A DNA stretch of 64,000 nucleotides from an uncultured Pelagibacteraceae bacterium (GTDB lineage: Bacteria > Pseudomonadota > Alphaproteobacteria > Pelagibacterales > Pelagibacteraceae): positions 124,001 through 188,000 of the forward strand of contig CACPOL010000001.1 of assembly GCA_902635545.1 (NCBI GenBank), written 5' to 3'. Below are positions 1 to 64,000 of the stretch, piece after piece; the first letter of the stretch is position 1, and each line of letters starts with the position of its first letter. Under the pieces are notes generated by a model. The model had not been told where the DNA came from. It saw only the letters and a list, made by a program, of their open reading frames with translations, and did not search any database. The translations under genes and the position numbers were made by a program.

Positions 1-519
1 AGAGTCTGTTTCATCTAAAATTGACAATTTTGGAGCCAACATTGACATTTGTAAAATTTCATTTTTCTTTTTTTCACCCCCAGAAAAACCTACATTAAGT
101 TGTCTATTTAGCTTTTCCTCGTCAAATTTTAGCTCTTTTGCCTTTTCCTTAACAAGTTTCAAAAACTCAATAGCATCCAACTCTTTTTGCCCGCGTGCTT
201 TTCTGATTGCATTTAGAGAAGTTTTTAAAAAAATATTAGTATTTACTCCTGGAATTTCTAAAGGATATTGAAATGCTAAAAATATGCCTTTATGAGCTCG
301 TTCTTCTGTTTCAAAATCAAATAAATTTTTATTTTCAAATAAAATTTCTCCTGAAATTTCATAACCTTTTTTACCAGATAATATATTTGATAATGTACTT
401 TTACCAGATCCGTTCGGACCCATAATTGCGTGTACCTCACCTGGATTTATATCTAAAGAAAAACCTTTTAAAATTGACTTTTCCTCTATATTTGCATTTA
501 AATTGTTAATTTTTAACAT
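1..519 (-). CDS. sufC: SufC, Fe-S cluster assembly ATPase (partial)
   Basis: This is the ABC-type ATPase of the SUF machinery; it partners SufB/SufD on the cytosolic scaffold that builds Fe-S clusters. The first 173 residues are present and the C-terminus lies beyond the left edge. Visible motifs are Walker A GPNGSGKST (residues 34-42), a SufC-type signature SGGEKKKNE near residue 145, and the beginning of Walker B (LSILDETDS) at the window edge. The ATG overlaps the sufB stop by one base (TAATG), which indicates translational coupling in an iscR-sufB-sufC operon. The family call is secure because SufC has this distinctive lysine-rich signature and lacks a membrane partner. Confidence 0.95.
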   Translation of the reverse strand, partial: MLKINNLNANIEEKSILKGFSLDINPGEVHAIMGPNGSGKSTLSNILSGKKGYEISGEILFENKNLFDFETEERAHKGIFLAFQYPLEIPGVNTNIFLKTSLNAIRKARGQKELDAIEFLKLVKEKAKELKFDEEKLNRQLNVGFSGGEKKKNEILQMSMLAPKLSILDETDS

Positions 520-1961
520 TAACCTACGCTTCCTTCTAAACTAATACCTACAAGTTTTTGTGCCTCTACTGCAAACTCCATTGGTAATTGTTGCAAAACC
601 TCTTTACAAAATCCATTTACAATTAATCCTACCGCCTCCTCAGAGTTTAATCCTCTTTGCTGGCAATAATGTAATTGATCCTCACTTATTTTTGAGGTTG
701 TTGCCTCATGTGCAATATGAGAGTCAAAATTTTTATTCTTAATGTATGGAACTGTATGTGCGCCACATTTATTTCCCATTAAAAGTGAGTCACATTGAGT
801 ATAGTTACTTGAATTTTTCGCTTTTGAATTTATATCAACAAGTCCTCTATAAGTCATATCTGAAAATCCTGCACTTATGCCCTTCGAAATAATTTTACTT
901 TTAGTATTTTTTCCTAAATGTATCATCTTTGTGCCAGTATCAGCCTTCTGATGATTATTAGTAATTGCTATCGAATAAAACTCACCTATTGAATTATCAC
1001 CTTTAAGTATACAACTAGGATATTTCCAAGTTATTGCTGAACCAGTTTCTACTTGTGTCCATGATATCTTAGAATTTTTACCCTTACACAACCCTCTTTT
1101 AGTTACAAAATTATATATTCCACCTTTTCCATTTTCATCTCCTGGGTACCAATTTTGAACAGTTGAATATTTAATTTCAGCATCATCTAGAGCAATCAAT
1201 TCTACATTTGCTGCATGTAATTGATTTTCATCTCTCATAGGTGCTGTGCATCCCTCCAAATAACTTACATAACTTCCTTTATCAGCAATTATTAATGTTC
1301 TTTCAAATTGTCCAGTTTCAGAAGCATTTATTCTGAAATAAGTTGAAAGTTCCATTGGACACTTCACACCTTCTGGTATGTAAACAAATGAACCATCAGT
1401 AAATACAGCAGAATTAAGTGTAGCAAAGAAATGATCAGTAGTTGGAATAACTGTTCCTAAATATTTTTTTACAAGATCAGGATGCTTCTGAATTGCCTCA
1501 GACATCGAACAAAAAATAATCCCATGTTTAGTTAACTCACCTTTAAATGTAGTAGCAACAGAAACTGAGTCAAAAACAGCATCAACAGCTATACCATTAA
1601 GTCTTGCTTGTTCTTGAAGTGGAATACCTAATTTTTTATAAGTTTCCAAAAGTTTTGGATCTAATTCATCTAAACTTTTTGGCTTATCTTTCAAACTCTT
1701 TGGAGCTGAGTAATAATATAAGTTTTGATAATCAATTTTAGGATATTTTGGCTTTTGCCAGTTAGGTTCTTTAAGCAGTTTAAATCTTTCGAATGCTTTT
1801 AATCTAAATTCTAACATCCATTTCGGTTCTTTTTTGATATTAGAAATAAATTTGATAACATCTTCATTCAGGCCTTTTGGCGCCTTAATATTTTCTATAT
1901 TAGTTGTAAAACCGTATTTATAATCCTTTAACTTTTCTATGTCTTTTTCTCTTGTGTCCAT
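519..1961 (-). CDS. sufB: SufB, Fe-S cluster assembly scaffold protein
   Basis: SufB is the scaffold subunit of the SufBCD complex, on which Fe-S clusters are assembled with sulfur from SufS. The 480-aa length is normal for the family. The C-terminal part carries the conserved SufB/SufD beta-helix core (HEATTSKIS, then [18 protein letters not shown]), followed by a typical LPMEFAVEA segment. It starts 2 bases after the iscR stop and its own stop overlaps the sufC start, so the three genes form one tightly packed unit, presumably controlled by IscR. Identification as SufB rather than SufD rests on length and the N-terminal half. Confidence 0.96.
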
Positions 1962-1963
1962 TC

Positions 1964-2389
1964 TTAAACTCTTCTTGTTAAATTATCTTTAATTAAATCT
2001 TCTAAACTTTTTTGCTCAAAAAAATAAGTTATGTGATTTTCAAGCTCATCCCAAAGATCATGTGTTAAGCATTTTGTTGGTTTACCATTACATCCTTTTT
2101 TTGATTCTTTTTTACATTGAACAGTTTTAATTTTTTCATCAACCGCCTCAAAAATATTTATAAGTTTAATTTCTTTTGCTTTTTTATTTAAAATATATCC
2201 ACCTTGGGTCCCTCTTATACTTTGAACAATTTCTTTCTTTCTTAATTTTGAAAAAATTTGCTCTAGATAATCAAGAGAAATCCCTTGTCTTAAAGATATG
2301 TCTCTTAAAGAAACTGGATTAATATTATTAAACCTAGCTAAGTCTGCTAAAGCCATTACCGCATATCTGCCTTTGGTTGTTAGTTTCAT
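1964..2389 (-). CDS. iscR: Rrf2-family Fe-S-responsive regulator (IscR)
   Basis: This 141-aa Rrf2-type winged-helix regulator has the DNA-binding domain at about residues 1-65 and a cluster-binding loop with Cys92, Cys100, Cys107 and His110. That matches the Cys3-His ligand set of E. coli IscR (Cys92, Cys98, Cys104, His107), with slightly longer spacing. IscR binds a [2Fe-2S] cluster and represses Fe-S assembly genes when clusters are plentiful. It heads the suf operon and has an IscR type-1-like site over its own promoter, so autoregulation is likely. The start is supported by AAGGA about 4-8 bases upstream of the ATG. Another cluster-binding Rrf2 member (for example a SufR- or RirA-like one) is possible, but ligand position and operator favour IscR. 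Confidence 0.88.
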
Positions 2390-2408
2390 AAATCCTTATT
2401 TTACAGGG

Positions 2409-2440
2409 TATATATAAACCCGAGTAAAATAGTCAAGTAT
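2409..2440 (-). promoter_or_regulatory. iscR-suf promoter with IscR type-1-like operator
   Basis: Reading the minus strand from 2440 to 2416 gives a 25-base imperfect palindrome (left half ATACTTGACT, right half ACTCGGGTTT) that fits the published E. coli IscR type-1 consensus (ATASYYGACT-RwwwY-AGTCRRSTAT) at 23 of 25 positions by hand alignment. The -35 box TTGACT (2436-2431) lies inside it, and a -10 TATATA (2414-2409) follows after 16 bases. The initiation site would fall near 2402, just ahead of iscR. A repressor bound here would cover the -35 region, as at the E. coli iscR promoter. The fit is seen directly; binding is inferred. Confidence 0.7.
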
Positions 2441-2464
2441 CATAGTTAAAAAAAAACTAACATA

Positions 2465-2484
2465 TTGTCACGCAGTTGTGATAA
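2465..2484. promoter_or_regulatory. Possible operator: inverted repeat in the iscR/hydrolase divergent region
   Basis: TTGTCAC and GTGATAA form a 7-base inverted repeat, with one G:T mismatch, around a 6-base spacer. It lies about 40 bases upstream of the hydrolase ATG and 75 bases upstream of iscR. The symmetry is visible, but I cannot link it to a known regulator, and short repeats are common in AT-rich DNA. Confidence 0.2.
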
Positions 2485-2522
2485 ACCTAATTTTTTTGTG
2501 AGAATAGTAATCAATAACAATT

Positions 2523-3179
2523 ATGGATAGTAAAATTATAGAAATATTTATACCTGGTCCCGCTGGAAGACTTGAAGCAAAATATTATAAGAGTAAAAAA
2601 AGTACATCACCAATAGCTTTAGTTTTACAGCCGCATCCACAATATGGTGGTACAATGAATAATAAAGTTGTTGTAGAAACTTTTCATACTTTTATGGAAA
2701 ATGACTTTTCAGTTTGTAGAGTAAATTTTCGTGGTGTAGGAAAAAGTGATGGTGATTTTGACAACGGTCAAGGTGAACTAGCAGATGCTGCTGCAGCTTT
2801 AGACTGGCTTGAACGAGAAAACTTTGACAATTCTCAATGCTGGGTTTCTGGATTTTCTTTTGGCTCACTAATAGCAATGCAATTATTAATGCGGAGGCCT
2901 GAGATTAATAGGTTTATTGCAATATCTCCTCAGCCAAATGTTTATGATTTTTCATTTCTCTCTCCTTGTCCTGCCTCTGGTTTGATGATTTATGGTAAAA
3001 AAGATGAATTAGTTCCAATAGAAAATCTTAATGAACTTAATAAGAGATTAAGTGCTCAAAAAGGAATTAAAGTTGAGTTTCAAGCTGTTCCAGATGCTAA
3101 TCATTTTTTTTCAAAAACAGAGACAGCTTTATGCAAAAATTTAGATAAATATATTAAAAAAGAAACTGCCTTATATTAA
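2523..3179 (+). CDS. Alpha/beta hydrolase (COG2945-like)
   Basis: This is a cytosolic 218-aa alpha/beta-hydrolase with a plausible catalytic triad: nucleophile Ser112 in GFSFGS, Asp161 in GKKDELVP and His194 in DANHFF. The early strand-loop motif LQPHPQYGGTMNN and the segment NFRGVGKSDGDFDNGQGE resemble the small hydrolases of the COG2945 type, whose physiological substrates are mostly unknown. It diverges from iscR and converges on anmK, sharing the four bases TTAA at 3176-3179 as a double stop. It could be an esterase or a peptidase-like hydrolase; nothing in the context specifies the substrate. Confidence 0.8.
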   Translation: MDSKIIEIFIPGPAGRLEAKYYKSKKSTSPIALVLQPHPQYGGTMNNKVVVETFHTFMENDFSVCRVNFRGVGKSDGDFDNGQGELADAAAALDWLERENFDNSQCWVSGFSFGSLIAMQLLMRRPEINRFIAISPQPNVYDFSFLSPCPASGLMIYGKKDELVPIENLNELNKRLSAQKGIKVEFQAVPDANHFFSKTETALCKNLDKYIKKETALY

Positions 3180-4276
3180 TAATTTTCTACTAAATCTCCA
3201 CCTGTACAAGGTTCTTTACAACCAGTCGTTTTTGGAAATGTAATGTTCAAACCCAAAAAAGATCTAATAGCAAGATATCCGAATGCTTGAGATTCTACAA
3301 AATTTCCATTAATTCCAAGATCATCAATTAAATTCAGTTTTATATTTTTTTTTTTTTCAATAGTTTCAATTAAAAAATTATTTTTTCTTCCACCTCCACA
3401 TAAATATATATTATCTTTAGTTATCTTTTTTGCGAGTATGTCAGCAGTAAACTCAACAATAGTAGACGCCCCATTTTCAAGTGTTAATCCTCTAGCAAAG
3501 GATATATCAAAATCACTTACATCAAGAGATTTTTTTTTACTAATTGGATGATTATAAAAATTATCTAGAGATTGATTTAAAATAAATTTATCTACCTTGC
3601 CTGATCTTGCAATATTACCCTCATCATCAAATTTTTTATTAGAATTTAATCTCATCCACCTATCTATTAAACAATTTCCTGGACCAATATCCATACTTTG
3701 CATATCAAAATTTTTATCAATTATAGTTATATTTGAAATGCCACCAATATTAATTATTTGTATTGGTAATTTAACTTTTTTTTCTTTAAATAATTTTTTA
3801 ATCAACAGTTTATGAAAAATAGGTGTTAAAGGAGCTCCCTCACCACCGTTCAACATATCCTTTTTTCTAAAATTAAATATCACTTTTTTCTTTAGTATTT
3901 GAGATAAAAGATTGCCATCTCCTAATTGTCTTGTATTTTTCTCTTCAAAACTGTGAAAAATTGTTTGACCGTGAAATCCAACAAAATCTATTTCAACCTT
4001 TGATTTTTTGACAATATTGTTAACTATTTCCGCATTAAAAAGTGTGAAATCTTTTTCTAACAAATTAATCTTTTTTTTTAATATCTGAAGATCTCTTAAA
4101 TTTGTAATTTTCTCTCTAAGATCAGCTAATTTCTCAAAAATATCGTTAGGATACTCAAAATGCTCATCTTTAATCACAGTAAATTCATCCTCACCGTTTG
4201 ATTTTATGATAGAAGTATCAATACCATCCATTGAGGTACCGCTCATTAAACCAATTACTGTATATATTTTTTCCAT
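3176..4276 (-). CDS. anmK: Anhydro-N-acetylmuramic acid kinase
   Basis: AnmK phosphorylates 1,6-anhydro-N-acetylmuramic acid released during peptidoglycan turnover, with hydrolytic ring opening, to give MurNAc-6-phosphate for recycling. The 366-aa protein starts with the family's phosphate-binding motif GLMSGTSMDG (residues 9-18), and has FHGQTIFHS, the INIGGISNIT segment, DIGPGNCLID and LCGGGRKN, all hallmarks of this branch of the ASKHA kinases. It is divergent from tyrS, as in several alphaproteobacteria. No other recycling genes are visible next to it. Confidence 0.93.
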   Translation of the reverse strand: MEKIYTVIGLMSGTSMDGIDTSIIKSNGEDEFTVIKDEHFEYPNDIFEKLADLREKITNLRDLQILKKKINLLEKDFTLFNAEIVNNIVKKSKVEIDFVGFHGQTIFHSFEEKNTRQLGDGNLLSQILKKKVIFNFRKKDMLNGGEGAPLTPIFHKLLIKKLFKEKKVKLPIQIINIGGISNITIIDKNFDMQSMDIGPGNCLIDRWMRLNSNKKFDDEGNIARSGKVDKFILNQSLDNFYNHPISKKKSLDVSDFDISFARGLTLENGASTIVEFTADILAKKITKDNIYLCGGGRKNNFLIETIEKKKNIKLNLIDDLGINGNFVESQAFGYLAIRSFLGLNITFPKTTGCKEPCTGGDLVENY

Positions 4277-4323
4277 TCTTATTTTTTTTTATAAAAATTT
4301 GTATATTGTAGAAGTATAAACGT

Positions 4324-5553
4324 ATGAATAAATTTTTAAAAGAATTTAAAGAAAGAGGTCTTTTCTATCAATGTACTAAGGAAAATGAATTATCTAATTT
4401 TTTAGATAATGGAAATGTTAGTGGCTACATAGGATTTGACTGTACTGCTGAAAGTTTACACGTCGGAAGTTTACTCCAAATCATGTGTTTAAGATTACTA
4501 CAAAAACATGGTCATAGACCAATAGTTTTATTAGGAGGCGGAACTACTAGAATTGGAGATCCCTCAGGTAAAGATAAAACTAGAAGTATACTTGATGAAA
4601 AAACAATAGAAAAAAATATCAAAAATATTGAGAAAATATTAAAAAAATTTTTAAATCATAAAGATACTAAAACAAAACCAATATTTGTAAATAATTATTC
4701 TTGGCTTAAAAATTTAAATTATATCTCTTTTTTACGAGAAATAGGAAAACATTTTACTATTAATAAAATGCTTAGCTTTGAAAGTGTAAAAAGTAGATTA
4801 GATAGGGAACAATCATTAAGTTACATGGAATTTAATTATATGATTTTACAAGCATATGATTTTTTAGAATTAAATCTAAAAAAAAAATGTTTTTTACAAA
4901 TTGGTGGCTCAGATCAATGGGGTAATATTGTTAATGGAGTTGAGTTAATTAAAAGATATTCAAATAAAGAGGCTTTTGGACTAACGACACCTCTAATAAC
5001 TTTAGCGTCTGGAGCAAAAATGGGTAAAACAGAGAGCGGAGCAATTTGGCTAGATAAAAAATTATTATCATCTTATGATTACTGGCAATTTTGGCGAAAC
5101 ATAGATGATAGAGATGTTGTAAAATTTATTAAAATTTTTACAGATGTAAGCATTAAAAAAATTAATGAAATTAAAAATGATAATATAAACGACTTAAAAA
5201 TTTTACTTGCAAATGAAGCAACAGCTATGTTGCATGGTAAAAATGAAGCTCAAAAATGTGAAAAAACTGCCAAAAAAACTTTTGTTGAAAATTCGACTGG
5301 TGAAAGTTTACCTGTAAAAAAAATTAGAGAAAAAGATCTAGAAAATAATATTAATATTTTAGATTTAATTATTATTTCAGAATTAGAAAAATCAAAGAGT
5401 GAAGCTAGAAGACTTGTAAAAGGAAACGCAGTAAAAATAAACAACAACAAAATTAATGATGAAAAATTTATAATTGATAAGACTTTATTTATAAATAATT
5501 ATATAAAACTATCACTTGGAAAAAAAAGACATATCAAAATTGAAATATATTAA
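4324..5553 (+). CDS. tyrS: Tyrosyl-tRNA synthetase
   Basis: This class I aminoacyl-tRNA synthetase charges tRNA-Tyr. The 409-aa protein has the HIGH-equivalent HVGS at residues 46-49, the tyrosine-pocket region (SYMEFNYMILQAYDF), GGSDQWGNI, and the KMSKS-equivalent KMGKT at 232-236. A C-terminal S4-like RNA-binding domain follows (about residues 345-409, with SKSEARRLVKGNAVKIN). Length and order are standard for bacterial TyrRS. It converges on the AsmA-like gene and shares a TTAA double stop with it at 5550-5553. Confidence 0.96.
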   Translation: MNKFLKEFKERGLFYQCTKENELSNFLDNGNVSGYIGFDCTAESLHVGSLLQIMCLRLLQKHGHRPIVLLGGGTTRIGDPSGKDKTRSILDEKTIEKNIKNIEKILKKFLNHKDTKTKPIFVNNYSWLKNLNYISFLREIGKHFTINKMLSFESVKSRLDREQSLSYMEFNYMILQAYDFLELNLKKKCFLQIGGSDQWGNIVNGVELIKRYSNKEAFGLTTPLITLASGAKMGKTESGAIWLDKKLLSSYDYWQFWRNIDDRDVVKFIKIFTDVSIKKINEIKNDNINDLKILLANEATAMLHGKNEAQKCEKTAKKTFVENSTGESLPVKKIREKDLENNINILDLIIISELEKSKSEARRLVKGNAVKINNNKINDEKFIIDKTLFINNYIKLSLGKKRHIKIEIY

Positions 5554-7748
5554 TTTTTTTTAATATTTTCTAAAGTTCTTGTGATAAACCTTGGTGTAAG
5601 TGTTTTTATAGGATTTACAGAAGTTTCTAATTTTTTTGGAGGCCCTTTTATTTTAAAACTTACGCCAAAGACACCCTCACCAATTTTTTTACCAACAAGT
5701 ATATCTCCTAAAATTGGTATCGAACCGATAACTTTATTTATTGTGGTAGCGGGAACTAATGTTCCTCTCAAACTTATTAATTCATTTTTTTGAATATATC
5801 CCTCCATTAAAACTGAAATAGCAGGCCCTATTGCATATATCTCATTAATAGTCATCAAATTTTTTTTATTCTTAAACTTCATTTCAAATTCATTGAATCT
5901 TATTCCTTCCCCTGAGAGTATATCAGCTATTCCTTGCAAAGACGCTAATGTCAAAATTTTAGTTAAAACAGATATTTTTTTTAATTTAAAGTCATATATT
6001 TTTAGTTGGGATGATGAGGTGCCATCTTTTTTAATTGAGTAAAAGTCTAACGAACCTTCTTCAAAACCTTTTATAAAATCATATTTCTTTACGATTGGTT
6101 TTGCATAATCTGAGTAAAATGTAGTTATTTTTCCATCCAAAGATGTCTGAATTGTCATAGTAATCTTTTTGTTTTCATCAAAAAAAGAATTTAAACTCAT
6201 TTTGAAAATTTCACTATCTTTTATATTAATCTTACCTTTTAAATTTTTAGTGTAAAATTCCTTATCTAAAAAAACCTTTGAAATATTCAAATTTATTTGT
6301 GAGCTTTTTTTATCAAATAAATTGGACAAATTGTTTTCATTTTTTGTACTCAACAAATTTTTAACAATTTCCGTTATATCTAATGACCTTCCTGTAATAT
6401 TATAATTTTTTTTTTTTCTTTTTAATTCGATATAATTATCTAAATTATCTTTATTTTTAAGATTAATTTTAAAATAATCTAACTTAGAAAGTTTATTCTT
6501 TTTATTTAATAAAAGGTTTTTAATTAAAATTTCATTTTCATTTTCTTTTAAAGAAATTGATTTAAATTGAATTTTTTCTTTATCATTATAAATGCCTTCT
6601 AAATAAATTTTTGCATTTGATCCTTTAATTTTTTCATATTTTATCAAATTAATTAAAAAGGGATTGTTTAATAAATCCAAAAAGATTTTAAAATGATAAT
6701 TTTTTTTATCTTTTTTGATATCGTAAGTAACTGTATCAATCTCTTTTTGCATTAGTAAATTACCTTTACCTTTAATGTTTAAATAATCTTTATCAAACGA
6801 CAGTTTAATTTTGTGATTTTTTAGAGAAAATTTATTCTTAATATCAGGAAAAAAATCTTGAAAAATAAATTTATTATCAAATTCAAACTCTCTTAAATCA
6901 ATTTCTGAAGTTAAATTAAAATCTTTAATTCTTAATTTTGAGTTTAACTTTAAATAAAACTTATTTTTTGAATCTAAATTTAAAGAACTAATATTTCTGT
7001 TTTTAAAAAAATCAGATAATAAGTTTGATTTTTTAATTTTTGATAAACCTATATCAAAATTTTCAAATTCACCGTTTACTAAAAAATCATTATTCTTTTT
7101 TCTTGCAACTATTGAATTAGCTCTGAATTTTATGTTTTGAAAAGAAAAATCAATCTCTTTAAATTGATAATTGTTGTGAAAAATATTAAATTTAAAATTT
7201 AATCGATGTAAATTATAATTTTTAAAAAAACTAAATTTTCCATCTTTCACAATTCCTTTAATCTCATAATCATCTTTAAAATTTCCGTTTTCATCAAAAT
7301 TTATATTTATATCTGAAATTAAATAACCGTCTTTTGTAAATTTTTCTAAAATATATAAATTCGTTGAATCATTAATTAATCTTAGGAATGGTATCAAATT
7401 TTTTATATCTACTAATTTTGTAGAAATTGATAAATTTTTTATTCTAGCTTCATTTTTCAAAAATTTTAATATTGAAATATTGCTTGTTATGCTCTCTAGA
7501 TCTATTCTTTTATTTTCTAAAATTAATGTTGATCCAAGAGTTTTAAGATTAATACTTAACTCAAACGGTTGTAAAAGTATTTTTACCTTTTTCAAATCCA
7601 AGTCAAATCTTGGATCAATTTTAACCACTTGATTTATTATCTTGTTATTAAATTTATTCGTATTAATTCCAAAAATACTTAAATAAATAACACCTAAAAC
7701 TATAATTAAAAATATACTAATTAAAAATCTATTTATTCCTCTAATCAT
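5550..7748 (-). CDS. AsmA/YhdP-like envelope protein (DUF3971-type)
   Basis: This large 732-aa protein has one N-terminal membrane anchor (about residues 8-27) and a long, Asn/Lys-rich, beta-strand-rich body. The C-terminal part (LQGIADILSGEGIRFNEFE, then GTLVPATTINKVIGSIPILGDILVG and GEGVFGVSFKIKGPPKK) matches the C-terminal module of AsmA/YhdP-type proteins. Members of this superfamily form elongated grooves that bridge the periplasm and are thought to carry phospholipids to the outer membrane. It overlaps the DUF3726 gene by 8 bases and is probably co-transcribed with it. Assignment to the superfamily is good; the exact role is inferred. Confidence 0.8.
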   Translation of the reverse strand: MIRGINRFLISIFLIIVLGVIYLSIFGINTNKFNNKIINQVVKIDPRFDLDLKKVKILLQPFELSINLKTLGSTLILENKRIDLESITSNISILKFLKNEARIKNLSISTKLVDIKNLIPFLRLINDSTNLYILEKFTKDGYLISDININFDENGNFKDDYEIKGIVKDGKFSFFKNYNLHRLNFKFNIFHNNYQFKEIDFSFQNIKFRANSIVARKKNNDFLVNGEFENFDIGLSKIKKSNLLSDFFKNRNISSLNLDSKNKFYLKLNSKLRIKDFNLTSEIDLREFEFDNKFIFQDFFPDIKNKFSLKNHKIKLSFDKDYLNIKGKGNLLMQKEIDTVTYDIKKDKKNYHFKIFLDLLNNPFLINLIKYEKIKGSNAKIYLEGIYNDKEKIQFKSISLKENENEILIKNLLLNKKNKLSKLDYFKINLKNKDNLDNYIELKRKKKNYNITGRSLDITEIVKNLLSTKNENNLSNLFDKKSSQINLNISKVFLDKEFYTKNLKGKINIKDSEIFKMSLNSFFDENKKITMTIQTSLDGKITTFYSDYAKPIVKKYDFIKGFEEGSLDFYSIKKDGTSSSQLKIYDFKLKKISVLTKILTLASLQGIADILSGEGIRFNEFEMKFKNKKNLMTINEIYAIGPAISVLMEGYIQKNELISLRGTLVPATTINKVIGSIPILGDILVGKKIGEGVFGVSFKIKGPPKKLETSVNPIKTLTPRFITRTLENIKKN

Positions 7749-8352
7749 TATCTGTTAAGCCAGCCCCAGCAGATTTATTTTTTAAATTTTCATTTTCTTC
7801 TACAAATATGTTTTCTGATAATTTATAAAGATGTTTCCATTCTTTGTTAGAAAAGCTATCTGCGTTTTTAATAAATTTAATAGAAACTAATTTAGTTTTT
7901 TTTATCATTTTATCCTCAAGAATATTTGAAAAAATATTTTGATTTAAATTTAAATAAAATTCTTGCTTATCAAATTTCAATATAATTTTTTTACCAATAA
8001 TTTCTGAAGCTCTTGAAATGAATGGCAAAAAAAGTATCGGATATGCTAATTTTTCAATTTTGATTTCTCCTATGCTCTTAAGACTATCTGCTTGATCTAA
8101 AAAACTCACACCGGCGATGATTGGGCAAAAATCATACTTTAATGATTTATTTTTTTTTTTAATATCATGGAGATTATTAAATTTACTCTTTTTTTTTTCT
8201 TTATAATAACTAATTAAGTTTTTAATACCTTTAAGACCAAATAATTCTAATAGTCTTATATTTTTACCAATTTCCTCACATATTCCCCAAGAAAAACCAA
8301 CGGCTCGACTAGCTCTTTTTGAAACTGTATCTATCTCACTTAATGATTTCAT
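7741..8352 (-). CDS. DUF3726 domain protein of unknown function
   Basis: This 203-aa protein begins SLSEIDTVSKRASRAVGFSWG and ends SAGAGLTDND; both ends are characteristic of the DUF3726 family, found mainly in alphaproteobacteria. The segment after the first helix (GICEEIGKNIRLLELFGLKG) also fits. No catalytic motif is recognisable and there is no signal peptide or membrane segment. It lies 13 bases downstream of the 550-aa unknown, which follows the M19-like gene by 2 bases, so the three probably act together. Its stop overlaps the start of the AsmA-like gene. Function unknown. Confidence 0.75.
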   Translation of the reverse strand: MKSLSEIDTVSKRASRAVGFSWGICEEIGKNIRLLELFGLKGIKNLISYYKEKKKSKFNNLHDIKKKNKSLKYDFCPIIAGVSFLDQADSLKSIGEIKIEKLAYPILFLPFISRASEIIGKKIILKFDKQEFYLNLNQNIFSNILEDKMIKKTKLVSIKFIKNADSFSNKEWKHLYKLSENIFVEENENLKNKSAGAGLTDND

Positions 8353-8365
8353 CTAATCAATTTAA

Positions 8366-10018
8366 TTAATTGTAAACCCAATTATCATCGAAGGTCTTTA
8401 ATTGCTCAGGTAAAGGTGCACCTTGAAACATGCAAATACGTAACCATTTATCTGATTTAGGATCAAATTTTAATGCTCCAAAAAAAGATAATTTTAATCT
8501 TAACATATCAATTGGTACAGTATCTTTGCTGATAGTATTGTCTTGAATTTCGGCATAAGGAAATTTTTCAACTATAAATGCTCTTCTTATCACATGTCTT
8601 AATTCACTAAAAATTAACAAAAATTTTGCGACAGGTATGCTAAATTTTAATAAATTTAATTTTTCATAAAGTTTTTTTATATCTCTAGCAATAGCTAAAG
8701 GTTGTTCTAACTCCGATCCACTGTTTTCAAATCTATCTGCTAGTCTAGGCTCTTCTTTATTTTTTGAGATAAACCAAAAGTTTTGATTATTCTCTTTTTT
8801 TGAAAAATCAATATTCAATATTCTAGAATATCTTTTTTCTAATATCTTTTTTAGATCATTTGTTGTTCTTTGTGTTGGAATATTAAAATATTGATCTTCG
8901 TCAGAACTCATTTTTCTAATTAAAGGATCTACAATATGATCAAAAGGTTCCATCATCATTGATACAATATATTCAAGACATTCATCATTTGTATTTTTTT
9001 CAAGCCACAGGTAAATACAATTAAAGGGAAAGTTTACTGTGAATTTAAAGCTATTTTCTAAATAAGAAATAAATTTATTTAAATCTCTTCGTAAAGTTTT
9101 TATCTTTTTTAACTGAAAATTACTTTCTGTATTCCATGTTTTTACATTTTTGAGAGATTTTTTCAAACAATCACAAAAATAATCTGCATCTTTTTTTTTA
9201 ACTTTTTTCATTTCTCTTATACTTTTTAATGCTTTTTCTCTTGCATAAATCCAATTATTTAAAAGAGTTGGATGATTTACTATAAAAGGTGCCATTCCAA
9301 GGCCCGTAGAATTTCCAATACCTAATCTTCTACAAATTTTTGGATCTAGTATGACTGATTTTTTTGGATTTCTTTTTTTTGCAACATGATTTACTTGATC
9401 AAATGTAAATTGCCTTACCAGGTAAACCAACATCATTTCCAGTCTAAATGGGCCACAAATTTCTTTTCTATTTTTAATTCTAAATCTATCAGCTAATCCA
9501 AATTTTCCTGATCCATACACTGCGGTTGTTCTATAAAGATATCCAACTTTAGATAATAAATTTATATCAGGTTGTCTTCCATTGCTAAGGCAATTTACAA
9601 CATACTCAAATATACGAATAGATTTATTTGCTCTCGATAATGTTAATTCTTTATAAGAAAGTCTACCAACTTCTTGTTTTGGGACTTGATTTTTGAGTCT
9701 TTTAATATCTTTATTAGAGGGAGTGCCATCAAATAACGTAAAAGCTGCGTCCCATTTAGTTGCGATAACTCTGTCCGATCTTTCATTTTCATTTATTTTA
9801 TTAGCAAAACAAATTAACGAATAAACTCTTTTTTCCTTTTTAAAAGAGTATATTGCAGTTCCAAAACCAGATTTATCAAGTTTAAAAAGATTTCTTTTAT
9901 AATCCCAATTTTTAAACTCTTTCAAAAAACTTCTGAGAAACGACAATTTGGATTGATGAAATGATCCAAGCTTAGATAATTTCATTATTTGGTTTGGGTT
10001 TCTTAAACTAATATTCAT
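8366..10018 (-). CDS. Conserved hypothetical protein, 550 aa
   Basis: I do not recognise a named family. The protein is soluble-looking, with no signal peptide and no membrane segment, and begins MNISLRNPNQIMKLSKLGSFHQS. It has compact, conserved-looking blocks: LYRTTAVYGSGKFGLADR and GPFRLEMMLVYLVRQFTFDQVNHVA in the middle, RRLGIGNSTGLGMAPFIVNHP, and near the C-terminus FEKFPYAE-like and CMFQGAPLPEQLKTFDDNWVYN. The GSGKFG stretch is not a good P-loop. The gene lies between the M19-like dipeptidase homologue and DUF3726 with 2-base and 13-base gaps, implying one transcript and a shared function. Confidence 0.7.
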   Translation of the reverse strand: MNISLRNPNQIMKLSKLGSFHQSKLSFLRSFLKEFKNWDYKRNLFKLDKSGFGTAIYSFKKEKRVYSLICFANKINENERSDRVIATKWDAAFTLFDGTPSNKDIKRLKNQVPKQEVGRLSYKELTLSRANKSIRIFEYVVNCLSNGRQPDINLLSKVGYLYRTTAVYGSGKFGLADRFRIKNRKEICGPFRLEMMLVYLVRQFTFDQVNHVAKKRNPKKSVILDPKICRRLGIGNSTGLGMAPFIVNHPTLLNNWIYAREKALKSIREMKKVKKKDADYFCDCLKKSLKNVKTWNTESNFQLKKIKTLRRDLNKFISYLENSFKFTVNFPFNCIYLWLEKNTNDECLEYIVSMMMEPFDHIVDPLIRKMSSDEDQYFNIPTQRTTNDLKKILEKRYSRILNIDFSKKENNQNFWFISKNKEEPRLADRFENSGSELEQPLAIARDIKKLYEKLNLLKFSIPVAKFLLIFSELRHVIRRAFIVEKFPYAEIQDNTISKDTVPIDMLRLKLSFFGALKFDPKSDKWLRICMFQGAPLPEQLKTFDDNWVYN

Positions 10019-10020
10019 TA

Positions 10021-10986
10021 TTATATTCTTTTATAAAAATTGTACCAATTGTTTCCTAAAATACCATTGATTTCAGCTTCTGAAAAACCAACTTTTTTCA
10101 AACCGGTCTCTAAATTTTTAAATCCTCTCGCATCCAAAAACCATTTTGGTTGTTTTGGAAACCCAGGATTATTTTTTGTTCCTTCCCCATAGTTTTTTGA
10201 TTTTGACCAAGTTCCATTTCTCATCCATTCAACTATTTTATCTGGCTGATCTAGACATAAATCACTTCCTATACCAACTTTATCAATACCCATTATTTCT
10301 GTTGTTCTTGCTATCATTTCACAGAAGCTTTCCAGAGTACACTCAGATCCATTCTTTAAATGATGGGGGTATAATGACACTCCTAACATACCTCCACTTT
10401 CACCTAAAACTTTTAAAAGCTCGTTTGATTTATTTCTTTTTGCAGAATACCAGAAGTTTGGGTTAGCATGTGTTATTGCAATTGGTTTTTCGCTTATTTC
10501 AATTGCATCAAAAGTACTTTGCTCAGCAGAGTGTGACATGTCAACAACTAAACCTAATCTATTCATTTCCTTAATAACTTCTCTTCCAAAATTTGTTACT
10601 CCTGAGTCTTTTTTTTCATAACATCCGGAGGCCAATAGAGATTGATTATTGTATGTGAGTTGCATAAATCTACAACCTTGATTATAAACCTTTTCAACTA
10701 AATCAATATTATCCTCTATTGGTGAACAATTCTGAAAACCAAAAAAAATTGCCGTTTTATTCTCTTTCTTTGCTCTTTCGATATCTTTAAAATTTTTTCC
10801 AAGAAAAATTAAATCTTTATTGTCTTTGAAGTGAATATTCCATGAATTTATAATTTTTTGGAGTTCGTCAAAATCTTCATGATAAACAATTGTAACGTGG
10901 ATGGCGTCTAAACCTGCCTCTCTATTAATTTCAAAGATTTTTCTTGTCCAATTGCAATATTGTAAGTTATCGATCTTAAAATTCAT
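10021..10986 (-). CDS. M19 (renal dipeptidase)-like protein with altered metal site
   Basis: This 321-aa TIM-barrel amidohydrolase of the peptidase M19 family would normally be a di-zinc dipeptidase. Retained features are DMSHSAEQ and ITHANP (the two His ligands of the second metal), AKRN (substrate-binding Arg) and IGSDLCLD (catalytic Asp). However, the N-terminal HxD motif is absent (the protein starts MNFKIDNLQYCNW), and the position of the bridging Glu is Gln (GFQNCSPIED). It may therefore bind one metal or have a different reaction. It is first in a three-gene operon with a 550-aa unknown and a DUF3726 protein. Family membership is clear; dipeptidase activity is doubtful. Confidence 0.82.
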   Translation of the reverse strand: MNFKIDNLQYCNWTRKIFEINREAGLDAIHVTIVYHEDFDELQKIINSWNIHFKDNKDLIFLGKNFKDIERAKKENKTAIFFGFQNCSPIEDNIDLVEKVYNQGCRFMQLTYNNQSLLASGCYEKKDSGVTNFGREVIKEMNRLGLVVDMSHSAEQSTFDAIEISEKPIAITHANPNFWYSAKRNKSNELLKVLGESGGMLGVSLYPHHLKNGSECTLESFCEMIARTTEIMGIDKVGIGSDLCLDQPDKIVEWMRNGTWSKSKNYGEGTKNNPGFPKQPKWFLDARGFKNLETGLKKVGFSEAEINGILGNNWYNFYKRI

Positions 10987-11075
10987 TTATTTTTTATTAA
11001 TCTTAAAGAATACCAATAAGCTTGCTAATTTCTATTAATTTTATTGAAAAATAAGCTTTAATTTGAAATAACTAT

Positions 11076-11100
11076 TTAGGTGATAAAAATAAACACCTAA
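11076..11100 (+). promoter_or_regulatory. Inverted repeat abutting the purE start codon
   Basis: TTAGGTG (11076-11082) and CACCTAA (11094-11100) form a perfect 7-bp stem with an 11-base A-rich loop; the last A is the first base of the purE ATG. The only purine-rich Shine-Dalgarno-like stretch (AGGTG) lies in the left arm. It could be a protein operator or an RNA hairpin affecting translation of purEK. No known riboswitch matches. Confidence 0.35.
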
Positions 11101-11591
11101 TGCATAAAAATAAATCAAATAAAGTATCAATAGTTATGGGCAGCCAGTCTGACTTCAAAACTATGAAATTGTGTCAAAAAATGCTCCGAATTTTAGGCGT
11201 TAAGTTTGAAACAAAAATTATATCAGCTCATAGAACTCCAAAGAGAATGTATGATTATGCAAAAAATGTGGAAAAGAATAATATTGCTGTGATAATAGCT
11301 GGAGCCGGGGGTTCAGCTCATTTACCAGGTATGCTGTCAGCTTTAACACCTATCCCCGTTTTAGGTGTCCCAATTGAAAGTAAAAAACTAAAAGGTTTAG
11401 ACAGTCTTCTATCAATAGCACAAATGCCAAAAGGTATCCCTGTTGGTACATTAGCAATTGGTGGGGATGGGGCAATTAATTCTGCTATTTTAGCTTCTTC
11501 AATAATTGCCATTAATAATAAAAGAGTAAAATATAATTTAATTAAATGGCGGAGAAGTCAAACTCGTTCTGTCAAAAAAAAACCAAAGTAA
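11100..11591 (+). CDS. purE: N5-carboxyaminoimidazole ribonucleotide mutase
   Basis: PurE converts N5-CAIR to CAIR in de novo purine synthesis, working with PurK encoded 7 bases downstream. The 163-aa protein has the PurE core: IVMGSQSDFKTM near the N-terminus, ISAHRTPKRMYDYA with the catalytic His, AGAGGSAHLPGMLSALT, and the loop IAQMPKGIPVGTLAIG. This set is diagnostic of class I PurE. The start is unusual because an inverted repeat ends in the ATG and there is no well-placed Shine-Dalgarno. Confidence 0.96.
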   Translation: MHKNKSNKVSIVMGSQSDFKTMKLCQKMLRILGVKFETKIISAHRTPKRMYDYAKNVEKNNIAVIIAGAGGSAHLPGMLSALTPIPVLGVPIESKKLKGLDSLLSIAQMPKGIPVGTLAIGGDGAINSAILASSIIAINNKRVKYNLIKWRRSQTRSVKKKPK

Positions 11592-11598
11592 AATAGTT

Positions 11599-12642
11599 AT
11601 GTCAAAACCAACTTTAGGTATTATTGGAGGGGGTCAACTTGGAAGCTTGTTATGTTCAGCGGCTAAAAAATTAAAGATTAAAACAATAATTTTTTCTGAT
11701 GATCAAAATGCACCAGCACAAAATTTTTCTGACGGCTTCATATATGGAAAATATGATGATCCTAATAAAATAAACGAATTCATTAATCAAGTTAACATTA
11801 TTACTTATGAATTTGAAAATATTCCTTTTAAAACTCTTGATGAAATTGATAAAAAAAAAAGTGTATTACCTAAACCATCAATAAATAAAATAATACAACA
11901 TCGATTAGCTGAAAAAGACTTTATAAACAATCTAAAAATTCGAACTACTCGTTATATTTATGTTGATAAAAGATCCCAAATAGAAAATGCAAAGGATTTA
12001 CTTCCAGGTTTATTAAAAACTACAACTTTAGGTTACGATGGAAAGGGTCAATTTTTTTTAAATAATATTGAATCAGTCAAAGATTTAGATATTAACTTTT
12101 CTAAAGGATATATTTTAGAAAAATTGGTTGAATTAAAAAAAGAAATATCAATTATAATTACTAGGTTTGATGAAAAAAAATATGAAATTTATGAACCTAT
12201 TGAAAATTTACATGAAGACCAAATTTTAAAACATTCAAGAATTCCAGCTGATATAAGTAATAAAATTCTTGAGCAATCTAAACTATGGTCAATCCGTCTA
12301 GCTGAGGAGCTGAAATTTATTGGAACTATGTGTGTTGAATTTTTTATTGATAAAAATGACAATCTTTATGTAAATGAAATTGCACCCAGGGTTCATAACT
12401 CAGGTCATCTAACAATTAATGCTTTTAATATAAGTCAATTTGAAAATCACATAAGGGCTGTTTGTAAATTAGAGCAAATACCAATAAAGAAAATTTCAAA
12501 CGCAAAAATGATAAATCTAATAGGAGATCAAATAAGTGCTTATAGAAAAAAAAATTATGCATCAAATGAATTTTTTTTTGACTATTTTAAAAAAGAAATA
12601 AAGCAAAAAAGAAAAATGGGTCATTTAACAACTCTAATTTAA
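11599..12642 (+). CDS. purK: N5-carboxyaminoimidazole ribonucleotide synthetase
   Basis: This ATP-grasp enzyme carboxylates AIR with bicarbonate and ATP to give N5-CAIR, the substrate of the adjacent PurE. The 347-aa protein starts with LGIIGGGQLGSLLC, and contains the ATP-grasp lid and metal sites (TTLGYDGKGQFF, then FIGTMCVEFFIDKNDNLYVNEIAPRVHNSGH). The purE-purK order with a 7-base gap indicates an operon. Confidence 0.95.
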   Translation: MSKPTLGIIGGGQLGSLLCSAAKKLKIKTIIFSDDQNAPAQNFSDGFIYGKYDDPNKINEFINQVNIITYEFENIPFKTLDEIDKKKSVLPKPSINKIIQHRLAEKDFINNLKIRTTRYIYVDKRSQIENAKDLLPGLLKTTTLGYDGKGQFFLNNIESVKDLDINFSKGYILEKLVELKKEISIIITRFDEKKYEIYEPIENLHEDQILKHSRIPADISNKILEQSKLWSIRLAEELKFIGTMCVEFFIDKNDNLYVNEIAPRVHNSGHLTINAFNISQFENHIRAVCKLEQIPIKKISNAKMINLIGDQISAYRKKNYASNEFFFDYFKKEIKQKRKMGHLTTLI

Positions 12643-12658
12643 ACTTAAATCTTAGAAA

Positions 12659-13720
12659 ATGAGAAAATTAATATATTTTTTTATTATATTTTTTGCATAT
12701 AACTCTTCATTAATGTCTATAGAAAAAAAACCTTATCACCATTTGCCTGATGGCACTTTTAGAAATCCTGAAGGATCCCCAAAAAGAGACCCTAATGTTA
12801 AATGGTCATATAAAATTTTCAATCAAGAGAAAAAAAAAATTGATATGACCATCCCTAATGATCATATAATTAAAAAAGAAAAAGTTTTATCTAATTTAAA
12901 AGAATATCAAAATGATGATTATGTTGGATGGATTGGTCATGCAACCTTTTTGATAAAATTAGGAAATACAACAATAATTACAGATCCTGTTTTTTCAAAA
13001 AATGCTGGTCCACTTTTTTTTGGACCAAAAAGATATGTTGAACCTGGATTAAAACTTAAAGAAATTCCTAAAACAGATGTTTTTTTACTTACACATAATC
13101 ACTATGATCATCAAGATATGATGACAATAAGAAAATTTCCTTACAAAAAGGCTAAGGTTCTTGTTCCTTTAAAACTAGGAAAATATTTTACGAATAATGG
13201 ATATAAAGATGTGAATGAGATGGATTGGTATGACAAGATAAAAATAAATGAAAATCTTAAAATCACATTTTTACCTGCTGTACATTGGTCTAAAAGAAGT
13301 CTTACAGATACAAATAAAACATTGTGGGGAAATTTTTTAATTGAATATAAGGATAAAAAAATTTTTTTTAGCTGCGACACTGGCATTGGAAATATTTATA
13401 AAGATTTAGGAAAAAAATTTGGTCCAATTGATCTTACGTTTATTAACATAGGTGCGTATAATTTTTATCCAATTATGCCTTATAAAGATAAATCAGTTTA
13501 TCATACTAATCCTGAAGAAGCACTTGAAGTAGCGCAAAATCTTAGAAGTAAAAAAGTTATTGGAATGCATTGGGGAACTTTTGTTTTATCTTTAGAACCA
13601 ATCATGGAACCACCAATTAGATTTAAGGCAAATGCAGAAAAATATGGTTTTAAAAAAGATGATGCAATAATATTTAAGATTGGACAAATAAGTAACTTAA
13701 AAAATATTTTAGAAAAATGA
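12659..13720 (+). CDS. Exported metallo-beta-lactamase-fold hydrolase (NAPE-PLD/UlaG-like)
   Basis: This 353-aa protein has an N-terminal signal-like hydrophobic segment (residues 1-20) and a metallo-beta-lactamase fold with the metal motif HNHYDHQD (His146, His148, Asp150, His151). GHATFLIKL, the early TDPVFS motif, an AVHWSKRS segment and FSCDTGIG resemble the NAPE-hydrolysing phospholipase D / UlaG branch. It probably acts in the periplasm, possibly on a phospholipid-derived or cyclic ester, but the substrate is unknown. It follows purK by 16 bases and its stop overlaps the following GNAT start by 4 bases (ATGA). Confidence 0.8.
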   Translation: MRKLIYFFIIFFAYNSSLMSIEKKPYHHLPDGTFRNPEGSPKRDPNVKWSYKIFNQEKKKIDMTIPNDHIIKKEKVLSNLKEYQNDDYVGWIGHATFLIKLGNTTIITDPVFSKNAGPLFFGPKRYVEPGLKLKEIPKTDVFLLTHNHYDHQDMMTIRKFPYKKAKVLVPLKLGKYFTNNGYKDVNEMDWYDKIKINENLKITFLPAVHWSKRSLTDTNKTLWGNFLIEYKDKKIFFSCDTGIGNIYKDLGKKFGPIDLTFINIGAYNFYPIMPYKDKSVYHTNPEEALEVAQNLRSKKVIGMHWGTFVLSLEPIMEPPIRFKANAEKYGFKKDDAIIFKIGQISNLKNILEK

Positions 13721-14178
13721 TATCAATTGAAGGAAACTTTGACAATCCAGAAGTACATGAATTATTAGTAAAACATTTTATTCAGTTAAGATCTGTTTCC
13801 CCAAAAGACAGCACGCACGTTTTAAATATATCTGGATTAAGAGTTGCTTCAATTAAACTTTGGAGTATGTGGGAAAATGATCAATTAATAGGTATAGGAG
13901 CTATTAAGTTTTTAAATAAAGAACATGGTGAATTCAAATCAATCAGAGTAAATGATAAATTTAGAAATAAAAGATATGGAAAAGAAGTAATAAATCAACT
14001 CATTAATAAAGCAAAATTATTGAAAATTAAAAAATTAAGCCTAGAAACAGGTGCTGGTGAATTCTTTTTACCAGCTAGAAAATTGTTTTTAAGTTGTGGT
14101 TTTAAAACATGTAAACCCTTTTCACATTACAAAGATGATGTTAATTCGGTGTATATGAGCCTGCAAATAAGCAACTAG
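13717..14178 (+). CDS. GNAT-family N-acetyltransferase
   Basis: This 153-aa protein is a predicted acetyl-CoA-dependent N-acyltransferase. The acetyl-CoA binding region is at about residues 78-105 (FKSIRVNDKFRNKRYGKEVI, a variant of the R/Q-x-x-G-x-G/A loop), followed by LSLETGAGEFFLPARKLFLSCGF, typical of small GNAT enzymes related to YjaB/PhnO types. The substrate cannot be read from sequence. It is translationally coupled to the upstream metallo-beta-lactamase gene through ATGA. Confidence 0.82.
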   Translation: MISIEGNFDNPEVHELLVKHFIQLRSVSPKDSTHVLNISGLRVASIKLWSMWENDQLIGIGAIKFLNKEHGEFKSIRVNDKFRNKRYGKEVINQLINKAKLLKIKKLSLETGAGEFFLPARKLFLSCGFKTCKPFSHYKDDVNSVYMSLQISN

Positions 14179-14295
14179 AATAAATTTAATTTAAAAAGTT
14201 TGTTTAATTTTGTTGACAAATCTCTAATTAATCTAAACAAAGCTAAAATTACTTAATTATAAGTAATAAAAGTAACATTTAATAAGAAGAAAAAT

Positions 14296-14502
14296 ATGAG
14301 TCTACAAGGAAAAGTAAAATGGTTCAATCCAACCAAAGGTTTTGGTTTTATTGAAAGAGATGATAAAGAAAAAGATGTATTCGTCCACGTTTCAGCAGTG
14401 AGAGAAGCTGGTATGAATGGATTAGATGAGGGTCAGGCTTTGACTTTCGATGTTGAAGATGGTCCCAAGGGTCCTTCAGCTGTTAATTTAAAAACTGCAT
14501 AA
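14296..14502 (+). CDS. Cold-shock domain protein (CspA family)
   Basis: This 68-aa single cold-shock domain has RNP1 (KGFGFI, residues 14-19) and RNP2 (VFVHV, 28-32), the standard surface for binding single-stranded RNA and DNA. Length and sequence are canonical. It is monocistronic: about 117 bases lie upstream, with a TTGACA at 14213-14218 as a possible -35 but no convincing -10 at standard spacing, and an 11-bp-stem hairpin lies just downstream. CspA-type proteins act as RNA chaperones and need not be cold-induced in SAR11. Confidence 0.95.
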
Positions 14503-14515
14503 TTTTCACATATTT

Positions 14516-14576
14516 TGTTGGCTGAATAATTTTAGAAAAATGATTTAAAATCGTTTTCTGCAATTTTCAGCCAACA
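14516..14576 (+). other. Long hairpin downstream of the cold-shock gene
   Basis: TGTTGGCTGAA (14516-14526) and TTCAGCCAACA (14566-14576) form a perfect 11-bp stem, extended internally by AGAAAA/TTTTCT (14534-14539 with 14554-14559). No U-tract follows on either strand, so it is not a classic intrinsic terminator. It may be a 3' end-protecting structure of the csp mRNA, a processed small RNA, or a terminator acting without a U-tract. Confidence 0.5.
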
Positions 14577-14691
14577 CCTAAAAAGAGTTTAAAATATATT
14601 TTTAGATCCTTTACAAAAAATCATTGTCTAATATAATTTTTTTCCAAAAGATATAAATTAACAATTCAAATATTAAATAGAACTTAAAAAT

Positions 14692-15435
14692 ATGATTGGA
14701 ATTTTAGGAGGTATGGGAACTCAAGCAGGTCTAGATTTTTGTAATAAACTTGCATTGATCAACAGAGGTAAGATAGATCAAGAGTATCCACTTTTTATTC
14801 TTTATAATAAATCAAATATTCCAGGACGACCTGAGTCAATTGGTGTTCAAACTAAAAATTTATTTAATAAAAAAAATAACTCAAAAAGTTTAAAAAAATA
14901 TAACAAAGTTTTGAAAAGTTTATTAAAAGGTTGTCAGTTATTAAAAAAAAATAAATGTAAATTTATAGTTATACCCTGTAACACTGCACATTATTGGTAT
15001 GAGGATTTAAAAAAAAAGACGAATATCCCGATCATAAATATGCCTCAAGAGGTTTATATTCATACAAAAAAGAGATGTAAAAAAAATTCTAAGATTGGTC
15101 TTTTAGCAACTGAGGGAACACTTAAAACAGGTATTTATAATAAATTTTTTGACAAAAACTATAATTTAATTTGTCCAAATGAAATTATGCAAAAAAATTA
15201 TGTAAATAAAGCGATAAAATTAGTTAAAATGGGAAATGTGAGAGGTGCTGCAAAGATAATAAAACCTGCTGTTCAATATTTAATAAAAATGAAATGCAAG
15301 AAAATCATATTAGGATGTACTGAACTTCCAATTGCAATTTTTGCTTTTAAATCATTTAAAAAGATCAAATCTTCGAAAATTTTCTTAGATCCAAATTTAA
15401 TATTAGCCTATTCTACGATGGCAAAATATAAATAA
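14692..15435 (+). CDS. Aspartate/glutamate racemase family protein
   Basis: This 247-aa cofactor-independent racemase is of the aspartate racemase type. It starts MIGILGGMGTQAGLDF and carries the two catalytic cysteines in IPCNTAH (Cys96) and LGCTELP (Cys209). It could make D-aspartate or act as a broad racemase on amino acids; glutamate racemase MurI usually has a different N-terminal motif, so I do not call it MurI. A small unknown gene starts just after the stop, suggesting a two-gene unit. Confidence 0.87.
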   Translation: MIGILGGMGTQAGLDFCNKLALINRGKIDQEYPLFILYNKSNIPGRPESIGVQTKNLFNKKNNSKSLKKYNKVLKSLLKGCQLLKKNKCKFIVIPCNTAHYWYEDLKKKTNIPIINMPQEVYIHTKKRCKKNSKIGLLATEGTLKTGIYNKFFDKNYNLICPNEIMQKNYVNKAIKLVKMGNVRGAAKIIKPAVQYLIKMKCKKIILGCTELPIAIFAFKSFKKIKSSKIFLDPNLILAYSTMAKYK

Positions 15436-15436
15436 A

Positions 15437-15877
15437 ATGATGAAAAGTCAAAAAAAACCTTACGTACTTTATGTTGCTGAAATAATTTACAAAGATATTT
15501 CAAAAATAAAAAAAAATAATCCTGGTTATTCGAATATAGATGCTATTGATAATTTTATAGGTACAAAAAAATATGAAGAAATCAGTAGCGGAAAATTTCA
15601 TGAAATATGGTTTGAAGAACTAAAAAAAAATGATTTTATAGATAAAAAATCAGGAGAAAAAATTTCAAGTGAAACAATTAAGTTGCTTCAGGTGCAAAAA
15701 GAAATGATGATGAAACACTTGATTAAATTTCCTTATCTATATTATACAAAAAGTCATTTTCCACTGGAGATTTCTCAAAGAGCTTTTAATCATCTTTGGA
15801 GAGTATGTGAAAGTTATGAACTTTGGTGTAAAGAAACGAATCAACCTAAAAATTTATTATTAAATATTACTGACTAA
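15437..15877 (+). CDS. Hypothetical protein, 146 aa
   Basis: I do not recognise the family. The protein is lysine-rich, soluble-looking, without a signal peptide, and has a helical C-terminal half with conserved-looking aromatic residues (FPYLYYTKSHFPLEISQRAFNH ending near residue 120, and LWRVCESYELW). It begins one base after the aspartate racemase stop and is probably co-transcribed with it. Its 3' end overlaps the convergent lipoprotein gene by 11 bases. Two consecutive Met codons open the frame; either could be the start. Confidence 0.65.
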   Translation: MMKSQKKPYVLYVAEIIYKDISKIKKNNPGYSNIDAIDNFIGTKKYEEISSGKFHEIWFEELKKNDFIDKKSGEKISSETIKLLQVQKEMMMKHLIKFPYLYYTKSHFPLEISQRAFNHLWRVCESYELWCKETNQPKNLLLNITD

Positions 15878-16166
15878 CTTGTATCTTTCCTATTTTTTTT
15901 TTAGTTTCTTTGAACCTTTGTTTAACAAGATAAGTAAATTCTTTCTCTTTTTTTTTTTGATTATAAAATTCTTTAATATTCTCTCCAGTTGATTTTCCAG
16001 TCATTTTAATTATCATCTTTTCAGATCCGTAAGATAATCCTGCGTGAGAAATGCTACCTCCAGAACTTCCAAATGTATACACTGGGCCTAAAAGAGCTGT
16101 ATTTTGAGCACACCCATTTAAGAAAATTAGACAAAAAGCCCCAAAAAGAAATTTTTTAATTATCAT
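15867..16166 (-). CDS. Small predicted lipoprotein
   Basis: The start chosen at 16166 is preceded by AAGGG at a good distance and gives a clean lipoprotein signal peptide, IIKKFLFGAFCLIFLNGC, with the lipobox ending at Cys19; an upstream in-frame ATG at 16226 would bury it. The mature part has a Gly/Ser-rich stretch (LLGPVYTFGSSGGSISHAGLSYG) and a lysine-rich tail. The function is unknown; the mature sequence resembles other short SAR11 envelope lipoproteins only in general character. Its 3' end overlaps the convergent upstream gene. Confidence 0.6.
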   Translation of the reverse strand: MIIKKFLFGAFCLIFLNGCAQNTALLGPVYTFGSSGGSISHAGLSYGSEKMIIKMTGKSTGENIKEFYNQKKKEKEFTYLVKQRFKETKKKIGKIQVSQ

Positions 16167-16278
16167 TGTATCCCTTAAAAACATCCTATGTATTTTGAAA
16201 TACAACTCAAGAACGAATATATCCATTTTAGGTTATAAAATTGATGATATTTAGAGAAATAATAGCCTATAAGTGAAA

Positions 16279-17127
16279 ATGGTCAAAATATTCCCATTTA
16301 TTTTCATTTTGCTTTGGTCATCAGCTTTCATCACAACTAAGCCAATTATTGATTACAGTGAACCATTTTCTGCGCTTTCATTTAGATTTGGGATTGTTGC
16401 ATTAGGTTTTTTTTTATTTTCTTTATATTCAAAACAAAAAATTTTGGTGAAAAAAAAATATTTTTTTGAATCTTTTTTTAGTGGTGTTCTTTTTCATGGT
16501 TTTTATTTAGGAGGTGTTTTTTTTTCAATTTCAGTAGGCATGCCAACTAGCATAGCGGCACTTATAGTAACTCTTCAACCTATTTTAACAAATGCTTTAA
16601 GTGGTCCAATTTTAAAAGAAAAAGTTACACTCAAACAATGGATTGGAGTTTTATTAGGATTTATTGGTGCAGCTCTTGTTTTGGGATTTGATATTGGTAA
16701 AGAAATACCTGTAAATGGATTTATCGCAACAATAATAGCTTTGTTGGCAATTACATTTTCAACTATTTGGCAAAAAAAACTTAGTAACAACTTGCCTTTA
16801 TCAGTTAGTAATATGAATCAAGCTTTTGGTGGTTGTATATTTCATTTATTTATAATTCTTATATTTGTTGATCCATATATTAATTTTTCAAAAAATTTCC
16901 TTATTGCAATGAGTCATCAAATTTTTTTAGTATCATTTGGTGCTTTTACAATACTCATGTATTTAATTAAGAAAAACTCTGCTAGCAAAACTGTATCAAT
17001 ATTTTTTCTAATCCCCTCGACATCTGCATTTATGGCTTGGCTTTTTTTGGGAGAAAAATTAAACAGTTTAGATTTAGCAGGATTTTTAATTGCTTCAATG
17101 GGTGTTTATATAGCAACAAGAGACTAA
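16279..17127 (+). CDS. EamA/DMT-family transporter
   Basis: This inner-membrane transporter of about 282 aa has about ten predicted transmembrane helices in two EamA repeats. The first repeat ends with MPTSIAALIVTLQPILTNAL and the second with SASKTVSIFFLIPSTSAFMAW. Such RhaT/EamA-type permeases export or import metabolites or amino acids; the substrate is not predictable here. An in-frame GTG at 16273 lies two codons upstream and neither start has a clear Shine-Dalgarno. It converges on soxG with a 3-base gap. Confidence 0.88.
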   Translation: MVKIFPFIFILLWSSAFITTKPIIDYSEPFSALSFRFGIVALGFFLFSLYSKQKILVKKKYFFESFFSGVLFHGFYLGGVFFSISVGMPTSIAALIVTLQPILTNALSGPILKEKVTLKQWIGVLLGFIGAALVLGFDIGKEIPVNGFIATIIALLAITFSTIWQKKLSNNLPLSVSNMNQAFGGCIFHLFIILIFVDPYINFSKNFLIAMSHQIFLVSFGAFTILMYLIKKNSASKTVSIFFLIPSTSAFMAWLFLGEKLNSLDLAGFLIASMGVYIATRD

Positions 17128-17130
17128 AAT

Positions 17131-17718
17131 TTACTTTCCAATATAACCAAACTCTAAACAGGCATCAGTTATAGAATGATATAAAGACTCTCCAAAACTT
17201 CTTAAAGCAAAAATTCTCAATTTTTCTGGTTTATCATTTGTCATATCAACAGTGATCGATATACCATTAAAAATAGAATTCAAACAATTATTCTTATTTA
17301 AATTATTAAAATTAAAAGGGCATCCTTTTTTCAGTACTTCTTTAGCTTCATCTCCCTCTAATTCAATGATTGCTCTAGAATGTGATAAATCTGTAACAGC
17401 AAAATCTTTATCACTAAAATTTTGTTCAATTTCTTTTATAATCTTTTTATTTTTTGAAACTATTAGCCAATTTCTTGGTCCATACCAAAGAATTCTTGTA
17501 TTCTCATTATTGCTTACATTTAAAGGGTTGTTGCTTATTTTTAAATTGTCAATAATAAGTTTATCTATTAAATTATTGGAGTTTTTATATTGAACAACTT
17601 GAACAATTAGTAAATTCTTCAATTCAGAAACTTTCAGTAGACTATTTTCATCTTTATCTTCATAATCTCCAAACTGTCCTTTTTGATGAACATTTTCTAA
17701 AGCAGAAATTAAACTCAT
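17131..17718 (-). CDS. soxG: Sarcosine oxidase gamma subunit family
   Basis: This 195-aa protein is the last gene of a soxB-soxD-soxA-soxG operon and has the gamma-subunit pattern: [37 protein letters not shown] and a [15 protein letters not shown]-terminal segment. In heterotetrameric sarcosine oxidase the gamma subunit has a GcvT-like fold and packs against alpha. The homologous subunit of N-methylglutamate dehydrogenase (MgdD) looks alike, so the substrate of the complex is open. Its start overlaps the soxA stop by 4 bases. Confidence 0.88.
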
Positions 17719-20711
17719 GATCTAACTCTTTCTCCTTTTGGATCTACATAATGAGAAGAGACAATTTCAACTGGAATTATTTTATTTTTTAATGGTGACA
17801 TTACAAATAATTTTTCTCCAATCATATTTTTTCCATCTTTCAATATAGCTAATGAAAATGGATTATCATATTCTACACTCCAACAAGACGCAGAAATGTG
17901 GCCTAATTTTTTATTTGGCAATGAAGCTTTCGCGTCTTTAACTAAATGGGAACCTTCAGGGATATTAGTTTTTTTATCTATTGGAACCACTCCAACAATT
18001 CTTTGTCTATCTTTAGCTACAAAAGCTAGTCTCTGTAATGATCTTTTTCCAATAAAATCTTTCTTTTTACTAACCAATCCTTCTAGAGCATTGTCATATG
18101 GAATTGTTCTTCCATCTAATTCTGAACCTGCAACGTGGCCCATCTCAATTCTTAAAGTAGATAATGCCTCAGTTCCGTATGGCTGAATCTTAAATTCTTC
18201 CCCTAATTCAACAATTTTTTCCCACATAAATTTCCCATAGTCAGACTCTACATTTAGCTCATAAGCTAGCTCACCTGAGAACGAAATTCTAAAAATTCTT
18301 GTTTTAACACCAAACAAGTCACCTTCCATAAAACCCATGAAAGGTAGATTCTCATTCGATACATCATTGTTTGGAAATAGTTTTTTTAATAAGTTCCTTG
18401 AGTTTGGGCCAGCAATAGCAGCACCAGCCCATTGCTCTGTTGTTGAAACAACATTTACGTTTAGTTCTGGCCACACTAATTGAAGATAATACTCAAGATG
18501 CGAAAGCACATTAGCTGCTTGAGCGGTAGTCGTTGTCATGTGATAATGATTTTCTGAAATTCTTGTGGTGGTACCATCATCCATAACTATTCCATCTTCT
18601 CTTAACATCACTCCGTATCTAGCTTTACCAACAGGCAACTTTAGCCATGCATTAGTATATACTCTATTTAAAAATTCAGCTGCGTCTGGACCTTTAATAT
18701 CTATTTTTCCTAAAGTAGTTACATCACAAACTCCAACGTTGGTTCTTACATTTTTAGCCTCTCTCTTTGATGCTTCAAATAAATTTTCATCACCTTTTTT
18801 ATAATATCTTGGCCTTAACCAAACTCCAGCATCAACAAAAATTGCATTATTCTTTTCATGCCAGGAATGCATTGGTGATTTTCTTGTTGGTTTAGAATGT
18901 TTTCCAATTTCTCTCCCTACAATTGCACCAATTGATATGGGTGTATAAGGTGGCCTAAAGGTAGTATGTCCAACAGATGGAACCACTTTATTTTCGATGT
19001 CTGATACTAATTGCAAACCATTCAAATTACTTGTCTTACCTTGGTCAGTAGCCATACCAAGAGTTGTATATCTTTTTACATGTTCTATTGAACGATACCC
19101 TTCTCTTAGAGCTAACTCAATATCTGAAACTGAAACATCATTTTGAAAATCTAAAAATCTTTTATAATTTTTTCCTTTTGGTAATGGAACACACCAAAAT
19201 TTATCATGTTTAGAGTATTTTTTTTCTACTATATTTGGAATAGAAACTTTGTTTTCTATATTAGTTATTTTTTTTGAGAGATTGTTTCCTGCCTCAAATG
19301 ATGTCTTCAATGTTTCTTTAAGTGAAAAAACTCCATTTGCTGCTCCCAAGGTAGTTTCATTCTGCTTAGACTTACCAGGTATGAAAGCATCTATATTATC
19401 ATCAAATTTAGTTTTATTACCAGATTGAGAAGCTAAGTGAATAGTAGGTGTCCAAAACCCTGAGACACAAATACAATCACAATTAATATTTTCTATTTTA
19501 CCTAATTTTTTTTTATCTTTTGAAATTAAAGCAATGTCTGCTGATTTTACTTTTTTATAACCTTTAGCTGCTACAACAACATAAGAAAATTTTATATTTA
19601 ATCCTAAATTTTTTGCCTCATCTACTATTTCTGAAGCTGGATTTTCTCTTGAGTCTAAAACTATTGGATCAATACCATTTTTTTTAAATTCAATAGCTGT
19701 TTCATACCCACTATCATTATTTGTAAATACTAATGGCTTTTTTCCAACTAAAACTCCATAAACTTTCATGTATTCTTTTGCAGCAGATGAAAGCATAACA
19801 CCAGGAGTATCGTTATTACCAAAAACTATTGGTCTTTCAATGGATCCTGAAGAAATTAAAACTTCTTTCGCTCTTATGTACCATAATTTTTTATTAGGAT
19901 GATATTTTTTAGTTTTTGGCAAATGATCGCTGATCTTTTCAGACATTACTAGCATGTTGTGATCATAATACCCAAAAATTTGAGATCTATTTTTAACAAT
20001 AACATTTGGCATATCTTTAAGTTCTGCGATAATTTTTTCAGCCCAATTTTTTCCTGACTGGTTTCCAATATTGACATCACTTGTTAGTAAAGATCCACCA
20101 AATCTAGATTTATCTTCTGCTAAAATTACTTTTGCACCATTTTTTGCAGCAGCATAAGCGCTTGAAAGTCCAGATGGTCCAGATCCAGCAATTAATAAAT
20201 CACAATACTCGTATTTATGTTCATATCTTTCTTTATCATGTTTTGTCGAAGCAACCCCTAATCCAGCTGCTTTTCTTATGAAAGGTTCATAAACTTTATA
20301 CCAAAAACTTTTTGGCCACATGAATGTCTTATAATAAAAACCAGCTGGTAAAAAAATTTTTAAAATATTATTAATTGCGCCTATATCAAAATTAACACTT
20401 GGCCAACAGTTAACACTCTTTGCTTCTAAACCCTCAAAAAGTTCTTGCTCTGTCGCTTTGATATTTGGTTCAGTTTCACCATCTCTATATAACTGAACAA
20501 CAGCATAAGGTTCGTCAGCTCCAGCTCCAAAAAATCCTCTAGGTCTATGATATTTAAAACTTCTACCTACTAAATGAACTCCATTAGCTAATAAAGCTGA
20601 AGCTAAAGTATCTCCTTCATACCCTTGATACTTTTTTCCATTAAATTTAAATGAAATTTTTTTATTTCTTTTAATAAGCCCAATATCTTTCAATCTAAAT
20701 TCTTGAGACAT
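17715..20711 (-). CDS. soxA: Sarcosine oxidase alpha subunit family
   Basis: This 998-aa subunit carries an N-terminal Fer2_4-like domain (about 1-105, [17 protein letters not shown], lacking cluster cysteines), a dinucleotide-binding oxidoreductase domain (about 165-500, [33 protein letters not shown]), and a C-terminal GcvT-type folate-binding domain from about residue 610. In the tetrameric enzyme, oxidation of the N-methyl group yields methylene-THF in the GcvT domain of alpha. It lies between soxD (1-base overlap) and soxG (4-base overlap). The same architecture occurs in N-methylglutamate dehydrogenase MgdC. Divergent Fhs next door would use the resulting C1 unit. Confidence 0.93.
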
Positions 20712-20980
20712 TAATTAATCTCCTCTTCAGCTTTTAATGTATTAAATATTTCATGAGTTGCTGTATCTCTTTGAACCTTAATCCACTGTCGACAACCTGA
20801 TAAATGTTGCCACAACTCCCAATGTTTTCCTCTTAAACTTTTTCTATTATAAACAAAATTATCCCATTCTTGGTCTGATATTTCTTTATTTAATTCTGGT
20901 CTTTTAACGCTAGCATCTCCGCCATAAGAAAATTCATTTTGTGATCTCATTCCACAGTGTGGACATTTTATATAAAGCAT
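20711..20980 (-). CDS. soxD: Sarcosine oxidase delta subunit family
   Basis: This 89-aa zinc-binding subunit has Cys6, Cys9, His59 and Cys63, exactly the four zinc ligands known for the delta subunit of heterotetrameric sarcosine oxidase. The motif CPHCGMRSQNEFSYGG and the block LRGKHWELWQHLSGCRQW are diagnostic. It abuts soxB (start immediately before the soxB stop) and overlaps the soxA start by one base, so expression is stoichiometrically coupled. Confidence 0.95.
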   Translation of the reverse strand: MLYIKCPHCGMRSQNEFSYGGDASVKRPELNKEISDQEWDNFVYNRKSLRGKHWELWQHLSGCRQWIKVQRDTATHEIFNTLKAEEEIN

Positions 20981-22237
20981 TTATGAAATCCAAGTTTTTG
21001 TACCAAGTCCCTTTTCATCGAGTAAGTGACCTGTATTAAATCTATTTAAACTATATCCAGCATTTAATTTATGAACTTTATCTTGTGCAATCGTATGTGC
21101 AAATGTCCAACCAGATGCTGGAGTTGCTTTAAAACCACCGTAACACCACCCACAATTTAAGTACAATCCTTCAATGTGAGTTTTATCAATTATAGGTGAA
21201 CCATCCATTGACATGTCCATTATGCCACCCCAAGTCCTTAACATTTTTAACTTGCTTAAAAAAGGCATCATCGCAATACCTTCTGTTAATACATGCTGCA
21301 AAGTTGGTAAGTTTCCTCTTTGAGCATAACTATTGTATCCATCCAAATCACCTCCCATAACCATTTCACCTTTATCTGATTGGCTTATATAAAAATGACC
21401 TGCACCAAATGTAACTACTTTATCTAGAACTGGCTTCACTGGTTCGGAAACACATGCTTGTAAAAGATGTGTTTCAATTGGTAATCTCATATTTAATTTC
21501 TCTGCTAAAATATTTGTGCTACCAGCTACACACAATCCTATTTTTTTTGCTTTGATATCTCCACGAGAAGTTCTAACTCCAGTAATTTTTCCAGCAGATA
21601 CATCAAATCCAATTACTTCACAATTTTGAATTATATCTACTCCCATCGAGTCTGCTTGACGAGCGTAACCCCAGGCTACTGCATCATGCCTAGCAGTGCC
21701 TGCACTTGGTTGCATCAAACCTCCAAAAATTGGAAATCTCACATTTTCAGAAAAGTCCGCCATTGGAATAATTTCTTGTACTTGTTCCCTATTCAGAAGA
21801 ACTGCATCAATCCCATTCAGTCTCATTGAGTTACCTCTTCTGGCATAAACATTCATTTGAGCATCAGAGTGAGCAAGATTAATTATGCCACGGGGAGAAA
21901 ACATTACATTATAATTTAAATCTTGACTCATCCGTCTCCATAAATCCATTCCAAATTCACTAAACAATCCATTATCATCGTGCATATAATTAGATCTTAT
22001 TATTGTAGTATTACGTCCAACATTGCCCCCACCGATCCAGCCTTTTTCAATTATTGCAACATTTGTAATTTGATGCTCTTTTGCCAGATAATAAGCTGTT
22101 GCCAATCCATGGCCTCCACCACCAATTATAACGACATCATATTCTTTTTTGGGAGATGGATCTTTCCAAGCTAAATCCCATTTTTCATGATTAGAAAAAG
22201 CGTTCTTTATAAGGCTAAATATTGAGTAATTTTGCAT
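20981..22237 (-). CDS. soxB: Sarcosine oxidase beta subunit family
   Basis: This 418-aa FAD-dependent amine oxidoreductase of the DAO family is the first gene of soxBDAG. The FAD-binding glycine motif IIGGGGHGLATAYYLA lies at residues 37-52. His184 in GTARHDAVAWGYAR corresponds to the region that carries the covalent FMN histidine in characterised tetrameric sarcosine oxidases. The C-terminal block LYLNCGWCYGGFKATPASGW is typical of the beta subunit. The operon diverges from fhs. The same family includes MgdA of the methylamine pathway, so sarcosine is the default but not the only possible substrate. Confidence 0.93.
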   Translation of the reverse strand: MQNYSIFSLIKNAFSNHEKWDLAWKDPSPKKEYDVVIIGGGGHGLATAYYLAKEHQITNVAIIEKGWIGGGNVGRNTTIIRSNYMHDDNGLFSEFGMDLWRRMSQDLNYNVMFSPRGIINLAHSDAQMNVYARRGNSMRLNGIDAVLLNREQVQEIIPMADFSENVRFPIFGGLMQPSAGTARHDAVAWGYARQADSMGVDIIQNCEVIGFDVSAGKITGVRTSRGDIKAKKIGLCVAGSTNILAEKLNMRLPIETHLLQACVSEPVKPVLDKVVTFGAGHFYISQSDKGEMVMGGDLDGYNSYAQRGNLPTLQHVLTEGIAMMPFLSKLKMLRTWGGIMDMSMDGSPIIDKTHIEGLYLNCGWCYGGFKATPASGWTFAHTIAQDKVHKLNAGYSLNRFNTGHLLDEKGLGTKTWIS

Positions 22238-22360
22238 TATTAAATTTTATAATAATGAATATAAATAGTTCATATTTTTTTTATATATAATTTTTAGATA
22301 TTTCCAAAGCCACTAAAAAGAGATACTAATCGACCAGTTTTAATATTTTTGAGTTTATTA

Positions 22361-24046
22361 ATGAGTAAAGTAAAATCAGATATCCAAATAGCAAGAGAAG
22401 CTAAAATGCAACCAATCAAAGACATTTTAGCTAAAATCGACGTTCCAGATGAAAGTTCATCTTTCAGTCCTATGGGGCGTCATATAGCAAAAATTAATTT
22501 AGAATACCTAGATAAATTAAAAGACAATAAAGATGGTAAGTTAGTTTTAGTTACTGCCATAACACCTACGCCTGCTGGTGAAGGAAAAACCACAACGTCA
22601 GTAGGTTTAAATGATGGGTTAAATAAAATTGGAAAAAAATCTATTGTTTGTTTGCGAGAGCCAAGTCTGGGTCCATCTTTTGGACTAAAAGGAGGTGCAG
22701 CTGGAGGGGGGTATGCTCAAGTTGTGCCAATGGAACAAATCAATTTACACTTTACAGGAGATTTTCATGCAATCACCTCAGCTCATAATCTTTTATCAGC
22801 CCTTATTGATAATCATATTTATTGGGGAAATAAACTTAATATAGATATAAGAAGAATTTCTTGGAGAAGAGTAATGGATATGAATGATAGATCTTTAAGG
22901 TCCATTATTGTAGATCTTGGTGGTGTAGCCAATGGATTTCCTCGTCAAGACAGTTTTGATATAACTGTTGCTTCAGAGTTAATGGCAATTTTTTGTCTAG
23001 CAACAGATTTGAAAGATTTAGAAAATAGAATTGCAAACATTACGATCGGATATACTCGAGATAAAAAGGCAATTTTTGCTAAAGATTTAAACGCACAAGG
23101 TCCAATGACTGTTTTATTAAAAGAAGCAATCAGACCTAATATAACTCAAACTTTAGAAAATAATCCAGCTATTATTCACGGAGGCCCTTTTGCGAATATA
23201 GCTCACGGTTGTAATTCTGTTATAGCAACAAAAGCAGGTCTTAAACTTTCAGATTATGTTGTTACAGAGGCTGGATTTGGTGCAGACCTTGGGGCAGAAA
23301 AATTTTTGAATATTAAGTGTAGAAAATCTGGTATCAAACCTGATTGTGTAGTTATTGTTGCAACAATTAGAGCTCTTAAAATGCATGGTGGTATACCTAA
23401 AGATGAATTAAAAAATGAAAATATTAAAGCATTAAAAAAAGGTTTAGTTAATTTAGAAAGGCATATTAATAACACTAGAAAATTTGGTCTTCCAGTCACA
23501 ATTGCAGTAAACCATTTTATAACTGATACAGAAAAAGAAATGAAAACATTATTGGATTTTTGTAAAACTCAAGGTGTTAAGGCTTCTAAATGTACGCACT
23601 GGTCTTTTGGAGGTGAAGGAGCAAAAGAACTAGCGATGAATGTTGTGGAAATTTGTGAAGATAATCAAGACACATTTAAATACTTATATGAAGATAAATT
23701 GCCCCTATTTAAGAAAGTTGAAAAAATTGCACAAGAAATTTATCATGCAAGCGAAGTAGTTGCTGATACAAAAGTCAGACAACAGTTAAAAGATTTTGAA
23801 GAAAAAGGATACGGTAATCTACCTGTTTGTATTGCAAAAACTCAATATAGTTTTTCTACAGATCCAAATTTAAAAGGTGCGCCCACAGGGCATGTTTTAC
23901 CAGTAAGGGAAGTCAGATTATCATCTGGTGCAGAATTTATAGTTGTTGTTTGTGGGGAAATTATGACTATGCCTGGTTTGCCAAAAGTACCAGCCGCAGA
24001 CAATATTAAATTAAATGACAAAGGTGAAGTAGAGGGTCTTTTTTAA
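22361..24046 (+). CDS. fhs: Formate-tetrahydrofolate ligase
   Basis: Fhs interconverts formate, ATP and THF with 10-formyl-THF and closes the route by which methyl groups carried on THF are oxidised to formate with ATP gain. The protein has [20 protein letters not shown] (nucleotide-binding P-loop, about residue 68), [20 protein letters not shown] and [15 protein letters not shown], all canonical. I chose the ATG at 22361; a TTG four codons upstream (22349) would add MSLL. It diverges from soxBDAG and shares a TTAA double stop with the convergent amidotransferase. The 123-base leader shows no riboswitch I can name. Confidence 0.96.
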
Positions 24047-24843
24047 TTTGTTAAGTTATTTAACCAATTTTGTAATTCAATAGTTCTATCTATTTGATTT
24101 GAATTTTTTATCTCTTTTTGAATAATATCTATATGTTTATCTATTTCATTATAATTTTTAAAACATTTTCTATATTCTATTAATTTCTCTTTTCTAAATT
24201 TTATAATATTAATCATTTTTTCATAAGTAATTTCAGGGTGATATTGTAGTCCCCAAATTTCACTCAGTCCATACTTGAAATATATACTTTGAATTCTGTT
24301 TATTTTATTTGAAGCCAAATGAATAGCTCCTTTAGGAACTGTTACTACCTCATCAAAATTAAAAGCTGGCGAATTAAATTTTTTGTTTTTTTTAAAATAA
24401 AGATGGTGATTTAAACCTTGATTAGTTAATTCTATATCATTTGCTATACCAATATTTGATCCTTTATTACTTTTTTTAACCTCACCTCCAGAGGCAGTTA
24501 CTGCTACTTGCATTCCCCAACAAATTGCTAAAATTTTATTTATTTTTTTAAAACATTCTTTCATAAAGGAGATTTGTCTTCTAATTTCTATTGTATCATT
24601 ATAAATATTTAAACTACTACCACCCCAAATTAATCCATCATATTTTTTTAAAGAGGGAATTATTTTATTTAGATCTAATTCACAACATGGATTTAAGACA
24701 TCAATTTCTAAATTTTTATTAAATAAACCAAGACTTTTCCTAAGACTTTCAGTGTGAGTTTCTATTCCATTTTCAGTAAACTTTTTACTTTCTTCAACAG
24801 TATTTCCTTCACAAATTAATATTTTAAAATTTTTCATCACCAA
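24043..24843 (-). CDS. Class I glutamine amidotransferase domain protein
   Basis: This 266-aa stand-alone glutamine amidotransferase (GATase1) has the nucleophile Cys108 in [10 protein letters not shown] and the His/Glu pair in LQYHPEIT. It resembles the GuaA-type GATase alone and related gamma-glutamyl hydrolase-like proteins that act on glutamine or gamma-glutamyl amides. It overlaps the gpsA-like gene by 7 bases and is last in the glycine betaine transporter operon. A role in processing a gamma-glutamyl amine would fit the neighbourhood but is inference. Confidence 0.78.
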
Positions 24844-25865
24844 TTAATGACTAATTTTTTATTATCACATATAGTTGATATCAAGCTAAACATTAGTGGA
24901 AAATGTTTTGAATTTAAATCTTTTAAAATTTTGGGGCCTATTTCAAGTGCTAAATCTGCACCCTCAATCGTTATGTTCTTCATGAATTTTTTTTTAGCAT
25001 CTTTATAAAGATATCCCTGACCCAAATATTTACCCATCAAACTATTTCTTCCACCGATGGCACTAACATATAAATCACCTAAACCTGCTAATCCATAAAC
25101 AGTTTCAGCATTTCCCCCATAATGTGAAACAAATTCGGACATTTCTGATATAGATCTATGTATTAAAGAGGCTGATGTATTTAAGTAATGATTTGAATTA
25201 CTACTATTATCATTTTTTTTTCCACTTAATCCCTCAGCTGCCCCAATTACCATTGAGTAAATATTCTTAATTGCTCCAGATAATTCAACACCAGTTAAAT
25301 CATTTGATAACTCAATAGAATAATACTTGGTAGAAATTATTTTTTTCAATTTTTGTGCTATTTCAATTTTTGTATTTGCTATTACAGTTCCAGTTCTCAC
25401 TTTATTTGCTAAACCTGAGGCTAAACATGGTCCCTTTATTGCTGAAATATTGATATTCTCACATCCTAAATTTGTTAAAAGAATTTTAATTTTTTCTGAT
25501 AAAGTTATAAGTTCATTTTCAACAATGGCCAAACCTTTAGTTAATAAGATAATTGGCATATTATTTTTATATTTTTTTGAAATTTGTTTTACAAACCACT
25601 CAATTCCCACTGAGCTAATTGCGGCAACGATAATATCAGTATTTTTTTCTAATATTTGATCTAACTTACTAAATTTTTCCATCTTCAAATTTTTAGGTAA
25701 AAAAGTATTCAAAGATGGATGATAATTTCTTTTTGCTTTAATATCGTTAATTAAATCATCTTCTAAGTGTGTCCCTACTAAGGTAACTTCATTATTATTT
25801 TCTAAACAAGGTACAGAAAAAGCTGATCCCATTGCTCCTGCTCCTATAATTGTAATTTTTTTCAT
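24837..25865 (-). CDS. gpsA: Glycerol-3-phosphate dehydrogenase family (GpsA-like)
   Basis: This 342-aa NAD(P)-dependent dehydrogenase has the dinucleotide motif GAGAMG at residues 8-13, the catalytic Lys region in VELSGAIKNIYSMVIGAAEGL and the family motif GLAGLGDLYVSAIGGRN. GpsA makes glycerol-3-phosphate from dihydroxyacetone phosphate for phospholipids. It lies 3 bases after the fused proW, so it appears to be transcribed with a betaine transporter, an unusual position. It could be the only gpsA or a paralogue with a different substrate; without the rest of the genome this is open. Confidence 0.82.
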   Translation of the reverse strand: MKKITIIGAGAMGSAFSVPCLENNNEVTLVGTHLEDDLINDIKAKRNYHPSLNTFLPKNLKMEKFSKLDQILEKNTDIIVAAISSVGIEWFVKQISKKYKNNMPIILLTKGLAIVENELITLSEKIKILLTNLGCENINISAIKGPCLASGLANKVRTGTVIANTKIEIAQKLKKIISTKYYSIELSNDLTGVELSGAIKNIYSMVIGAAEGLSGKKNDNSSNSNHYLNTSASLIHRSISEMSEFVSHYGGNAETVYGLAGLGDLYVSAIGGRNSLMGKYLGQGYLYKDAKKKFMKNITIEGADLALEIGPKILKDLNSKHFPLMFSLISTICDNKKLVINW

Positions 25866-25868
25866 TTG

Positions 25869-27992
25869 TTAATCTAAACCAAGAAGTTTTTTTCTATGCT
25901 CAGCCCAAGTTCTAATTAGATTATCGACAGCTAATCCTATAAAAGCAACACACAAACCAAGCATTAATCCGTTACCTGTTCCTTGTCTATCAGATAGAGC
26001 TTTAAGAATATATTGCCCAAGATCTGTTGTTCCAATCATAGCTCCAATGATTACCATAAACAAAGCAAAAACTACTGTTTGATTAATTCCTAACATCATA
26101 TGTGGAAAAGCAAGCGGCAACTCAATTTTTAGCCATCTTTGCAATCTGTTAACACCCGACATAGACCCTGCATCATGTAATGCTGTTGGGACGCTTCTTA
26201 AACCTTCGATAGTGTATCGTGTAGCAGGTATAGTTGCATAAATTATCACAGCAATTAAGACAGATGTATCTGTAACTCCAAAAAGCATGATTACAGGAAT
26301 TAAATAAATAAATGATGGAAAAGTCTGCAAAGTATCGCAAACACCAAGAGTTATTCTCGTGCTGGTTTTTGTTTGTGCACTAAAAGTACCAATGATAATT
26401 CCAAGTATACCTGAAACTATTACGCCGAAAGTTGCCATATACATCGTAATTAATGCCCTATCCCACCATTCGGTTAAGGCAATAAACAATGTAAAGCTTC
26501 CAACAATTAAAGCAGATCTAATTCCACCAATTATGTAACCTGCTCCCATAAATAAAACAAAAGTTGCAACTATTGGCATTCTTAAAAAAGCATTTTTCAT
26601 TGGTATCAAAACTTCTACTATAAGCCAGGTATTGAATATTTTAAGAGTGTCAAAAAAATTATCTAATATCCAATCAACACCAGCATTCCAAAAAGCCTCT
26701 GTTGAAATACCTTTGTTATGCGGAACAATAAAAAAATAATTAAAACCCTCTTTAAATAAAAAAGTACCTAGGAAAGAAAAAACATATCCAACTACAACTA
26801 CTCCAGAAAATATGTATAAATATTTATGTTTTTCAAAAGGTGTAGGGTTTTCAAAATAATTTTTTTGTTTATTAGCCCAAGCTAAAGATAATTTATCTAA
26901 TAATACAGCTATTAAAGTAATACAAACTCCAGCCTCCAGGGCTAATCCTATTCTAAGTTGATTTAGTGCAAGCAACAAATTCCACCCAAGACCTTTTGCT
27001 CCTATAAATGAAGCTATAACAGCCATAGCCAAACATTGCATTATTACCTGATTTACTCCAATCAAAATATCTCTTCTGGCAGTTGGGATTAATACTTCCG
27101 ACAATAGTTGATAATCAGTACAACCACTCATTTTTCCTGCCTCTATTACTTCCGGTGAAACTTTCCTTAGTCCTAATAAAGTTAATCTTACCATTGGGGG
27201 GGTTGCAAAAATAATTGTTGCTATTGCGCCAGCGTGATCTCCTATTCCAAATAGCACCATAATCGGCACAAGATAAGAGTAATGAGGCATTGTTTGAGCT
27301 ACATTAAGAAGTGGATTAAGAATTTTTTCTACTCTTTTGCTTTTATAAGCCCATATCCCAAAACCAAGTCCTAATATGAAAGATATCGGAGCGGCTACCA
27401 TTACAAATGATAAAGTTTGCATTGACGGTTTCCATTGACCAAAAGCGGAAATATAAATCATTGTAATAGCTGCAAATATTGCAAGATTTTTTCCACTAAG
27501 TTTGTGACCTAATAAAATTGCTCCACCAGCAACAATAGTCCATGGAAGACCGGGTAATTTTGCCCAAGGATATGTACTTATAAAATCCCAACTTGTGAAA
27601 GCTACAATAGTTTCTACTCCTCCAATTAAAATTTCACGAATAAACTGAATTAAAAAAAGCATTGAACTTGAGATTAATCTCGTAATATGTAGAACTAATG
27701 GACGTGTTTTAGTTTCTTGAACACTGGTATCAAAATACTCAATTGGGAGCCACTCATTCAATAAAAAATATACAGAGTCATTAATCCAACCAGGCATCCA
27801 TGCAATAAATGCTGGTAATCTCCAGAAAACACTATATCTAGGTTGTTCCAACTTATCTTTATCAATAAATTCTGTTCCTGCCTTAGCAAACTCATATCCC
27901 TCTGGTATTTGTATTGCAAAACATAAGCCAAAAAAAACTATTAATAATAAAATCCATTGAGCAGCCTTGGGATATTTTTTTATAATTTCCAT
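25869..27992 (-). CDS. proW: Glycine betaine ABC transporter permease, duplicated and fused
   Basis: This inner-membrane permease of 707 aa consists of two complete ProW/OpuAB-type permease domains in one chain. The coupling (EAA) loops are seen twice: VIEAGKMSGCTDYQLLSEVLIP in the first half and LHDAGSMSGVNRLQRWLKIELP in the second, each followed by a GLG/DLG turn. Single-domain ProW is normally a homodimer, so the fusion would give a complete pore with two non-identical halves. It is 2 bases downstream of proV. SAR11 betaine transporters are reported to be high affinity and to accept several osmolytes (established knowledge). Confidence 0.94.
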   Translation of the reverse strand: MEIIKKYPKAAQWILLLIVFFGLCFAIQIPEGYEFAKAGTEFIDKDKLEQPRYSVFWRLPAFIAWMPGWINDSVYFLLNEWLPIEYFDTSVQETKTRPLVLHITRLISSSMLFLIQFIREILIGGVETIVAFTSWDFISTYPWAKLPGLPWTIVAGGAILLGHKLSGKNLAIFAAITMIYISAFGQWKPSMQTLSFVMVAAPISFILGLGFGIWAYKSKRVEKILNPLLNVAQTMPHYSYLVPIMVLFGIGDHAGAIATIIFATPPMVRLTLLGLRKVSPEVIEAGKMSGCTDYQLLSEVLIPTARRDILIGVNQVIMQCLAMAVIASFIGAKGLGWNLLLALNQLRIGLALEAGVCITLIAVLLDKLSLAWANKQKNYFENPTPFEKHKYLYIFSGVVVVGYVFSFLGTFLFKEGFNYFFIVPHNKGISTEAFWNAGVDWILDNFFDTLKIFNTWLIVEVLIPMKNAFLRMPIVATFVLFMGAGYIIGGIRSALIVGSFTLFIALTEWWDRALITMYMATFGVIVSGILGIIIGTFSAQTKTSTRITLGVCDTLQTFPSFIYLIPVIMLFGVTDTSVLIAVIIYATIPATRYTIEGLRSVPTALHDAGSMSGVNRLQRWLKIELPLAFPHMMLGINQTVVFALFMVIIGAMIGTTDLGQYILKALSDRQGTGNGLMLGLCVAFIGLAVDNLIRTWAEHRKKLLGLD

Positions 27993-27994
27993 AA

Positions 27995-29035
27995 CTATTT
28001 TTGTTTTTCTTTTTCAGTCCTGAAAACTGTTTGAATTATTTTTGACGGTTTAACACTTCCGATAATATTATTGTTTGAGTCTAAAACATGGGCAGGTTTT
28101 TCTTGACTTAAAATTTTTTCAGCAACAGTTTCAATTATAGCATCTTTTGAAACACTAATATTATCACTTTCTTTTTCATTTATAGATTTATCCATTATTG
28201 ACTCAATCTTTAGTACTTTTTCTCGTGGCACTTCCTCTGTAAATTTTCTGACATATTCTGTTTTTGGATTTAAAACAATATTTGCTGGTGTATCTAATTG
28301 TTCAATCAAGCCATCTTTCATAATTGCAATTCTATCAGCAAGTCTTAGCGCTTCATCAAAGTCATGGGTAATAAATAAAATAGTTTTATTTAAAACCCCC
28401 TGAAGTCTTAAAAATTCATCTTGCATTTCTTTTCTTATTAGAGGATCTAATGCTGAAAAAGGTTCATCTAAAAACCAAATATCTGGTTCAACAGCTAATG
28501 AACGAGCTATTCCAACTCTTTGCTGTTGTCCGCCTGATAATTCTCTTGGAAAATAATTTTCTCTTCCCTTTAATCCTACTAATTCAACCATTTCCATTGC
28601 TTTTTTTATACTTTCATCTGTTTCTCCTCCTTTGATCTGAAGTGGAAAAGCAATATTTTCCAAGACAGTTTTATGAGGAAGTAATGCAAAGCTCTGAAAA
28701 ACCATTCCCATCTTACTTCTTCTTAATTCAATTAATTGCTTATCATTCATTGCTAGCAGGTCTTGACCTTCAATATAAATTTTTCCTCCTGTTGCATCTG
28801 TTAATCGTGAAATACACCTTAACAATGTCGATTTTCCCGATCCAGATAATCCCATGACGACAAGCATTTCTCCTTTTGCAACTTCAAAAGACGCGTTGTT
28901 TACACCTACTATACATCCTGCATCTTGAAATTCTTTTGCATCTACTTGCCCATTTGAGTTTTGAAGCATTTTTTTAGCATTTTCTCCAAAAATCTTATAA
29001 ACAGACTCACATTTAATTACAGGTGTTGATGTCAT
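27995..29035 (-). CDS. proV: Glycine betaine ABC transporter ATP-binding protein
   Basis: This 346-aa ATPase energises uptake of glycine betaine and similar compounds. It has Walker A GLSGSGKST (residues 62-70), signature LSGGQQQRVG, Walker B WFLDEPFSALD and an H-loop FITHD. An N-terminal insertion typical of ProV/OpuAA (about residues 18-40) is present. The C-terminal regulatory part, where E. coli ProV has two CBS domains, is short here (after about residue 270), so osmosensing through tandem CBS domains is probably reduced or lost. It sits between a small membrane protein gene and proW. Confidence 0.94.
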   Translation of the reverse strand: MTSTPVIKCESVYKIFGENAKKMLQNSNGQVDAKEFQDAGCIVGVNNASFEVAKGEMLVVMGLSGSGKSTLLRCISRLTDATGGKIYIEGQDLLAMNDKQLIELRRSKMGMVFQSFALLPHKTVLENIAFPLQIKGGETDESIKKAMEMVELVGLKGRENYFPRELSGGQQQRVGIARSLAVEPDIWFLDEPFSALDPLIRKEMQDEFLRLQGVLNKTILFITHDFDEALRLADRIAIMKDGLIEQLDTPANIVLNPKTEYVRKFTEEVPREKVLKIESIMDKSINEKESDNISVSKDAIIETVAEKILSQEKPAHVLDSNNNIIGSVKPSKIIQTVFRTEKEKQK

Positions 29036-29081
29036 AATTATATTTCATATATTTATACTATTATTATACACAAATAACTCA

Positions 29082-29606
29082 TTAAAAATTTTTAATAAAA
29101 TAAACCCTTGTATCAATACTTGTTTTTAAAAAACCTAATGCTTCACCTTTAACAGTTACTGAATTAGACGAGCCTTCTAATGGTTTGACTGTAAATTGAG
29201 CAAAACATTTACTTTTATTATCATCCCAATTAACAGAATATTTTCCAGTAGTACCTCCATTAGCATTGTACAAATTAAATGCTTTGCTATCAGTAATATT
29301 TGCTCCCATAATTGCTCTTTGGGTAATAATCTTTGTATTATTACAAACTGTTTTATATTCATTTGGTGATAATCTTTTACCTTTTTTAGAGTCATAAAAT
29401 GTTAAAACACCTCTTGGTAAAGTTGCAATTAATTCATTTGCTTTTTCTTGAACTTTTTTTTGTTCGGCAATTTTTAATTCAGCATTTTTATCTGGTCCAT
29501 AAAAAACATTTAGTAAAAAAAAAATGAAAAATATTGTTATTATTAAAGTAATTAATCCAATTGAATTTTTTAAACCCTCTGGTAAATGATAAAGTTTATT
29601 TAACAT
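29082..29606 (-). CDS. Small membrane-anchored hypothetical protein
   Basis: This protein of about 174 aa has one transmembrane helix (IGLITLIITIFFIFFLLNVFY), a short charged, probably coiled segment (AELKIAEQKKVQEKANEL) and a globular, probably periplasmic domain ending in a beta-rich part (TVKGEALGFLKTSIDTRVYFI). I do not recognise the domain. The start at 29606 is preceded closely by AAGGAG; an ATG at 29618 is an alternative. It overlaps the MORN gene and precedes proV, so it is likely an accessory envelope component of this transporter operon. Confidence 0.65.
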   Translation of the reverse strand: MLNKLYHLPEGLKNSIGLITLIITIFFIFFLLNVFYGPDKNAELKIAEQKKVQEKANELIATLPRGVLTFYDSKKGKRLSPNEYKTVCNNTKIITQRAIMGANITDSKAFNLYNANGGTTGKYSVNWDDNKSKCFAQFTVKPLEGSSNSVTVKGEALGFLKTSIDTRVYFIKNF

Positions 29607-29982
29607 AGTCTCCTTCATTCCAGGTGCCTTTTAAAACTCTACCATCTGCCCACGTAAAAATACCTGGACCGTGCATTTTGTTATTTTTCCATTCACCAGA
29701 AAAAGAGGAGCCATCTGGAAATTTTAAAGTTCCTGTACCGTGCCACTTGCTATCATTAAACTCACCTTCGTATATGTATCCATTTGGCCAAGTTTCAATT
29801 CCCTTTCCTTTTTTTGAACCATTCTGCCATTGACCTACATATGTAGTTTTGTCAGTATAAGTCCAAGTGCCAAATCCATTATTACAATCGCCATCTGTAC
29901 ATCCTGATTTTTTAGCAAAACTATTGTTTGAAATTACAAAACTCAAAAAAATGAATACAAAAAATTTTTTCATATATTTCAT
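29596..29982 (-). CDS. Exported MORN-repeat protein
   Basis: This 128-aa protein has a signal peptide (MKYMKKFFVFIFLSFVISNNSFA) followed by about four MORN repeats, each roughly 23 residues: units ending near YVGQW, YEGEF, FSGEW and LKGTW. MORN repeats form extended beta-hairpin arrays that bind membranes or proteins. Cys in SGCTDGDCNNGF could form a disulfide in the periplasm. It lies between the substrate-binding gene opuAC, after that gene's terminator, and the small membrane protein upstream of proV. A role in the transporter or envelope is suggested only by position. Confidence 0.82.
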   Translation of the reverse strand: MKYMKKFFVFIFLSFVISNNSFAKKSGCTDGDCNNGFGTWTYTDKTTYVGQWQNGSKKGKGIETWPNGYIYEGEFNDSKWHGTGTLKFPDGSSFSGEWKNNKMHGPGIFTWADGRVLKGTWNEGDYVK

Positions 29983-30000
29983 AAAATTATACCAAAATTA

Positions 30001-30030
30001 AAAAAAAATCCCCCCTAGTAAAACTAGGGG
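30001..30030 (-). terminator. Intrinsic terminator after opuAC
   Basis: On the minus strand an 8-bp stem CCCCTAGT/ACTAGGGG with a 3-base loop is followed by GG, A and a run of eight or more T. It lies 36 bases beyond the opuAC stop and before the MORN gene. It would let the binding protein be made in excess over the membrane and ATPase subunits, which are read by leakage or from another promoter. Confidence 0.85.
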
Positions 30031-30065
30031 AGAATTTAAAATTAATTAATGTTTAATCAAAGTGA

Positions 30066-31031
30066 TTATTTAGTCCACTTCTCCCAAACATTTTTATTGT
30101 CAGCTAACCATTTTTTTGCAGCATCTTCATGAGACATTTTATCTTCGTCAACTAAAGCTGCCATCGCACCAATTTGACTAGTGTTAAATGACAATTTTTT
30201 AAACATTGCTGCTGCTGCTGGATGTGTTTTTGGGAAGTTCTCATTAACAGCTTTTTTTAAATAACCGTCTGGAGCTCCACATTTACCATCACCTCCGTCA
30301 ACTGGTCTACATCCATCATAGTACGGTGGAAAATCTATAAATGTAAAACCTTTTCCATCTGTAAAGTTTGGAGTCCAGTTAAAAATGATTGTCCCTCTGC
30401 CTTCTTTTTCAGCAGCTTTAAGTTCAGCCCATAATGCATCTGCACCACCTGCAAACTTAACAGTCCATAGATCTCCTAATCCCAAAGCTTCAATTCTTTG
30501 AGGAATCAAATCACCATGCCAACTTTGAGGACCTTCTAACATTCGTCCTTTTCCACCAGAGTCTGGAGTTGCAAAATTTTTTGCACATTCAGGACTCTTT
30601 AAAGCGTTCCAATCTGGAAGTCCTGGGCAATATTTAGCTGCCCAATCTGGATAACCCATATCTTCAATTGTTCTTGCTTCATGGTCACCCCAATCAAGTA
30701 CGCCACCTTTATCTCTTGCAGTATCAAAAGATTTTCCAAAAGCTGATTCCCAAACCTCATGTGAAATTGTTACATCACCAATTCTAATTGATTCATAAAC
30801 AGCTTGTGAATCTGCTGGAACATATTTAACATTATTTCCCATAGACTCAAAAATTCCACCTATAACGTGGGCCATAACTACTTGGCTTGACCAATTATGA
30901 GTTGGAATTACAATAGGTTGGCTACTGTCGCCAGATTTCTTTGCTGTTTTATCTCCTCCACCCATGAAGAAAACAAGACCAGCAATAACTATAATCGCAC
31001 CGATAATTAACGGTAAAGATTTATTTTTCAT
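30066..31031 (-). CDS. opuAC: Glycine betaine ABC transporter substrate-binding protein
   Basis: This 321-aa ProX/OpuAC-type periplasmic binding protein has an N-terminal hydrophobic segment (residues 5-24, IIGAIIVIAGLVFFMGGG) that may serve as anchor or signal. Several Trp residues fit a quaternary-amine cage: THNWSSQ, VWESAF, SWHGDL and FNWTPNF. Homologues bind glycine betaine, and SAR11 homologues are reported to accept several methylated osmolytes. A strong GGAGGG Shine-Dalgarno precedes the ATG and a good promoter lies at 31062-31090; a terminator follows. High expression is expected. Confidence 0.94.
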   Translation of the reverse strand: MKNKSLPLIIGAIIVIAGLVFFMGGGDKTAKKSGDSSQPIVIPTHNWSSQVVMAHVIGGIFESMGNNVKYVPADSQAVYESIRIGDVTISHEVWESAFGKSFDTARDKGGVLDWGDHEARTIEDMGYPDWAAKYCPGLPDWNALKSPECAKNFATPDSGGKGRMLEGPQSWHGDLIPQRIEALGLGDLWTVKFAGGADALWAELKAAEKEGRGTIIFNWTPNFTDGKGFTFIDFPPYYDGCRPVDGGDGKCGAPDGYLKKAVNENFPKTHPAAAAMFKKLSFNTSQIGAMAALVDEDKMSHEDAAKKWLADNKNVWEKWTK

Positions 31032-31061
31032 ATTATTACCCTCCTATATATATAGAGAGTT

Positions 31062-31110
31062 AGTATGAGCTTAAGTAAATGGATAGTCAACAGATAGATA
31101 TTTATATAAT
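31062..31110. promoter_or_regulatory. Divergent promoters for opuAC and the DUF1989-GcvT gene
   Basis: Minus strand: TTGACT (31090-31085), 17-base spacer, CATACT (31067-31062), reading into opuAC. Plus strand: a perfect -10 TATAAT (31105-31110), without a convincing -35, 23 bases before the ATG of the DUF1989-GcvT gene, whose leader would be short and lacks a Shine-Dalgarno. The -35 of one lies next to the -10 of the other, so one regulator could control both directions. Confidence 0.45.
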
Positions 31111-31132
31111 ATAAAAATAAATTATTTAAAAT

Positions 31133-33472
31133 ATGTTGTTAACTACAAGAGATATTAAAGAACCTGGATTAAATGTCCTACCACCTGGAGTTGAAAGACA
31201 TGTAATTAATGCTGGTGGAATAACGGGTATACAAATTTTTCCAGATGACGAAATAGAATTAATAAACGATGAGGGAAATCAAATTTGTGAAATAACCTGT
31301 TTTAACAAAGATGGAAAATGTCAACTTGAAATATTAAACTTAAAAGAAAGTAGAAGCGCAAATTCCATTTTAGAGATATTAAGTAACAAAGATGAAAAAA
31401 CTTTAGCAACAAATCTTCAACTAAAAAAAAGAAAATTAAATATTAAAAATTCAAAAACATCGATTTTGTTTGATAGAGATACGCCCAGTGGTGAGAAAAC
31501 TAAATTAAAAGCAAGAGATGAATGTTACGTAATTTTAGCTGCTCCTAAAAATCAAATGTCAATAAGTGATCAAAATCCATCAAGTGATTTAACAATATTT
31601 ATTAAAAGATCTAAAATTACTAATGATAAAGAACTTACTGTTATTCCTGATCCTGTTTATGAGCCTAATTATGAAAAAAATATCGATAGGCAAACTTGTA
31701 TTTCCTATCAGGTTAAAGAAGGAGATTATATACAAATTATAAGTCCAGCAGGAAGACAATGTTCAGATTTTGTAGCGTTCGATACAAAAAAACTTGATAA
31801 AGGTTTAGAGAAAGGTCTTGATTGGCAAACGACTAGAACTTTTATGGGTAATACTTTTCCAGGGCCAGGATTATTTTCAAAATTTTATGATACAGACCAC
31901 GAACCTTTGGTAGAAGTAATTAGAGATACAGTAGGTAAACATGATACTTTTAATTTAGCTTGCACTTCAAAATATTATGAAGATTCTGGTTACTTTGGAC
32001 ATCCTAACTGTTCAGACAATCTTAGTAATTCTATGTCAAAATATGGTATTCAAAAACAAAAAGGATGGCATGCAATAAATTTATTTTTTAATACTTCTGC
32101 TGTCGGTTTAAATTCTGTAATTTCAGATGAGTCTTATGCTAGACCTGGTGACTATGTAATGTTTAGAGCTTTAAAAGATCTCACTATTGGAACTACTGCA
32201 TGCCCAAGTGATATTGATGCATGTAATTCGTGGAATCCAACTGATATTTTTGTTAGAACTTATGACAAAAATAAAGAATTTTCAAAATCTTTTGCTTTTA
32301 GAATGAAAACAGACTCTGAAAAAAAACTAACAAGAAATTCTGGTTTCCATAAAAGAACTTCAAAATTAACAAGAAACTTTATTGACGCTAGAGGTTTTTG
32401 GTTGCCTAATGATTATACTAAACATGGAGTCGTTGAAGAATATAACGCCTGCAGAGAAAAAGCTGTATTAATTGATTTATCATCTTTAAGAAAATTTGAA
32501 ATTATTGGGCCGGATGCTGAGGAGTTAATGAATTATACATTAACTAGAAATATTAAAAAACTTTCTGTTGGGCAGGTTGTTTATTCTGCTATGTGTTATG
32601 AAAATGGAATGATGTTTGATGATGGAACATTATTAAAGTTAAGTGAAACTGGTTTTAGATGGATTTGTGGGGATGAGTATGCTGGTGAATGGTTAAAAGA
32701 AGTGGCTAAGAAAAAAAACTTTAAGGCAAATGTAAAAAACTCAACAGATCAAATTAGCAATGTTTCTATTCAAGGACCTAAAAGTAGAGAAATTTTGAAA
32801 AAATTAATTTTTACTCCTCCTACCCAGCCATCGATAGATGAATTAGAATGGTTTAGGTTTACAATTTGTAGAATTGAAGATCTCCAAGGTATTCCATTGA
32901 TTGTTTCCAGAACAGGTTATACTGGTGAACTTGGTTATGAAGTATGGTGTCATCCAAAACATGCACCCGAGGTATGGGATAAACTTATGGAAGCTGGAAA
33001 AGATCACGGTTTAATTCCTGCGGGATTTGCCGCTTTAGATAAATTAAGAATTGAGGCAGGTTTGATTTTATTTGGTAATGAATTTGATGGTCAACAAGAT
33101 CCCTTTGAAGCTGGGATTGGTTTTGCGGTTCCACTAAAAACAAAAGAAGAGGATTTTATAGGAAAAGAAATTTTAAAAGAGAGAAAAGCTAATCCACAAA
33201 AAAAACTTGTCGGTTTAGAACTTATTGGAAAAGAACATGCCGGCCATGGTGATTGTGTTCATGTTGGTAGATCACAGGTTGGAATAGTTACAAGTGGTTG
33301 CTTATCGACAACTCTTAACAAAAATATAGCATTATGTAGAATTGATACTCAATATTCAGAACCTGGAACAGAAGTTGAAATTGGAAAAATTGATGGTCAT
33401 CAAAAAAGAATTTCAGCAAAAGTTGTAAGTTTCCCTCACTTTGACCCTAAGAAGACTAGAGTAAGATCTTAA
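31133..33472 (+). CDS. Tandem DUF1989-like plus GcvT-type fusion protein
   Basis: This 779-aa multidomain protein has three parts. Residues 1-165 are beta-rich and begin like a DUF1989 domain (FPDDEIELINDEGNQICEI). Residues about 185-400 form a clear DUF1989 (urea carboxylase-associated) domain: AGRQCSDFVAFD near 206, GHPNCSDNLS near 288, TACPSDIDACN near 354. From about 417 to the end is a GcvT-type THF-dependent aminomethyltransferase domain (LIDLSSLRKFEIIGPDAE; SRTGYTGELGYEVW; AALDKLRIEAG). It probably moves a methyl group from a nitrogen compound to THF; the substrate is unknown. It diverges from opuAC and overlaps the next gene by one base (TAATG). Confidence 0.85.
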   Translation: MLLTTRDIKEPGLNVLPPGVERHVINAGGITGIQIFPDDEIELINDEGNQICEITCFNKDGKCQLEILNLKESRSANSILEILSNKDEKTLATNLQLKKRKLNIKNSKTSILFDRDTPSGEKTKLKARDECYVILAAPKNQMSISDQNPSSDLTIFIKRSKITNDKELTVIPDPVYEPNYEKNIDRQTCISYQVKEGDYIQIISPAGRQCSDFVAFDTKKLDKGLEKGLDWQTTRTFMGNTFPGPGLFSKFYDTDHEPLVEVIRDTVGKHDTFNLACTSKYYEDSGYFGHPNCSDNLSNSMSKYGIQKQKGWHAINLFFNTSAVGLNSVISDESYARPGDYVMFRALKDLTIGTTACPSDIDACNSWNPTDIFVRTYDKNKEFSKSFAFRMKTDSEKKLTRNSGFHKRTSKLTRNFIDARGFWLPNDYTKHGVVEEYNACREKAVLIDLSSLRKFEIIGPDAEELMNYTLTRNIKKLSVGQVVYSAMCYENGMMFDDGTLLKLSETGFRWICGDEYAGEWLKEVAKKKNFKANVKNSTDQISNVSIQGPKSREILKKLIFTPPTQPSIDELEWFRFTICRIEDLQGIPLIVSRTGYTGELGYEVWCHPKHAPEVWDKLMEAGKDHGLIPAGFAALDKLRIEAGLILFGNEFDGQQDPFEAGIGFAVPLKTKEEDFIGKEILKERKANPQKKLVGLELIGKEHAGHGDCVHVGRSQVGIVTSGCLSTTLNKNIALCRIDTQYSEPGTEVEIGKIDGHQKRISAKVVSFPHFDPKKTRVRS

Positions 33473-33822
33473 TGACAAAAACAACCAAAGATTTATTGGA
33501 ATTTTGGGAAGATCAAATGAAACTTTCTCATACATCTAGTAATTATTTTTTTAGAAAGTCTCCTTCGCATTATCACATGATGCTTCTAGTTATGCATGCA
33601 TATAAATATAAAGAGGATCTAACAGTTGAAGAACTGAAGACAAAATTGTTTAAAACATCTCGACCAAAGTCTGCTTTGATGATTAATGAGGCGTGTGAAA
33701 AAGGTTTTTTTTTCTTAGAAAAAACTTCGGGTGATCAAAGAAAAAAACACATTAAACCAAGTGAATCTTTTATTGAAGAGTTTAATAGATATCTGGAAAC
33801 ATTAAAAAATCTAAGCTTCTAA
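33472..33822 (+). CDS. Small winged-helix-like (MarR-type?) protein
   Basis: This 116-aa protein has a helical N-terminus (TTKDLLEFWEDQMKLSHTSS), a likely helix-turn-helix (LTVEELKTKLFKTSRPKSALMINEACEKG) and a wing-like beta segment (FFFLEKTSGDQRKKHIKPS) followed by a C-terminal helix, which is the order of MarR-like proteins. It is translationally coupled to the DUF1989-GcvT gene (TAATG) and is probably a local regulator of the divergent opuAC/island promoters. The fold is inferred from pattern, not from a strong signature. Confidence 0.6.
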   Translation: MTKTTKDLLEFWEDQMKLSHTSSNYFFRKSPSHYHMMLLVMHAYKYKEDLTVEELKTKLFKTSRPKSALMINEACEKGFFFLEKTSGDQRKKHIKPSESFIEEFNRYLETLKNLSF

Positions 33823-33883
33823 AGAAAAAGTAATTAATTACTTATAAATTTTATATATATAAAAAATTATATATTTACGTATC

Positions 33884-35230
33884 ATGAAAAATAAAGATGT
33901 GAATATGTCATTACCGACAAAAGCAAAAGTAGTTATAATCGGTGGAGGGATCCACGGATTAAGCACTGCTTGGAAATTATCAGAAACTTATAAAAATTCT
34001 GGTGACATAGTAGTTTTAGAAAAAAAAGACACTGCTGCTGGAGCAAGTGGGATAGCTTGTGGTGTAGTAAGAAATAATTACTTCCAACCAGCAATGAGAG
34101 AATTAATGGCTCATTCAGTTTCTGTTTGGGAAAGTGATCCAAAAGCATTTAAGTACAATCCAGTTGGATATTTACAAATATCACCTGAAGTAATGCATGA
34201 AGATGTTGCGAGCATTTTTAAACAACAAAAAGCAATTGGATACGAGTCAACATTTATAGAAGGTGAAAAGGATTGTGCAAATTATATGAAAGGTATTTTC
34301 GATGATTGGCAAGCACAAGGTATTACATCTATTCTTCACGAGAAAAAAGGTGGATATGCATTTAACAAAGACTCAATAAAGGCTCTTGAAAATAAATCTA
34401 CATCAAATGGTGTTCAAGTTATGAAGGGTGTAAAAGTCACAGGTTTTAAAAGAGGAAGTAATAGTAAATCAGTTACAGGTGTAGAAACTGATAAAGGTAC
34501 TATTGATTGCGAACAAGTAGTTATTGGAGCAGGACCATGGGCTAGAGATTTCTGGAACATGTTGGAATTACCTAAAACTGCGAATATCAAAGGTAAAGAT
34601 GGAAAGATGCATGTTACTGATATGTGGACTTACTGGATGTTACAAGAAGGTGTAATTGGAGTTAAGCCAGATTTTTTGAAAACAAATGATGGTAAACAGC
34701 CACCCGTAGTTCACGTCGATTCAACAGCTCCATTATATTCAGATAAAACAAAAAAATTAATTACAGATAAAATTTGGGGAATTTATTATAAACCGGATAT
34801 TGAAGGTTTAGGTGTTCAAGGTGGAACATCTCCTTACATTGTTAAAAAACATTTTGATGAAGTAAATGTTGACCCTTATGGAATAGAGTCAGTAGAGTAT
34901 CAAACTACTGATGCATTTAGTGAAATGTGGTGTTCAGCTTTGGCTCATTGCCAAAAAAGATTTGAGGGAAAATCTGATTTATATAGAAAAGGTCCTTCTG
35001 GAGGGCTTGGATGTATGACGCCAGACTCTTTTCCAATTTTTGATAGGTTTTTTGAAAACGTTTATATGATTGCTGATGCTAATCATGGATATAAAATGAT
35101 TGGAGTTGGTGAACTTGTAGCAAAAGAAATTCTTGGTACTGAAAGTGATTTATTGAAACCGTTTAGATTCAACCGTTACGAGAAGGGAGAACTTCACCCT
35201 ACTTCGAACAGTCCATTCCCTTGGAGTTAA
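33884..35230 (+). CDS. FAD-dependent amine oxidoreductase (DAO family, SoxB-like)
   Basis: This 448-aa DAO-family flavoprotein has the FAD motif VVIIGGGIHGLSTAWKLSE near residue 15 and a C-terminal MIADANHGYKMIGVGELVAKEI segment. It is a paralogue of the soxB product encoded at 20981-22237, but it has no delta, alpha or gamma partner beside it. It precedes the GS-like/GlxBCD cluster, so it probably oxidises a secondary or tertiary amine or amino acid. A second in-frame ATG at 33905 (MSLPTKAKVV) may be the real start. Substrate not determined. Confidence 0.85.
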   Translation: MKNKDVNMSLPTKAKVVIIGGGIHGLSTAWKLSETYKNSGDIVVLEKKDTAAGASGIACGVVRNNYFQPAMRELMAHSVSVWESDPKAFKYNPVGYLQISPEVMHEDVASIFKQQKAIGYESTFIEGEKDCANYMKGIFDDWQAQGITSILHEKKGGYAFNKDSIKALENKSTSNGVQVMKGVKVTGFKRGSNSKSVTGVETDKGTIDCEQVVIGAGPWARDFWNMLELPKTANIKGKDGKMHVTDMWTYWMLQEGVIGVKPDFLKTNDGKQPPVVHVDSTAPLYSDKTKKLITDKIWGIYYKPDIEGLGVQGGTSPYIVKKHFDEVNVDPYGIESVEYQTTDAFSEMWCSALAHCQKRFEGKSDLYRKGPSGGLGCMTPDSFPIFDRFFENVYMIADANHGYKMIGVGELVAKEILGTESDLLKPFRFNRYEKGELHPTSNSPFPWS

Positions 35231-35298
35231 ACTTCAAGCCTAGACACTAATAAATTTTTCAGCTACGCTTGAATAAATATTAATTGATTGAGGGTAAA

Positions 35299-36768
35299 AT
35301 GACGGATCTAGAAAAACATGTTAACCAACCAGGTAGAGCCAAGTTAGTAAAAAGAGTTAGAGAAAAAATTAATGAGTTAGGAATAACTTATATTTATTAT
35401 CAATTTATTTCAGTAACAGGTAGAGTTGTTGGTAAGGGGATTCCAGCAGATCACTGGGAAAGAACTGCTGAAAAAGGTTTTCAATTAGTGTATGGAGCAA
35501 CTGCTAATTTATTTTTAGATCGTCACAATAACTATATTGGTTATGGACCTGAGGCAATGGAACTTGTGGGTATTCCCGACCCTGAAACATTTTGCCAATT
35601 ACCTTGGGATAAAAGAGTAGGAAGAGTTTTTGTAACTTGTTTCAGAAATAGAGAAGAAAGAAATAACCCAGGTGGTCATTTGACTTCTGATTGCAGAGGA
35701 AATTTAAGAATTTTCATGGAAGAATTTGAAAAAAAACATGGTCTTGAATTAAGAGTTGGTACTGAGCCTGAAATGATGTGGCTTACAAAAAATGAAGATG
35801 GCACTCCGACTGGAAAAGGTTTTTCAAAACCATTTTGCTATCATATAGATCAATTTGAGTCCCTAAGACCTGTATTTATGAAAGTAATTGAATACGCTAA
35901 AGCAATGGGACTAGACATGATTCAGGGTGATCATGAAGACGCACCTGGTCAATTAGAGCTAAACTGGACTTATGATAATGTTTTAAGAAATGCTGATAGA
36001 TTATCAACTTACAGACAAATTTGTGCACAAGTTGCAAGAGAACATAACTTGATTGCTTGTTTTATGACTAAACCTTTCATGGGTGTATCAGCAAGTGGTT
36101 GTCATACTAATATGTCTTTATGGAAAGGTGGAAAAGTAAAGACAAATAAGCTTGGTCATAAAAGTTTACCAGCTGTTGAAGAAGTGTTTGGTTATGTCGA
36201 GGGCGGGACAAATACTTTTATGCCTGATACAAAAGATATGCAATTACCAGGTAAGATAGGATTACAATCAATTGCAGGTATAATGGAACACTTACCAGCT
36301 TTAACTGCATTAGGATCTTCAACTGTAAATTCATATAGAAGATTATGGGATCAAGGTTTTTGGGCACCTGTTTATGCTGATTGGGGTTATCAAAACAGAA
36401 CTTGTGGATTAAGAGTTTCTGCACCTGGAAGATTTGAATATAGATCAGTAGACTCAATGCATAATCCTTATTTGCTAGGTGCTGCTTTGTTAAAAGCTTG
36501 TGACCATGGAATAAGTAATAAGATGAAACCAGCAGATCCAGAGTCTAGAAACATTTACGAAGCTCAAAAAGCAGGTAAAGATGTTAAAAAACTTCCTTTA
36601 AGTTTAGGTGAGGCTTTAGAAAGGTTGTCTGAAGATGAAGTTATTAAGTCTGCTATGCCAGATGAAATGTATAAAGTTTTCCACTGGTATAAAAATGATG
36701 AATGGGAGAGATTTTTAGGAGCAACAACTCAATGGGATCTAGATACTTATTTAGATTGTTTACCATAA
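35299..36768 (+). CDS. glnT: Glutamine synthetase-family ligase (GlnT/GmaS-like)
   Basis: This ligase of about 489 aa has the GS catalytic core: GTEPEMMW (metal-binding Glu), QGDHEDAPGQLELNW, KPFMGVSASGCHTNMSLW (ATP/metal His) and CGLRVSAPGRFEYR. GS-like enzymes of this kind occur upstream of glxBCD in rhizobia (glnT) and in methylamine clusters, where gamma-glutamylmethylamide synthetase (gmaS) is the homologue. The ATG at 35299 is preceded by GAGGG; a TTG at 35284 is less likely. GlxB starts 25 bases downstream. True glutamine synthetase activity is uncertain. Confidence 0.82.
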   Translation: MTDLEKHVNQPGRAKLVKRVREKINELGITYIYYQFISVTGRVVGKGIPADHWERTAEKGFQLVYGATANLFLDRHNNYIGYGPEAMELVGIPDPETFCQLPWDKRVGRVFVTCFRNREERNNPGGHLTSDCRGNLRIFMEEFEKKHGLELRVGTEPEMMWLTKNEDGTPTGKGFSKPFCYHIDQFESLRPVFMKVIEYAKAMGLDMIQGDHEDAPGQLELNWTYDNVLRNADRLSTYRQICAQVAREHNLIACFMTKPFMGVSASGCHTNMSLWKGGKVKTNKLGHKSLPAVEEVFGYVEGGTNTFMPDTKDMQLPGKIGLQSIAGIMEHLPALTALGSSTVNSYRRLWDQGFWAPVYADWGYQNRTCGLRVSAPGRFEYRSVDSMHNPYLLGAALLKACDHGISNKMKPADPESRNIYEAQKAGKDVKKLPLSLGEALERLSEDEVIKSAMPDEMYKVFHWYKNDEWERFLGATTQWDLDTYLDCLP

Positions 36769-36793
36769 TAATATTGACAGAGAGGGAAAGTAT

Positions 36794-37738
36794 ATGTGCG
36801 GAATAGCAGGATTAATTCATAGAGGAAAATCTTCAAAAGTTGGTCATGAGCTACAAGGAATGTTGCAAGCTTTAAAACACAGAGGAGAAGACTCTACGGG
36901 CTATGCTTTATATGGTGATACTGACGGAAAAAATTTCATTATGAGATTTAAAGTTGGTGAAAACGTCGGTGAAGGAAGTACATCGGTTTCTGAAGATATT
37001 TCTGTTTATGACGAAAGAAAAAAAATGGTAGATAGTTACCTTGCTGAGATGGGAGCAAAAATTGTTAAAGAAGAAAGAACTCTTCCCTACTCTTTAAGAT
37101 ATGAAATTCAATATGATAAAAAAGATTTATTGGAATTCTCACAAAAAATTGAAAGTATTCCAGGTGTTGAGATACTTTCTATGGGTAAATCTTTAGAGGT
37201 AATAAAAGATCTTGGAAATGCTAAAATGGTTTGTGACAGATATAATTTAGATAAACTTGTCGGTACCCACGCAATTGGTCATGCTAGAATGGCAACGGAG
37301 TCTGGAGTGGATATTAAATCAGCTCACCCTTTTTGGGGATACCCATTTAGTGATGTATCAGTAGTTCATAATGGTCAATTAACTAATTATTGGAATAATA
37401 GACGTGCTCTAGAAAATAAAGGAATGAGATTTATGTCTGAATGTGACTCTGAACTTATTGCTGTTTATTTAGCAGAAAAAATGAGAGATGGTGCTTCTTT
37501 AGAAGAAGGTATGAAAGAATCTCTTACAGGTTTAGATGGGGTGTTCACTTACTTTGTGGCAACAAAAGATTCTTTAGGTATGGCAAAAGATACCATGGCG
37601 GCTAAACCATTAGTCTTATATGAGTCAGATGATTTAGTGGCAATGGGGTCTGAAGAAATAGCAATTAGATCAATTTTACCACAAGAGATTGATACTTATG
37701 ATCCATTTGATGGAGAGGTAAAAGTATGGCAAATTTAA
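36794..37738 (+). CDS. glxB: Class II glutamine amidotransferase (GlxB/MgsA-like)
   Basis: This 314-aa Ntn-type amidotransferase corresponds to the N-terminal domain of large-subunit glutamate synthase. The nucleophile is Cys2 in MCGIAGLIHRG, exposed after Met removal; RGEDSTGYA, HARMATES and VVHNGQLTNYWNNRR complete the site. In glxBCD/mgsABC systems the three glutamate-synthase domains are separate polypeptides. It overlaps glxC by 13 bases. The product is either an ordinary glutamate synthase-like subunit or N-methylglutamate synthase subunit A; sequence alone does not decide. Confidence 0.88.
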   Translation: MCGIAGLIHRGKSSKVGHELQGMLQALKHRGEDSTGYALYGDTDGKNFIMRFKVGENVGEGSTSVSEDISVYDERKKMVDSYLAEMGAKIVKEERTLPYSLRYEIQYDKKDLLEFSQKIESIPGVEILSMGKSLEVIKDLGNAKMVCDRYNLDKLVGTHAIGHARMATESGVDIKSAHPFWGYPFSDVSVVHNGQLTNYWNNRRALENKGMRFMSECDSELIAVYLAEKMRDGASLEEGMKESLTGLDGVFTYFVATKDSLGMAKDTMAAKPLVLYESDDLVAMGSEEIAIRSILPQEIDTYDPFDGEVKVWQI

Positions 37739-38580
37739 AAAATGTTACAAAAAAAACTAAAGCCCAAGCTATGGGTATGCATACAGAAGTTCTAACCGGT
37801 AGAACACAACAAAAGTTTTTTAATCCTGATGAAGCAGAAAATTTTTATTACTTTGGAACTTACGACGTAGATTTTAACAAAAGAACTGATTTGGATATAA
37901 AAGACATGACAGCCGCAGATGCAAACAAAGAAATAGATAATCTAATGAGCCAAGGTTATGGAACCATAGTTATTAAAAATCCGCAAGGTAAGCACAGTAT
38001 AGGTGTTGGAATTTTAAATAAATTGAATTTGATTTTTGAAGGTAGCTTAGGATATTTTGGAATAGGTTCTTGTGATGGACCAACAGTTCGAATCAATGGA
38101 AGAGTTGGTTGGTCTTGTGCTGAAAATTTAATGGCTGGTAAAGTAGTAATAGAAAAAAATGCAGGATCGTGTTTTGGAGCCGCAATTAGAGGTGGAGATC
38201 TAATTTGTAAAGGTAGTGTTGGTGCCAGAACTGGTATTGACATGAAAGGTGGAACTATAATTATTGGTGGAGATGCTGGTGCTTTTACAGGTTTTATGAT
38301 GCAAAGAGGTAGAATAATTATACTAGGTGACGTTGGGATTAATTTAGGCGACTCTATGTATGATGGGACAATTTTCGTAGGTGGAGAAATTGGCTCTTAT
38401 GGTAGTGATGCTGTAGACGCTGAATTAACAAAAAGTGATCAAGATTGGTTGAAACGAAAATTGAAGGTTGCTGAAATTGGTGAAAATTTTAATGTGAGTA
38501 AAATGAAAAAAATAGTAGCTGGTAAAAAACTTTGGAACTACGATAATTTAGAACCTACTGAGAAAAAAGGAGCAATTTAA
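37726..38580 (+). CDS. glxC: GXGXG beta-helix protein (GlxC/MgsB-like)
   Basis: This 284-aa protein corresponds to the GXGXG domain at the C-terminus of glutamate synthase. The repeated Gly pairs (VRINGRVGWSC, SCFGAAIRGGDL, MKGGTIIIGGDAG, MYDGTIFVGGEIG) are those of a right-handed beta-helix that has a structural role in the complex. An N-terminal extension of about 65 residues precedes the repeats. It overlaps glxB by 13 bases and glxD by one base, so the three subunits are coupled. Confidence 0.88.
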   Translation: MANLKNVTKKTKAQAMGMHTEVLTGRTQQKFFNPDEAENFYYFGTYDVDFNKRTDLDIKDMTAADANKEIDNLMSQGYGTIVIKNPQGKHSIGVGILNKLNLIFEGSLGYFGIGSCDGPTVRINGRVGWSCAENLMAGKVVIEKNAGSCFGAAIRGGDLICKGSVGARTGIDMKGGTIIIGGDAGAFTGFMMQRGRIIILGDVGINLGDSMYDGTIFVGGEIGSYGSDAVDAELTKSDQDWLKRKLKVAEIGENFNVSKMKKIVAGKKLWNYDNLEPTEKKGAI

Positions 38581-39998
38581 TGGCAAAGAAAAAAAAGAAA
38601 AAAAATGGTAAAATAAAAAAGAATGATAATGTTGGTGGAAAAGCTGATGTTCATTTAAGTTCTAATGGAGGGAGAAATAAAAGTCTATTAGGACACAATG
38701 CTATTTTTACTCCAGATGTAATTGATGACATTCATATAAAATCTCAATTAGGAAGATACAGAATGCGTGGAATGGCATTAATGAAAAAAATTCCAACTTT
38801 TGATGATTTGGTTTTCTTGCCAGGTACACTTACAAGATTTGTAATTGAAGGATACAGAGAAAAGTGTGAAACTAAAACCGTAATTGGTCCAAGATGTGAA
38901 AATCCAATTGAGTTAGATATTCCTGTTTATATCACTGGAATGAGTTTTGGAGCTTTATCTTATGAAGCTAAAACTGCTCTTGCAAGAGGAGCAACAATGG
39001 CTGGTAGTGCAACATGTTCAGGTGAAGGTGGAATGATACCTGACGAAAGAAGATATTCGGAAAAGTGGTTTTACCAATGCATTCAATCTAGATATGGGTT
39101 TAACCCACATCATGCACAACTTGCAGATGGAATAGAAGTTTTTATTGGACAGGGTCAAAAAGTTGGAATGGGTGGTCACTTAATGGGTCAAAAAGTTACT
39201 GACCAAGTGGCTGAGATGAGATCACTACCGTCTGGTATTGATCAAAGATCTCCTGCAAGACATCCTGATTGGTTAGGTCCAGATGACTTAGCTTTAAAAG
39301 TAGAGGAGTTAAGACAATTAACGAAAAATAAAGTTCCAATTCAATTGAAATTAGGTGCATCAAAAGTTTATGACGATGTACGTATGGCTGCAAAATGTGA
39401 TCCTGACTCGATTTACCTCGACGGTATGGAAGGTTCAACAGGAGCTGGGCCACACATAGCAGCTGCAAACACAGGTATACCAGGTATTGCTGCAATTAGA
39501 GAAGCTAGAAGAGCATTAGATGATGTAGGTAAAACTGGAAAAGTAACTCTGATCTATGCAGGTGGTGTTAGAGATGGTGCTGATATGGCAAAAGCTTTAG
39601 CTTTAGGTGCTGATGCGATAGCAATCGGAACAGGTTCTATGATTGCACTAAACTGCAATAAAGATATTCCAGAAGCAAATTTTGAAAAAGAAATGGGTGT
39701 TAAAGCGGGTGAATGTTACCATTGCCACACTGGAAGATGTCCGGTTGGTGTTGCAACACAAGATCCTAAATTAAGAGCTAGACTAAATCCTGATGATGCT
39801 GCCCTAAGAGTTTATAACTATCTTCATTCAATGACTCTTGAAGCTCAATTATTAGCTAGAGCATGTGGAAAAACAAATATTCACTCTCTAGAACCTGAAG
39901 ATTTAGCTGCACTAACATCTGAAGCTTCAGCTTTAGCTAAAGTTCCTCTAGCAGGAACGAATTATACCGTAGGAGTAGATAACTTTCATAAAATTTAA
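38580..39998 (+). CDS. glxD: FMN-dependent glutamate synthase-like protein (GlxD/MgsC-like)
   Basis: This 472-aa TIM-barrel flavoprotein is equivalent to the synthase domain of glutamate synthase. It has ITGMSFGALSYEAK, GEGGMIPDER, QLKLGASKVYDDV, the FMN region YAGGVRDGADMAKALALGADAIAIG and cluster-type cysteines Cys379, Cys382 and Cys387 in GECYHCHTGRCPVG. The N-terminus is an unusual lysine tract, MAKKKKKKNGKIKKND, absent from the fold proper. It overlaps glxC by one base and is followed 8 bases later by an unknown gene that also starts with a lysine tract. Confidence 0.9.
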   Translation: MAKKKKKKNGKIKKNDNVGGKADVHLSSNGGRNKSLLGHNAIFTPDVIDDIHIKSQLGRYRMRGMALMKKIPTFDDLVFLPGTLTRFVIEGYREKCETKTVIGPRCENPIELDIPVYITGMSFGALSYEAKTALARGATMAGSATCSGEGGMIPDERRYSEKWFYQCIQSRYGFNPHHAQLADGIEVFIGQGQKVGMGGHLMGQKVTDQVAEMRSLPSGIDQRSPARHPDWLGPDDLALKVEELRQLTKNKVPIQLKLGASKVYDDVRMAAKCDPDSIYLDGMEGSTGAGPHIAAANTGIPGIAAIREARRALDDVGKTGKVTLIYAGGVRDGADMAKALALGADAIAIGTGSMIALNCNKDIPEANFEKEMGVKAGECYHCHTGRCPVGVATQDPKLRARLNPDDAALRVYNYLHSMTLEAQLLARACGKTNIHSLEPEDLAALTSEASALAKVPLAGTNYTVGVDNFHKI

Positions 39999-40006
39999 AG
40001 TTTATT

Positions 40007-40423
40007 ATGGCTAAAAAAAAAAATAAAAAAAAAATTTCAAAATCAGTCTCTGTTAAAGACCAACAATTAGGTAAGAAAAAAGAGACAGCTAGAGAAAAGA
40101 TGATTGGTCAGTCTATTGGTTATAGATACGACGTTAATCTTCTTCCAGACTATGGCAAGATAACTCCTTTTCTAAAAAAATATATTGAAGCAATGGGATG
40201 GGACGATCTTAATTGGCTAGAAGATGTACATATGGGATATGAGGAAGGTAGACCAGCAGTATTCTGCAGAAATGCTAACGGTTGGGTAACTATTCCAAAG
40301 TCAATTAAACTACCAAATAATCAACAAGACAGAGACATGATAGCTCGAGAACTTTTAGTAAAATTTCAAATGTCTCGAAAACACCCACTTGTTGATTTGA
40401 AAAAAGCGTATTTGAAATTTTAG
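40007..40423 (+). CDS. Conserved hypothetical protein with poly-lysine N-terminus
   Basis: I do not recognise this 138-aa protein. Residues 1-45 are highly basic (MAKKKNKKKISKSVSVK, then GKKKETAREKM). A compact globular part follows: GYRYDVNLLPDYGKITPFLKK, MGWDDLNWLEDVHMGYEEG, and a basic C-terminus with IARELLVKFQMSRKHPLVDLKK. There is no signal or membrane segment. It follows glxD by 8 bases and precedes the amt gene by 125 bases, so it belongs to the glxBCD transcript. It may be an accessory subunit, but this is only positional. Confidence 0.65.
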   Translation: MAKKKNKKKISKSVSVKDQQLGKKKETAREKMIGQSIGYRYDVNLLPDYGKITPFLKKYIEAMGWDDLNWLEDVHMGYEEGRPAVFCRNANGWVTIPKSIKLPNNQQDRDMIARELLVKFQMSRKHPLVDLKKAYLKF

Positions 40424-40427
40424 TATC

Positions 40428-40450
40428 ACAATCTAAAGTTGTTTTTTTTT
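40428..40450 (+). terminator. Weak intrinsic terminator after the glx operon
   Basis: A 4-bp stem (ACAA/TTGT) around a 7-base loop is followed by a run of at least nine T. The stem is short, so the call rests mainly on the T-run and its position five bases after the stop. It would separate the GS/Glx genes from amt. Confidence 0.3.
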
Positions 40451-40548
40451 CTTAAACTTATTGTCTGTATTAGGTTTTTTAATATTGTTTCATTTGTCAC
40501 ATCTCTCAAAATTTAATAGGCTTTTGAAAACAATTAAGGAGAGAGAAT

Positions 40549-41949
40549 ATGACTGATCAGTTAGGTGCTCTTACTACTATATTTACAGAATTTTACTACT
40601 GGGTAACAGTAGTACTGATGTTTTTAATTCATGTCGGTTTCTGTATGTATGAAGTTGGAGCTTCTCGATATAAACACCATCAACATACACTTATGAAAAA
40701 TACAATGCTGATACCACTGGTAACAGTAACTTGGTTTTTATTTGGTTGGTGGATTTACTGGGCTTTCCCAACAGGACCGGGATTAGCACCATCTATAATG
40801 AATGAAAGTACTGCTCTAATTACAGATGAGTCTGCATTTAGTGCTACTTGGTACACGGCAACAAGTGAACTAATGGCTGTAAACTTAGGAGACCACATCT
40901 CTGGTGTCTTCTGGGCTGCATTCCTTTTATTCTCTTGGACAGCTGCTTCCATCGTTTCAGGAGCAATCATTGAAAGAATTACAACTTTTGCATTTGGAAT
41001 TTTAGCAATTGCAATTGGCTCTGTTTTCTGGACAATTGATGCTGCTTGGGGATGGCACTTTGACGGCTGGATGCTTAAACTATTAGGATACCATGATGCT
41101 TACGCTTCAGGAGTAATTCATGCAATTGCAGGAGGTTTTGCCTTAGGTGTTCTTATGGTTTTAGGACCAAGAATTGGTAAATTTTCTTCTAGCGGTGAAC
41201 CAAGAAACATTGGACCAAGAAATCCTTGGTTAGTAACTATCGGATTATTTTTAATCTATACTGGTTTCTGGGGTTTCTACGCGGCTTGTAATATACCAAT
41301 CTTTGATCTTGGGCCTGAGTACGGCATGGAAGGCATAAGTTATTGGACAGCAACAAATATATATGTAACTCCTACTACACTTAGTGGTATTACTTTTAAC
41401 TTCTTGATGTCATTATCAGGAGGATTATTAGCTGGTTATTGGATTGCAAAAGGTGATCCTTTCTGGACATACTCAAGTGGACTAGCAGGTATCATATGTG
41501 CTTCAGCTGGAAATGATTTATATCATCCAATTCAAGCAATGATTATCGGTATGATCGGTGTTGTGATTTCGTACAAACTACATTACTGGGTTGAACGTAA
41601 GTTCAAAATTGATGATGCAGTTGGTGCAGTTGCGGTGCATGGTTATGCTGGATTTATTGGTCTAGTAATATGTGGTTTTGTTCTAAATGGTTATCCATCA
41701 TCTGGTTACAGTGTTGGAGCTATGTGGGATGGAACAACTTATGCAACAATAAATCCTTTAGGACAGTTCTTAGGAGCACTAATAATGTTTGTGGTTCTTG
41801 GATTAATACCAGGCTATGTGATAGCTAAAGTTCTTCATGGAATGGGTAAATTGAGAATCCCTCGTGAAGTTGAAATAGCTGGACTAGACTATGAAATGAT
41901 GGAAACTGCGAAATCTGACGAGAAAGCAGTTGCATCAGCAACCAGGTAA
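40549..41949 (+). CDS. amtB: Ammonium transporter (Amt/MEP family)
   Basis: This 466-aa inner-membrane channel has about eleven transmembrane segments. The twin histidines of the conduction path are seen as His191 (GVIHAIAGGFALG) and His364 (VAVHGYAGFIG). Charged segments and a MYEVGASRYKHH motif near the N-terminus depart somewhat from E. coli AmtB, and there is no cleaved signal peptide. A GGAGAG Shine-Dalgarno precedes the ATG. No PII gene is next to it; instead a 75-aa membrane protein follows. It may move ammonium or methylammonium and fits the nitrogen-recovery genes upstream. Confidence 0.94.
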   Translation: MTDQLGALTTIFTEFYYWVTVVLMFLIHVGFCMYEVGASRYKHHQHTLMKNTMLIPLVTVTWFLFGWWIYWAFPTGPGLAPSIMNESTALITDESAFSATWYTATSELMAVNLGDHISGVFWAAFLLFSWTAASIVSGAIIERITTFAFGILAIAIGSVFWTIDAAWGWHFDGWMLKLLGYHDAYASGVIHAIAGGFALGVLMVLGPRIGKFSSSGEPRNIGPRNPWLVTIGLFLIYTGFWGFYAACNIPIFDLGPEYGMEGISYWTATNIYVTPTTLSGITFNFLMSLSGGLLAGYWIAKGDPFWTYSSGLAGIICASAGNDLYHPIQAMIIGMIGVVISYKLHYWVERKFKIDDAVGAVAVHGYAGFIGLVICGFVLNGYPSSGYSVGAMWDGTTYATINPLGQFLGALIMFVVLGLIPGYVIAKVLHGMGKLRIPREVEIAGLDYEMMETAKSDEKAVASATR

Positions 41950-41960
41950 AGGAGGAATAT

Positions 41961-42188
41961 ATGGCAACAGTTACAAATTGGATTGACCACTTAAACAAAC
42001 CAGCTGAAGAAGTTGTTGGTGCTGTTTATCCTGGTGCAGGATCTGAAGGTATACTTGTTATACTTGCTATCATTTTATGGGTTGGTTGGCATGTTTTAAC
42101 TGCTAAATCTGAGAGCGATGAGCTTAATAGATTAGCTAGAAAAAGACATGGTGCTAATGACCATAAAAGCAATATTACCGATTGGTAA
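41961..42188 (+). CDS. Small single-helix membrane protein downstream of amt
   Basis: This 75-aa protein has one transmembrane segment (EGILVILAIILWVGWHVL) flanked by an N-terminal amphipathic part (WIDHLNKPAEEVVGAVYPG) and a charged C-terminal tail. It begins 11 bases after amt and has an excellent AAAGGAGG Shine-Dalgarno, so it is clearly translated and co-transcribed with amt, and a terminator follows. The family is unknown to me. It may be an accessory subunit or regulator of the transporter. Confidence 0.75.
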   Translation: MATVTNWIDHLNKPAEEVVGAVYPGAGSEGILVILAIILWVGWHVLTAKSESDELNRLARKRHGANDHKSNITDW

Positions 42189-42204
42189 TTCAAAATAAAA
42201 TTTG

Positions 42205-42234
42205 GGGCGCCAATTTAATATGGCGCCCTTTTTT
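42205..42234 (+). terminator. Intrinsic terminator of the amt operon
   Basis: GGGCGCCA (42205-42212) and TGGCGCCC (42221-42228) form a perfect, GC-rich 8-bp stem with an 8-base AT loop, followed directly by six T. It is 16 bases after the 75-aa gene. The strong GC contrast with the surroundings makes this one of the clearest terminators in the window. Confidence 0.95.
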
Positions 42235-42249
42235 ATTTCTAAAAATTGA

Positions 42250-42405
42250 ATGTCAGAAAAAAATAAAGATCAAGAATTAAGGCCAAGTAAAATGAGAGGT
42301 GTTGCTTTTCCAAAAGCAAAATATGGAGTAATACTTGCAATTATAGTTATTATAATTGTGAACCTTCTTTATTACAAAGAAACAATTTTTTCCTTTTTTA
42401 AATAA
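42250..42405 (+). CDS. Very small membrane protein, 51 aa
   Basis: An open frame of 51 codons starts MSEKNKDQELRPSKM and has one transmembrane segment (YGVILAIIVIIIVNLLYY). It lies between the amt terminator and the second GS-like gene, which starts 17 bases downstream. No Shine-Dalgarno is obvious, as with many genes here. A charged N-terminus followed by a single helix suggests a real small membrane protein. Function unknown. Confidence 0.5.
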   Translation: MSEKNKDQELRPSKMRGVAFPKAKYGVILAIIVIIIVNLLYYKETIFSFFK

Positions 42406-42422
42406 TTATGTTAACTTAAACA

Positions 42423-43748
42423 ATGGCAAAAAATCTTTTTAAAATTGCTAAAGAAAAAAAAATTAAATATTTTTTGATTAGTTTCGTCGATTTGTTTGGA
42501 GTTTTAAGATCGAAATTAGTTCCTGCTCATGCAATAAAAGAAATGCAAATAACAGGCGCTGGATTTGCCGGATTTGCAGCTTGGTTAGATATGACTCCGG
42601 CAGACTCTGATATGTTTGGTGTTCCAGATCAAAATAGCTTGATTCAATTACCTTGGAATAAAGAAGTTGGTTGGCTAGCTTCTGATCTTTGGATGAATGG
42701 AAAACCGGTTGAAGCCTCCCCTAGAATAATGCTTAAAAGACAAATTAAAAAGCTTTCTAAATTAGGATTAACAATGAAATCAGGTGTGGAATGTGAATAC
42801 TTTCTTATATCTTCAGATGGAAATTCAATTGCAGATCCTAGAGATACACAATCAAAACCTTGTTATGATCAGTCAGCTTTGATGAGAAGGTATGATTTAA
42901 TAAAAGAAATTTGTGACTGCATGATTGAAATGGGATGGGGTCCTTATCAAAACGACCACGAAGATGCTAATGGCCAATTTGAAATGAATTGGGATTATTC
43001 AGATTGTTTAACAACCGCAGATAGACATACATTTTTTAAATATATGGTAAAAACGATTGCTGAAAAACATGGTTTAAGAGCAACATTTATGCCAAAACCA
43101 TTTCAAAATTTGACTGGAAATGGGTGCCACGCTCATATTTCAGTTTGGAAAGGTAAAAAAAATAAATTTCTAGATAAATCTAATGAATTAGGACTTAGTA
43201 AAATGGCCTATAACTTTTTAGGTGGAGTAATAAAAAATGCTTCTTCTTTATCAACTTTTTTTAATCCAACTATAAATAGTTATCGAAGAATTAATGCTCC
43301 ACCTACAAAATCAGGAGCATCTTGGTCTCCAAGTAGCATATCTTATACGGGCAATAATAGAACTCATATGATAAGAATTCCTGATCCAGGTAGGTTTGAG
43401 TTGAGATTAATGGATGGATCATCTAACCCATATTTACTTCAAGCGAGTGTTCTTGCAGCAGGTATAAATGGATTAAAAAATAAAATTGATCCTGGGAAGC
43501 CTCTGAATTGTAACATGTACGAGGACTACAAAAAATATCCAAATCTTCCAAAACTGCCTGATGAATTGGATCAATCATTAAAACTATTAAAAAATAATAA
43601 AGATATGAATGATGCTTTTGGTAAAGAAGTTATTGATAGCTATATTAAACTCCGAAATTCAGAGATTAAAGAATTCGATAAAAAAGAAAAATTCGATAAA
43701 ACAAAACCAGTTACAACTTGGGAAAAAAATAATACTTTAGACTGTTAG
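42423..43748 (+). CDS. Second glutamine synthetase-family ligase (GmaS-like candidate)
   Basis: This 441-aa ligase has the GS fold: SGVECEYFLI (metal-binding Glu), QNDHEDANGQFEMNWDY, KPFQNLTGNGCHAHISVW and the C-terminal RIPDPGRFELRLMDGSSNPYL. It is a paralogue of the ligase at 35299-36768, and its length is close to that of gamma-glutamylmethylamide synthetases (GmaS), which are about 430-450 aa. It could therefore be the GmaS of a methylamine pathway, or another gamma-glutamyl-amine ligase. It precedes terC. Two GS-like paralogues within 7 kb suggest different amine substrates. Confidence 0.82.
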   Translation: MAKNLFKIAKEKKIKYFLISFVDLFGVLRSKLVPAHAIKEMQITGAGFAGFAAWLDMTPADSDMFGVPDQNSLIQLPWNKEVGWLASDLWMNGKPVEASPRIMLKRQIKKLSKLGLTMKSGVECEYFLISSDGNSIADPRDTQSKPCYDQSALMRRYDLIKEICDCMIEMGWGPYQNDHEDANGQFEMNWDYSDCLTTADRHTFFKYMVKTIAEKHGLRATFMPKPFQNLTGNGCHAHISVWKGKKNKFLDKSNELGLSKMAYNFLGGVIKNASSLSTFFNPTINSYRRINAPPTKSGASWSPSSISYTGNNRTHMIRIPDPGRFELRLMDGSSNPYLLQASVLAAGINGLKNKIDPGKPLNCNMYEDYKKYPNLPKLPDELDQSLKLLKNNKDMNDAFGKEVIDSYIKLRNSEIKEFDKKEKFDKTKPVTTWEKNNTLDC

Positions 43749-43790
43749 ATTTATTGAATTTTTTTTATTTTTTTATATGATAAGTTAACT

Positions 43791-44402
43791 TTGATTGAAC
43801 AGTCACTAATATTACTGCAAATAATTTTTATTGACATTATTCTTGCTGCGGATAATGCAATTATAATTGGACTTATAGCAGCAAATTTTGCTCCAAAAAA
43901 TAGAAAACAAATAATTCTTTGGGGAGTTGCAGGGGCTTTAATCTTTAAAGTTATTTTTGCTATATTTGCTACATATTTATTTGAATTTTATTTTATAAAA
44001 ATTCTTGGAGGCCTTCTCTTAATTTGGATTGTTAATGATTTAAGAAAGGATCTTTTTGAAATTAAAAAAGTTAAATCTCCTACAAAAAAATCTAAAGAAC
44101 CATCATACATACAAAGTGTTTATAAAGTTTTATTCGCAGATATTACAATTAGCTTTGATAATGTAATTGGAGTTGTTGGTGCTGCTAAAGGAAATTTTGG
44201 TTTTATGATTTTTGGACTTGTGTTGTCAGTAATTCTAACTGGAGCTATGGCTACTTATCTTGCTAACTATATTCAAAAACATTTATGGATAGCATACGTT
44301 GGTCTTGGTTTCATTCTACTTGTAGCAATACAACTTGTAATAGGTGGACTTGTAGACTTAGAAATACTATCAATTAATGAACAGTTTAAAAAATATTTTT
44401 AA
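43791..44402 (+). CDS. TerC/YjbE-family integral membrane protein
   Basis: This 203-aa protein has about seven transmembrane helices and the TerC hallmarks DIILAADNAIIIGLIAA near the N-terminus and FADITISFDNVIGVVGAA in the second half, with acidic residues inside helices. Proteins of this type (YjbE/YceF) have been linked to metal homeostasis and export, particularly manganese. The only available start is TTG at 43791, since no in-frame ATG lies upstream before a stop. It shares a TTAA double stop with panB. Confidence 0.85.
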   Translation: MIEQSLILLQIIFIDIILAADNAIIIGLIAANFAPKNRKQIILWGVAGALIFKVIFAIFATYLFEFYFIKILGGLLLIWIVNDLRKDLFEIKKVKSPTKKSKEPSYIQSVYKVLFADITISFDNVIGVVGAAKGNFGFMIFGLVLSVILTGAMATYLANYIQKHLWIAYVGLGFILLVAIQLVIGGLVDLEILSINEQFKKYF

Positions 44403-45175
44403 TAAGAATATTTTTTTGAAGGATATCTTTTTGACTTTACTTCTTGTTTAAATTTAGAAACTGCTGAACTTATTTCTTTCTTAATATTGGCATATCTTTT
44501 TATAAATTTTATTTTAGCACCTGTTAAACCTAAAATATCATCCGTAACTAATACTTGACCATCGCAGTTGACAGATGCACCTATGCCGATAGTAGGAATT
44601 TTTATCAAATTTGTTATTCTTTTTGAAGTATCACCATAAACACATTCTAGAACTATTCCAAATACCCCACTTTTTTCTAAAGCTATCGCGTCTCTGATTA
44701 ATTTTTGTTTTTCCAATTTAGTCTTGCCTTTTGATTTAAATTTTCCTTTAACAGTTTGTGGAGTAACTCCTATATGTCCCATCACAGGTATATTATTTTT
44801 TACTAAATGAGTAACTATATGTTTGACTCTTGTTCCTCCCTCTATTTTAATTGCATCACATTTAGTTTCTTTAATTGCTTTTTTGGAATTCTTGAGAGCT
44901 TCAGATTTATTCCTATATGTATTGTATGGAAGATCTATAACTAAAAGACTTTTTTTGACACCTTGTCTAACACTTTTAGTATGTTCTAACATCATTTTAA
45001 GATCAACTTTTCTTGTAGTGCTGTAGTTGTAAATGACCGATCCAAGTGAGTCTCCAACTAAAACTATATCTGCATGTTTATCTATTATCTCAGCAATATT
45101 TTTTGAGTATGCTGTTAAACAAACTATTTTTGATTTATTTTTTTTGTTAATAATCTTTTTTATTTTAATATTCAT
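44399..45175 (-). CDS. panB: 3-methyl-2-oxobutanoate hydroxymethyltransferase
   Basis: PanB makes ketopantoate from alpha-ketoisovalerate and 5,10-methylene-THF, the first step to pantothenate and CoA. The 258-aa protein has VCLTAYSKNIAEIID, VLVGDSLGSVIY, IDLPYNTY, DAIKIEGG and GHIGVTPQ, all typical. Its stop shares TTAA with terC, and its start touches the guaA stop on the same strand, so it may be read with guaA. No panC or other pantothenate genes are visible nearby. Confidence 0.93.
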   Translation of the reverse strand: MNIKIKKIINKKNKSKIVCLTAYSKNIAEIIDKHADIVLVGDSLGSVIYNYSTTRKVDLKMMLEHTKSVRQGVKKSLLVIDLPYNTYRNKSEALKNSKKAIKETKCDAIKIEGGTRVKHIVTHLVKNNIPVMGHIGVTPQTVKGKFKSKGKTKLEKQKLIRDAIALEKSGVFGIVLECVYGDTSKRITNLIKIPTIGIGASVNCDGQVLVTDDILGLTGAKIKFIKRYANIKKEISSAVSKFKQEVKSKRYPSKKYSY

Positions 45176-46737
45176 TATTCTAATTCAATAGTACTAGGTG
45201 GTTTTGATGTTATATCGTAAACAACCCTATTAATACCTTTTATATTATTAATTATTCTATTTGAAACAAGCTGCATAAAATCTTTTGAAAAATCAAAAAA
45301 ATCTGCCGTCATTCCATCTTGAGATGTAACCGCTCTAAGTAAACATATGTATTCATAAGTTCTATTATCACCCATTACACCAACTGTTTTAATTGGTAGT
45401 AAAGCTGCATATGCCTGCCATATTTTTTTATATAAATTATTCTCTTTCAAAGATTTTATAAAAATATCATCTGCTTCTTTTAAAATTTTGACTTTATTTT
45501 CATCAATTTCACCAGGTATTCTTATTGCTAAACCTGGCCCAGGAAATGGATGTCTTAAAACTATATTCTTTGACAATTTTAATTCTAAACCTAATTTTCT
45601 CACCTCATCTTTAAATAAAAATTTCAAAGGCTCAATCAATTTTAATTTCATTTTTTTTGGTAATCCACCAACATTATGATGAGACTTTATTTTGGAAGTT
45701 TGGCTTCCTGTTACAGATTTACTTTCAATAAGATCTGGATAAAGAGTACCTTGTGCTAAAAATTTAATATTTCTATTTTTTTTTGCATATTTTTCAAAAA
45801 TTTTTATAAATAAGTTCCCAATTATTTTCCTTTTTTTTTCAGGATCCTTTATGTTTCTAAGTTTATTGAAAAACAATTTTTTAGCATCAACATAAATTAA
45901 ATTAACTTTAAATTTTTTCTTGAAAGTTTGAATAACTTGATTTTCTTCATTTTTTCTTAATAGCCCAGTATTTACAAAAATACATGTTAGTTTTTTTCCT
46001 ATTGAGTTATGAATTAATTTGGCAACAACACTACTATCAACACCACCAGAAAGAGCACAAATAACTTTAGAATTTCCAACATTTCTTTTAACCTCCTGAA
46101 TTAATATTTTTTTTTGGTTTTTTGACGACCAATTTTTTTTAATTCTACAAATTGAAAATATAAAATTTTTTAAAATTATGTTTCCTTTTTCTGTATGAGT
46201 CACCTCAGGATGAAATTGAATTCCATATAATTTTTTTGATACATTCTCTATAATTGAAAATTTTGATGAATCAGTTTTTGCAACAACCTTAAAGCCTTTT
46301 GCCAACTTAATAACCTCGTCAGCATGACTCATCCAAACTTTTTTAGCCTTATCTTTAATAAAAAAATTATTTATTAACTTACTATTTCTTAATTTTTTAA
46401 GTTTTGCTAATCCAAATTCTCGCTGTTTAGCTTGTTTTACTTTTCCCCCTAATTGCTTTGAAATTATTTGGTGTCCAAAACAAATTCCTAAAATTGGCAC
46501 ATTCCAATTAAATATTTCATTATTAAATTTTACTTTTTTGGACTGATAAACATTTAAAGGCCCACCTGAAAGAATTATTCCTTTTGTTTTATTTTTGCCT
46601 AACTTTAAATTAAATCTTTTATGACTAACAATTTCAGAAAATACTCCAAGTTCTCTTACTCTTCTTGCTATGAGTTGTGTAAATTGTGAACCAAAATCAA
46701 TAATTAATATTCTTTCTAAATTATTGTTAAGACTCAT
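45175..46737 (-). CDS. guaA: GMP synthase (glutamine-hydrolysing)
   Basis: GuaA aminates XMP to GMP. The protein of about 520 aa has an N-terminal glutamine amidotransferase (GICFGHQI with the nucleophile Cys; [11 protein letters not shown]), an ATP-pyrophosphatase domain with P-loop SGGVDSSV, and the C-terminal dimerisation domain ending in [10 protein letters not shown], the standard GuaA terminus. The ATG at 46737 overlaps the TPR gene; a TTG at 46749 would add four residues. It is in a guaB-TPR-guaA-panB run. Confidence 0.96.
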
Positions 46738-47164
46738 TTTTGGGCTCAATATTTTTTAATTTTTCTAATATATCATTATTTTTGGTACATAATTTTTTAC
46801 ATATTTTTTCAAAATTTTTACTTAAATTTTTTACTTTAATATAATTTGATTTTTTTAAACTAATTTCCATCAGCATTAGCATTGCTTCTTCATTATCTGG
46901 CTCAAGCAATAAAGTTGTATTTAGATTTTTTTCCTCTTCATCTACATTATCCTCATTATTATAAATCTTAGCCAAATAAAGATAAGATTTAGGATCTTTA
47001 GGATTAAAAACAACATTTCTTTGAAATAAAAATTTGGATTCATCATATTTTTTTTCTTCATATTTTTTTTTTGCTATTAAGAAAAAGTTTTCACTAGCAA
47101 GTGTTTCTTTTGATAAGGTAGAAAAAATTAACAATAGAAATAAAATTTGAATTTTTTTAATCAT
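46727..47164 (-). CDS. Small exported TPR-like protein
   Basis: This 145-aa protein has an N-terminal signal peptide ([23 protein letters not shown]) and two or three tetratricopeptide-like helix pairs: [37 protein letters not shown] and [22 protein letters not shown] proteins are scaffolds; an exported one may act in envelope assembly. It sits between guaB (touching by one base) and guaA (11-base overlap), so it is locked into the purine operon although its compartment is different. Confidence 0.75.
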
Positions 47165-48240
47165 TAATAATTTTCATCCTTTTTGACTTCATCAACATTA
47201 TGGACCATACTCTCATAAAAACCAGCTTTAGTTATTTTTACAAATTTTGCTTTGTTTCTTAAATTAATTGTTTTTTTTGAACCTAAATAGCCCATTGATG
47301 ATTTTAAACCACCAATTAATTTATATATTATTAAGCCAACTTTACCCTTATATTTAACAAAACCCTCAACTCCTTCAGGAACATATTTTGATTTATCTCT
47401 TTGTTTATTCTGAAAGTATCGATCAGCAGATCCTTTGTTCATTGCCCCAACTGAACCCATGCCTCGAAAACTTTTAAATAATTTTCCATTTTTTTTAATC
47501 AATTTTCCCGGCGTTTCCATTGTACCTGCAAATAATGATCCAATCATGATTGCATCAGCACCTGCAGCCAAGGCTTTAGCTAAATCACCTGAATATTTAA
47601 TTCCACCATCGGATATAATTTTAGTTTTGTTATTTTTAAAAGCTTTTGTTACCGACAATATAGCACTTAATTGAGGAACACCAATGCCAGCCACTAGTCT
47701 TGTAGTACATATCGATCCTGGTCCTATTCCTACTTTTATAACATCTACTCCTAATTTGATTAAAAATTTAGCTGCATCTGGTGTTGCTATATTGCCAGCA
47801 CACAAGGTTACTTTTTTATTCTTTATTTTTTTTATAATTTTAATTGTCTCAGCAACTTTTTTGCTGTGACCGTGCGCTGTATCTACTACTATTAAATCTA
47901 TTTTTTCTTTTAAAATTTCTTTAGCTCTCTTGTGTTCTAGCGGGCCTGCACCTACTGCTGCTCCAACTAATAGTTTTTGTTTTTTGACTTTTCTTATTTC
48001 GTTAATTTGCTTTTTTATGCTTAAATTTCTATGAATAATTCCAATACCTCCAACTCTTGCAATAGCTATTGCCATTTTACTCTCCGTAACTGTATCCATT
48101 GCAGATGAAAGTAATGGTATTTTAAGCGTTAAATATTTACTGAGTTTAGTACTTGTATCTACTTCAGATGGTAAAACTTCTGAGTATTTAGGCTCAAGAG
48201 TAACATCGTCAAAGGTAAGTGCTTCTTTAATAGGAACCAT
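47164..48240 (-). CDS. guaB: IMP dehydrogenase lacking CBS domains
   Basis: GuaB oxidises IMP to XMP, the committed step to GMP. The 358-aa protein has the catalytic barrel: [47 protein letters not shown] with the active-site Cys178, and [12 protein letters not shown]. Bacterial GuaB is usually close to 490 aa with two CBS domains inserted near residue 90-210. Here the chain goes directly from [17 protein letters not shown] (about residues 81-97), so the whole Bateman module is absent and nucleotide feedback through it must be missing. Confidence 0.95.
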
Positions 48241-48277
48241 AATCTTTTATATATGATTCCTTTTATTTTTAAAGAGA

Positions 48278-48889
48278 CTATCTCAAATTTTTACAAATAA
48301 TAAAGCTTTCCTTAGAGTCGCTTCTACTAGATTTTGGTTTGAAAACTTTAACTTCCCTGAATATTGATTTAGCATCCTTTATAATTTCATTAAAAGGCCC
48401 ACCCATGAATATTTTTGATACAAAAATACCATTTTTAGTAAGTATTTCATGAGAAAATTTCATCGCTTCAATGCACAACTCACCTGTATGAATAGCATCT
48501 AAATTTTTAATACCCGTTGTATTTGCGGCCATATCGGATAACACAACTTCAACTTTACTATTAAACAACTTCTTAATCTTTTCTCTAATAAAAGTTTCTG
48601 TAAAGTCCCCATTAATTTGGACGATTTTATCAATTTTTTCCATTTTCTTTAAGTCGATAGATACAATTCTTCCTTGTTTTATTACTCTAGAACAATATTG
48701 TGACCAACTCCCTGGCGCTGCTCCAAGATCTATTACAGATATACCATTTTTGAATATCTTAAATTTTTCATTAATTTCAATTAATTTGTAAACAGATCTT
48801 GCTCGATAACCTTGGTTTTTAGACTCTCTAACATAAATATCACTTTTTTGTCTATTTAACCATTTTTTTGAAATTTTATTTTTTTTCAA
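48278..48889 (-). CDS. rlmE: 23S rRNA (uridine-2'-O-)-methyltransferase RlmE
   Basis: RlmE (FtsJ/RrmJ) methylates the 2'-O of a uridine in the peptidyl transferase A-loop of 23S rRNA using S-adenosylmethionine. The 203-aa protein has YRARSVYKLIEI, the SAM motif DLGAAPGSWSQYC, VVLSDMAANTTG and a C-terminal KPKSSRSDSKESFIIC. The K-D-K-E catalytic set is consistent with these blocks. It ends with a stop just ahead of guaB (37-base gap) and follows the glycosyltransferase directly. Confidence 0.93.
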   Translation of the reverse strand: MKKNKISKKWLNRQKSDIYVRESKNQGYRARSVYKLIEINEKFKIFKNGISVIDLGAAPGSWSQYCSRVIKQGRIVSIDLKKMEKIDKIVQINGDFTETFIREKIKKLFNSKVEVVLSDMAANTTGIKNLDAIHTGELCIEAMKFSHEILTKNGIFVSKIFMGGPFNEIIKDAKSIFREVKVFKPKSSRSDSKESFIICKNLR

Positions 48890-49801
48890 TTATTTACTAA
48901 ATCTTAAACTCATTGGTAAAATTTTATTATCAAGAGTTTTAATATCAATTTTTATATCTTTATTTAATCTCATATCTTTATTTTCCTTCCAAATTCCTGC
49001 TGCTAAATGAATTATTCCAATTTTATAATTTGGCAAATATGGCTCTACAAAAGTCTGTTTCCTTTCATCAAACTTGGGTAACAAATTACTTGTTATCCAA
49101 TTACAATTTAAAGGCAGAAATTCAGTTTCTAAATTATCAATATAAACTGACATATTTATAGCTAAACCCTCGGAACCAAAAATATTTCCATTTTTTAAAG
49201 TTTGTTCAAGATTTTTTTGCCAAGTGGTCCATCCAATTGAATCTTTTTCTAAAGAAAATACTCCAATGTTTATATGTGGTGCAAAGGCTAATTTTCTAGC
49301 TTTTTGGAAAGAAATTTTCGACTTTACTGCATGTTTGAAATTTTGTGACTTTATTATTGCGATTTTACCTAACAGCCACTTTACTTTAGAGGTAATTTTG
49401 TAACCTGCTCCAATGGTTTGAGTTATTCCTAATTTACCGTTGTCACAAGCTTTGAAATAAAGTTCTATTGTACTCCAATCATTTACCCAAGCATCACAAT
49501 CTATCCATAAATATTTTTTATAATCAGGAAAGTATTTTGGTAAAAAAGCTCTTGAAACTTGACTCTTTAACCACTCTTTGCCCCTAACTTTAAAAGAAGA
49601 AACATTTATATCCCATTCAGCTAATTTAATTTCATCAACTTTCAATGACAAATCTTTTCTTTGATCATCAGTCAAACCAGCATCAAGAATACAAATTGCT
49701 ATATCTTTACTTTTTTCAAATCTTTTTATTGAGTCAATTAATTCATTTAACAATTCAAAATAATTTGAATCTGCAAGAGAAACAATAACATTTTTTTTCA
49801 T
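48890..49801 (-). CDS. Glycosyltransferase (GT8-like)
   Basis: This 303-aa protein appears to be a nucleotide-sugar-dependent glycosyltransferase. It begins NVIVSLADSNYFELLNELIDSI, has YLWIDCDAW (a DxD-type metal motif) near residue 110, and HINIGVFSLEKDSIGWTTW, which suits the GT8 fold used in lipopolysaccharide and other glycan synthesis. It lies directly between pssA and rlmE with 0-base gaps on both sides. Its position beside pssA/psd might indicate glycolipid synthesis, but this is inference; a general capsular or LPS function is equally possible. Confidence 0.72.
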   Translation of the reverse strand: MKKNVIVSLADSNYFELLNELIDSIKRFEKSKDIAICILDAGLTDDQRKDLSLKVDEIKLAEWDINVSSFKVRGKEWLKSQVSRAFLPKYFPDYKKYLWIDCDAWVNDWSTIELYFKACDNGKLGITQTIGAGYKITSKVKWLLGKIAIIKSQNFKHAVKSKISFQKARKLAFAPHINIGVFSLEKDSIGWTTWQKNLEQTLKNGNIFGSEGLAINMSVYIDNLETEFLPLNCNWITSNLLPKFDERKQTFVEPYLPNYKIGIIHLAAGIWKENKDMRLNKDIKIDIKTLDNKILPMSLRFSK

Positions 49802-50605
49802 TTATAAAATATCTTCCAAATCTTCATTATCTTCATTAATTGTTTCATTTATTTTTTGCTTTTCAATTCTTTTAAAATGAAAATAACTTATTGGAATTAA
49901 GCATAGATAGACAATTCCACTAAAAGTTATCACCTTGAAAGTATAAATTAATAACAATCCAAAAAATAAAACAATTCCAAATAGAAGAAAAATTGTAGTT
50001 CTTCTAGGAATTACAATTTTCTTAAATGAGTAGGTCGGGAACTTACTAATCAATAAAAAAGATGTGATAATAAAAAATATAGGAACAATTAATGATAAAT
50101 CTATTTGAAAAAATTTCAATTCACTTAGACTATAAATAAGCGGAAGTAACACTATAATACCTCCTGCTGGTGAGGGAACTCCTTGAAAAAAATTATCCTT
50201 CCACGAAATTTCTTGATTTGAGTTCACATTAAATCTTGCTAGTCTTAAAGCTACACAAACAACATAGATTAAACATAATAACCAACCAAATTTTCCTAAT
50301 TCATTTAATTTCCAAAAATACATTATAAAGGCTGGAGCTACTCCAAAACTTATTACATCCGTTAAAGAGTCAAGTTCTTTTCCAACTTTAGAAGTGCCTT
50401 TAATTAGTCTTGCTATTCTTCCATCTAATCCATCTATTAAAGCTGCAAATATTATTGCTAATATTGCTATCTGAAATTTTCCATCCAAAGCAAATTTAAT
50501 TGAACTTAATCCTATACAAACTCCAATTAAAGTTAACATGTTTGGCAATAACATTCTTGCTTTTTTATCTGATACTATTTTTAAATTATTTTTTGGTTGT
50601 TCCAT
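49802..50605 (-). CDS. pssA: CDP-diacylglycerol-serine O-phosphatidyltransferase
   Basis: PssA makes phosphatidylserine from CDP-diacylglycerol and serine. The 267-aa membrane protein has the CDP-alcohol phosphatidyltransferase signature DG-x2-AR-x8-G-x3-D-x3-D around residues 58-83 and about seven hydrophobic helices. The C-terminal tail is charged and lysine/glutamate-rich (IEKQKINETINEDNEDLED). It is adjacent to psd, which supplies the next step to phosphatidylethanolamine, and the two overlap by one base. Confidence 0.93.
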   Translation of the reverse strand: MEQPKNNLKIVSDKKARMLLPNMLTLIGVCIGLSSIKFALDGKFQIAILAIIFAALIDGLDGRIARLIKGTSKVGKELDSLTDVISFGVAPAFIMYFWKLNELGKFGWLLCLIYVVCVALRLARFNVNSNQEISWKDNFFQGVPSPAGGIIVLLPLIYSLSELKFFQIDLSLIVPIFFIITSFLLISKFPTYSFKKIVIPRRTTIFLLFGIVLFFGLLLIYTFKVITFSGIVYLCLIPISYFHFKRIEKQKINETINEDNEDLEDIL

Positions 50606-51258
50606 TATTTCCTTACAGCCAAAAGAGTTTCTCCTGCAATCGCTCTCTGATTTTCTTTGACTAATGCTTTATAATTACTAAAAAAAACATCTGCCCTACT
50701 CCCAAATCTAATCATACCTAATCTTTGTCCTTGTATTACTTCATCATCTTTTGATGTTTCGCAAACTATTCTTCTTGCAATTAGGCCGGCTATTTGAACA
50801 ACTATAATTTCATTACCATCTGAATTTATAATTTTATAATAATTTCTTTCATTATCTGTGCTTGCTTTATCTAAAGAAGCATTTAGGAATTTACCAGGTT
50901 TATATAATATTTCGTTTATCTTACCTGCGCACGGAGATCTATTTACATGGCAATCAAAAACATTCATAAAGATACTTATTTTTGTATATTTTTTTTCAGC
51001 CAATTCTAATTCTTTAGGACCAGAAACTTCCTCTTGAATAGATAGAATCAATCCATCAGCAGGACTTACTAAATAGTTATCATCATTTATCGAATATCTT
51101 TCAGGATCTCTAAAAAAATAATAAACCCAGATAGACAAAATTATTCCTACTAATCCTAAAAAACTACTAAAAACATATAAAATAATTGTTAAAAATATTG
51201 ATATTATTAAAAACTTATATCCTTCTGAATGAATTTTAGGGAAAATTTTCTCAATCAT
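50605..51258 (-). CDS. psd: Phosphatidylserine decarboxylase (short form)
   Basis: Psd decarboxylates phosphatidylserine to phosphatidylethanolamine with a self-generated pyruvoyl group. The 217-aa protein is of the short archaeal/alphaproteobacterial form; self-cleavage would occur between Gly186 and Ser187 in MIRFGSRAD, and the lipid-binding block FDCHVNRSPCAG is present. Two N-terminal hydrophobic segments anchor it in the membrane. The gene is transcribed with pssA and diverges from icd. Confidence 0.93.
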   Translation of the reverse strand: MIEKIFPKIHSEGYKFLIISIFLTIILYVFSSFLGLVGIILSIWVYYFFRDPERYSINDDNYLVSPADGLILSIQEEVSGPKELELAEKKYTKISIFMNVFDCHVNRSPCAGKINEILYKPGKFLNASLDKASTDNERNYYKIINSDGNEIIVVQIAGLIARRIVCETSKDDEVIQGQRLGMIRFGSRADVFFSNYKALVKENQRAIAGETLLAVRK

Positions 51259-51268
51259 ATTGTTATAT

Positions 51269-51296
51269 TTGATAATTTTTTATTAATATGTATATA
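51269..51296 (+). promoter_or_regulatory. Probable icd promoter
   Basis: TTGATA (51269-51274), a 16-base spacer and TATATA (51291-51296) lie 37 bases upstream of the icd ATG in a 74-base divergent region shared with psd. A strong promoter is expected for a central metabolic gene. No operator is evident. Confidence 0.5.
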
Positions 51297-51332
51297 AAAC
51301 GCTGAAATTCAATTACTAAGTACAATTATATT

Positions 51333-52547
51333 ATGGCAAAAATTCAAGTCAAAAACCCTATTGTAGAGCTAAATGGTGATGAAATGACCAGAATAATATG
51401 GGATTTTATCAAAAATAAATTAATTCTACCTTATCTTGATCTTAAAATTGAATATTTCGACTTAGGAATGCAAAGTAGAGATGAAACCAATGATCGAATT
51501 ACAGTGGATTCTGCTAATGCAATCAAGAAATTTGGCGTGGGAATAAAATGTGCTACCATAACTCCAGATGAAGCTCGTGTTGATGAATTTAAATTAAAGA
51601 AAATGTGGAGATCACCTAATGGAACAATCAGAAATATAATCGGGGGCACAGTTTTTAGAGAACCAATAATTTGCAATAATATTCCAAAATTAGTTCCATC
51701 ATGGAAAGATCCTGTTGTTATTGGAAGACATGCTTTTGGAGACCAGTATAGAGCTACTGATTTTAAAGTTCCTGGTAAAGGAAAAATGGAAATAAAGTGG
51801 ACATCAGAAGATGGAAAAAATGAAATTAAACATGAGGTCTTTAATTTTACTGGTCCTGGTGTTGCTTTATCAATGTATAATTTAGATAGATCTATTGAGG
51901 ACTTTGCAAGATCGTGTTTTAATTATGGTTTAATTAAGAAATGGCCAGTTTATCTGTCAACAAAAAATACTATTCTTAAAAAATATGATGGAAGATTCAA
52001 AGATATATTTGAAGAAGTTTTCGTTAAAGAATTTAAAAAAAAATTTGAAGATGCTAAGATTATTTATGAACACAGATTAATTGACGATATGGTAGCGTGT
52101 GCAATGAAATGGAGTGGTAAATATATATGGGCTTGTAAAAATTATGATGGTGATGTTCAGTCTGATACAATGGCTCAAGGTTATGGTTCATTAGGATTAA
52201 TGACAAGTGTATTGTTAACTCCAGATGGAAAGATAATGGAAGCAGAGGCAGCTCACGGAACTGTGACAAGACATTTTAGAATGCATCAGGAAGGAAAAGA
52301 AACATCTACTAATCCAATAGCCTCTATATTTGCTTGGACAAGAGGATTGGCTCATAGAGGTAAATTAGATGGTAATAATGATTTGATAAAATTTTCTAAT
52401 ACAATTGAAAAAGTTTGTATTGAATGTGTTGAAAATGGATATATGACAAAAGACCTTGCAATATTGGTTGGACCATCAAGTAAATATCTTACAACAAACC
52501 AGTTTTTAGACGTATTAGATAAAAACTTAAAAAACAAATTAAATTAA
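51333..52547 (+). CDS. icd: NADP-dependent isocitrate dehydrogenase (type II)
   Basis: This TCA-cycle enzyme converts isocitrate to 2-oxoglutarate with NADPH production. The 404-aa protein is of the homodimeric type II class, more like eukaryotic cytosolic IDH than E. coli Icd: [14 protein letters not shown] at the start, [21 protein letters not shown] near residue 92-115, and [23 protein letters not shown] in the second half. Arg and Lys residues in these blocks bind isocitrate. It converges on alaS with a 9-base overlap. Confidence 0.95.
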
Positions 52548-55205
52548 AGATTTAATTTTTTCAAAAGCATCATCTATTTTACTCTTATCTTGACCCCCTG
52601 CTTGAGCAAAATCTTTTCTACCTCCACCACCTTTTCCACCTATGGTTTCTGAACCTAATTTTACTAATTTTACAGCATCATATTTACCAACTAATTTGTC
52701 AGTGATACCAATCGCTAGGCCAACTTTATCTTCACTACTTGCAAAAACAATTACGATACCTTCACCTAATTCTTTTTTACCACTATCAACTAATTTTCTT
52801 AAATCCTTAGGAGGTAAATCTTGCACTTTTTGAAATCTAATTTTTATATTATTAATCTTATTGTCTTTAATAATGTTTTTTGTTTTATCCTGAAGAATTG
52901 AGCTAATATTTAGTTTTTGAAATTGTCTTGAAAGATTTTTTATAGTTTCCTTTATATCTTTGTTTTCAATATTTGGTTTACCCCCAAGTTTTATTATTTG
53001 CGATGACAACTCTTTAATGGTTTCCTCATCTTTTTGAGTAGATAAAGATGATAATTTTTCTTTGTTCTTAATAAAATCTTCTAGCTGTTTATCTCTTAGA
53101 GCCTCAACTCTTCTTACACCCGCAGCAATAGATGATTGGCTTATAGTTTTAAATTTTCCAATATCTTTAGTATTTTTAACATGTGTACCTCCACACAATT
53201 CTGTTGAGAAATATGACTCTTTTTCCTTACCCATAGATACAACACGAACTTCTTCTCCATATTTTTCTCCAAAAAATGCTAGTGCACCTTTTTCAATGGC
53301 TGCTTTTGGTGTCATAATTCTTGTGGTTACCTCAGAGCTATTTGAAACGTATTCGTTAACTAATTTATCAATAGTTTCTAACTCCTCATTTGTGATTGGT
53401 TTCATATGACTAAAGTCAAATCTTAATCTATCTGGAGCAACTAAAGATCCTTTTTGCATAACATGTTTACCTAAAGTCCTTCTCAATGACTCGTGGAGTA
53501 AATGTGTTGCAGAGTGATAAGCTTTTAAATTTTCTCTTCTCTCTATATCTATTTTCATCTCTACTACATCATTGATTTTTATTTCTCCAGTTTTCAAAGA
53601 TCCGTAATGAACAAACAAATCACCAAGTTTTTTTTGAGTATCCTCCACTTCAAAAACAGAATTACCAGAAACGATTGTTCCTTTATCTCCAAGTTGCCCA
53701 CCTGACTCTCCATAAAACGGGGTTTGATTTGTAATAATCATTCCTTCTTCACCAGGAGACAAAGATTTTGTCTCTTTATTATCTTTAATTAAATTTAACA
53801 CAACACCTTCAGACTGATTAGATTCGTAACCTAAAAATTCTGTTGGACCAATTTTATCTTTAATTGAAAACCAAATTACTTCTTCTGAACTATCTCCAGA
53901 ACCTTTCCAATTTTTTTTTGCAAGTTCTTTACTTTTTTTCATCAATTCATCAAATTTTTTATGATCAACTTTCAATAATTTATTCTTTAAGATGTCCTCT
54001 GTAAGATCTAACGGAAAACCATAAGTGTCATATAATTTGAATGCTACATCACCAGGTAAAACTTTATCTATTTTTGAAATTTCATCATTTAAAATTTTGA
54101 TACCTCTATCAAGTAAAACTAAAAATTTTTCTTCCTCCATTCTTAAAGTTTCTTTGATTAAAGATTGAGATCTTTCAAGTTCTGGATAATTTTTTGACAT
54201 TTCTTTTTTTAATGAGTCAAAAATCTTATAAAATATTGGCTCTTTAGATCCTAACAAATGAGAATGTCTCATTCCCCTTCTCATAATTCTTCTAAGAACA
54301 TATCCACGACCTTCATTTGAAGGCAACACACCTTCAGCCAAAAGAAATGAGCTTGCTCTTAAGTGATCAGCGATTACTCTGAAACTTGATATATTTTTAT
54401 TTTCTTGTTTGACTTTTGTTACTTCAGATATTGAGCGAATTAGTTTCTTAAAGTGATCAGTTTGATAATTATCATGTGTGCCTTGTAAAAGAGCTGCAAT
54501 TCTTTCTAATCCCATTCCAGTATCAACAGATGGTTTTGGTAAATCTATTCTTTTATCTTTTGAAACTTGTTCATACTGCATAAAGACTAAGTTCCAAATT
54601 TCAATAAAACGATCTCCATCTTGATCTTTTGTTCCTGGTAATCCACCTTTTAAATGATCACCATGATCATAAAATATTTCTGAGCAAGGGCCACAGGGAC
54701 CAGTTTCACCCATCGACCAGAAGTTATCTGATGTTGCAATTCTAATTATTCTATCATCACTAAAACCTGCTATTTTTCTCCAAAAATTAAAAGCCTCATC
54801 ATCCTCATGAAAAACAGTTACATAAAGCCTATTTTTATCTAAACCAAAATCTTTGGTGATCAAATTCCATGCAAGCTCAATTCCTCTTTCTTTGAAGTAA
54901 TCTCCAAAAGAAAAATTTCCCAACATTTCAAAAAAAGTATGGTGTCTTGGTGTATAACCAACATTCTCTAAATCATTGTGTTTACCACCTGCTCTTACAC
55001 ATTTTTGAGAAGTGGTCGCCCTTTTATAATCTCTTTTTTCTAGTCCCGTAAAAACGTTTTTAAACTGTACCATCCCAGAATTTGCAAACATTAATGTTGG
55101 ATCGTTATTTGGAACAAGATTGCTTGACTCAACAACTTTATGATCATTTTTTTCAAAATATTTTAAGAATGTACTTCTTATTTGATTTAATGATTTCTCA
55201 GCCAT
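52539..55205 (-). CDS. alaS: Alanyl-tRNA synthetase
   Basis: This 888-aa class II synthetase charges tRNA-Ala and edits mischarged Ser/Gly. The N-terminal catalytic domain contains [14 protein letters not shown] and [21 protein letters not shown]. The editing domain has the zinc motif HSATHLLH at about residue 560-567 and CGGTH further on. The C-terminal DHHA1-type domain ends with [26 protein letters not shown]. Full length, standard order. The 3' end overlaps icd by 9 bases. It is separated from recA, upstream on the same strand, by a terminator. Confidence 0.97.
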
Positions 55206-55256
55206 ATTTTTAAAATACAGCTTTTTTGTTTTATGTCTAGATAACGATGTAGGGGA

Positions 55257-55283
55257 AAAAGGCGCTTATATTAAGCGCCTTTT
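55257..55283 (-). terminator. Intrinsic terminator of recA
   Basis: GGCGCTTA (55261-55268) and TAAGCGCC (55272-55279) form an 8-bp stem with a 3-base loop, flanked by A and T runs on both sides. On the minus strand the stem is followed by five T, so it ends recA mRNA. It lies 25 bases beyond the recA stop and 55 bases before alaS. The T-run on the plus strand is weaker. Confidence 0.92.
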
Positions 55284-55307
55284 ATAATTTAAAGATGACC
55301 TTAAATT

Positions 55308-56444
55308 TTAGTTCTTTTTGGAAGGAGTAGCTTCCTCTTTTTCAGCTACTTTCTTCTCTTTTTCAATTTTTTCAGGATCTAATGGATTTCCTTCAATTTT
55401 TTTTGAAATCACACCTGCTTTTTCTCTAATTGCCATTTCAATTTCTGCTGCAACTTTTGGATTTTGTGCTAAATAAAGTTTAGCGTTTTCTCTGCCTTGA
55501 CCTATTTTTTCACCTTTATAAGCATACCATGCACCTGATTTTTCAATAATATCAGCTTTAGCACCTAGGTCTACTAATTCACCCATTTTACTAATACCTT
55601 TTCCATACATTAAATCAAACTCAACAACTTTGAATGGTGGTGCAACTTTGTTCTTAACAACTTTTACTCTTGTAGTATTTCCAATAATTTCATCTTTATC
55701 TTTAATAGCACCAATTCTTCTAATGTCCATTCTCACTGACGAATAAAATTTAAGCGCATTTCCGCCTGATGTTGTTTCTGGACTTCCAAACATAACTCCA
55801 ATTTTCATTCTTATTTGATTTATAAAAATCATCATTGTATTTGTGTTCGAAATTGAACTCGTTAATTTTCTTAAAGCTTGACTCATCAATCTTGATTGAA
55901 GACCAACATGATGATCTCCCATTTCGCCTTCAATTTCAGCTTTTGGGGTCAAGGCTGCAACAGAGTCGATTACTATTACTGAAATAGACCCTGATTTTAC
56001 TAATGTATCAGCTATTTCTAATGCTTGCTCACCAGCATCAGGTTGTGAAATTAAAAGCTCTTCAGTATTTACACCTAATTTTTTAGCATAAACTGGATCT
56101 AAAGCATGTTCAGCATCAACAAATGCACAAATTCCTCCAGCTTTTTGAGCTTCAGCAACTACTTGTAATGCTAATGTTGTTTTTCCAGAAGACTCTGGTC
56201 CATAAACTTCAATAATTCTTCCTTTGGGCAATCCACCTATTCCTAAAGCTAAATCCAAACTTAGAGATCCTGTGGATACAGACTCGATATCCATAGCTCT
56301 TTTTTGGCCTAGCTTCATCACTGAACCTTTTCCAAAGTTATCTGTAATTTGGCTAATTGCTGCTTCTAAAGCTTTATTTTTTTCTTTATTTTCCTGCTCT
56401 TGATCTTTTGTAGATTTAACTACTTTTAGGTTATTTTTAGTCAT
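55308..56444 (-). CDS. recA: RecA recombinase
   Basis: RecA forms filaments on single-stranded DNA for homologous recombination and acts as co-protease for LexA and UmuD self-cleavage. The 378-aa protein has Walker [10 protein letters not shown] (residues 82-90), the Walker B region [20 protein letters not shown], the L2-type loop [28 protein letters not shown] and a charged, lysine/glutamate-rich C-terminal tail. A probable SOS operator lies upstream (56495-56509). It shares its damage-response regulon with umuDC 3.4 kb away. Confidence 0.98.
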
Positions 56445-56491
56445 TTTTTACCTTTTTTTTTAATTTTTTTAATACTCGAATCATAGAAATA

Positions 56492-56519
56492 AATGTACAC
56501 ATTTTGTTCTCATTATCAA
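56492..56519 (-). promoter_or_regulatory. recA promoter with near-consensus LexA box
   Basis: On the minus strand, TTGATA (56519-56514), a 16-base spacer and TACATT (56497-56492) form a promoter. Its spacer contains GAAC-N7-GTAC (56509-56495), which differs at one base from the alphaproteobacterial LexA consensus GAAC-N7-GAAC. A bound LexA would block the promoter. The box is about 50 bases upstream of the recA ATG, a normal location. Confidence 0.6.
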
Positions 56520-56556
56520 TAGTTAATATTTATAATGTAAAAAAGGCCTTAAATCA

Positions 56557-57852
56557 TTAGAATTTTAAGTATTCCTTATTAAGTAAACCAATAGATTTTA
56601 GAAGATTGAATTGAGATAAAAGATAGTCTTTTTGTGAATCAGCGAGAGTAATTTTTGAATTAAGCAAAATTGAATTTGACTGGATTACATCTAATGTGGA
56701 TCTTCCAAGTCCAGACTCATATTCAACAATAATTCCTTCATTAGCTATCTCGGCTGCTTTAACTTGTAGCTCAACAGAATTTAAAAAACTTTTAGATGAC
56801 TGTAATATGGACCAAGCACTTGCGACTGAAGTTTTATTTGTCTTAATTGCATTATTAAATAATAATTCTTTTCTGTTTTTTAAATTTTTGCTCTTATTAA
56901 GAGATGCTAGATTTTCTCCACCCTTAAAGATAGGCACAGATATTGTTGCAGTAATGCTCTCTTTATCTTTTTCATCATAACTTGTACTAAAATCATTTGT
57001 TTTTGTAGAATTAAATGATAATTTTGCCGTTGGAGAGAGATCGGCCTTAGCAATAGAAACATCTTTCTCAGATTTTTCATACTCGAGTTTAGCAATAATT
57101 AAATTTGGATTATTTTTTTTAGATATCTCTATTGCATTAATTAAACTCTTCGGTAATTGAAATTTGAGGTCTAATTTTTTATTTAATTCTTCAATATTGG
57201 AAATTGGACCTATAACTTTTTCATATTCGAGCTTTGACGTTATAGTTTTGTTTTTTGCCTGTATAAAATTTGCTTGAGCACCGGCAAGAGAAGACTCTGA
57301 TTGTGATAAATCTGATAGAGTAATTTGACCTCTATCTAATCTAATTTGATCAGTTTCAACTTGTCTTTCTAGCAAATCTAAATTCTCTTTATTAATTTTT
57401 AGTTTTTCATTAGCAAATATCAAATTTAAGTAAGCATCTATGGCATTATACAAAATTTCTTGTTCTTTTTTTAATAATTTGGCTTCAGCTAAATTAAGAC
57501 CTATCCTACTTTTTTGAATTTCTGCTAAACCAGCAAATCCTTTAAAAAGAGTTTGTTCGATAACAATTGATTTTGATTCTGGATTAACATCTGTAAACGA
57601 TGAATCTGCTCCTGATCTATCTGTTAATTTTTCTGTATGTTCTTGGCTCTTTGTTCCTGACAATGTCACAGATGGTAAAAACTCACTTCTTGAAATATTA
57701 ATATCTTCTTTTGAAATTTTTAAATTTTCTCTTTCAGCGTTTAATTCTAAGTTATTATTATAAGTGATTGACAAAGCTTGTGATATAGTCATTGATAAAG
57801 CTTGGTTATTTAAGGTAAATAAGAAAATTATAATTAAACTAAATTTTTTCAT
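56557..57852 (-). CDS. tolC: TolC-family outer membrane efflux protein
   Basis: This 431-aa outer membrane protein starts with a signal peptide (MKKFSLIIIFLFTLNNQALS) and has the alternating helical-hairpin repeats of the TolC/OEP family: ITYNNNLELNAERENLKIS, SRSEFLPSVTLSG, then a second copy with ISKKNNPNLIIAKLEYEKSE and ISVPIFKGGENLASLNKS. The helices form the periplasmic tunnel for multidrug efflux or type I secretion. No RND or MFP partner is next to it. It overlaps the kinase gene by 4 bases (ATGA). Confidence 0.9.
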   Translation of the reverse strand: MKKFSLIIIFLFTLNNQALSMTISQALSITYNNNLELNAERENLKISKEDINISRSEFLPSVTLSGTKSQEHTEKLTDRSGADSSFTDVNPESKSIVIEQTLFKGFAGLAEIQKSRIGLNLAEAKLLKKEQEILYNAIDAYLNLIFANEKLKINKENLDLLERQVETDQIRLDRGQITLSDLSQSESSLAGAQANFIQAKNKTITSKLEYEKVIGPISNIEELNKKLDLKFQLPKSLINAIEISKKNNPNLIIAKLEYEKSEKDVSIAKADLSPTAKLSFNSTKTNDFSTSYDEKDKESITATISVPIFKGGENLASLNKSKNLKNRKELLFNNAIKTNKTSVASAWSILQSSKSFLNSVELQVKAAEIANEGIIVEYESGLGRSTLDVIQSNSILLNSKITLADSQKDYLLSQFNLLKSIGLLNKEYLKF

Positions 57853-58778
57853 CTTTTTTTAAATATTATATTTGTAATTTGCTGTCTTGAGTTTAATTTC
57901 ATCATAATAGAAGAAATTTTTGGACCATCTTTAAACATTTGTTGAGTAATCCTTTGATAGGTTTGCATAAAATTTAATAAATCATCCATGTTCATTATTT
58001 TTAAATTTTTTTTATTTTTATTTTTTTCCCAAAGTTTTCTCTCTTGCTTAATTCTCCAATTTTTTAATGAATTGAAATTTTTTGGTTTTAAAAACAATAA
58101 TCCATCTAACTGTCTAAATAACAACTTATACTTTGTTTTCAATTGATTATTTACATACTTTCTCCATTTTATATTTTTATCATAAGTCTTCTCAATAGAA
58201 TTTAGGGAATTTTTTAGGTCTTTATTATTTTGAGCCTTTGCACCTACGCACCATCCTTCAAAAATTATTACATCTGGTTTGTTTTTCAGCTTATACCAAT
58301 ATCTTTTATTAAACCTGTCATCTATTGCTTTGTTAAATTTTGGCAAACTTATACTTTTAAAATTGTTAATTTTTATTTTTTTGAAGAAACTTAACATCAT
58401 ATTTATATCATGAGTTCCTGGCACCCCTCTTGTTAATAACATAGGATGTATTCTTTTAGACAGATTTATTCTCTCTTTTCTAGTTTTATAAAAATCATCA
58501 ATAGAAATTCTAAAAACTTTTAAATCAAAATATTTAGTCAAAATTATTTTTATTAAAGAACTAATCGTTGTTTTACCTGTTCCCTGGCCCCCAGCTAAAC
58601 CGAAAAAATAAGGTTGCTTTTTATCCACCTTTTTATTTATCCAAAAACATATTGGAATTAAAAAAAATTTTATCATTTTTTCTTTATTAATAAATTTATC
58701 AGCTTTTGTTTCTTGAGACTTTAGAAATTTAAAACAGTCTTTTTTTACTTTATCGAAACATAAACTAATTTGTTGCAT
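57849..58778 (-). CDS. D-glycerate 3-kinase-like P-loop kinase
   Basis: This 309-aa P-loop kinase has GQGTGKTT at residues 64-71 and the sequence ISIDDFYKTRKERINL then HPMLLTRGVPGTHDI, the family markers of plant-type glycerate kinase and its bacterial relatives (YggC/Tda10 group, phosphoribulokinase/uridine kinase-like). Glycerate kinase makes 3-phosphoglycerate in the glycerate branch of glyoxylate metabolism. The 5' neighbour is a GFA-type gene. Identity as glycerate kinase rather than another small-molecule kinase is probable but not certain. Confidence 0.75.
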   Translation of the reverse strand: MQQISLCFDKVKKDCFKFLKSQETKADKFINKEKMIKFFLIPICFWINKKVDKKQPYFFGLAGGQGTGKTTISSLIKIILTKYFDLKVFRISIDDFYKTRKERINLSKRIHPMLLTRGVPGTHDINMMLSFFKKIKINNFKSISLPKFNKAIDDRFNKRYWYKLKNKPDVIIFEGWCVGAKAQNNKDLKNSLNSIEKTYDKNIKWRKYVNNQLKTKYKLLFRQLDGLLFLKPKNFNSLKNWRIKQERKLWEKNKNKKNLKIMNMDDLLNFMQTYQRITQQMFKDGPKISSIMMKLNSRQQITNIIFKKR

Positions 58779-58783
58779 AAAAA

Positions 58784-59155
58784 TTATTTTTTCTGATCCA
58801 TTATGTGATTATGACCATCATTCACGCCAACATCTAATTTAAATATTTCTTGTGGATCAATTCCGTCTAAACAGGCAATATTAATTCCGTAGGTATTTGG
58901 ATCAGCTCTTCTTAAATTATGAGTATGAATACCACAAATAGTGCAAAAATAATGTTTTGCAACTTTTGTTTTAAATTGATAAACATTCAATTTGTCTTCA
59001 CCTTTTATAATTTTTAAGTCCTTTTTGTTTATATTCTTTAGAATTGCACCCTTTCTCTTACACATTGAACAATTACATCTTTTTAAATTAGTTAAACCAT
59101 CTTTAAGATTAACTTTAATTTCAACAGCTCCACAATGACAAGATAATTTATTCAT
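58784..59155 (-). CDS. GFA-family (glutathione-dependent formaldehyde-activating-like) protein
   Basis: This 123-aa zinc protein of the GFA/CENP-V fold has CHCGAVEI (Cys6, Cys8), CNCSMCKRKG (Cys27, Cys29, Cys32) and FCTICGIHTHNLRR, the standard zinc ligands. Members have been proposed to condense formaldehyde with glutathione, but most have unproven activities. Formaldehyde handling would suit an organism that demethylates amines, yet the neighbours (kinase, SOUL protein) do not confirm it. Confidence 0.85.
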   Translation of the reverse strand: MNKLSCHCGAVEIKVNLKDGLTNLKRCNCSMCKRKGAILKNINKKDLKIIKGEDKLNVYQFKTKVAKHYFCTICGIHTHNLRRADPNTYGINIACLDGIDPQEIFKLDVGVNDGHNHIMDQKK

Positions 59156-59170
59156 TTCATATTTCCTTAA

Positions 59171-59719
59171 TTACAAATCTACTTTAAACATTACTTCATT
59201 TCTTTTAAGCATTGGTAGTGTAAATGGTGAATTATAAGACGCTCTTATAGGAGAACTTAAAATCACAATGTTGTCTTGTTTAAGTTTTCTTTCTAATAAA
59301 TCTTTATTTTTTAAAAAATTTTTTTCTGATGACCTCCCTGAATATTTTATTACCGCATAGTATCCACCATCTATTGTTAAAATTTTTATTTCTGAACTAG
59401 AAGGTTTGGGGGTATTATTTTTATTAAATTTTGATGGTAAATAAAATTGCATCGTCATATTTCCATTTTTAATTTCTTGAGTTACTGGAACTGTCATCTT
59501 TATCTCTTTATTTTCCGCATTACTACCTGAGATATAATTAAATAATTTTCTAAAACCATTTCCTTGTGAAGAATTTGTTTCAATAACTAAACGATCAGAA
59601 TATTTTCTTATTTCATAACTTTTATTTTCTTTTATTATCTCATAGTTTGCCTCCTCATATGCCATAGCTTGATAATTTAAGGTTAATATTGAAAATAAAA
59701 TTAATAAAATTTTTATCAT
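59171..59719 (-). CDS. Exported SOUL-family heme-binding-like protein
   Basis: This 182-aa protein has a signal peptide (MIKILLILFSILTLNYQAMA) and a SOUL-type domain: YEEANYEIIKENKSYEIRKY, FRKLFNYISGSNAENKEIKMTVPV, and FTLPMLKRNEVMFKV at the end. SOUL proteins bind heme or tetrapyrrole and hydrophobic ligands. Periplasmic location is expected. It diverges from umuDC across a 162-base region that holds a DnaA-type box and short tandem repeats. It is probably co-transcribed with the GFA gene 15 bases downstream. Confidence 0.85.
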   Translation of the reverse strand: MIKILLILFSILTLNYQAMAYEEANYEIIKENKSYEIRKYSDRLVIETNSSQGNGFRKLFNYISGSNAENKEIKMTVPVTQEIKNGNMTMQFYLPSKFNKNNTPKPSSSEIKILTIDGGYYAVIKYSGRSSEKNFLKNKDLLERKLKQDNIVILSSPIRASYNSPFTLPMLKRNEVMFKVDL

Positions 59720-59750
59720 TTTGAATTATTTAAACTATCTCTGGTTGAAG

Positions 59751-59811
59751 TTATCCACAAGCATACAAAATGTGGTTTTTATGTTCACGTTTTGATTCAC
59801 TTTTGATTCAA
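59751..59811. repeat. DnaA-type box plus three phased ~11-base repeats
   Basis: A perfect DnaA 9-mer TTATCCACA is at 59751-59759. About 20 bases further come three similar units: TTTATGTTCAC (59778-59788), TTTTGATTCAC (59790-59800) and TTTTGATTCAA (59801-59811), spaced 11-12 bases, that is, about one helical turn. They lie between the SOUL gene and the umuDC promoter. One 9-mer may be chance. Confidence 0.4.
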
Positions 59812-59834
59812 TTACGGACTCAAAATACAATCTC

Positions 59835-59881
59835 TTGCGTGTATTGTATAAATCCGCTATAAATTAGAACAAAACAAGAAC
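59835..59881 (+). promoter_or_regulatory. umuDC promoter with perfect alphaproteobacterial LexA box
   Basis: TTGCGT (59835-59840), a 17-base spacer and TATAAA (59858-59863) are followed by GAAC-AAAACAA-GAAC (59867-59881), a perfect GAAC-N7-GAAC SOS box. The box would cover the transcription start and ends immediately before the umuD ATG at 59882, so the mRNA would have a leader of only about 12 bases. LexA bound here would block initiation. Confidence 0.8.
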
Positions 59882-60277
59882 ATGAAACTAACTATCCCTT
59901 ATTATCTGCATAAAGCCGGTGCTGGTTTCCCGTCACCTGCTACTGATTATATCGAAGAAGATATCGATCTAAACATGCATTTAATCAAAAACGTTCCAGC
60001 AACTTTCATTATCAGAGTTCAGGGTAAATCCATGGTCGATGTTGGGATTAATGATGGAGATTTATTAGTTGTCGATAAAAGTTTAAAACCAAAAAATTTT
60101 TCAACGGTTATTGCGAATGTTCATGATGAACTTGTGGTTAAAACTTTAGTTCAAGAGAGAGATAAAAAATTTCTAACATCAGGTTCTAAAAATTTTTCTA
60201 ATAGAATTTTACTTAATGAAGAGGAAGATGTTTTTATTTGGGGGGTTGTAACTTATGTCATCCATTCAACGTACTAA
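59882..60277 (+). CDS. umuD: UmuD-type S24 peptidase, polymerase V subunit
   Basis: UmuD self-cleaves under RecA guidance to UmuD', which activates the translesion polymerase UmuC. The 131-aa protein has the S24 catalytic Ser50 in VQGKSMVDVGINDGD and Lys87 in ELVVKTL; their 37-residue spacing equals E. coli (Ser60/Lys97). The cleavage motif AG-FPSPATDY lies at Ala14-Gly15, so the N-terminal arm is about 10 residues shorter than in E. coli. It is directly behind a LexA box and overlaps umuC by 23 bases. Confidence 0.92.
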   Translation: MKLTIPYYLHKAGAGFPSPATDYIEEDIDLNMHLIKNVPATFIIRVQGKSMVDVGINDGDLLVVDKSLKPKNFSTVIANVHDELVVKTLVQERDKKFLTSGSKNFSNRILLNEEEDVFIWGVVTYVIHSTY

Positions 60278-61532
60278 AAAATTAGCCTTAGTTGATTGTA
60301 ACTCTTTCTATGTTTCTTGTGAAAGATTGTTCAATCCTAAAATAAGAAAAAAACCTGTTGTTGTTTTGTCAAATAATGATGGTTGTATTATCTCTAGATC
60401 TAATGAAGCAAAAGCTTTAGGAATTAAAATGGGTGAACCTTACTTTAAAGGAAAAGATATTATCATCAAAAATAATGTTGAAGTTTTTTCTTCAAACTAT
60501 TCTTTATATGGAGATTTATCCAGAAGAGTAATGAGAACTCTTAAAAGATTTAACACAGAAATAGAGGTTTATTCAATTGATGAAGCATTTATAGATTTAT
60601 CTAACTTTCCAGACTCTGAAATCGAAAAGGTTGGTAGAGAAATTAGAGAGACAGTTTTACAATGGACTGGAATTCCAACTAGCATCGGTATTGCCAAGAC
60701 CAAAACTTTAAGTAAAGTCGCCAATCATATTGCAAAAAAAAAACAATCAGGTGTTGTCAGTTTAATTGGCATAGAAAATTTAGATCCAATTCTAGAAAAA
60801 GTTGAGATTAACGACGTATGGGGTGTTGGCAGGCAACTTACAAAGTTTTATCAAAAAAATGGAGTTTATAATGCAAAGCAACTTAAGAATAAGTCTAATA
60901 CATGGATTAAAAAGTGTTCTAATGTTTTAAGTTCAAGAACAGCAATGGAGCTTAGAGGAGTTCCTTGTATCAATTTAGAAACTACACAAACAAAAAGAAA
61001 GAGTTGTGTTGTTTCAAGATCATTTGGAAAGAGAATTGAAAAATTTCAAGAATTAAAAGAAGCAGTTGCAAACTATTGTTTAAATGCATCTGAAAAGATC
61101 AGATCAGAGTCTTTAGTTGCAAAGGCAATCACGGTATTTGTTAGAACCAGTCCTTTCCAAAGAAATTACGGTTATTATTCAAATGCAAAGACAATCGACT
61201 TCCCAATTGCAACAAATAATAGTATTGAGACAGTTAAGACAGCTGTTTCTATACTTAAGAATATATTCAAAGATGGATATCGATATCAAAAAGCAGGAGT
61301 AATTCTTACAGGATTACGTAATGATGATGGAAGGAAAAATTTATTTTCATCTAAAAAAGATGAAAAAATAAAAAATTTGATGCAATCAATTGATAATACT
61401 AATTATAGATATGGACGATCTACTTTAAGTCTTGCAAGTGCTGGAGTTGAAAAAAAATGGAATATGCGAAGACAATACTCTTCCAGAATAGACACTGCTG
61501 ATTTTTATTCTCTACCAAGAATAAAGATATAA
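60255..61532 (+). CDS. umuC: UmuC, Y-family DNA polymerase V catalytic subunit
   Basis: This 425-aa Y-family polymerase copies past DNA lesions. It has DCNSFYVSCERLFNP, LSNNDGCIISRSNEAKALGIKMG and VYSIDEAFIDLSNF (metal-binding acids), then GIPTSIGIAKTKTLSKVANHIA. The C-terminal part includes the little finger and a short tail. It is read from the same SOS promoter as umuD with a 23-base overlap. Its C-terminus ends 4 bases from the convergent glycosyltransferase stop. Confidence 0.95.
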   Translation: MSSIQRTKKLALVDCNSFYVSCERLFNPKIRKKPVVVLSNNDGCIISRSNEAKALGIKMGEPYFKGKDIIIKNNVEVFSSNYSLYGDLSRRVMRTLKRFNTEIEVYSIDEAFIDLSNFPDSEIEKVGREIRETVLQWTGIPTSIGIAKTKTLSKVANHIAKKKQSGVVSLIGIENLDPILEKVEINDVWGVGRQLTKFYQKNGVYNAKQLKNKSNTWIKKCSNVLSSRTAMELRGVPCINLETTQTKRKSCVVSRSFGKRIEKFQELKEAVANYCLNASEKIRSESLVAKAITVFVRTSPFQRNYGYYSNAKTIDFPIATNNSIETVKTAVSILKNIFKDGYRYQKAGVILTGLRNDDGRKNLFSSKKDEKIKNLMQSIDNTNYRYGRSTLSLASAGVEKKWNMRRQYSSRIDTADFYSLPRIKI

Positions 61533-61536
61533 AGTT

Positions 61537-62412
61537 TTACTTTTTGATATTTGTAATATTACTTATGTTAGATAAAGCTTTATCAAATTCATCCATATTT
61601 TCTCTTAAAGCTAAACTAGAGATTGAATATATCATTATAAATAATAGTAATAATGGTATCGCTGTTATAACGGTAGCATTACTCTTAATCATAAAAATAT
61701 AAAAAATAATGAATAAAACAGATCGAATAAGCACTGTTTTTCTAAAAACGCTCATAATTGAAAAAGAATGCTTTAAAAGGTTAAAAAAGCTCATTTTAGA
61801 GGGCCCAAAATATCTACTTCCTCTCATTGATGGTATTGAAAATAAATTTTTTTCAATTTTTGTTAATGAACCTGAAAAACTGTTCCAAGTAGCTTTTTCA
61901 TCGATCATCTTTTCAACTGTTAATTTTGATAAACAAGAAAAATTTCCAAATTTGATTAATTTTCCTGTAAAAGTAAAAGTAATTAATTTATGTAATTGAT
62001 AACAGAACTTAAATATTGAGTTTTCTGATCTTTTAATCCTCTCACCAACTATTGGCTTATCATTAGCAACTTTAATATGATTCAAAAAATCTTTTATTTC
62101 CTCTGGTCTATCTTCCCCATCACCATCCATGGGAATTACGTAATCAAAATTATCTTTTTCAAAAATATATTTTAGTCCAGTAGCAATACATCTTGTATGG
62201 CCTTGATTTATTTTCATATTTAAAATTTTGATAGAAAAAATATTATCTAACTTTTTTGTTTCATATTTGTAATCATGATTTGAAGCATCATTAACAATAA
62301 TGATTGAAATTTCAAAATCTGGGTTGATATATAAATCATTTATTTTATCTATGAGCTTAAAAACTGACTGCCAATCGTTATATACGGGAATCAAAATTTT
62401 AATTTTAATCAT
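61537..62412 (-). CDS. Family 2 glycosyltransferase with C-terminal membrane helices
   Basis: This protein of about 291 aa has a GT2 N-terminal domain (IKILIPVYNDWQSVFKLID; IIVNDASNHDY; VIPMDGDGEDRPEEI with the DxD motif) and two C-terminal transmembrane helices, like dolichol- or undecaprenyl-phosphate sugar synthases. The ATG at 62412 overlaps the upstream GT39-like stop (ATGA), which is better than an in-frame start at 62427. It likely makes a lipid-linked sugar donor for the neighbouring GT39-like enzyme. Confidence 0.83.
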   Translation of the reverse strand: MIKIKILIPVYNDWQSVFKLIDKINDLYINPDFEISIIIVNDASNHDYKYETKKLDNIFSIKILNMKINQGHTRCIATGLKYIFEKDNFDYVIPMDGDGEDRPEEIKDFLNHIKVANDKPIVGERIKRSENSIFKFCYQLHKLITFTFTGKLIKFGNFSCLSKLTVEKMIDEKATWNSFSGSLTKIEKNLFSIPSMRGSRYFGPSKMSFFNLLKHSFSIMSVFRKTVLIRSVLFIIFYIFMIKSNATVITAIPLLLLFIMIYSISSLALRENMDEFDKALSNISNITNIKK

Positions 62413-63731
62413 TTTTTTCCAACACAAATATTATCAACACATAAAAATTTTGATAACGAATTTAATTTTTCATTTGTTATAAATCCACCCCATGAAGGTC
62501 TCGATTTTAAATGATACGAAAGATTACCAGCAACCCACTCATCCCCTAAAACTGTATCAATTTCATCTTTGTTATCTTCATCCCATATATATTGAATTTT
62601 TTTTGCTATTTCTTTTCCAGGATAATCTGTTCTTTTATCTTTATTTGAAATTGACTCATATGAATATAAGGCTGGACTTAAAATTGAAAAAAATAGAAAC
62701 ACAACAATAAAATTTTTTATATTTTTAAAATTAATTTGGTCTTGAAAAATATAAATGAGAAAAAGCCCTAAGAATAAATAAAATGGAGTCATCCACATTG
62801 TTCTTATCTTTGAACCCATTAAAATAGATGTTAACAACATTAAAAAAACTGGAGCTAAAGTAATAAAAAACAAAAAAATAAAATTTTTGTCATTTTTATT
62901 TATCTTAAATTTAATCTTTTTTATCAAAAAGATTACCATAATAAATAATGGTAATAAAATTCCAATTTGTTTTAAAACAAAAATTATTGGATTATAAAAA
63001 TTGTTAAGCAAATTAAACTCATCAGTTCCGGTTCTGTCTAAACCATATATTATAGTTGAGTAATCATTATTGTAGAGCCATATGAGATGAGGGATTAATA
63101 ATACAATAAAAACTTCTAAAGAAATTAAATATCTAAAATCAAATTTTTTTATTTTTTTTATAAAAATAAAATATATAAATAAGAGAAAAATTGATACCAA
63201 TAAATAAATAAAGAGATATTTTGATAGAAAACCTATTGCCGCAAATATTCCAAGTAAAACAAAATCATAAACACTTGTTTTTTTTTCGTTTAAAATCTTC
63301 CAAGAATAGTAAACACTTAATGTCCAAAATGGTAATTGACAAACATTTACATTGAATTCTGGTGAGGTAAAATTATAAAAAAATACTCCTTCTAATAATA
63401 AAACTGAAAATAAAGGTAACAAGTTTCCTCTTAGTATTTTTTTACTAAGATTATATGTAGTGATAAAAGCAATTATCAAAAATAATTGGCTAAGAAGATA
63501 AAAAGCCCAATCTTGAGAACCAAAAATTTGGTAAAATATTTCAAGAAAAAAAGCACTCATTGGAGGATGCTTATTAAAACCCCAGTCTAAATTACTCCCC
63601 CATGCTAACGCTTCAATAACATCTAATGGTAAATTATGATTGGTAAATGTTGGAATTAAGGTCCAAACAATCAAATGAACCGTAATAAAAATATAAAAGA
63701 TATTATCTATTTTTTTTTTATTAAGTTGCAT
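62409..63731 (-). CDS. GT39/ArnT-like membrane glycosyltransferase
   Basis: This protein of about 440 aa has roughly ten transmembrane helices and the family-39 (protein mannosyltransferase/ArnT-like) pattern: LDVIEALAWGSNLDWGFNKHPP near the N-terminus with an acidic residue in the first loop, FYNFTSPEFNVNVCQLPFW, and a soluble C-terminal tail (VLGDEWVAGNLSYHLKSRPSWG). Such enzymes move a lipid-linked sugar onto lipid A, a protein or another glycan. The ATG at 63731 is preferred to a TTG at 63758. It is coupled to the GT2 gene, likely its donor-making partner. Confidence 0.85.
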   Translation of the reverse strand: MQLNKKKIDNIFYIFITVHLIVWTLIPTFTNHNLPLDVIEALAWGSNLDWGFNKHPPMSAFFLEIFYQIFGSQDWAFYLLSQLFLIIAFITTYNLSKKILRGNLLPLFSVLLLEGVFFYNFTSPEFNVNVCQLPFWTLSVYYSWKILNEKKTSVYDFVLLGIFAAIGFLSKYLFIYLLVSIFLLFIYFIFIKKIKKFDFRYLISLEVFIVLLIPHLIWLYNNDYSTIIYGLDRTGTDEFNLLNNFYNPIIFVLKQIGILLPLFIMVIFLIKKIKFKINKNDKNFIFLFFITLAPVFLMLLTSILMGSKIRTMWMTPFYLFLGLFLIYIFQDQINFKNIKNFIVVFLFFSILSPALYSYESISNKDKRTDYPGKEIAKKIQYIWDEDNKDEIDTVLGDEWVAGNLSYHLKSRPSWGGFITNEKLNSLSKFLCVDNICVGKK

Positions 63732-63810
63732 TTGTTGAATTTTATATGAATTAACCAAACTTGACAGCTATTAATTGCTGAATATACTCCGGCAGTTTAA
63801 ATAACTATAT

Positions 63811-64000
63811 ATGCCTAAAACTTCAAAAGTAGTTAAAAAAAAACCAAAAATACCTACTAAAAATTCTCCGTCAGTTATAAAAATATCAAAAAACTATATT
63901 CCTAAAGATACAGAAAAATATATGTGTGACAAACATAAAGTATTTTTCAAAATGAAGCTTCAAGAATGGAAAAAAGAGTTAGTGAAAGCAAATAATGAAG
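63811..64000 (+). CDS. dksA: DksA/TraR-family RNA polymerase-binding protein (partial)
   Basis: The first 63 codons of a DksA-like protein are visible, running off the right edge. The start is basic (MPKTSKVVKKKPKIPTKN), followed by NYIPKDTEKYMCDKHKVFFK and LQEWKKELVKANNE, which corresponds to the N-terminal helical entry region of DksA (YM-x-xx-FF-x-x-L). DksA binds the RNA polymerase secondary channel and mediates the stringent response with ppGpp. The zinc finger and the coiled-coil acidic tip are not in the window, so the assignment rests on the N-terminal part. Confidence 0.78.
   Translation, partial: MPKTSKVVKKKPKIPTKNSPSVIKISKNYIPKDTEKYMCDKHKVFFKMKLQEWKKELVKANNE

Follow-up and report, generated by a model that had tools for sequence, protein, structure and literature searches.

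A widespread operon with a conserved three-gene core and a probable role in degrading homarine-like compounds of plankton

Described pathways and the three-gene locus

A catabolic operon for homarine, homABCDER, has reportedly been described by Ferrer-Gonzalez et al. in 2026 (Nat Microbiol 11:1531), and the operon to which the three genes reported here (the trio) belong is probably that same pathway. The loci found in roseobacters and rhizobia appear to equal homABCDER in gene number, with five enzymes and a LysR-type regulator, and trio loci probably have in common with it a link to Mgd-type genes and the occurrence in marine Alphaproteobacteria, whereas loci of the SAR11 type are unlike it, with hom-type aldehyde dehydrogenase (ALDH), Ldh_2 and LysR genes unlinked to the trio. 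The degradation of trigonelline by TgnABCDE shares with the route proposed below its substrate class (N-methylpyridine carboxylates) and its succession of ring opening, aldehyde oxidation and hydrolysis. It differs in its products, which are methylamine and succinate semialdehyde rather than the N-methylglutamate proposed here, and in its oxygenase system, consisting of a flavin monooxygenase and a reductase; the trio has neither, as the 28 aligned members of its largest protein are unmatched and its remaining proteins have matches to no family but M19 and DUF3726. TgnABCDE is cited in PMC8269262, and there R. pomeroyi is said to grow more poorly on homarine than on trigonelline, which was counted against the homarine reading. 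Our literature search found neither DUF3726 nor homABCDER by name, and a text search of the transporter paper PMC10130141 gave no mention of homarine.

The window, meaning the whole 64,000-nucleotide stretch analysed from contig CACPOL010000001.1 of an uncultured Pelagibacteraceae bacterium, carries the trio on its minus strand: gene 1 (10021..10986) encodes an M19-like amidohydrolase homologue of 321 aa, gene 2 (8366..10018) a 550-aa orphan protein, here called X550, and gene 3 (7741..8352) a DUF3726 protein of 203 aa. The gaps between these reading frames are 2 and 13 bases, which bears out the tight packing described in the sequence-only reading. Near the trio, Rfam searches gave no rows up to E 1, promoter-like sites occurred at the shuffled rate (38 vs 39.2) and no terminators were found. 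A gene for a 732-aa AsmA-like protein (5550-7748) lies downstream and overlaps the DUF3726 gene by 8 bases; it was rejected as a fourth member and placed outside the system, since a homologue directly follows DUF3726 in only one of 80 SAR11-type loci and is present anywhere in four.

The absence of any neighbour that would explain the trio, as had been claimed, does not hold on a wider scale, given the methylated-amine genes nearby and the operon partners in relatives. Within a methylated-amine island, 6 kb from the trio, lie three minus-strand genes for subunits probably belonging to N-methylglutamate dehydrogenase (Mgd): a SoxG-type subunit (17131..17718; soxG 5e-21, under the cut-off), a SoxA-type subunit, probably MgdC (17715..20711; over the soxA cut-off; no second full-length copy turned up in this assembly), and a SoxB-type subunit, probably MgdA (20981..22237; over the soxB cut-off). 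The plus strand of the island carries a TMAO demethylase-like gene (31133..33472; 1093.2 bits against a cut-off of 1100) and a glutamine-synthetase-like gene with three further genes in the layout of an N-methylglutamate synthase (35284..39998), for which GmaS-like and Mgs are putative names.

Conservation of the trio and its wider operon

Among 289 genomes of the class, DUF3726 is present in 32, as against none of 14 control genomes, and X550 in 39, including all of those 32, where the two genes directly adjoin each other by their listed coordinates; the hypergeometric value for this co-occurrence is 4e-36 with phylogeny ignored. The complete trio is present in 33/40, 17/25, 7/11 and 79/80 loci of the four sets examined, the last being the named SAR11-type loci. 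Neighbour counts were obtained by six-frame profile searches; longest-ORF calling misses genes in high-GC genomes. The three genes are a conserved module. The sequence-only reading had named their separation in most genomes as evidence against itself; in the majority of the loci surveyed they are not separated, and a linkage that reaches far beyond SAR11 fits well with their presumed joint action. A SoxA-type gene, scored with a profile that cannot separate Mgd from sarcosine oxidase, lies within 10 kb of the trio in 51/80 loci of the SAR11 type and in 5/40, 0/25 and 2/11 of the other three sets, the low counts in these three weighing against the homarine reading.

In roseobacters and rhizobia the trio stands within a longer operon, comprising LysR and the succession ALDH, M19, X550, DUF3726 and Ldh_2 reductase, together with betaine-type transporters and, in some cases, SoxA-type (Mgd-like) genes; named records with this arrangement include Ruegeria TM1040, Pararhizobium, Aminobacter and Aliiroseovarius, and SoxA-type genes occur in other arrangements too (L069, L074, L095, L179 and L188). 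Of the six genes from LysR to Ldh_2, the window holds only the trio, and a hom-type ALDH or Ldh_2 adjoins it in none of the 80 SAR11-type loci. The completeness of this genome is 82%, and the homologues that it holds of the partner ALDH and Ldh_2 are distant: identity reaches 31% for the ALDH (38% against the ALDH of locus L167) and 35% for the Ldh_2, while for ProX it reaches only 24%, so that there is no close ProX. These findings weigh against the homarine reading.

The operon ALDHs of L056 and L188 have 2,5-dioxovalerate and alpha-ketoglutaric semialdehyde dehydrogenase as their top models, with scores below the model cut-offs, and this ranking supports the scheme given below because a carbon skeleton of the 2,5-dioxovalerate type is what it requires. 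The ALDHs adjoining the trio in L167 and L095, which are closer to the window, have betaine-aldehyde dehydrogenase as their top model and not the dioxovalerate type, which tells against the homarine pathway. The operon Ldh_2 of L179 is nearest to the solved piperideine-2-carboxylate reductase 1wtj (E 4.8e-53, the next being 2.2e-38). ProX was detected in 27 SAR11-type loci; in L160 and L167 a ProX-ProW pair directly precedes the trio, L167 also having an ALDH after it, but the other 25 have the pair some 5-6 kb downstream, on the opposite strand, for which reason the ProX evidence is limited to L160 and L167. In L108, the sole one of the 25 that was inspected, the neighbours appear by eye to be another betaine cluster.

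The three proteins

Families of unknown function account for two of the three proteins. X550 is the largest of the trio, and the alignment confirms the conserved blocks noted earlier, including long invariant ones. Pfam returned only rows under the cut-off (best E 0.015), NCBIfam returned none, and none of the 28 alignment members has a Pfam match at E 0.01. Solved relatives above chance were found neither by sequence (best E 1.4 and 0.19) nor by fold (best E 1.5; best Z 4.0), a null result that does not amount to proof of a new fold, and pLDDT is <50 in conserved loops of the model. The sequence-only reading had named a match of this protein to a known enzyme as evidence against itself; by sequence, family and fold there were no enzyme matches, and support for an oxygenase was likewise missing at all three levels, which counts against the ring-opening step proposed below.

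The DUF3726 protein matches its family (PF12525) at 3.6e-20, with 72.1 bits against a cut-off of 22.1, and its fold is predicted to be that of the Ldh_2 reductases, a likeness that is new here. With the predicted model, rows 1-14 in Foldseek are all of the Ldh_2 type (best E 0.011, none <0.001; prob 0.96-1.00), as are rows 1-15 in VIA (Z 8.9-10.7, the next row 3.6), and all 15 of these VIA entries also match the operon's own Ldh_2 by sequence. Profile comparison by hhalign gave E 3e-4 and prob 39%, which fell to just 4.9% with a shallow SAR11-only alignment, and the N-terminal helices of the two families align in register. The Pfam search gave no PF02615 (Ldh_2) row for this protein. The Ldh_2 family, which includes piperideine-2-carboxylate reductase (1wtj) and ureidoglycolate dehydrogenase, has the fold predicted for DUF3726, but about half of the family's length is missing in that protein (alignable span of 162-183 residues against chains of 312-361), as are a full NAD(P)-binding region and any counterpart of the SHG motif, which is invariant in alignment A6. 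The C-terminal tail of DUF3726 is conserved and predicted to be disordered.

The two-metal site of M19 membrane dipeptidases consists of an HxD motif, a bridging Glu and two His. The first protein of the trio matches Peptidase_M19 at 2.4e-72, starting at profile position 35, and its metal site is indeed altered, as the earlier reading had it: Gln85 stands where the compared dipeptidases carry Glu and the N-terminal HxD is unrecognisable, leaving an incomplete site in which the two His are present. His152, His173, Arg184 and Asp242 are retained and, like Gln85, invariant in 24 sequences. A dipeptidase role was rejected because of these altered ligands. The nearest solved relative by sequence, the M19-family 'amidohydrolase' of PDB 2i5g (8.3e-56), likewise has Gln instead of Glu and retains the His/His/Asp set; we know of no tested function for it.

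A proposed pathway and its alternatives

On balance, we favour a reading in which the trio forms the core of an operon that degrades an N-methylated, betaine-like ring compound, with homarine (N-methylpicolinate) as the likeliest substrate, and yields N-methylglutamate for Mgd. From the conserved trio, the extended operon, its transporters and its enzyme families, which are observed, we infer the substrate and every reaction, and the exact allocation of steps is less certain than the pathway and its end product. X550, with DUF3726 as an obligate subunit, would cleave the pyridinium ring at the C5-C6 bond, with an N-formyl-N-methyl group and an aldehyde at C5 as the result; TgnAB carries out such an opening on trigonelline. 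The aldehyde would be oxidised to the acid by an ALDH, and the M19-like protein would then take off the N-formyl group, releasing formate. A reductase of the Ldh_2 family, akin to piperideine-2-carboxylate reductase, would reduce the N-methyl imine to N-methylglutamate, and the SoxBDAG-type dehydrogenase 6 kb away, probably Mgd, would convert this to glutamate; in this genome the second and fourth steps may fall to other genes. The mass balance, by hand, is C7H7NO2 -> C6H11NO4 + formate.

A less probable, though serious, alternative is that the substrate is a different N-methyl compound, either cyclic or quaternary (N-methylproline, hydroxyproline betaine, pipecolate betaine or trigonelline) leading to a 2,5-dioxo or N-methylglutamate-type intermediate, perhaps varying by clade. 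A dioxovalerate-type ALDH and an Ldh_2 resembling piperideine-2-carboxylate reductase would also suit hydroxyproline or pipecolate routes; several genomes have two X550 copies; in a distant clade (Bosea, Sinorhizobium) X550, a DUF3726-like gene and M19 precede an ABC transporter, and the hom-type ALDH and Ldh_2 are absent; and in a haloarchaeal locus X550 stands with an ALDH, BCCT and a DHDPS-family gene. However, SAR11 groups at 99 SH-aLRT with L056/L057, whose operon carries ALDH and ProX/ProW, and the linkage to SoxA-type genes, together with a role of Mgd in homarine catabolism from a recent report, as cited in a 2026 paper, makes N-methylglutamate the favoured product for the marine clade.

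It is also conceivable, at a similarly low probability, that the pathway is the same and the roles are exchanged, with the M19-like protein opening the ring or hydrolysing an imine, and X550 and DUF3726 acting later or without redox chemistry, as a hydratase or lyase or in imine handling. This would agree with the retained His152, His173 and Asp242 and with a predicted DUF3726 fold of imine-reducing enzymes, but a purely hydrolytic opening of an aromatic pyridinium would, by hand, leave electrons unbalanced without further oxidation, and X550, an orphan, exceeds the other two in size and has long invariant blocks. That the three genes are mere neighbours with unrelated roles, as the unrelated fourth gene overlapping DUF3726 by 8 bases and the loci with X550-DUF3726 and no M19 nearby (L060, L084 and L086) might suggest, is refuted by the trio's presence in nearly all SAR11-type and most class- and phylum-set loci and by DUF3726 never occurring without X550 in the 289 genomes.

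The homarine proposal leaves the earlier reading partly supported. Joint action and the degradation of an unusual amino acid derivative both fit well with the ALDH, imine-reductase-type Ldh_2, LysR and betaine-type transporters in the operon of relatives, the methylated-amine neighbours supplying context; the description as an uncharacterised system probably does not stand, as the trio probably has its counterpart in the operon for homarine described in 2026. More speculatively, X550 and DUF3726 may be a new two-subunit enzyme class opening N-methylpyridinium-type rings, with an X550 fold unmatched among solved structures. DUF3726 would then descend from an Ldh_2 imine reductase, perhaps by duplication of the Ldh_2 that the operon itself encodes, having lost the nucleotide-binding half and SHG to become a subunit whose conserved, disordered C-terminal tail reaches into X550, and the same module with other partners would act on other substrates in rhizobia and haloarchaea.

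In conclusion, this is a widespread operon with a conserved core of three genes, and its most likely role is the breakdown of homarine-like compounds of plankton. If the trio is the linked core of the pathway in SAR11, X550 with DUF3726 could be used as marker genes. The predicted fold of DUF3726 and its likely ancestor make its role testable and, should the reading be true, unexplained ring chemistry would be placed in two protein families of unknown function.

Conservation and variants of the trio

Three genes lie on the minus strand of the window, encoding a 321-aa M19-like protein (10021–10986; Pfam Peptidase_M19), X550, a 550-aa protein (8366–10018; an open reading frame matching no Pfam family over cut-off), and a 203-aa DUF3726 protein (7741–8352; Pfam DUF3726, PF12525), the gaps of 2 and 13 bases reported in the sequence-only reading being borne out by the open reading frame coordinates. 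A 732-aa AsmA-like gene (named by eye; 5550–7748) shares 8 bases with the DUF3726 gene, and an AsmA-like homologue directly follows DUF3726 in only 1/80 SAR11-type loci. The genome (assembly completeness 82%, with ~18% estimated to be missing) is of the SAR11 type: the best 80 loci kept of 582 confirmed relatives from named genomes are 67–77% identical, the titles naming Pelagibacter, Pelagibacteraceae or Pelagibacterales in 79 cases and 'Alpha proteobacterium' in one.

X550 is present in 39/289 genomes of the class, and PF12525 in 32/289 class genomes and in none of 14 control genomes. By listed places, all 32 PF12525 genomes are among the 39 with X550, each DUF3726 gene lying directly downstream of X550 (hypergeometric chance 4e-36, relatedness ignored). 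Seven X550 genomes have no PF12525 row (G057, G074, G077, G084, G088, G122 and G258); our own DUF3726 profile matched in G084 and G258, and found no match in the distant G057 and G122 or in G088, where the region stops at a contig end, G074 and G077 being outside this search of fetched loci. Among 41 relatives' genomes, many of them incomplete, 26 have X550, the window's own genome included.

The trio was scored as M19 upstream and DUF3726 downstream of X550 on one strand, using six-frame profile searches of fetched loci, every counted region having been selected for holding X550. The three genes, proposed in the sequence-only reading to act jointly, remain together in 33/40 regions of the class set (35/39 class genomes, two second copies and three relatives; G064, G074 and G077 left out, G000 being the window), 17/25 of the phylum set (23/29 matching genomes and two second copies; five already covered, G687 left out), 7/11 plasmid regions (hand-picked from 168 matching records) and 79/80 SAR11-type loci, where the sole exception is a contig end. 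Other exceptions include L060, L084 and L086, with X550 and DUF3726 and no nearby M19 found by six-frame profile search, and L069, with M19 on the opposite strand.

A distant X550 clade from Bosea and Sinorhizobium (~24–26% identity) has the order X550, 236–251 aa protein, M19, then an ABC transporter (polyamine-like by eye). The alignment of the middle protein with DUF3726 covers almost the full length of both (hhalign E 6e-4, probability 29%), so this clade seems to have the trio itself again, with its genes in another order. L184 (Sinorhizobium medicae pSMED01) and L185 (Bosea) hold at ~7.2–16 kb IclR, X550-like, DUF3726-like, M19-like and ABC transporter genes, L184 additionally a class III aminotransferase-like gene (by eye); the substrate of this module probably differs. 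On Natrinema versiforme plasmid pNVE500 (L180, 3905–13288), a haloarchaeal X550 of 31.5% identity neighbours a weak DUF3726 match, an ALDH, a DHDPS-family gene and a BCCT transporter, no M19 gene being detected at this locus. The Vibrio-type clade (L183, from a Vibrio sp. plasmid, L236, L238, L240, L243 and L244) carries M19-BCCT-X550 with LysR and ALDH, except L240, which starts at the contig start; DUF3726, unmatched here at the threshold used, is either lost or too divergent. Four genomes of one family (G154, G252, G491 and G621) carry two X550 copies each, those of G154, and likewise of G252, falling in different clades of the X550 tree, from which a split in function of the X550 family appears probable.

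Predicted folds and enzyme classes

The AlphaFold2 model of DUF3726 (63 sequences; mean pLDDT 88.2, pTM 0.80) has a predicted fold that is recognisable as Ldh_2-type (PF02615). Foldseek rows 1–14 are all Ldh_2-type (best E 0.011, probability 0.96–1.00), with no row past E 0.001, and in VIA-align 2 the first 15 entries score Z 8.9–10.7, followed by a drop to 3.6, aligning 162–183 of 203 residues; 1wtj reaches Z 9.4 with an rmsd of 3.7 over 162, most other entries having rmsd 8–11, and all 15 also match the operon's Ldh_2 by sequence. In a profile comparison with the operon Ldh_2 family, the helices of the two N-termini line up in register (E 3e-4, probability 39%; 4.9% with a SAR11-only DUF3726 alignment). 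DUF3726 is without the SHG motif and has about half the Ldh_2 length. Across 63 SAR11-type sequences its C-terminal tail, AGAGLTDND, hardly varies; in a diverse set of 16, invariance is limited to the tail's first Ala and Gly, the remainder being mostly kept. The predicted disorder of this conserved tail (residues 190–203, pLDDT <50) suggests that it may dock into a partner.

A known enzyme matching X550 was sought by family, sequence and fold, and none emerged: there is no Pfam or NCBIfam match over cut-off for X550 and no Pfam match at E 0.01 for any of 28 alignment members, the best sequence match among solved structures is at E 0.19, and the model (71 SAR11-type sequences; mean pLDDT 75.8, pTM 0.81, several of the most conserved loops <50) gives best rows of E 1.5 in Foldseek and Z 4.0 in VIA.

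The nearest solved relative of the M19-like protein is 2i5g, followed by dipeptidases. Its metal site is altered, as had been noticed from the sequence, Gln85 aligning to the Glu of these dipeptidases; all 24 sequences compared keep Gln85, His152, His173, Arg184 and Asp242. The HxD motif belongs to the dipeptidase metal site and is not recognisable in this protein. Because of these two differences a dipeptidase role is not expected, and we infer hydrolysis via a reduced metal site.

The operon Ldh_2 (L179) is nearest to piperideine-2-carboxylate reductase 1wtj (4.8e-53; next 2.2e-38). For the ALDHs of L056 and L188, 2,5-dioxovalerate and alpha-ketoglutaric semialdehyde dehydrogenase rank top, and for those of L095 and L167, which stand closer to the window, betaine-aldehyde dehydrogenase ranks first, all below cut-offs.

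Extended operon and methylated-amine context

SoxA, SoxG, an HTH regulator and LysR, in that order, precede ALDH - M19 - X550 - DUF3726 - Ldh_2 in both Ruegeria TM1040 and Aliiroseovarius, with BCCT between M19 and X550 in the former and after the operon in the latter. Pararhizobium and Aminobacter have LysR and the same five genes, followed by a ProX, ProW, ProV-type transporter; Phaeobacter inhibens has LysR, ALDH, M19, X550 and DUF3726, without Ldh_2. ALDH lies upstream on the same strand within 5 kb in 11/40 class, 14/25 phylum, 8/11 plasmid and 0/80 SAR11-type regions, and Ldh_2 directly downstream in 12/40, 5/25, 5/11 and 0/80, respectively. In the same order, 10/40, 14/25, 8/11 and 27/80 regions have a BCCT or ProX-type transporter no more than 10 kb away. 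In 25 of these 27 the ProX/ProW pair is 5–6 kb off on the opposite strand and may be another cluster's. Two SAR11-type loci (L160 and L167, 5.9–12.8 kb) have ProX and ProW directly upstream of the trio on the same strand; L160 ends after X550, and L167 has an ALDH of another subfamily directly after the trio. On a quick X550 tree L056/L057, with an operon carrying ProX, ProW and ALDH, group with SAR11 and its order (99 SH-aLRT), which makes it likely, though not proven, that SAR11 has lost linked partners.

SoxB/A/G-type genes, probably encoding N-methylglutamate dehydrogenase (Mgd), lie ~6 kb from the trio (17131–22237; soxA and soxB over NCBIfam cut-off, soxG below), SoxA being the only full-length copy found in the assembly. 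A SoxA-type gene occurs within 10 kb of the trio in 51/80 SAR11-type, 5/40 class, 0/25 phylum and 2/11 plasmid regions, many regions extending <10 kb and the profile not telling Mgd from sarcosine oxidase. A methylated-amine island (31133–43748) comprises a TMAO-demethylase-like gene that scores slightly below its cut-off, glutamine-synthetase-like genes, glutamate-synthase-type genes laid out as for Mgs, and an ammonium transporter; the names GmaS and Mgs are putative. According to PMC13390433, R. pomeroyi N-methylglutamate dehydrogenase is mgdABCD, adjoining the AraC-type regulator tmaR, and a recent report is cited there for a part of Mgd in homarine catabolism; the HTH regulator gene that separates SoxG from LysR in TM1040 and Aliiroseovarius would fit this mgd/tmaR layout.

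Proposed homarine catabolism

A homarine (N-methylpicolinate) operon has reportedly been described. Conversion of homarine (C7H7NO2) to N-methylglutamate (C6H11NO4) would lose one ring carbon, taken as C6: an oxygenase would open the ring at C5–C6, the C5 aldehyde would be oxidised, deformylation would follow, and the N-methyl imine would be reduced. This series balances, with one enzyme class of the extended operon per step. The putative mechanism draws on likeness to the trigonelline route, its supported part being the enzyme classes only, and ring opening is assigned by elimination to X550 and DUF3726. The weak homologues in the window's own genome (best ALDH 31–38%, Ldh_2 35% and ProX 24% identical, in an assembly 82% complete) count against the homarine reading. 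PMC8269262 cites TgnA/TgnB, argues that this system would be hindered on homarine and reports weaker growth of R. pomeroyi on homarine than on trigonelline; PMC12817926 reports fast homarine drawdown by R. pomeroyi, and homarine genes are unnamed in the relevant passages of both.

In conclusion, a widespread module for catabolism has this trio at its core and, rather than being the uncharacterised system first proposed, is most likely the already described homarine catabolism; the parts not met in print, in searches limited to open-access papers, are the fold link of DUF3726 to Ldh_2 and the orphan status of X550.
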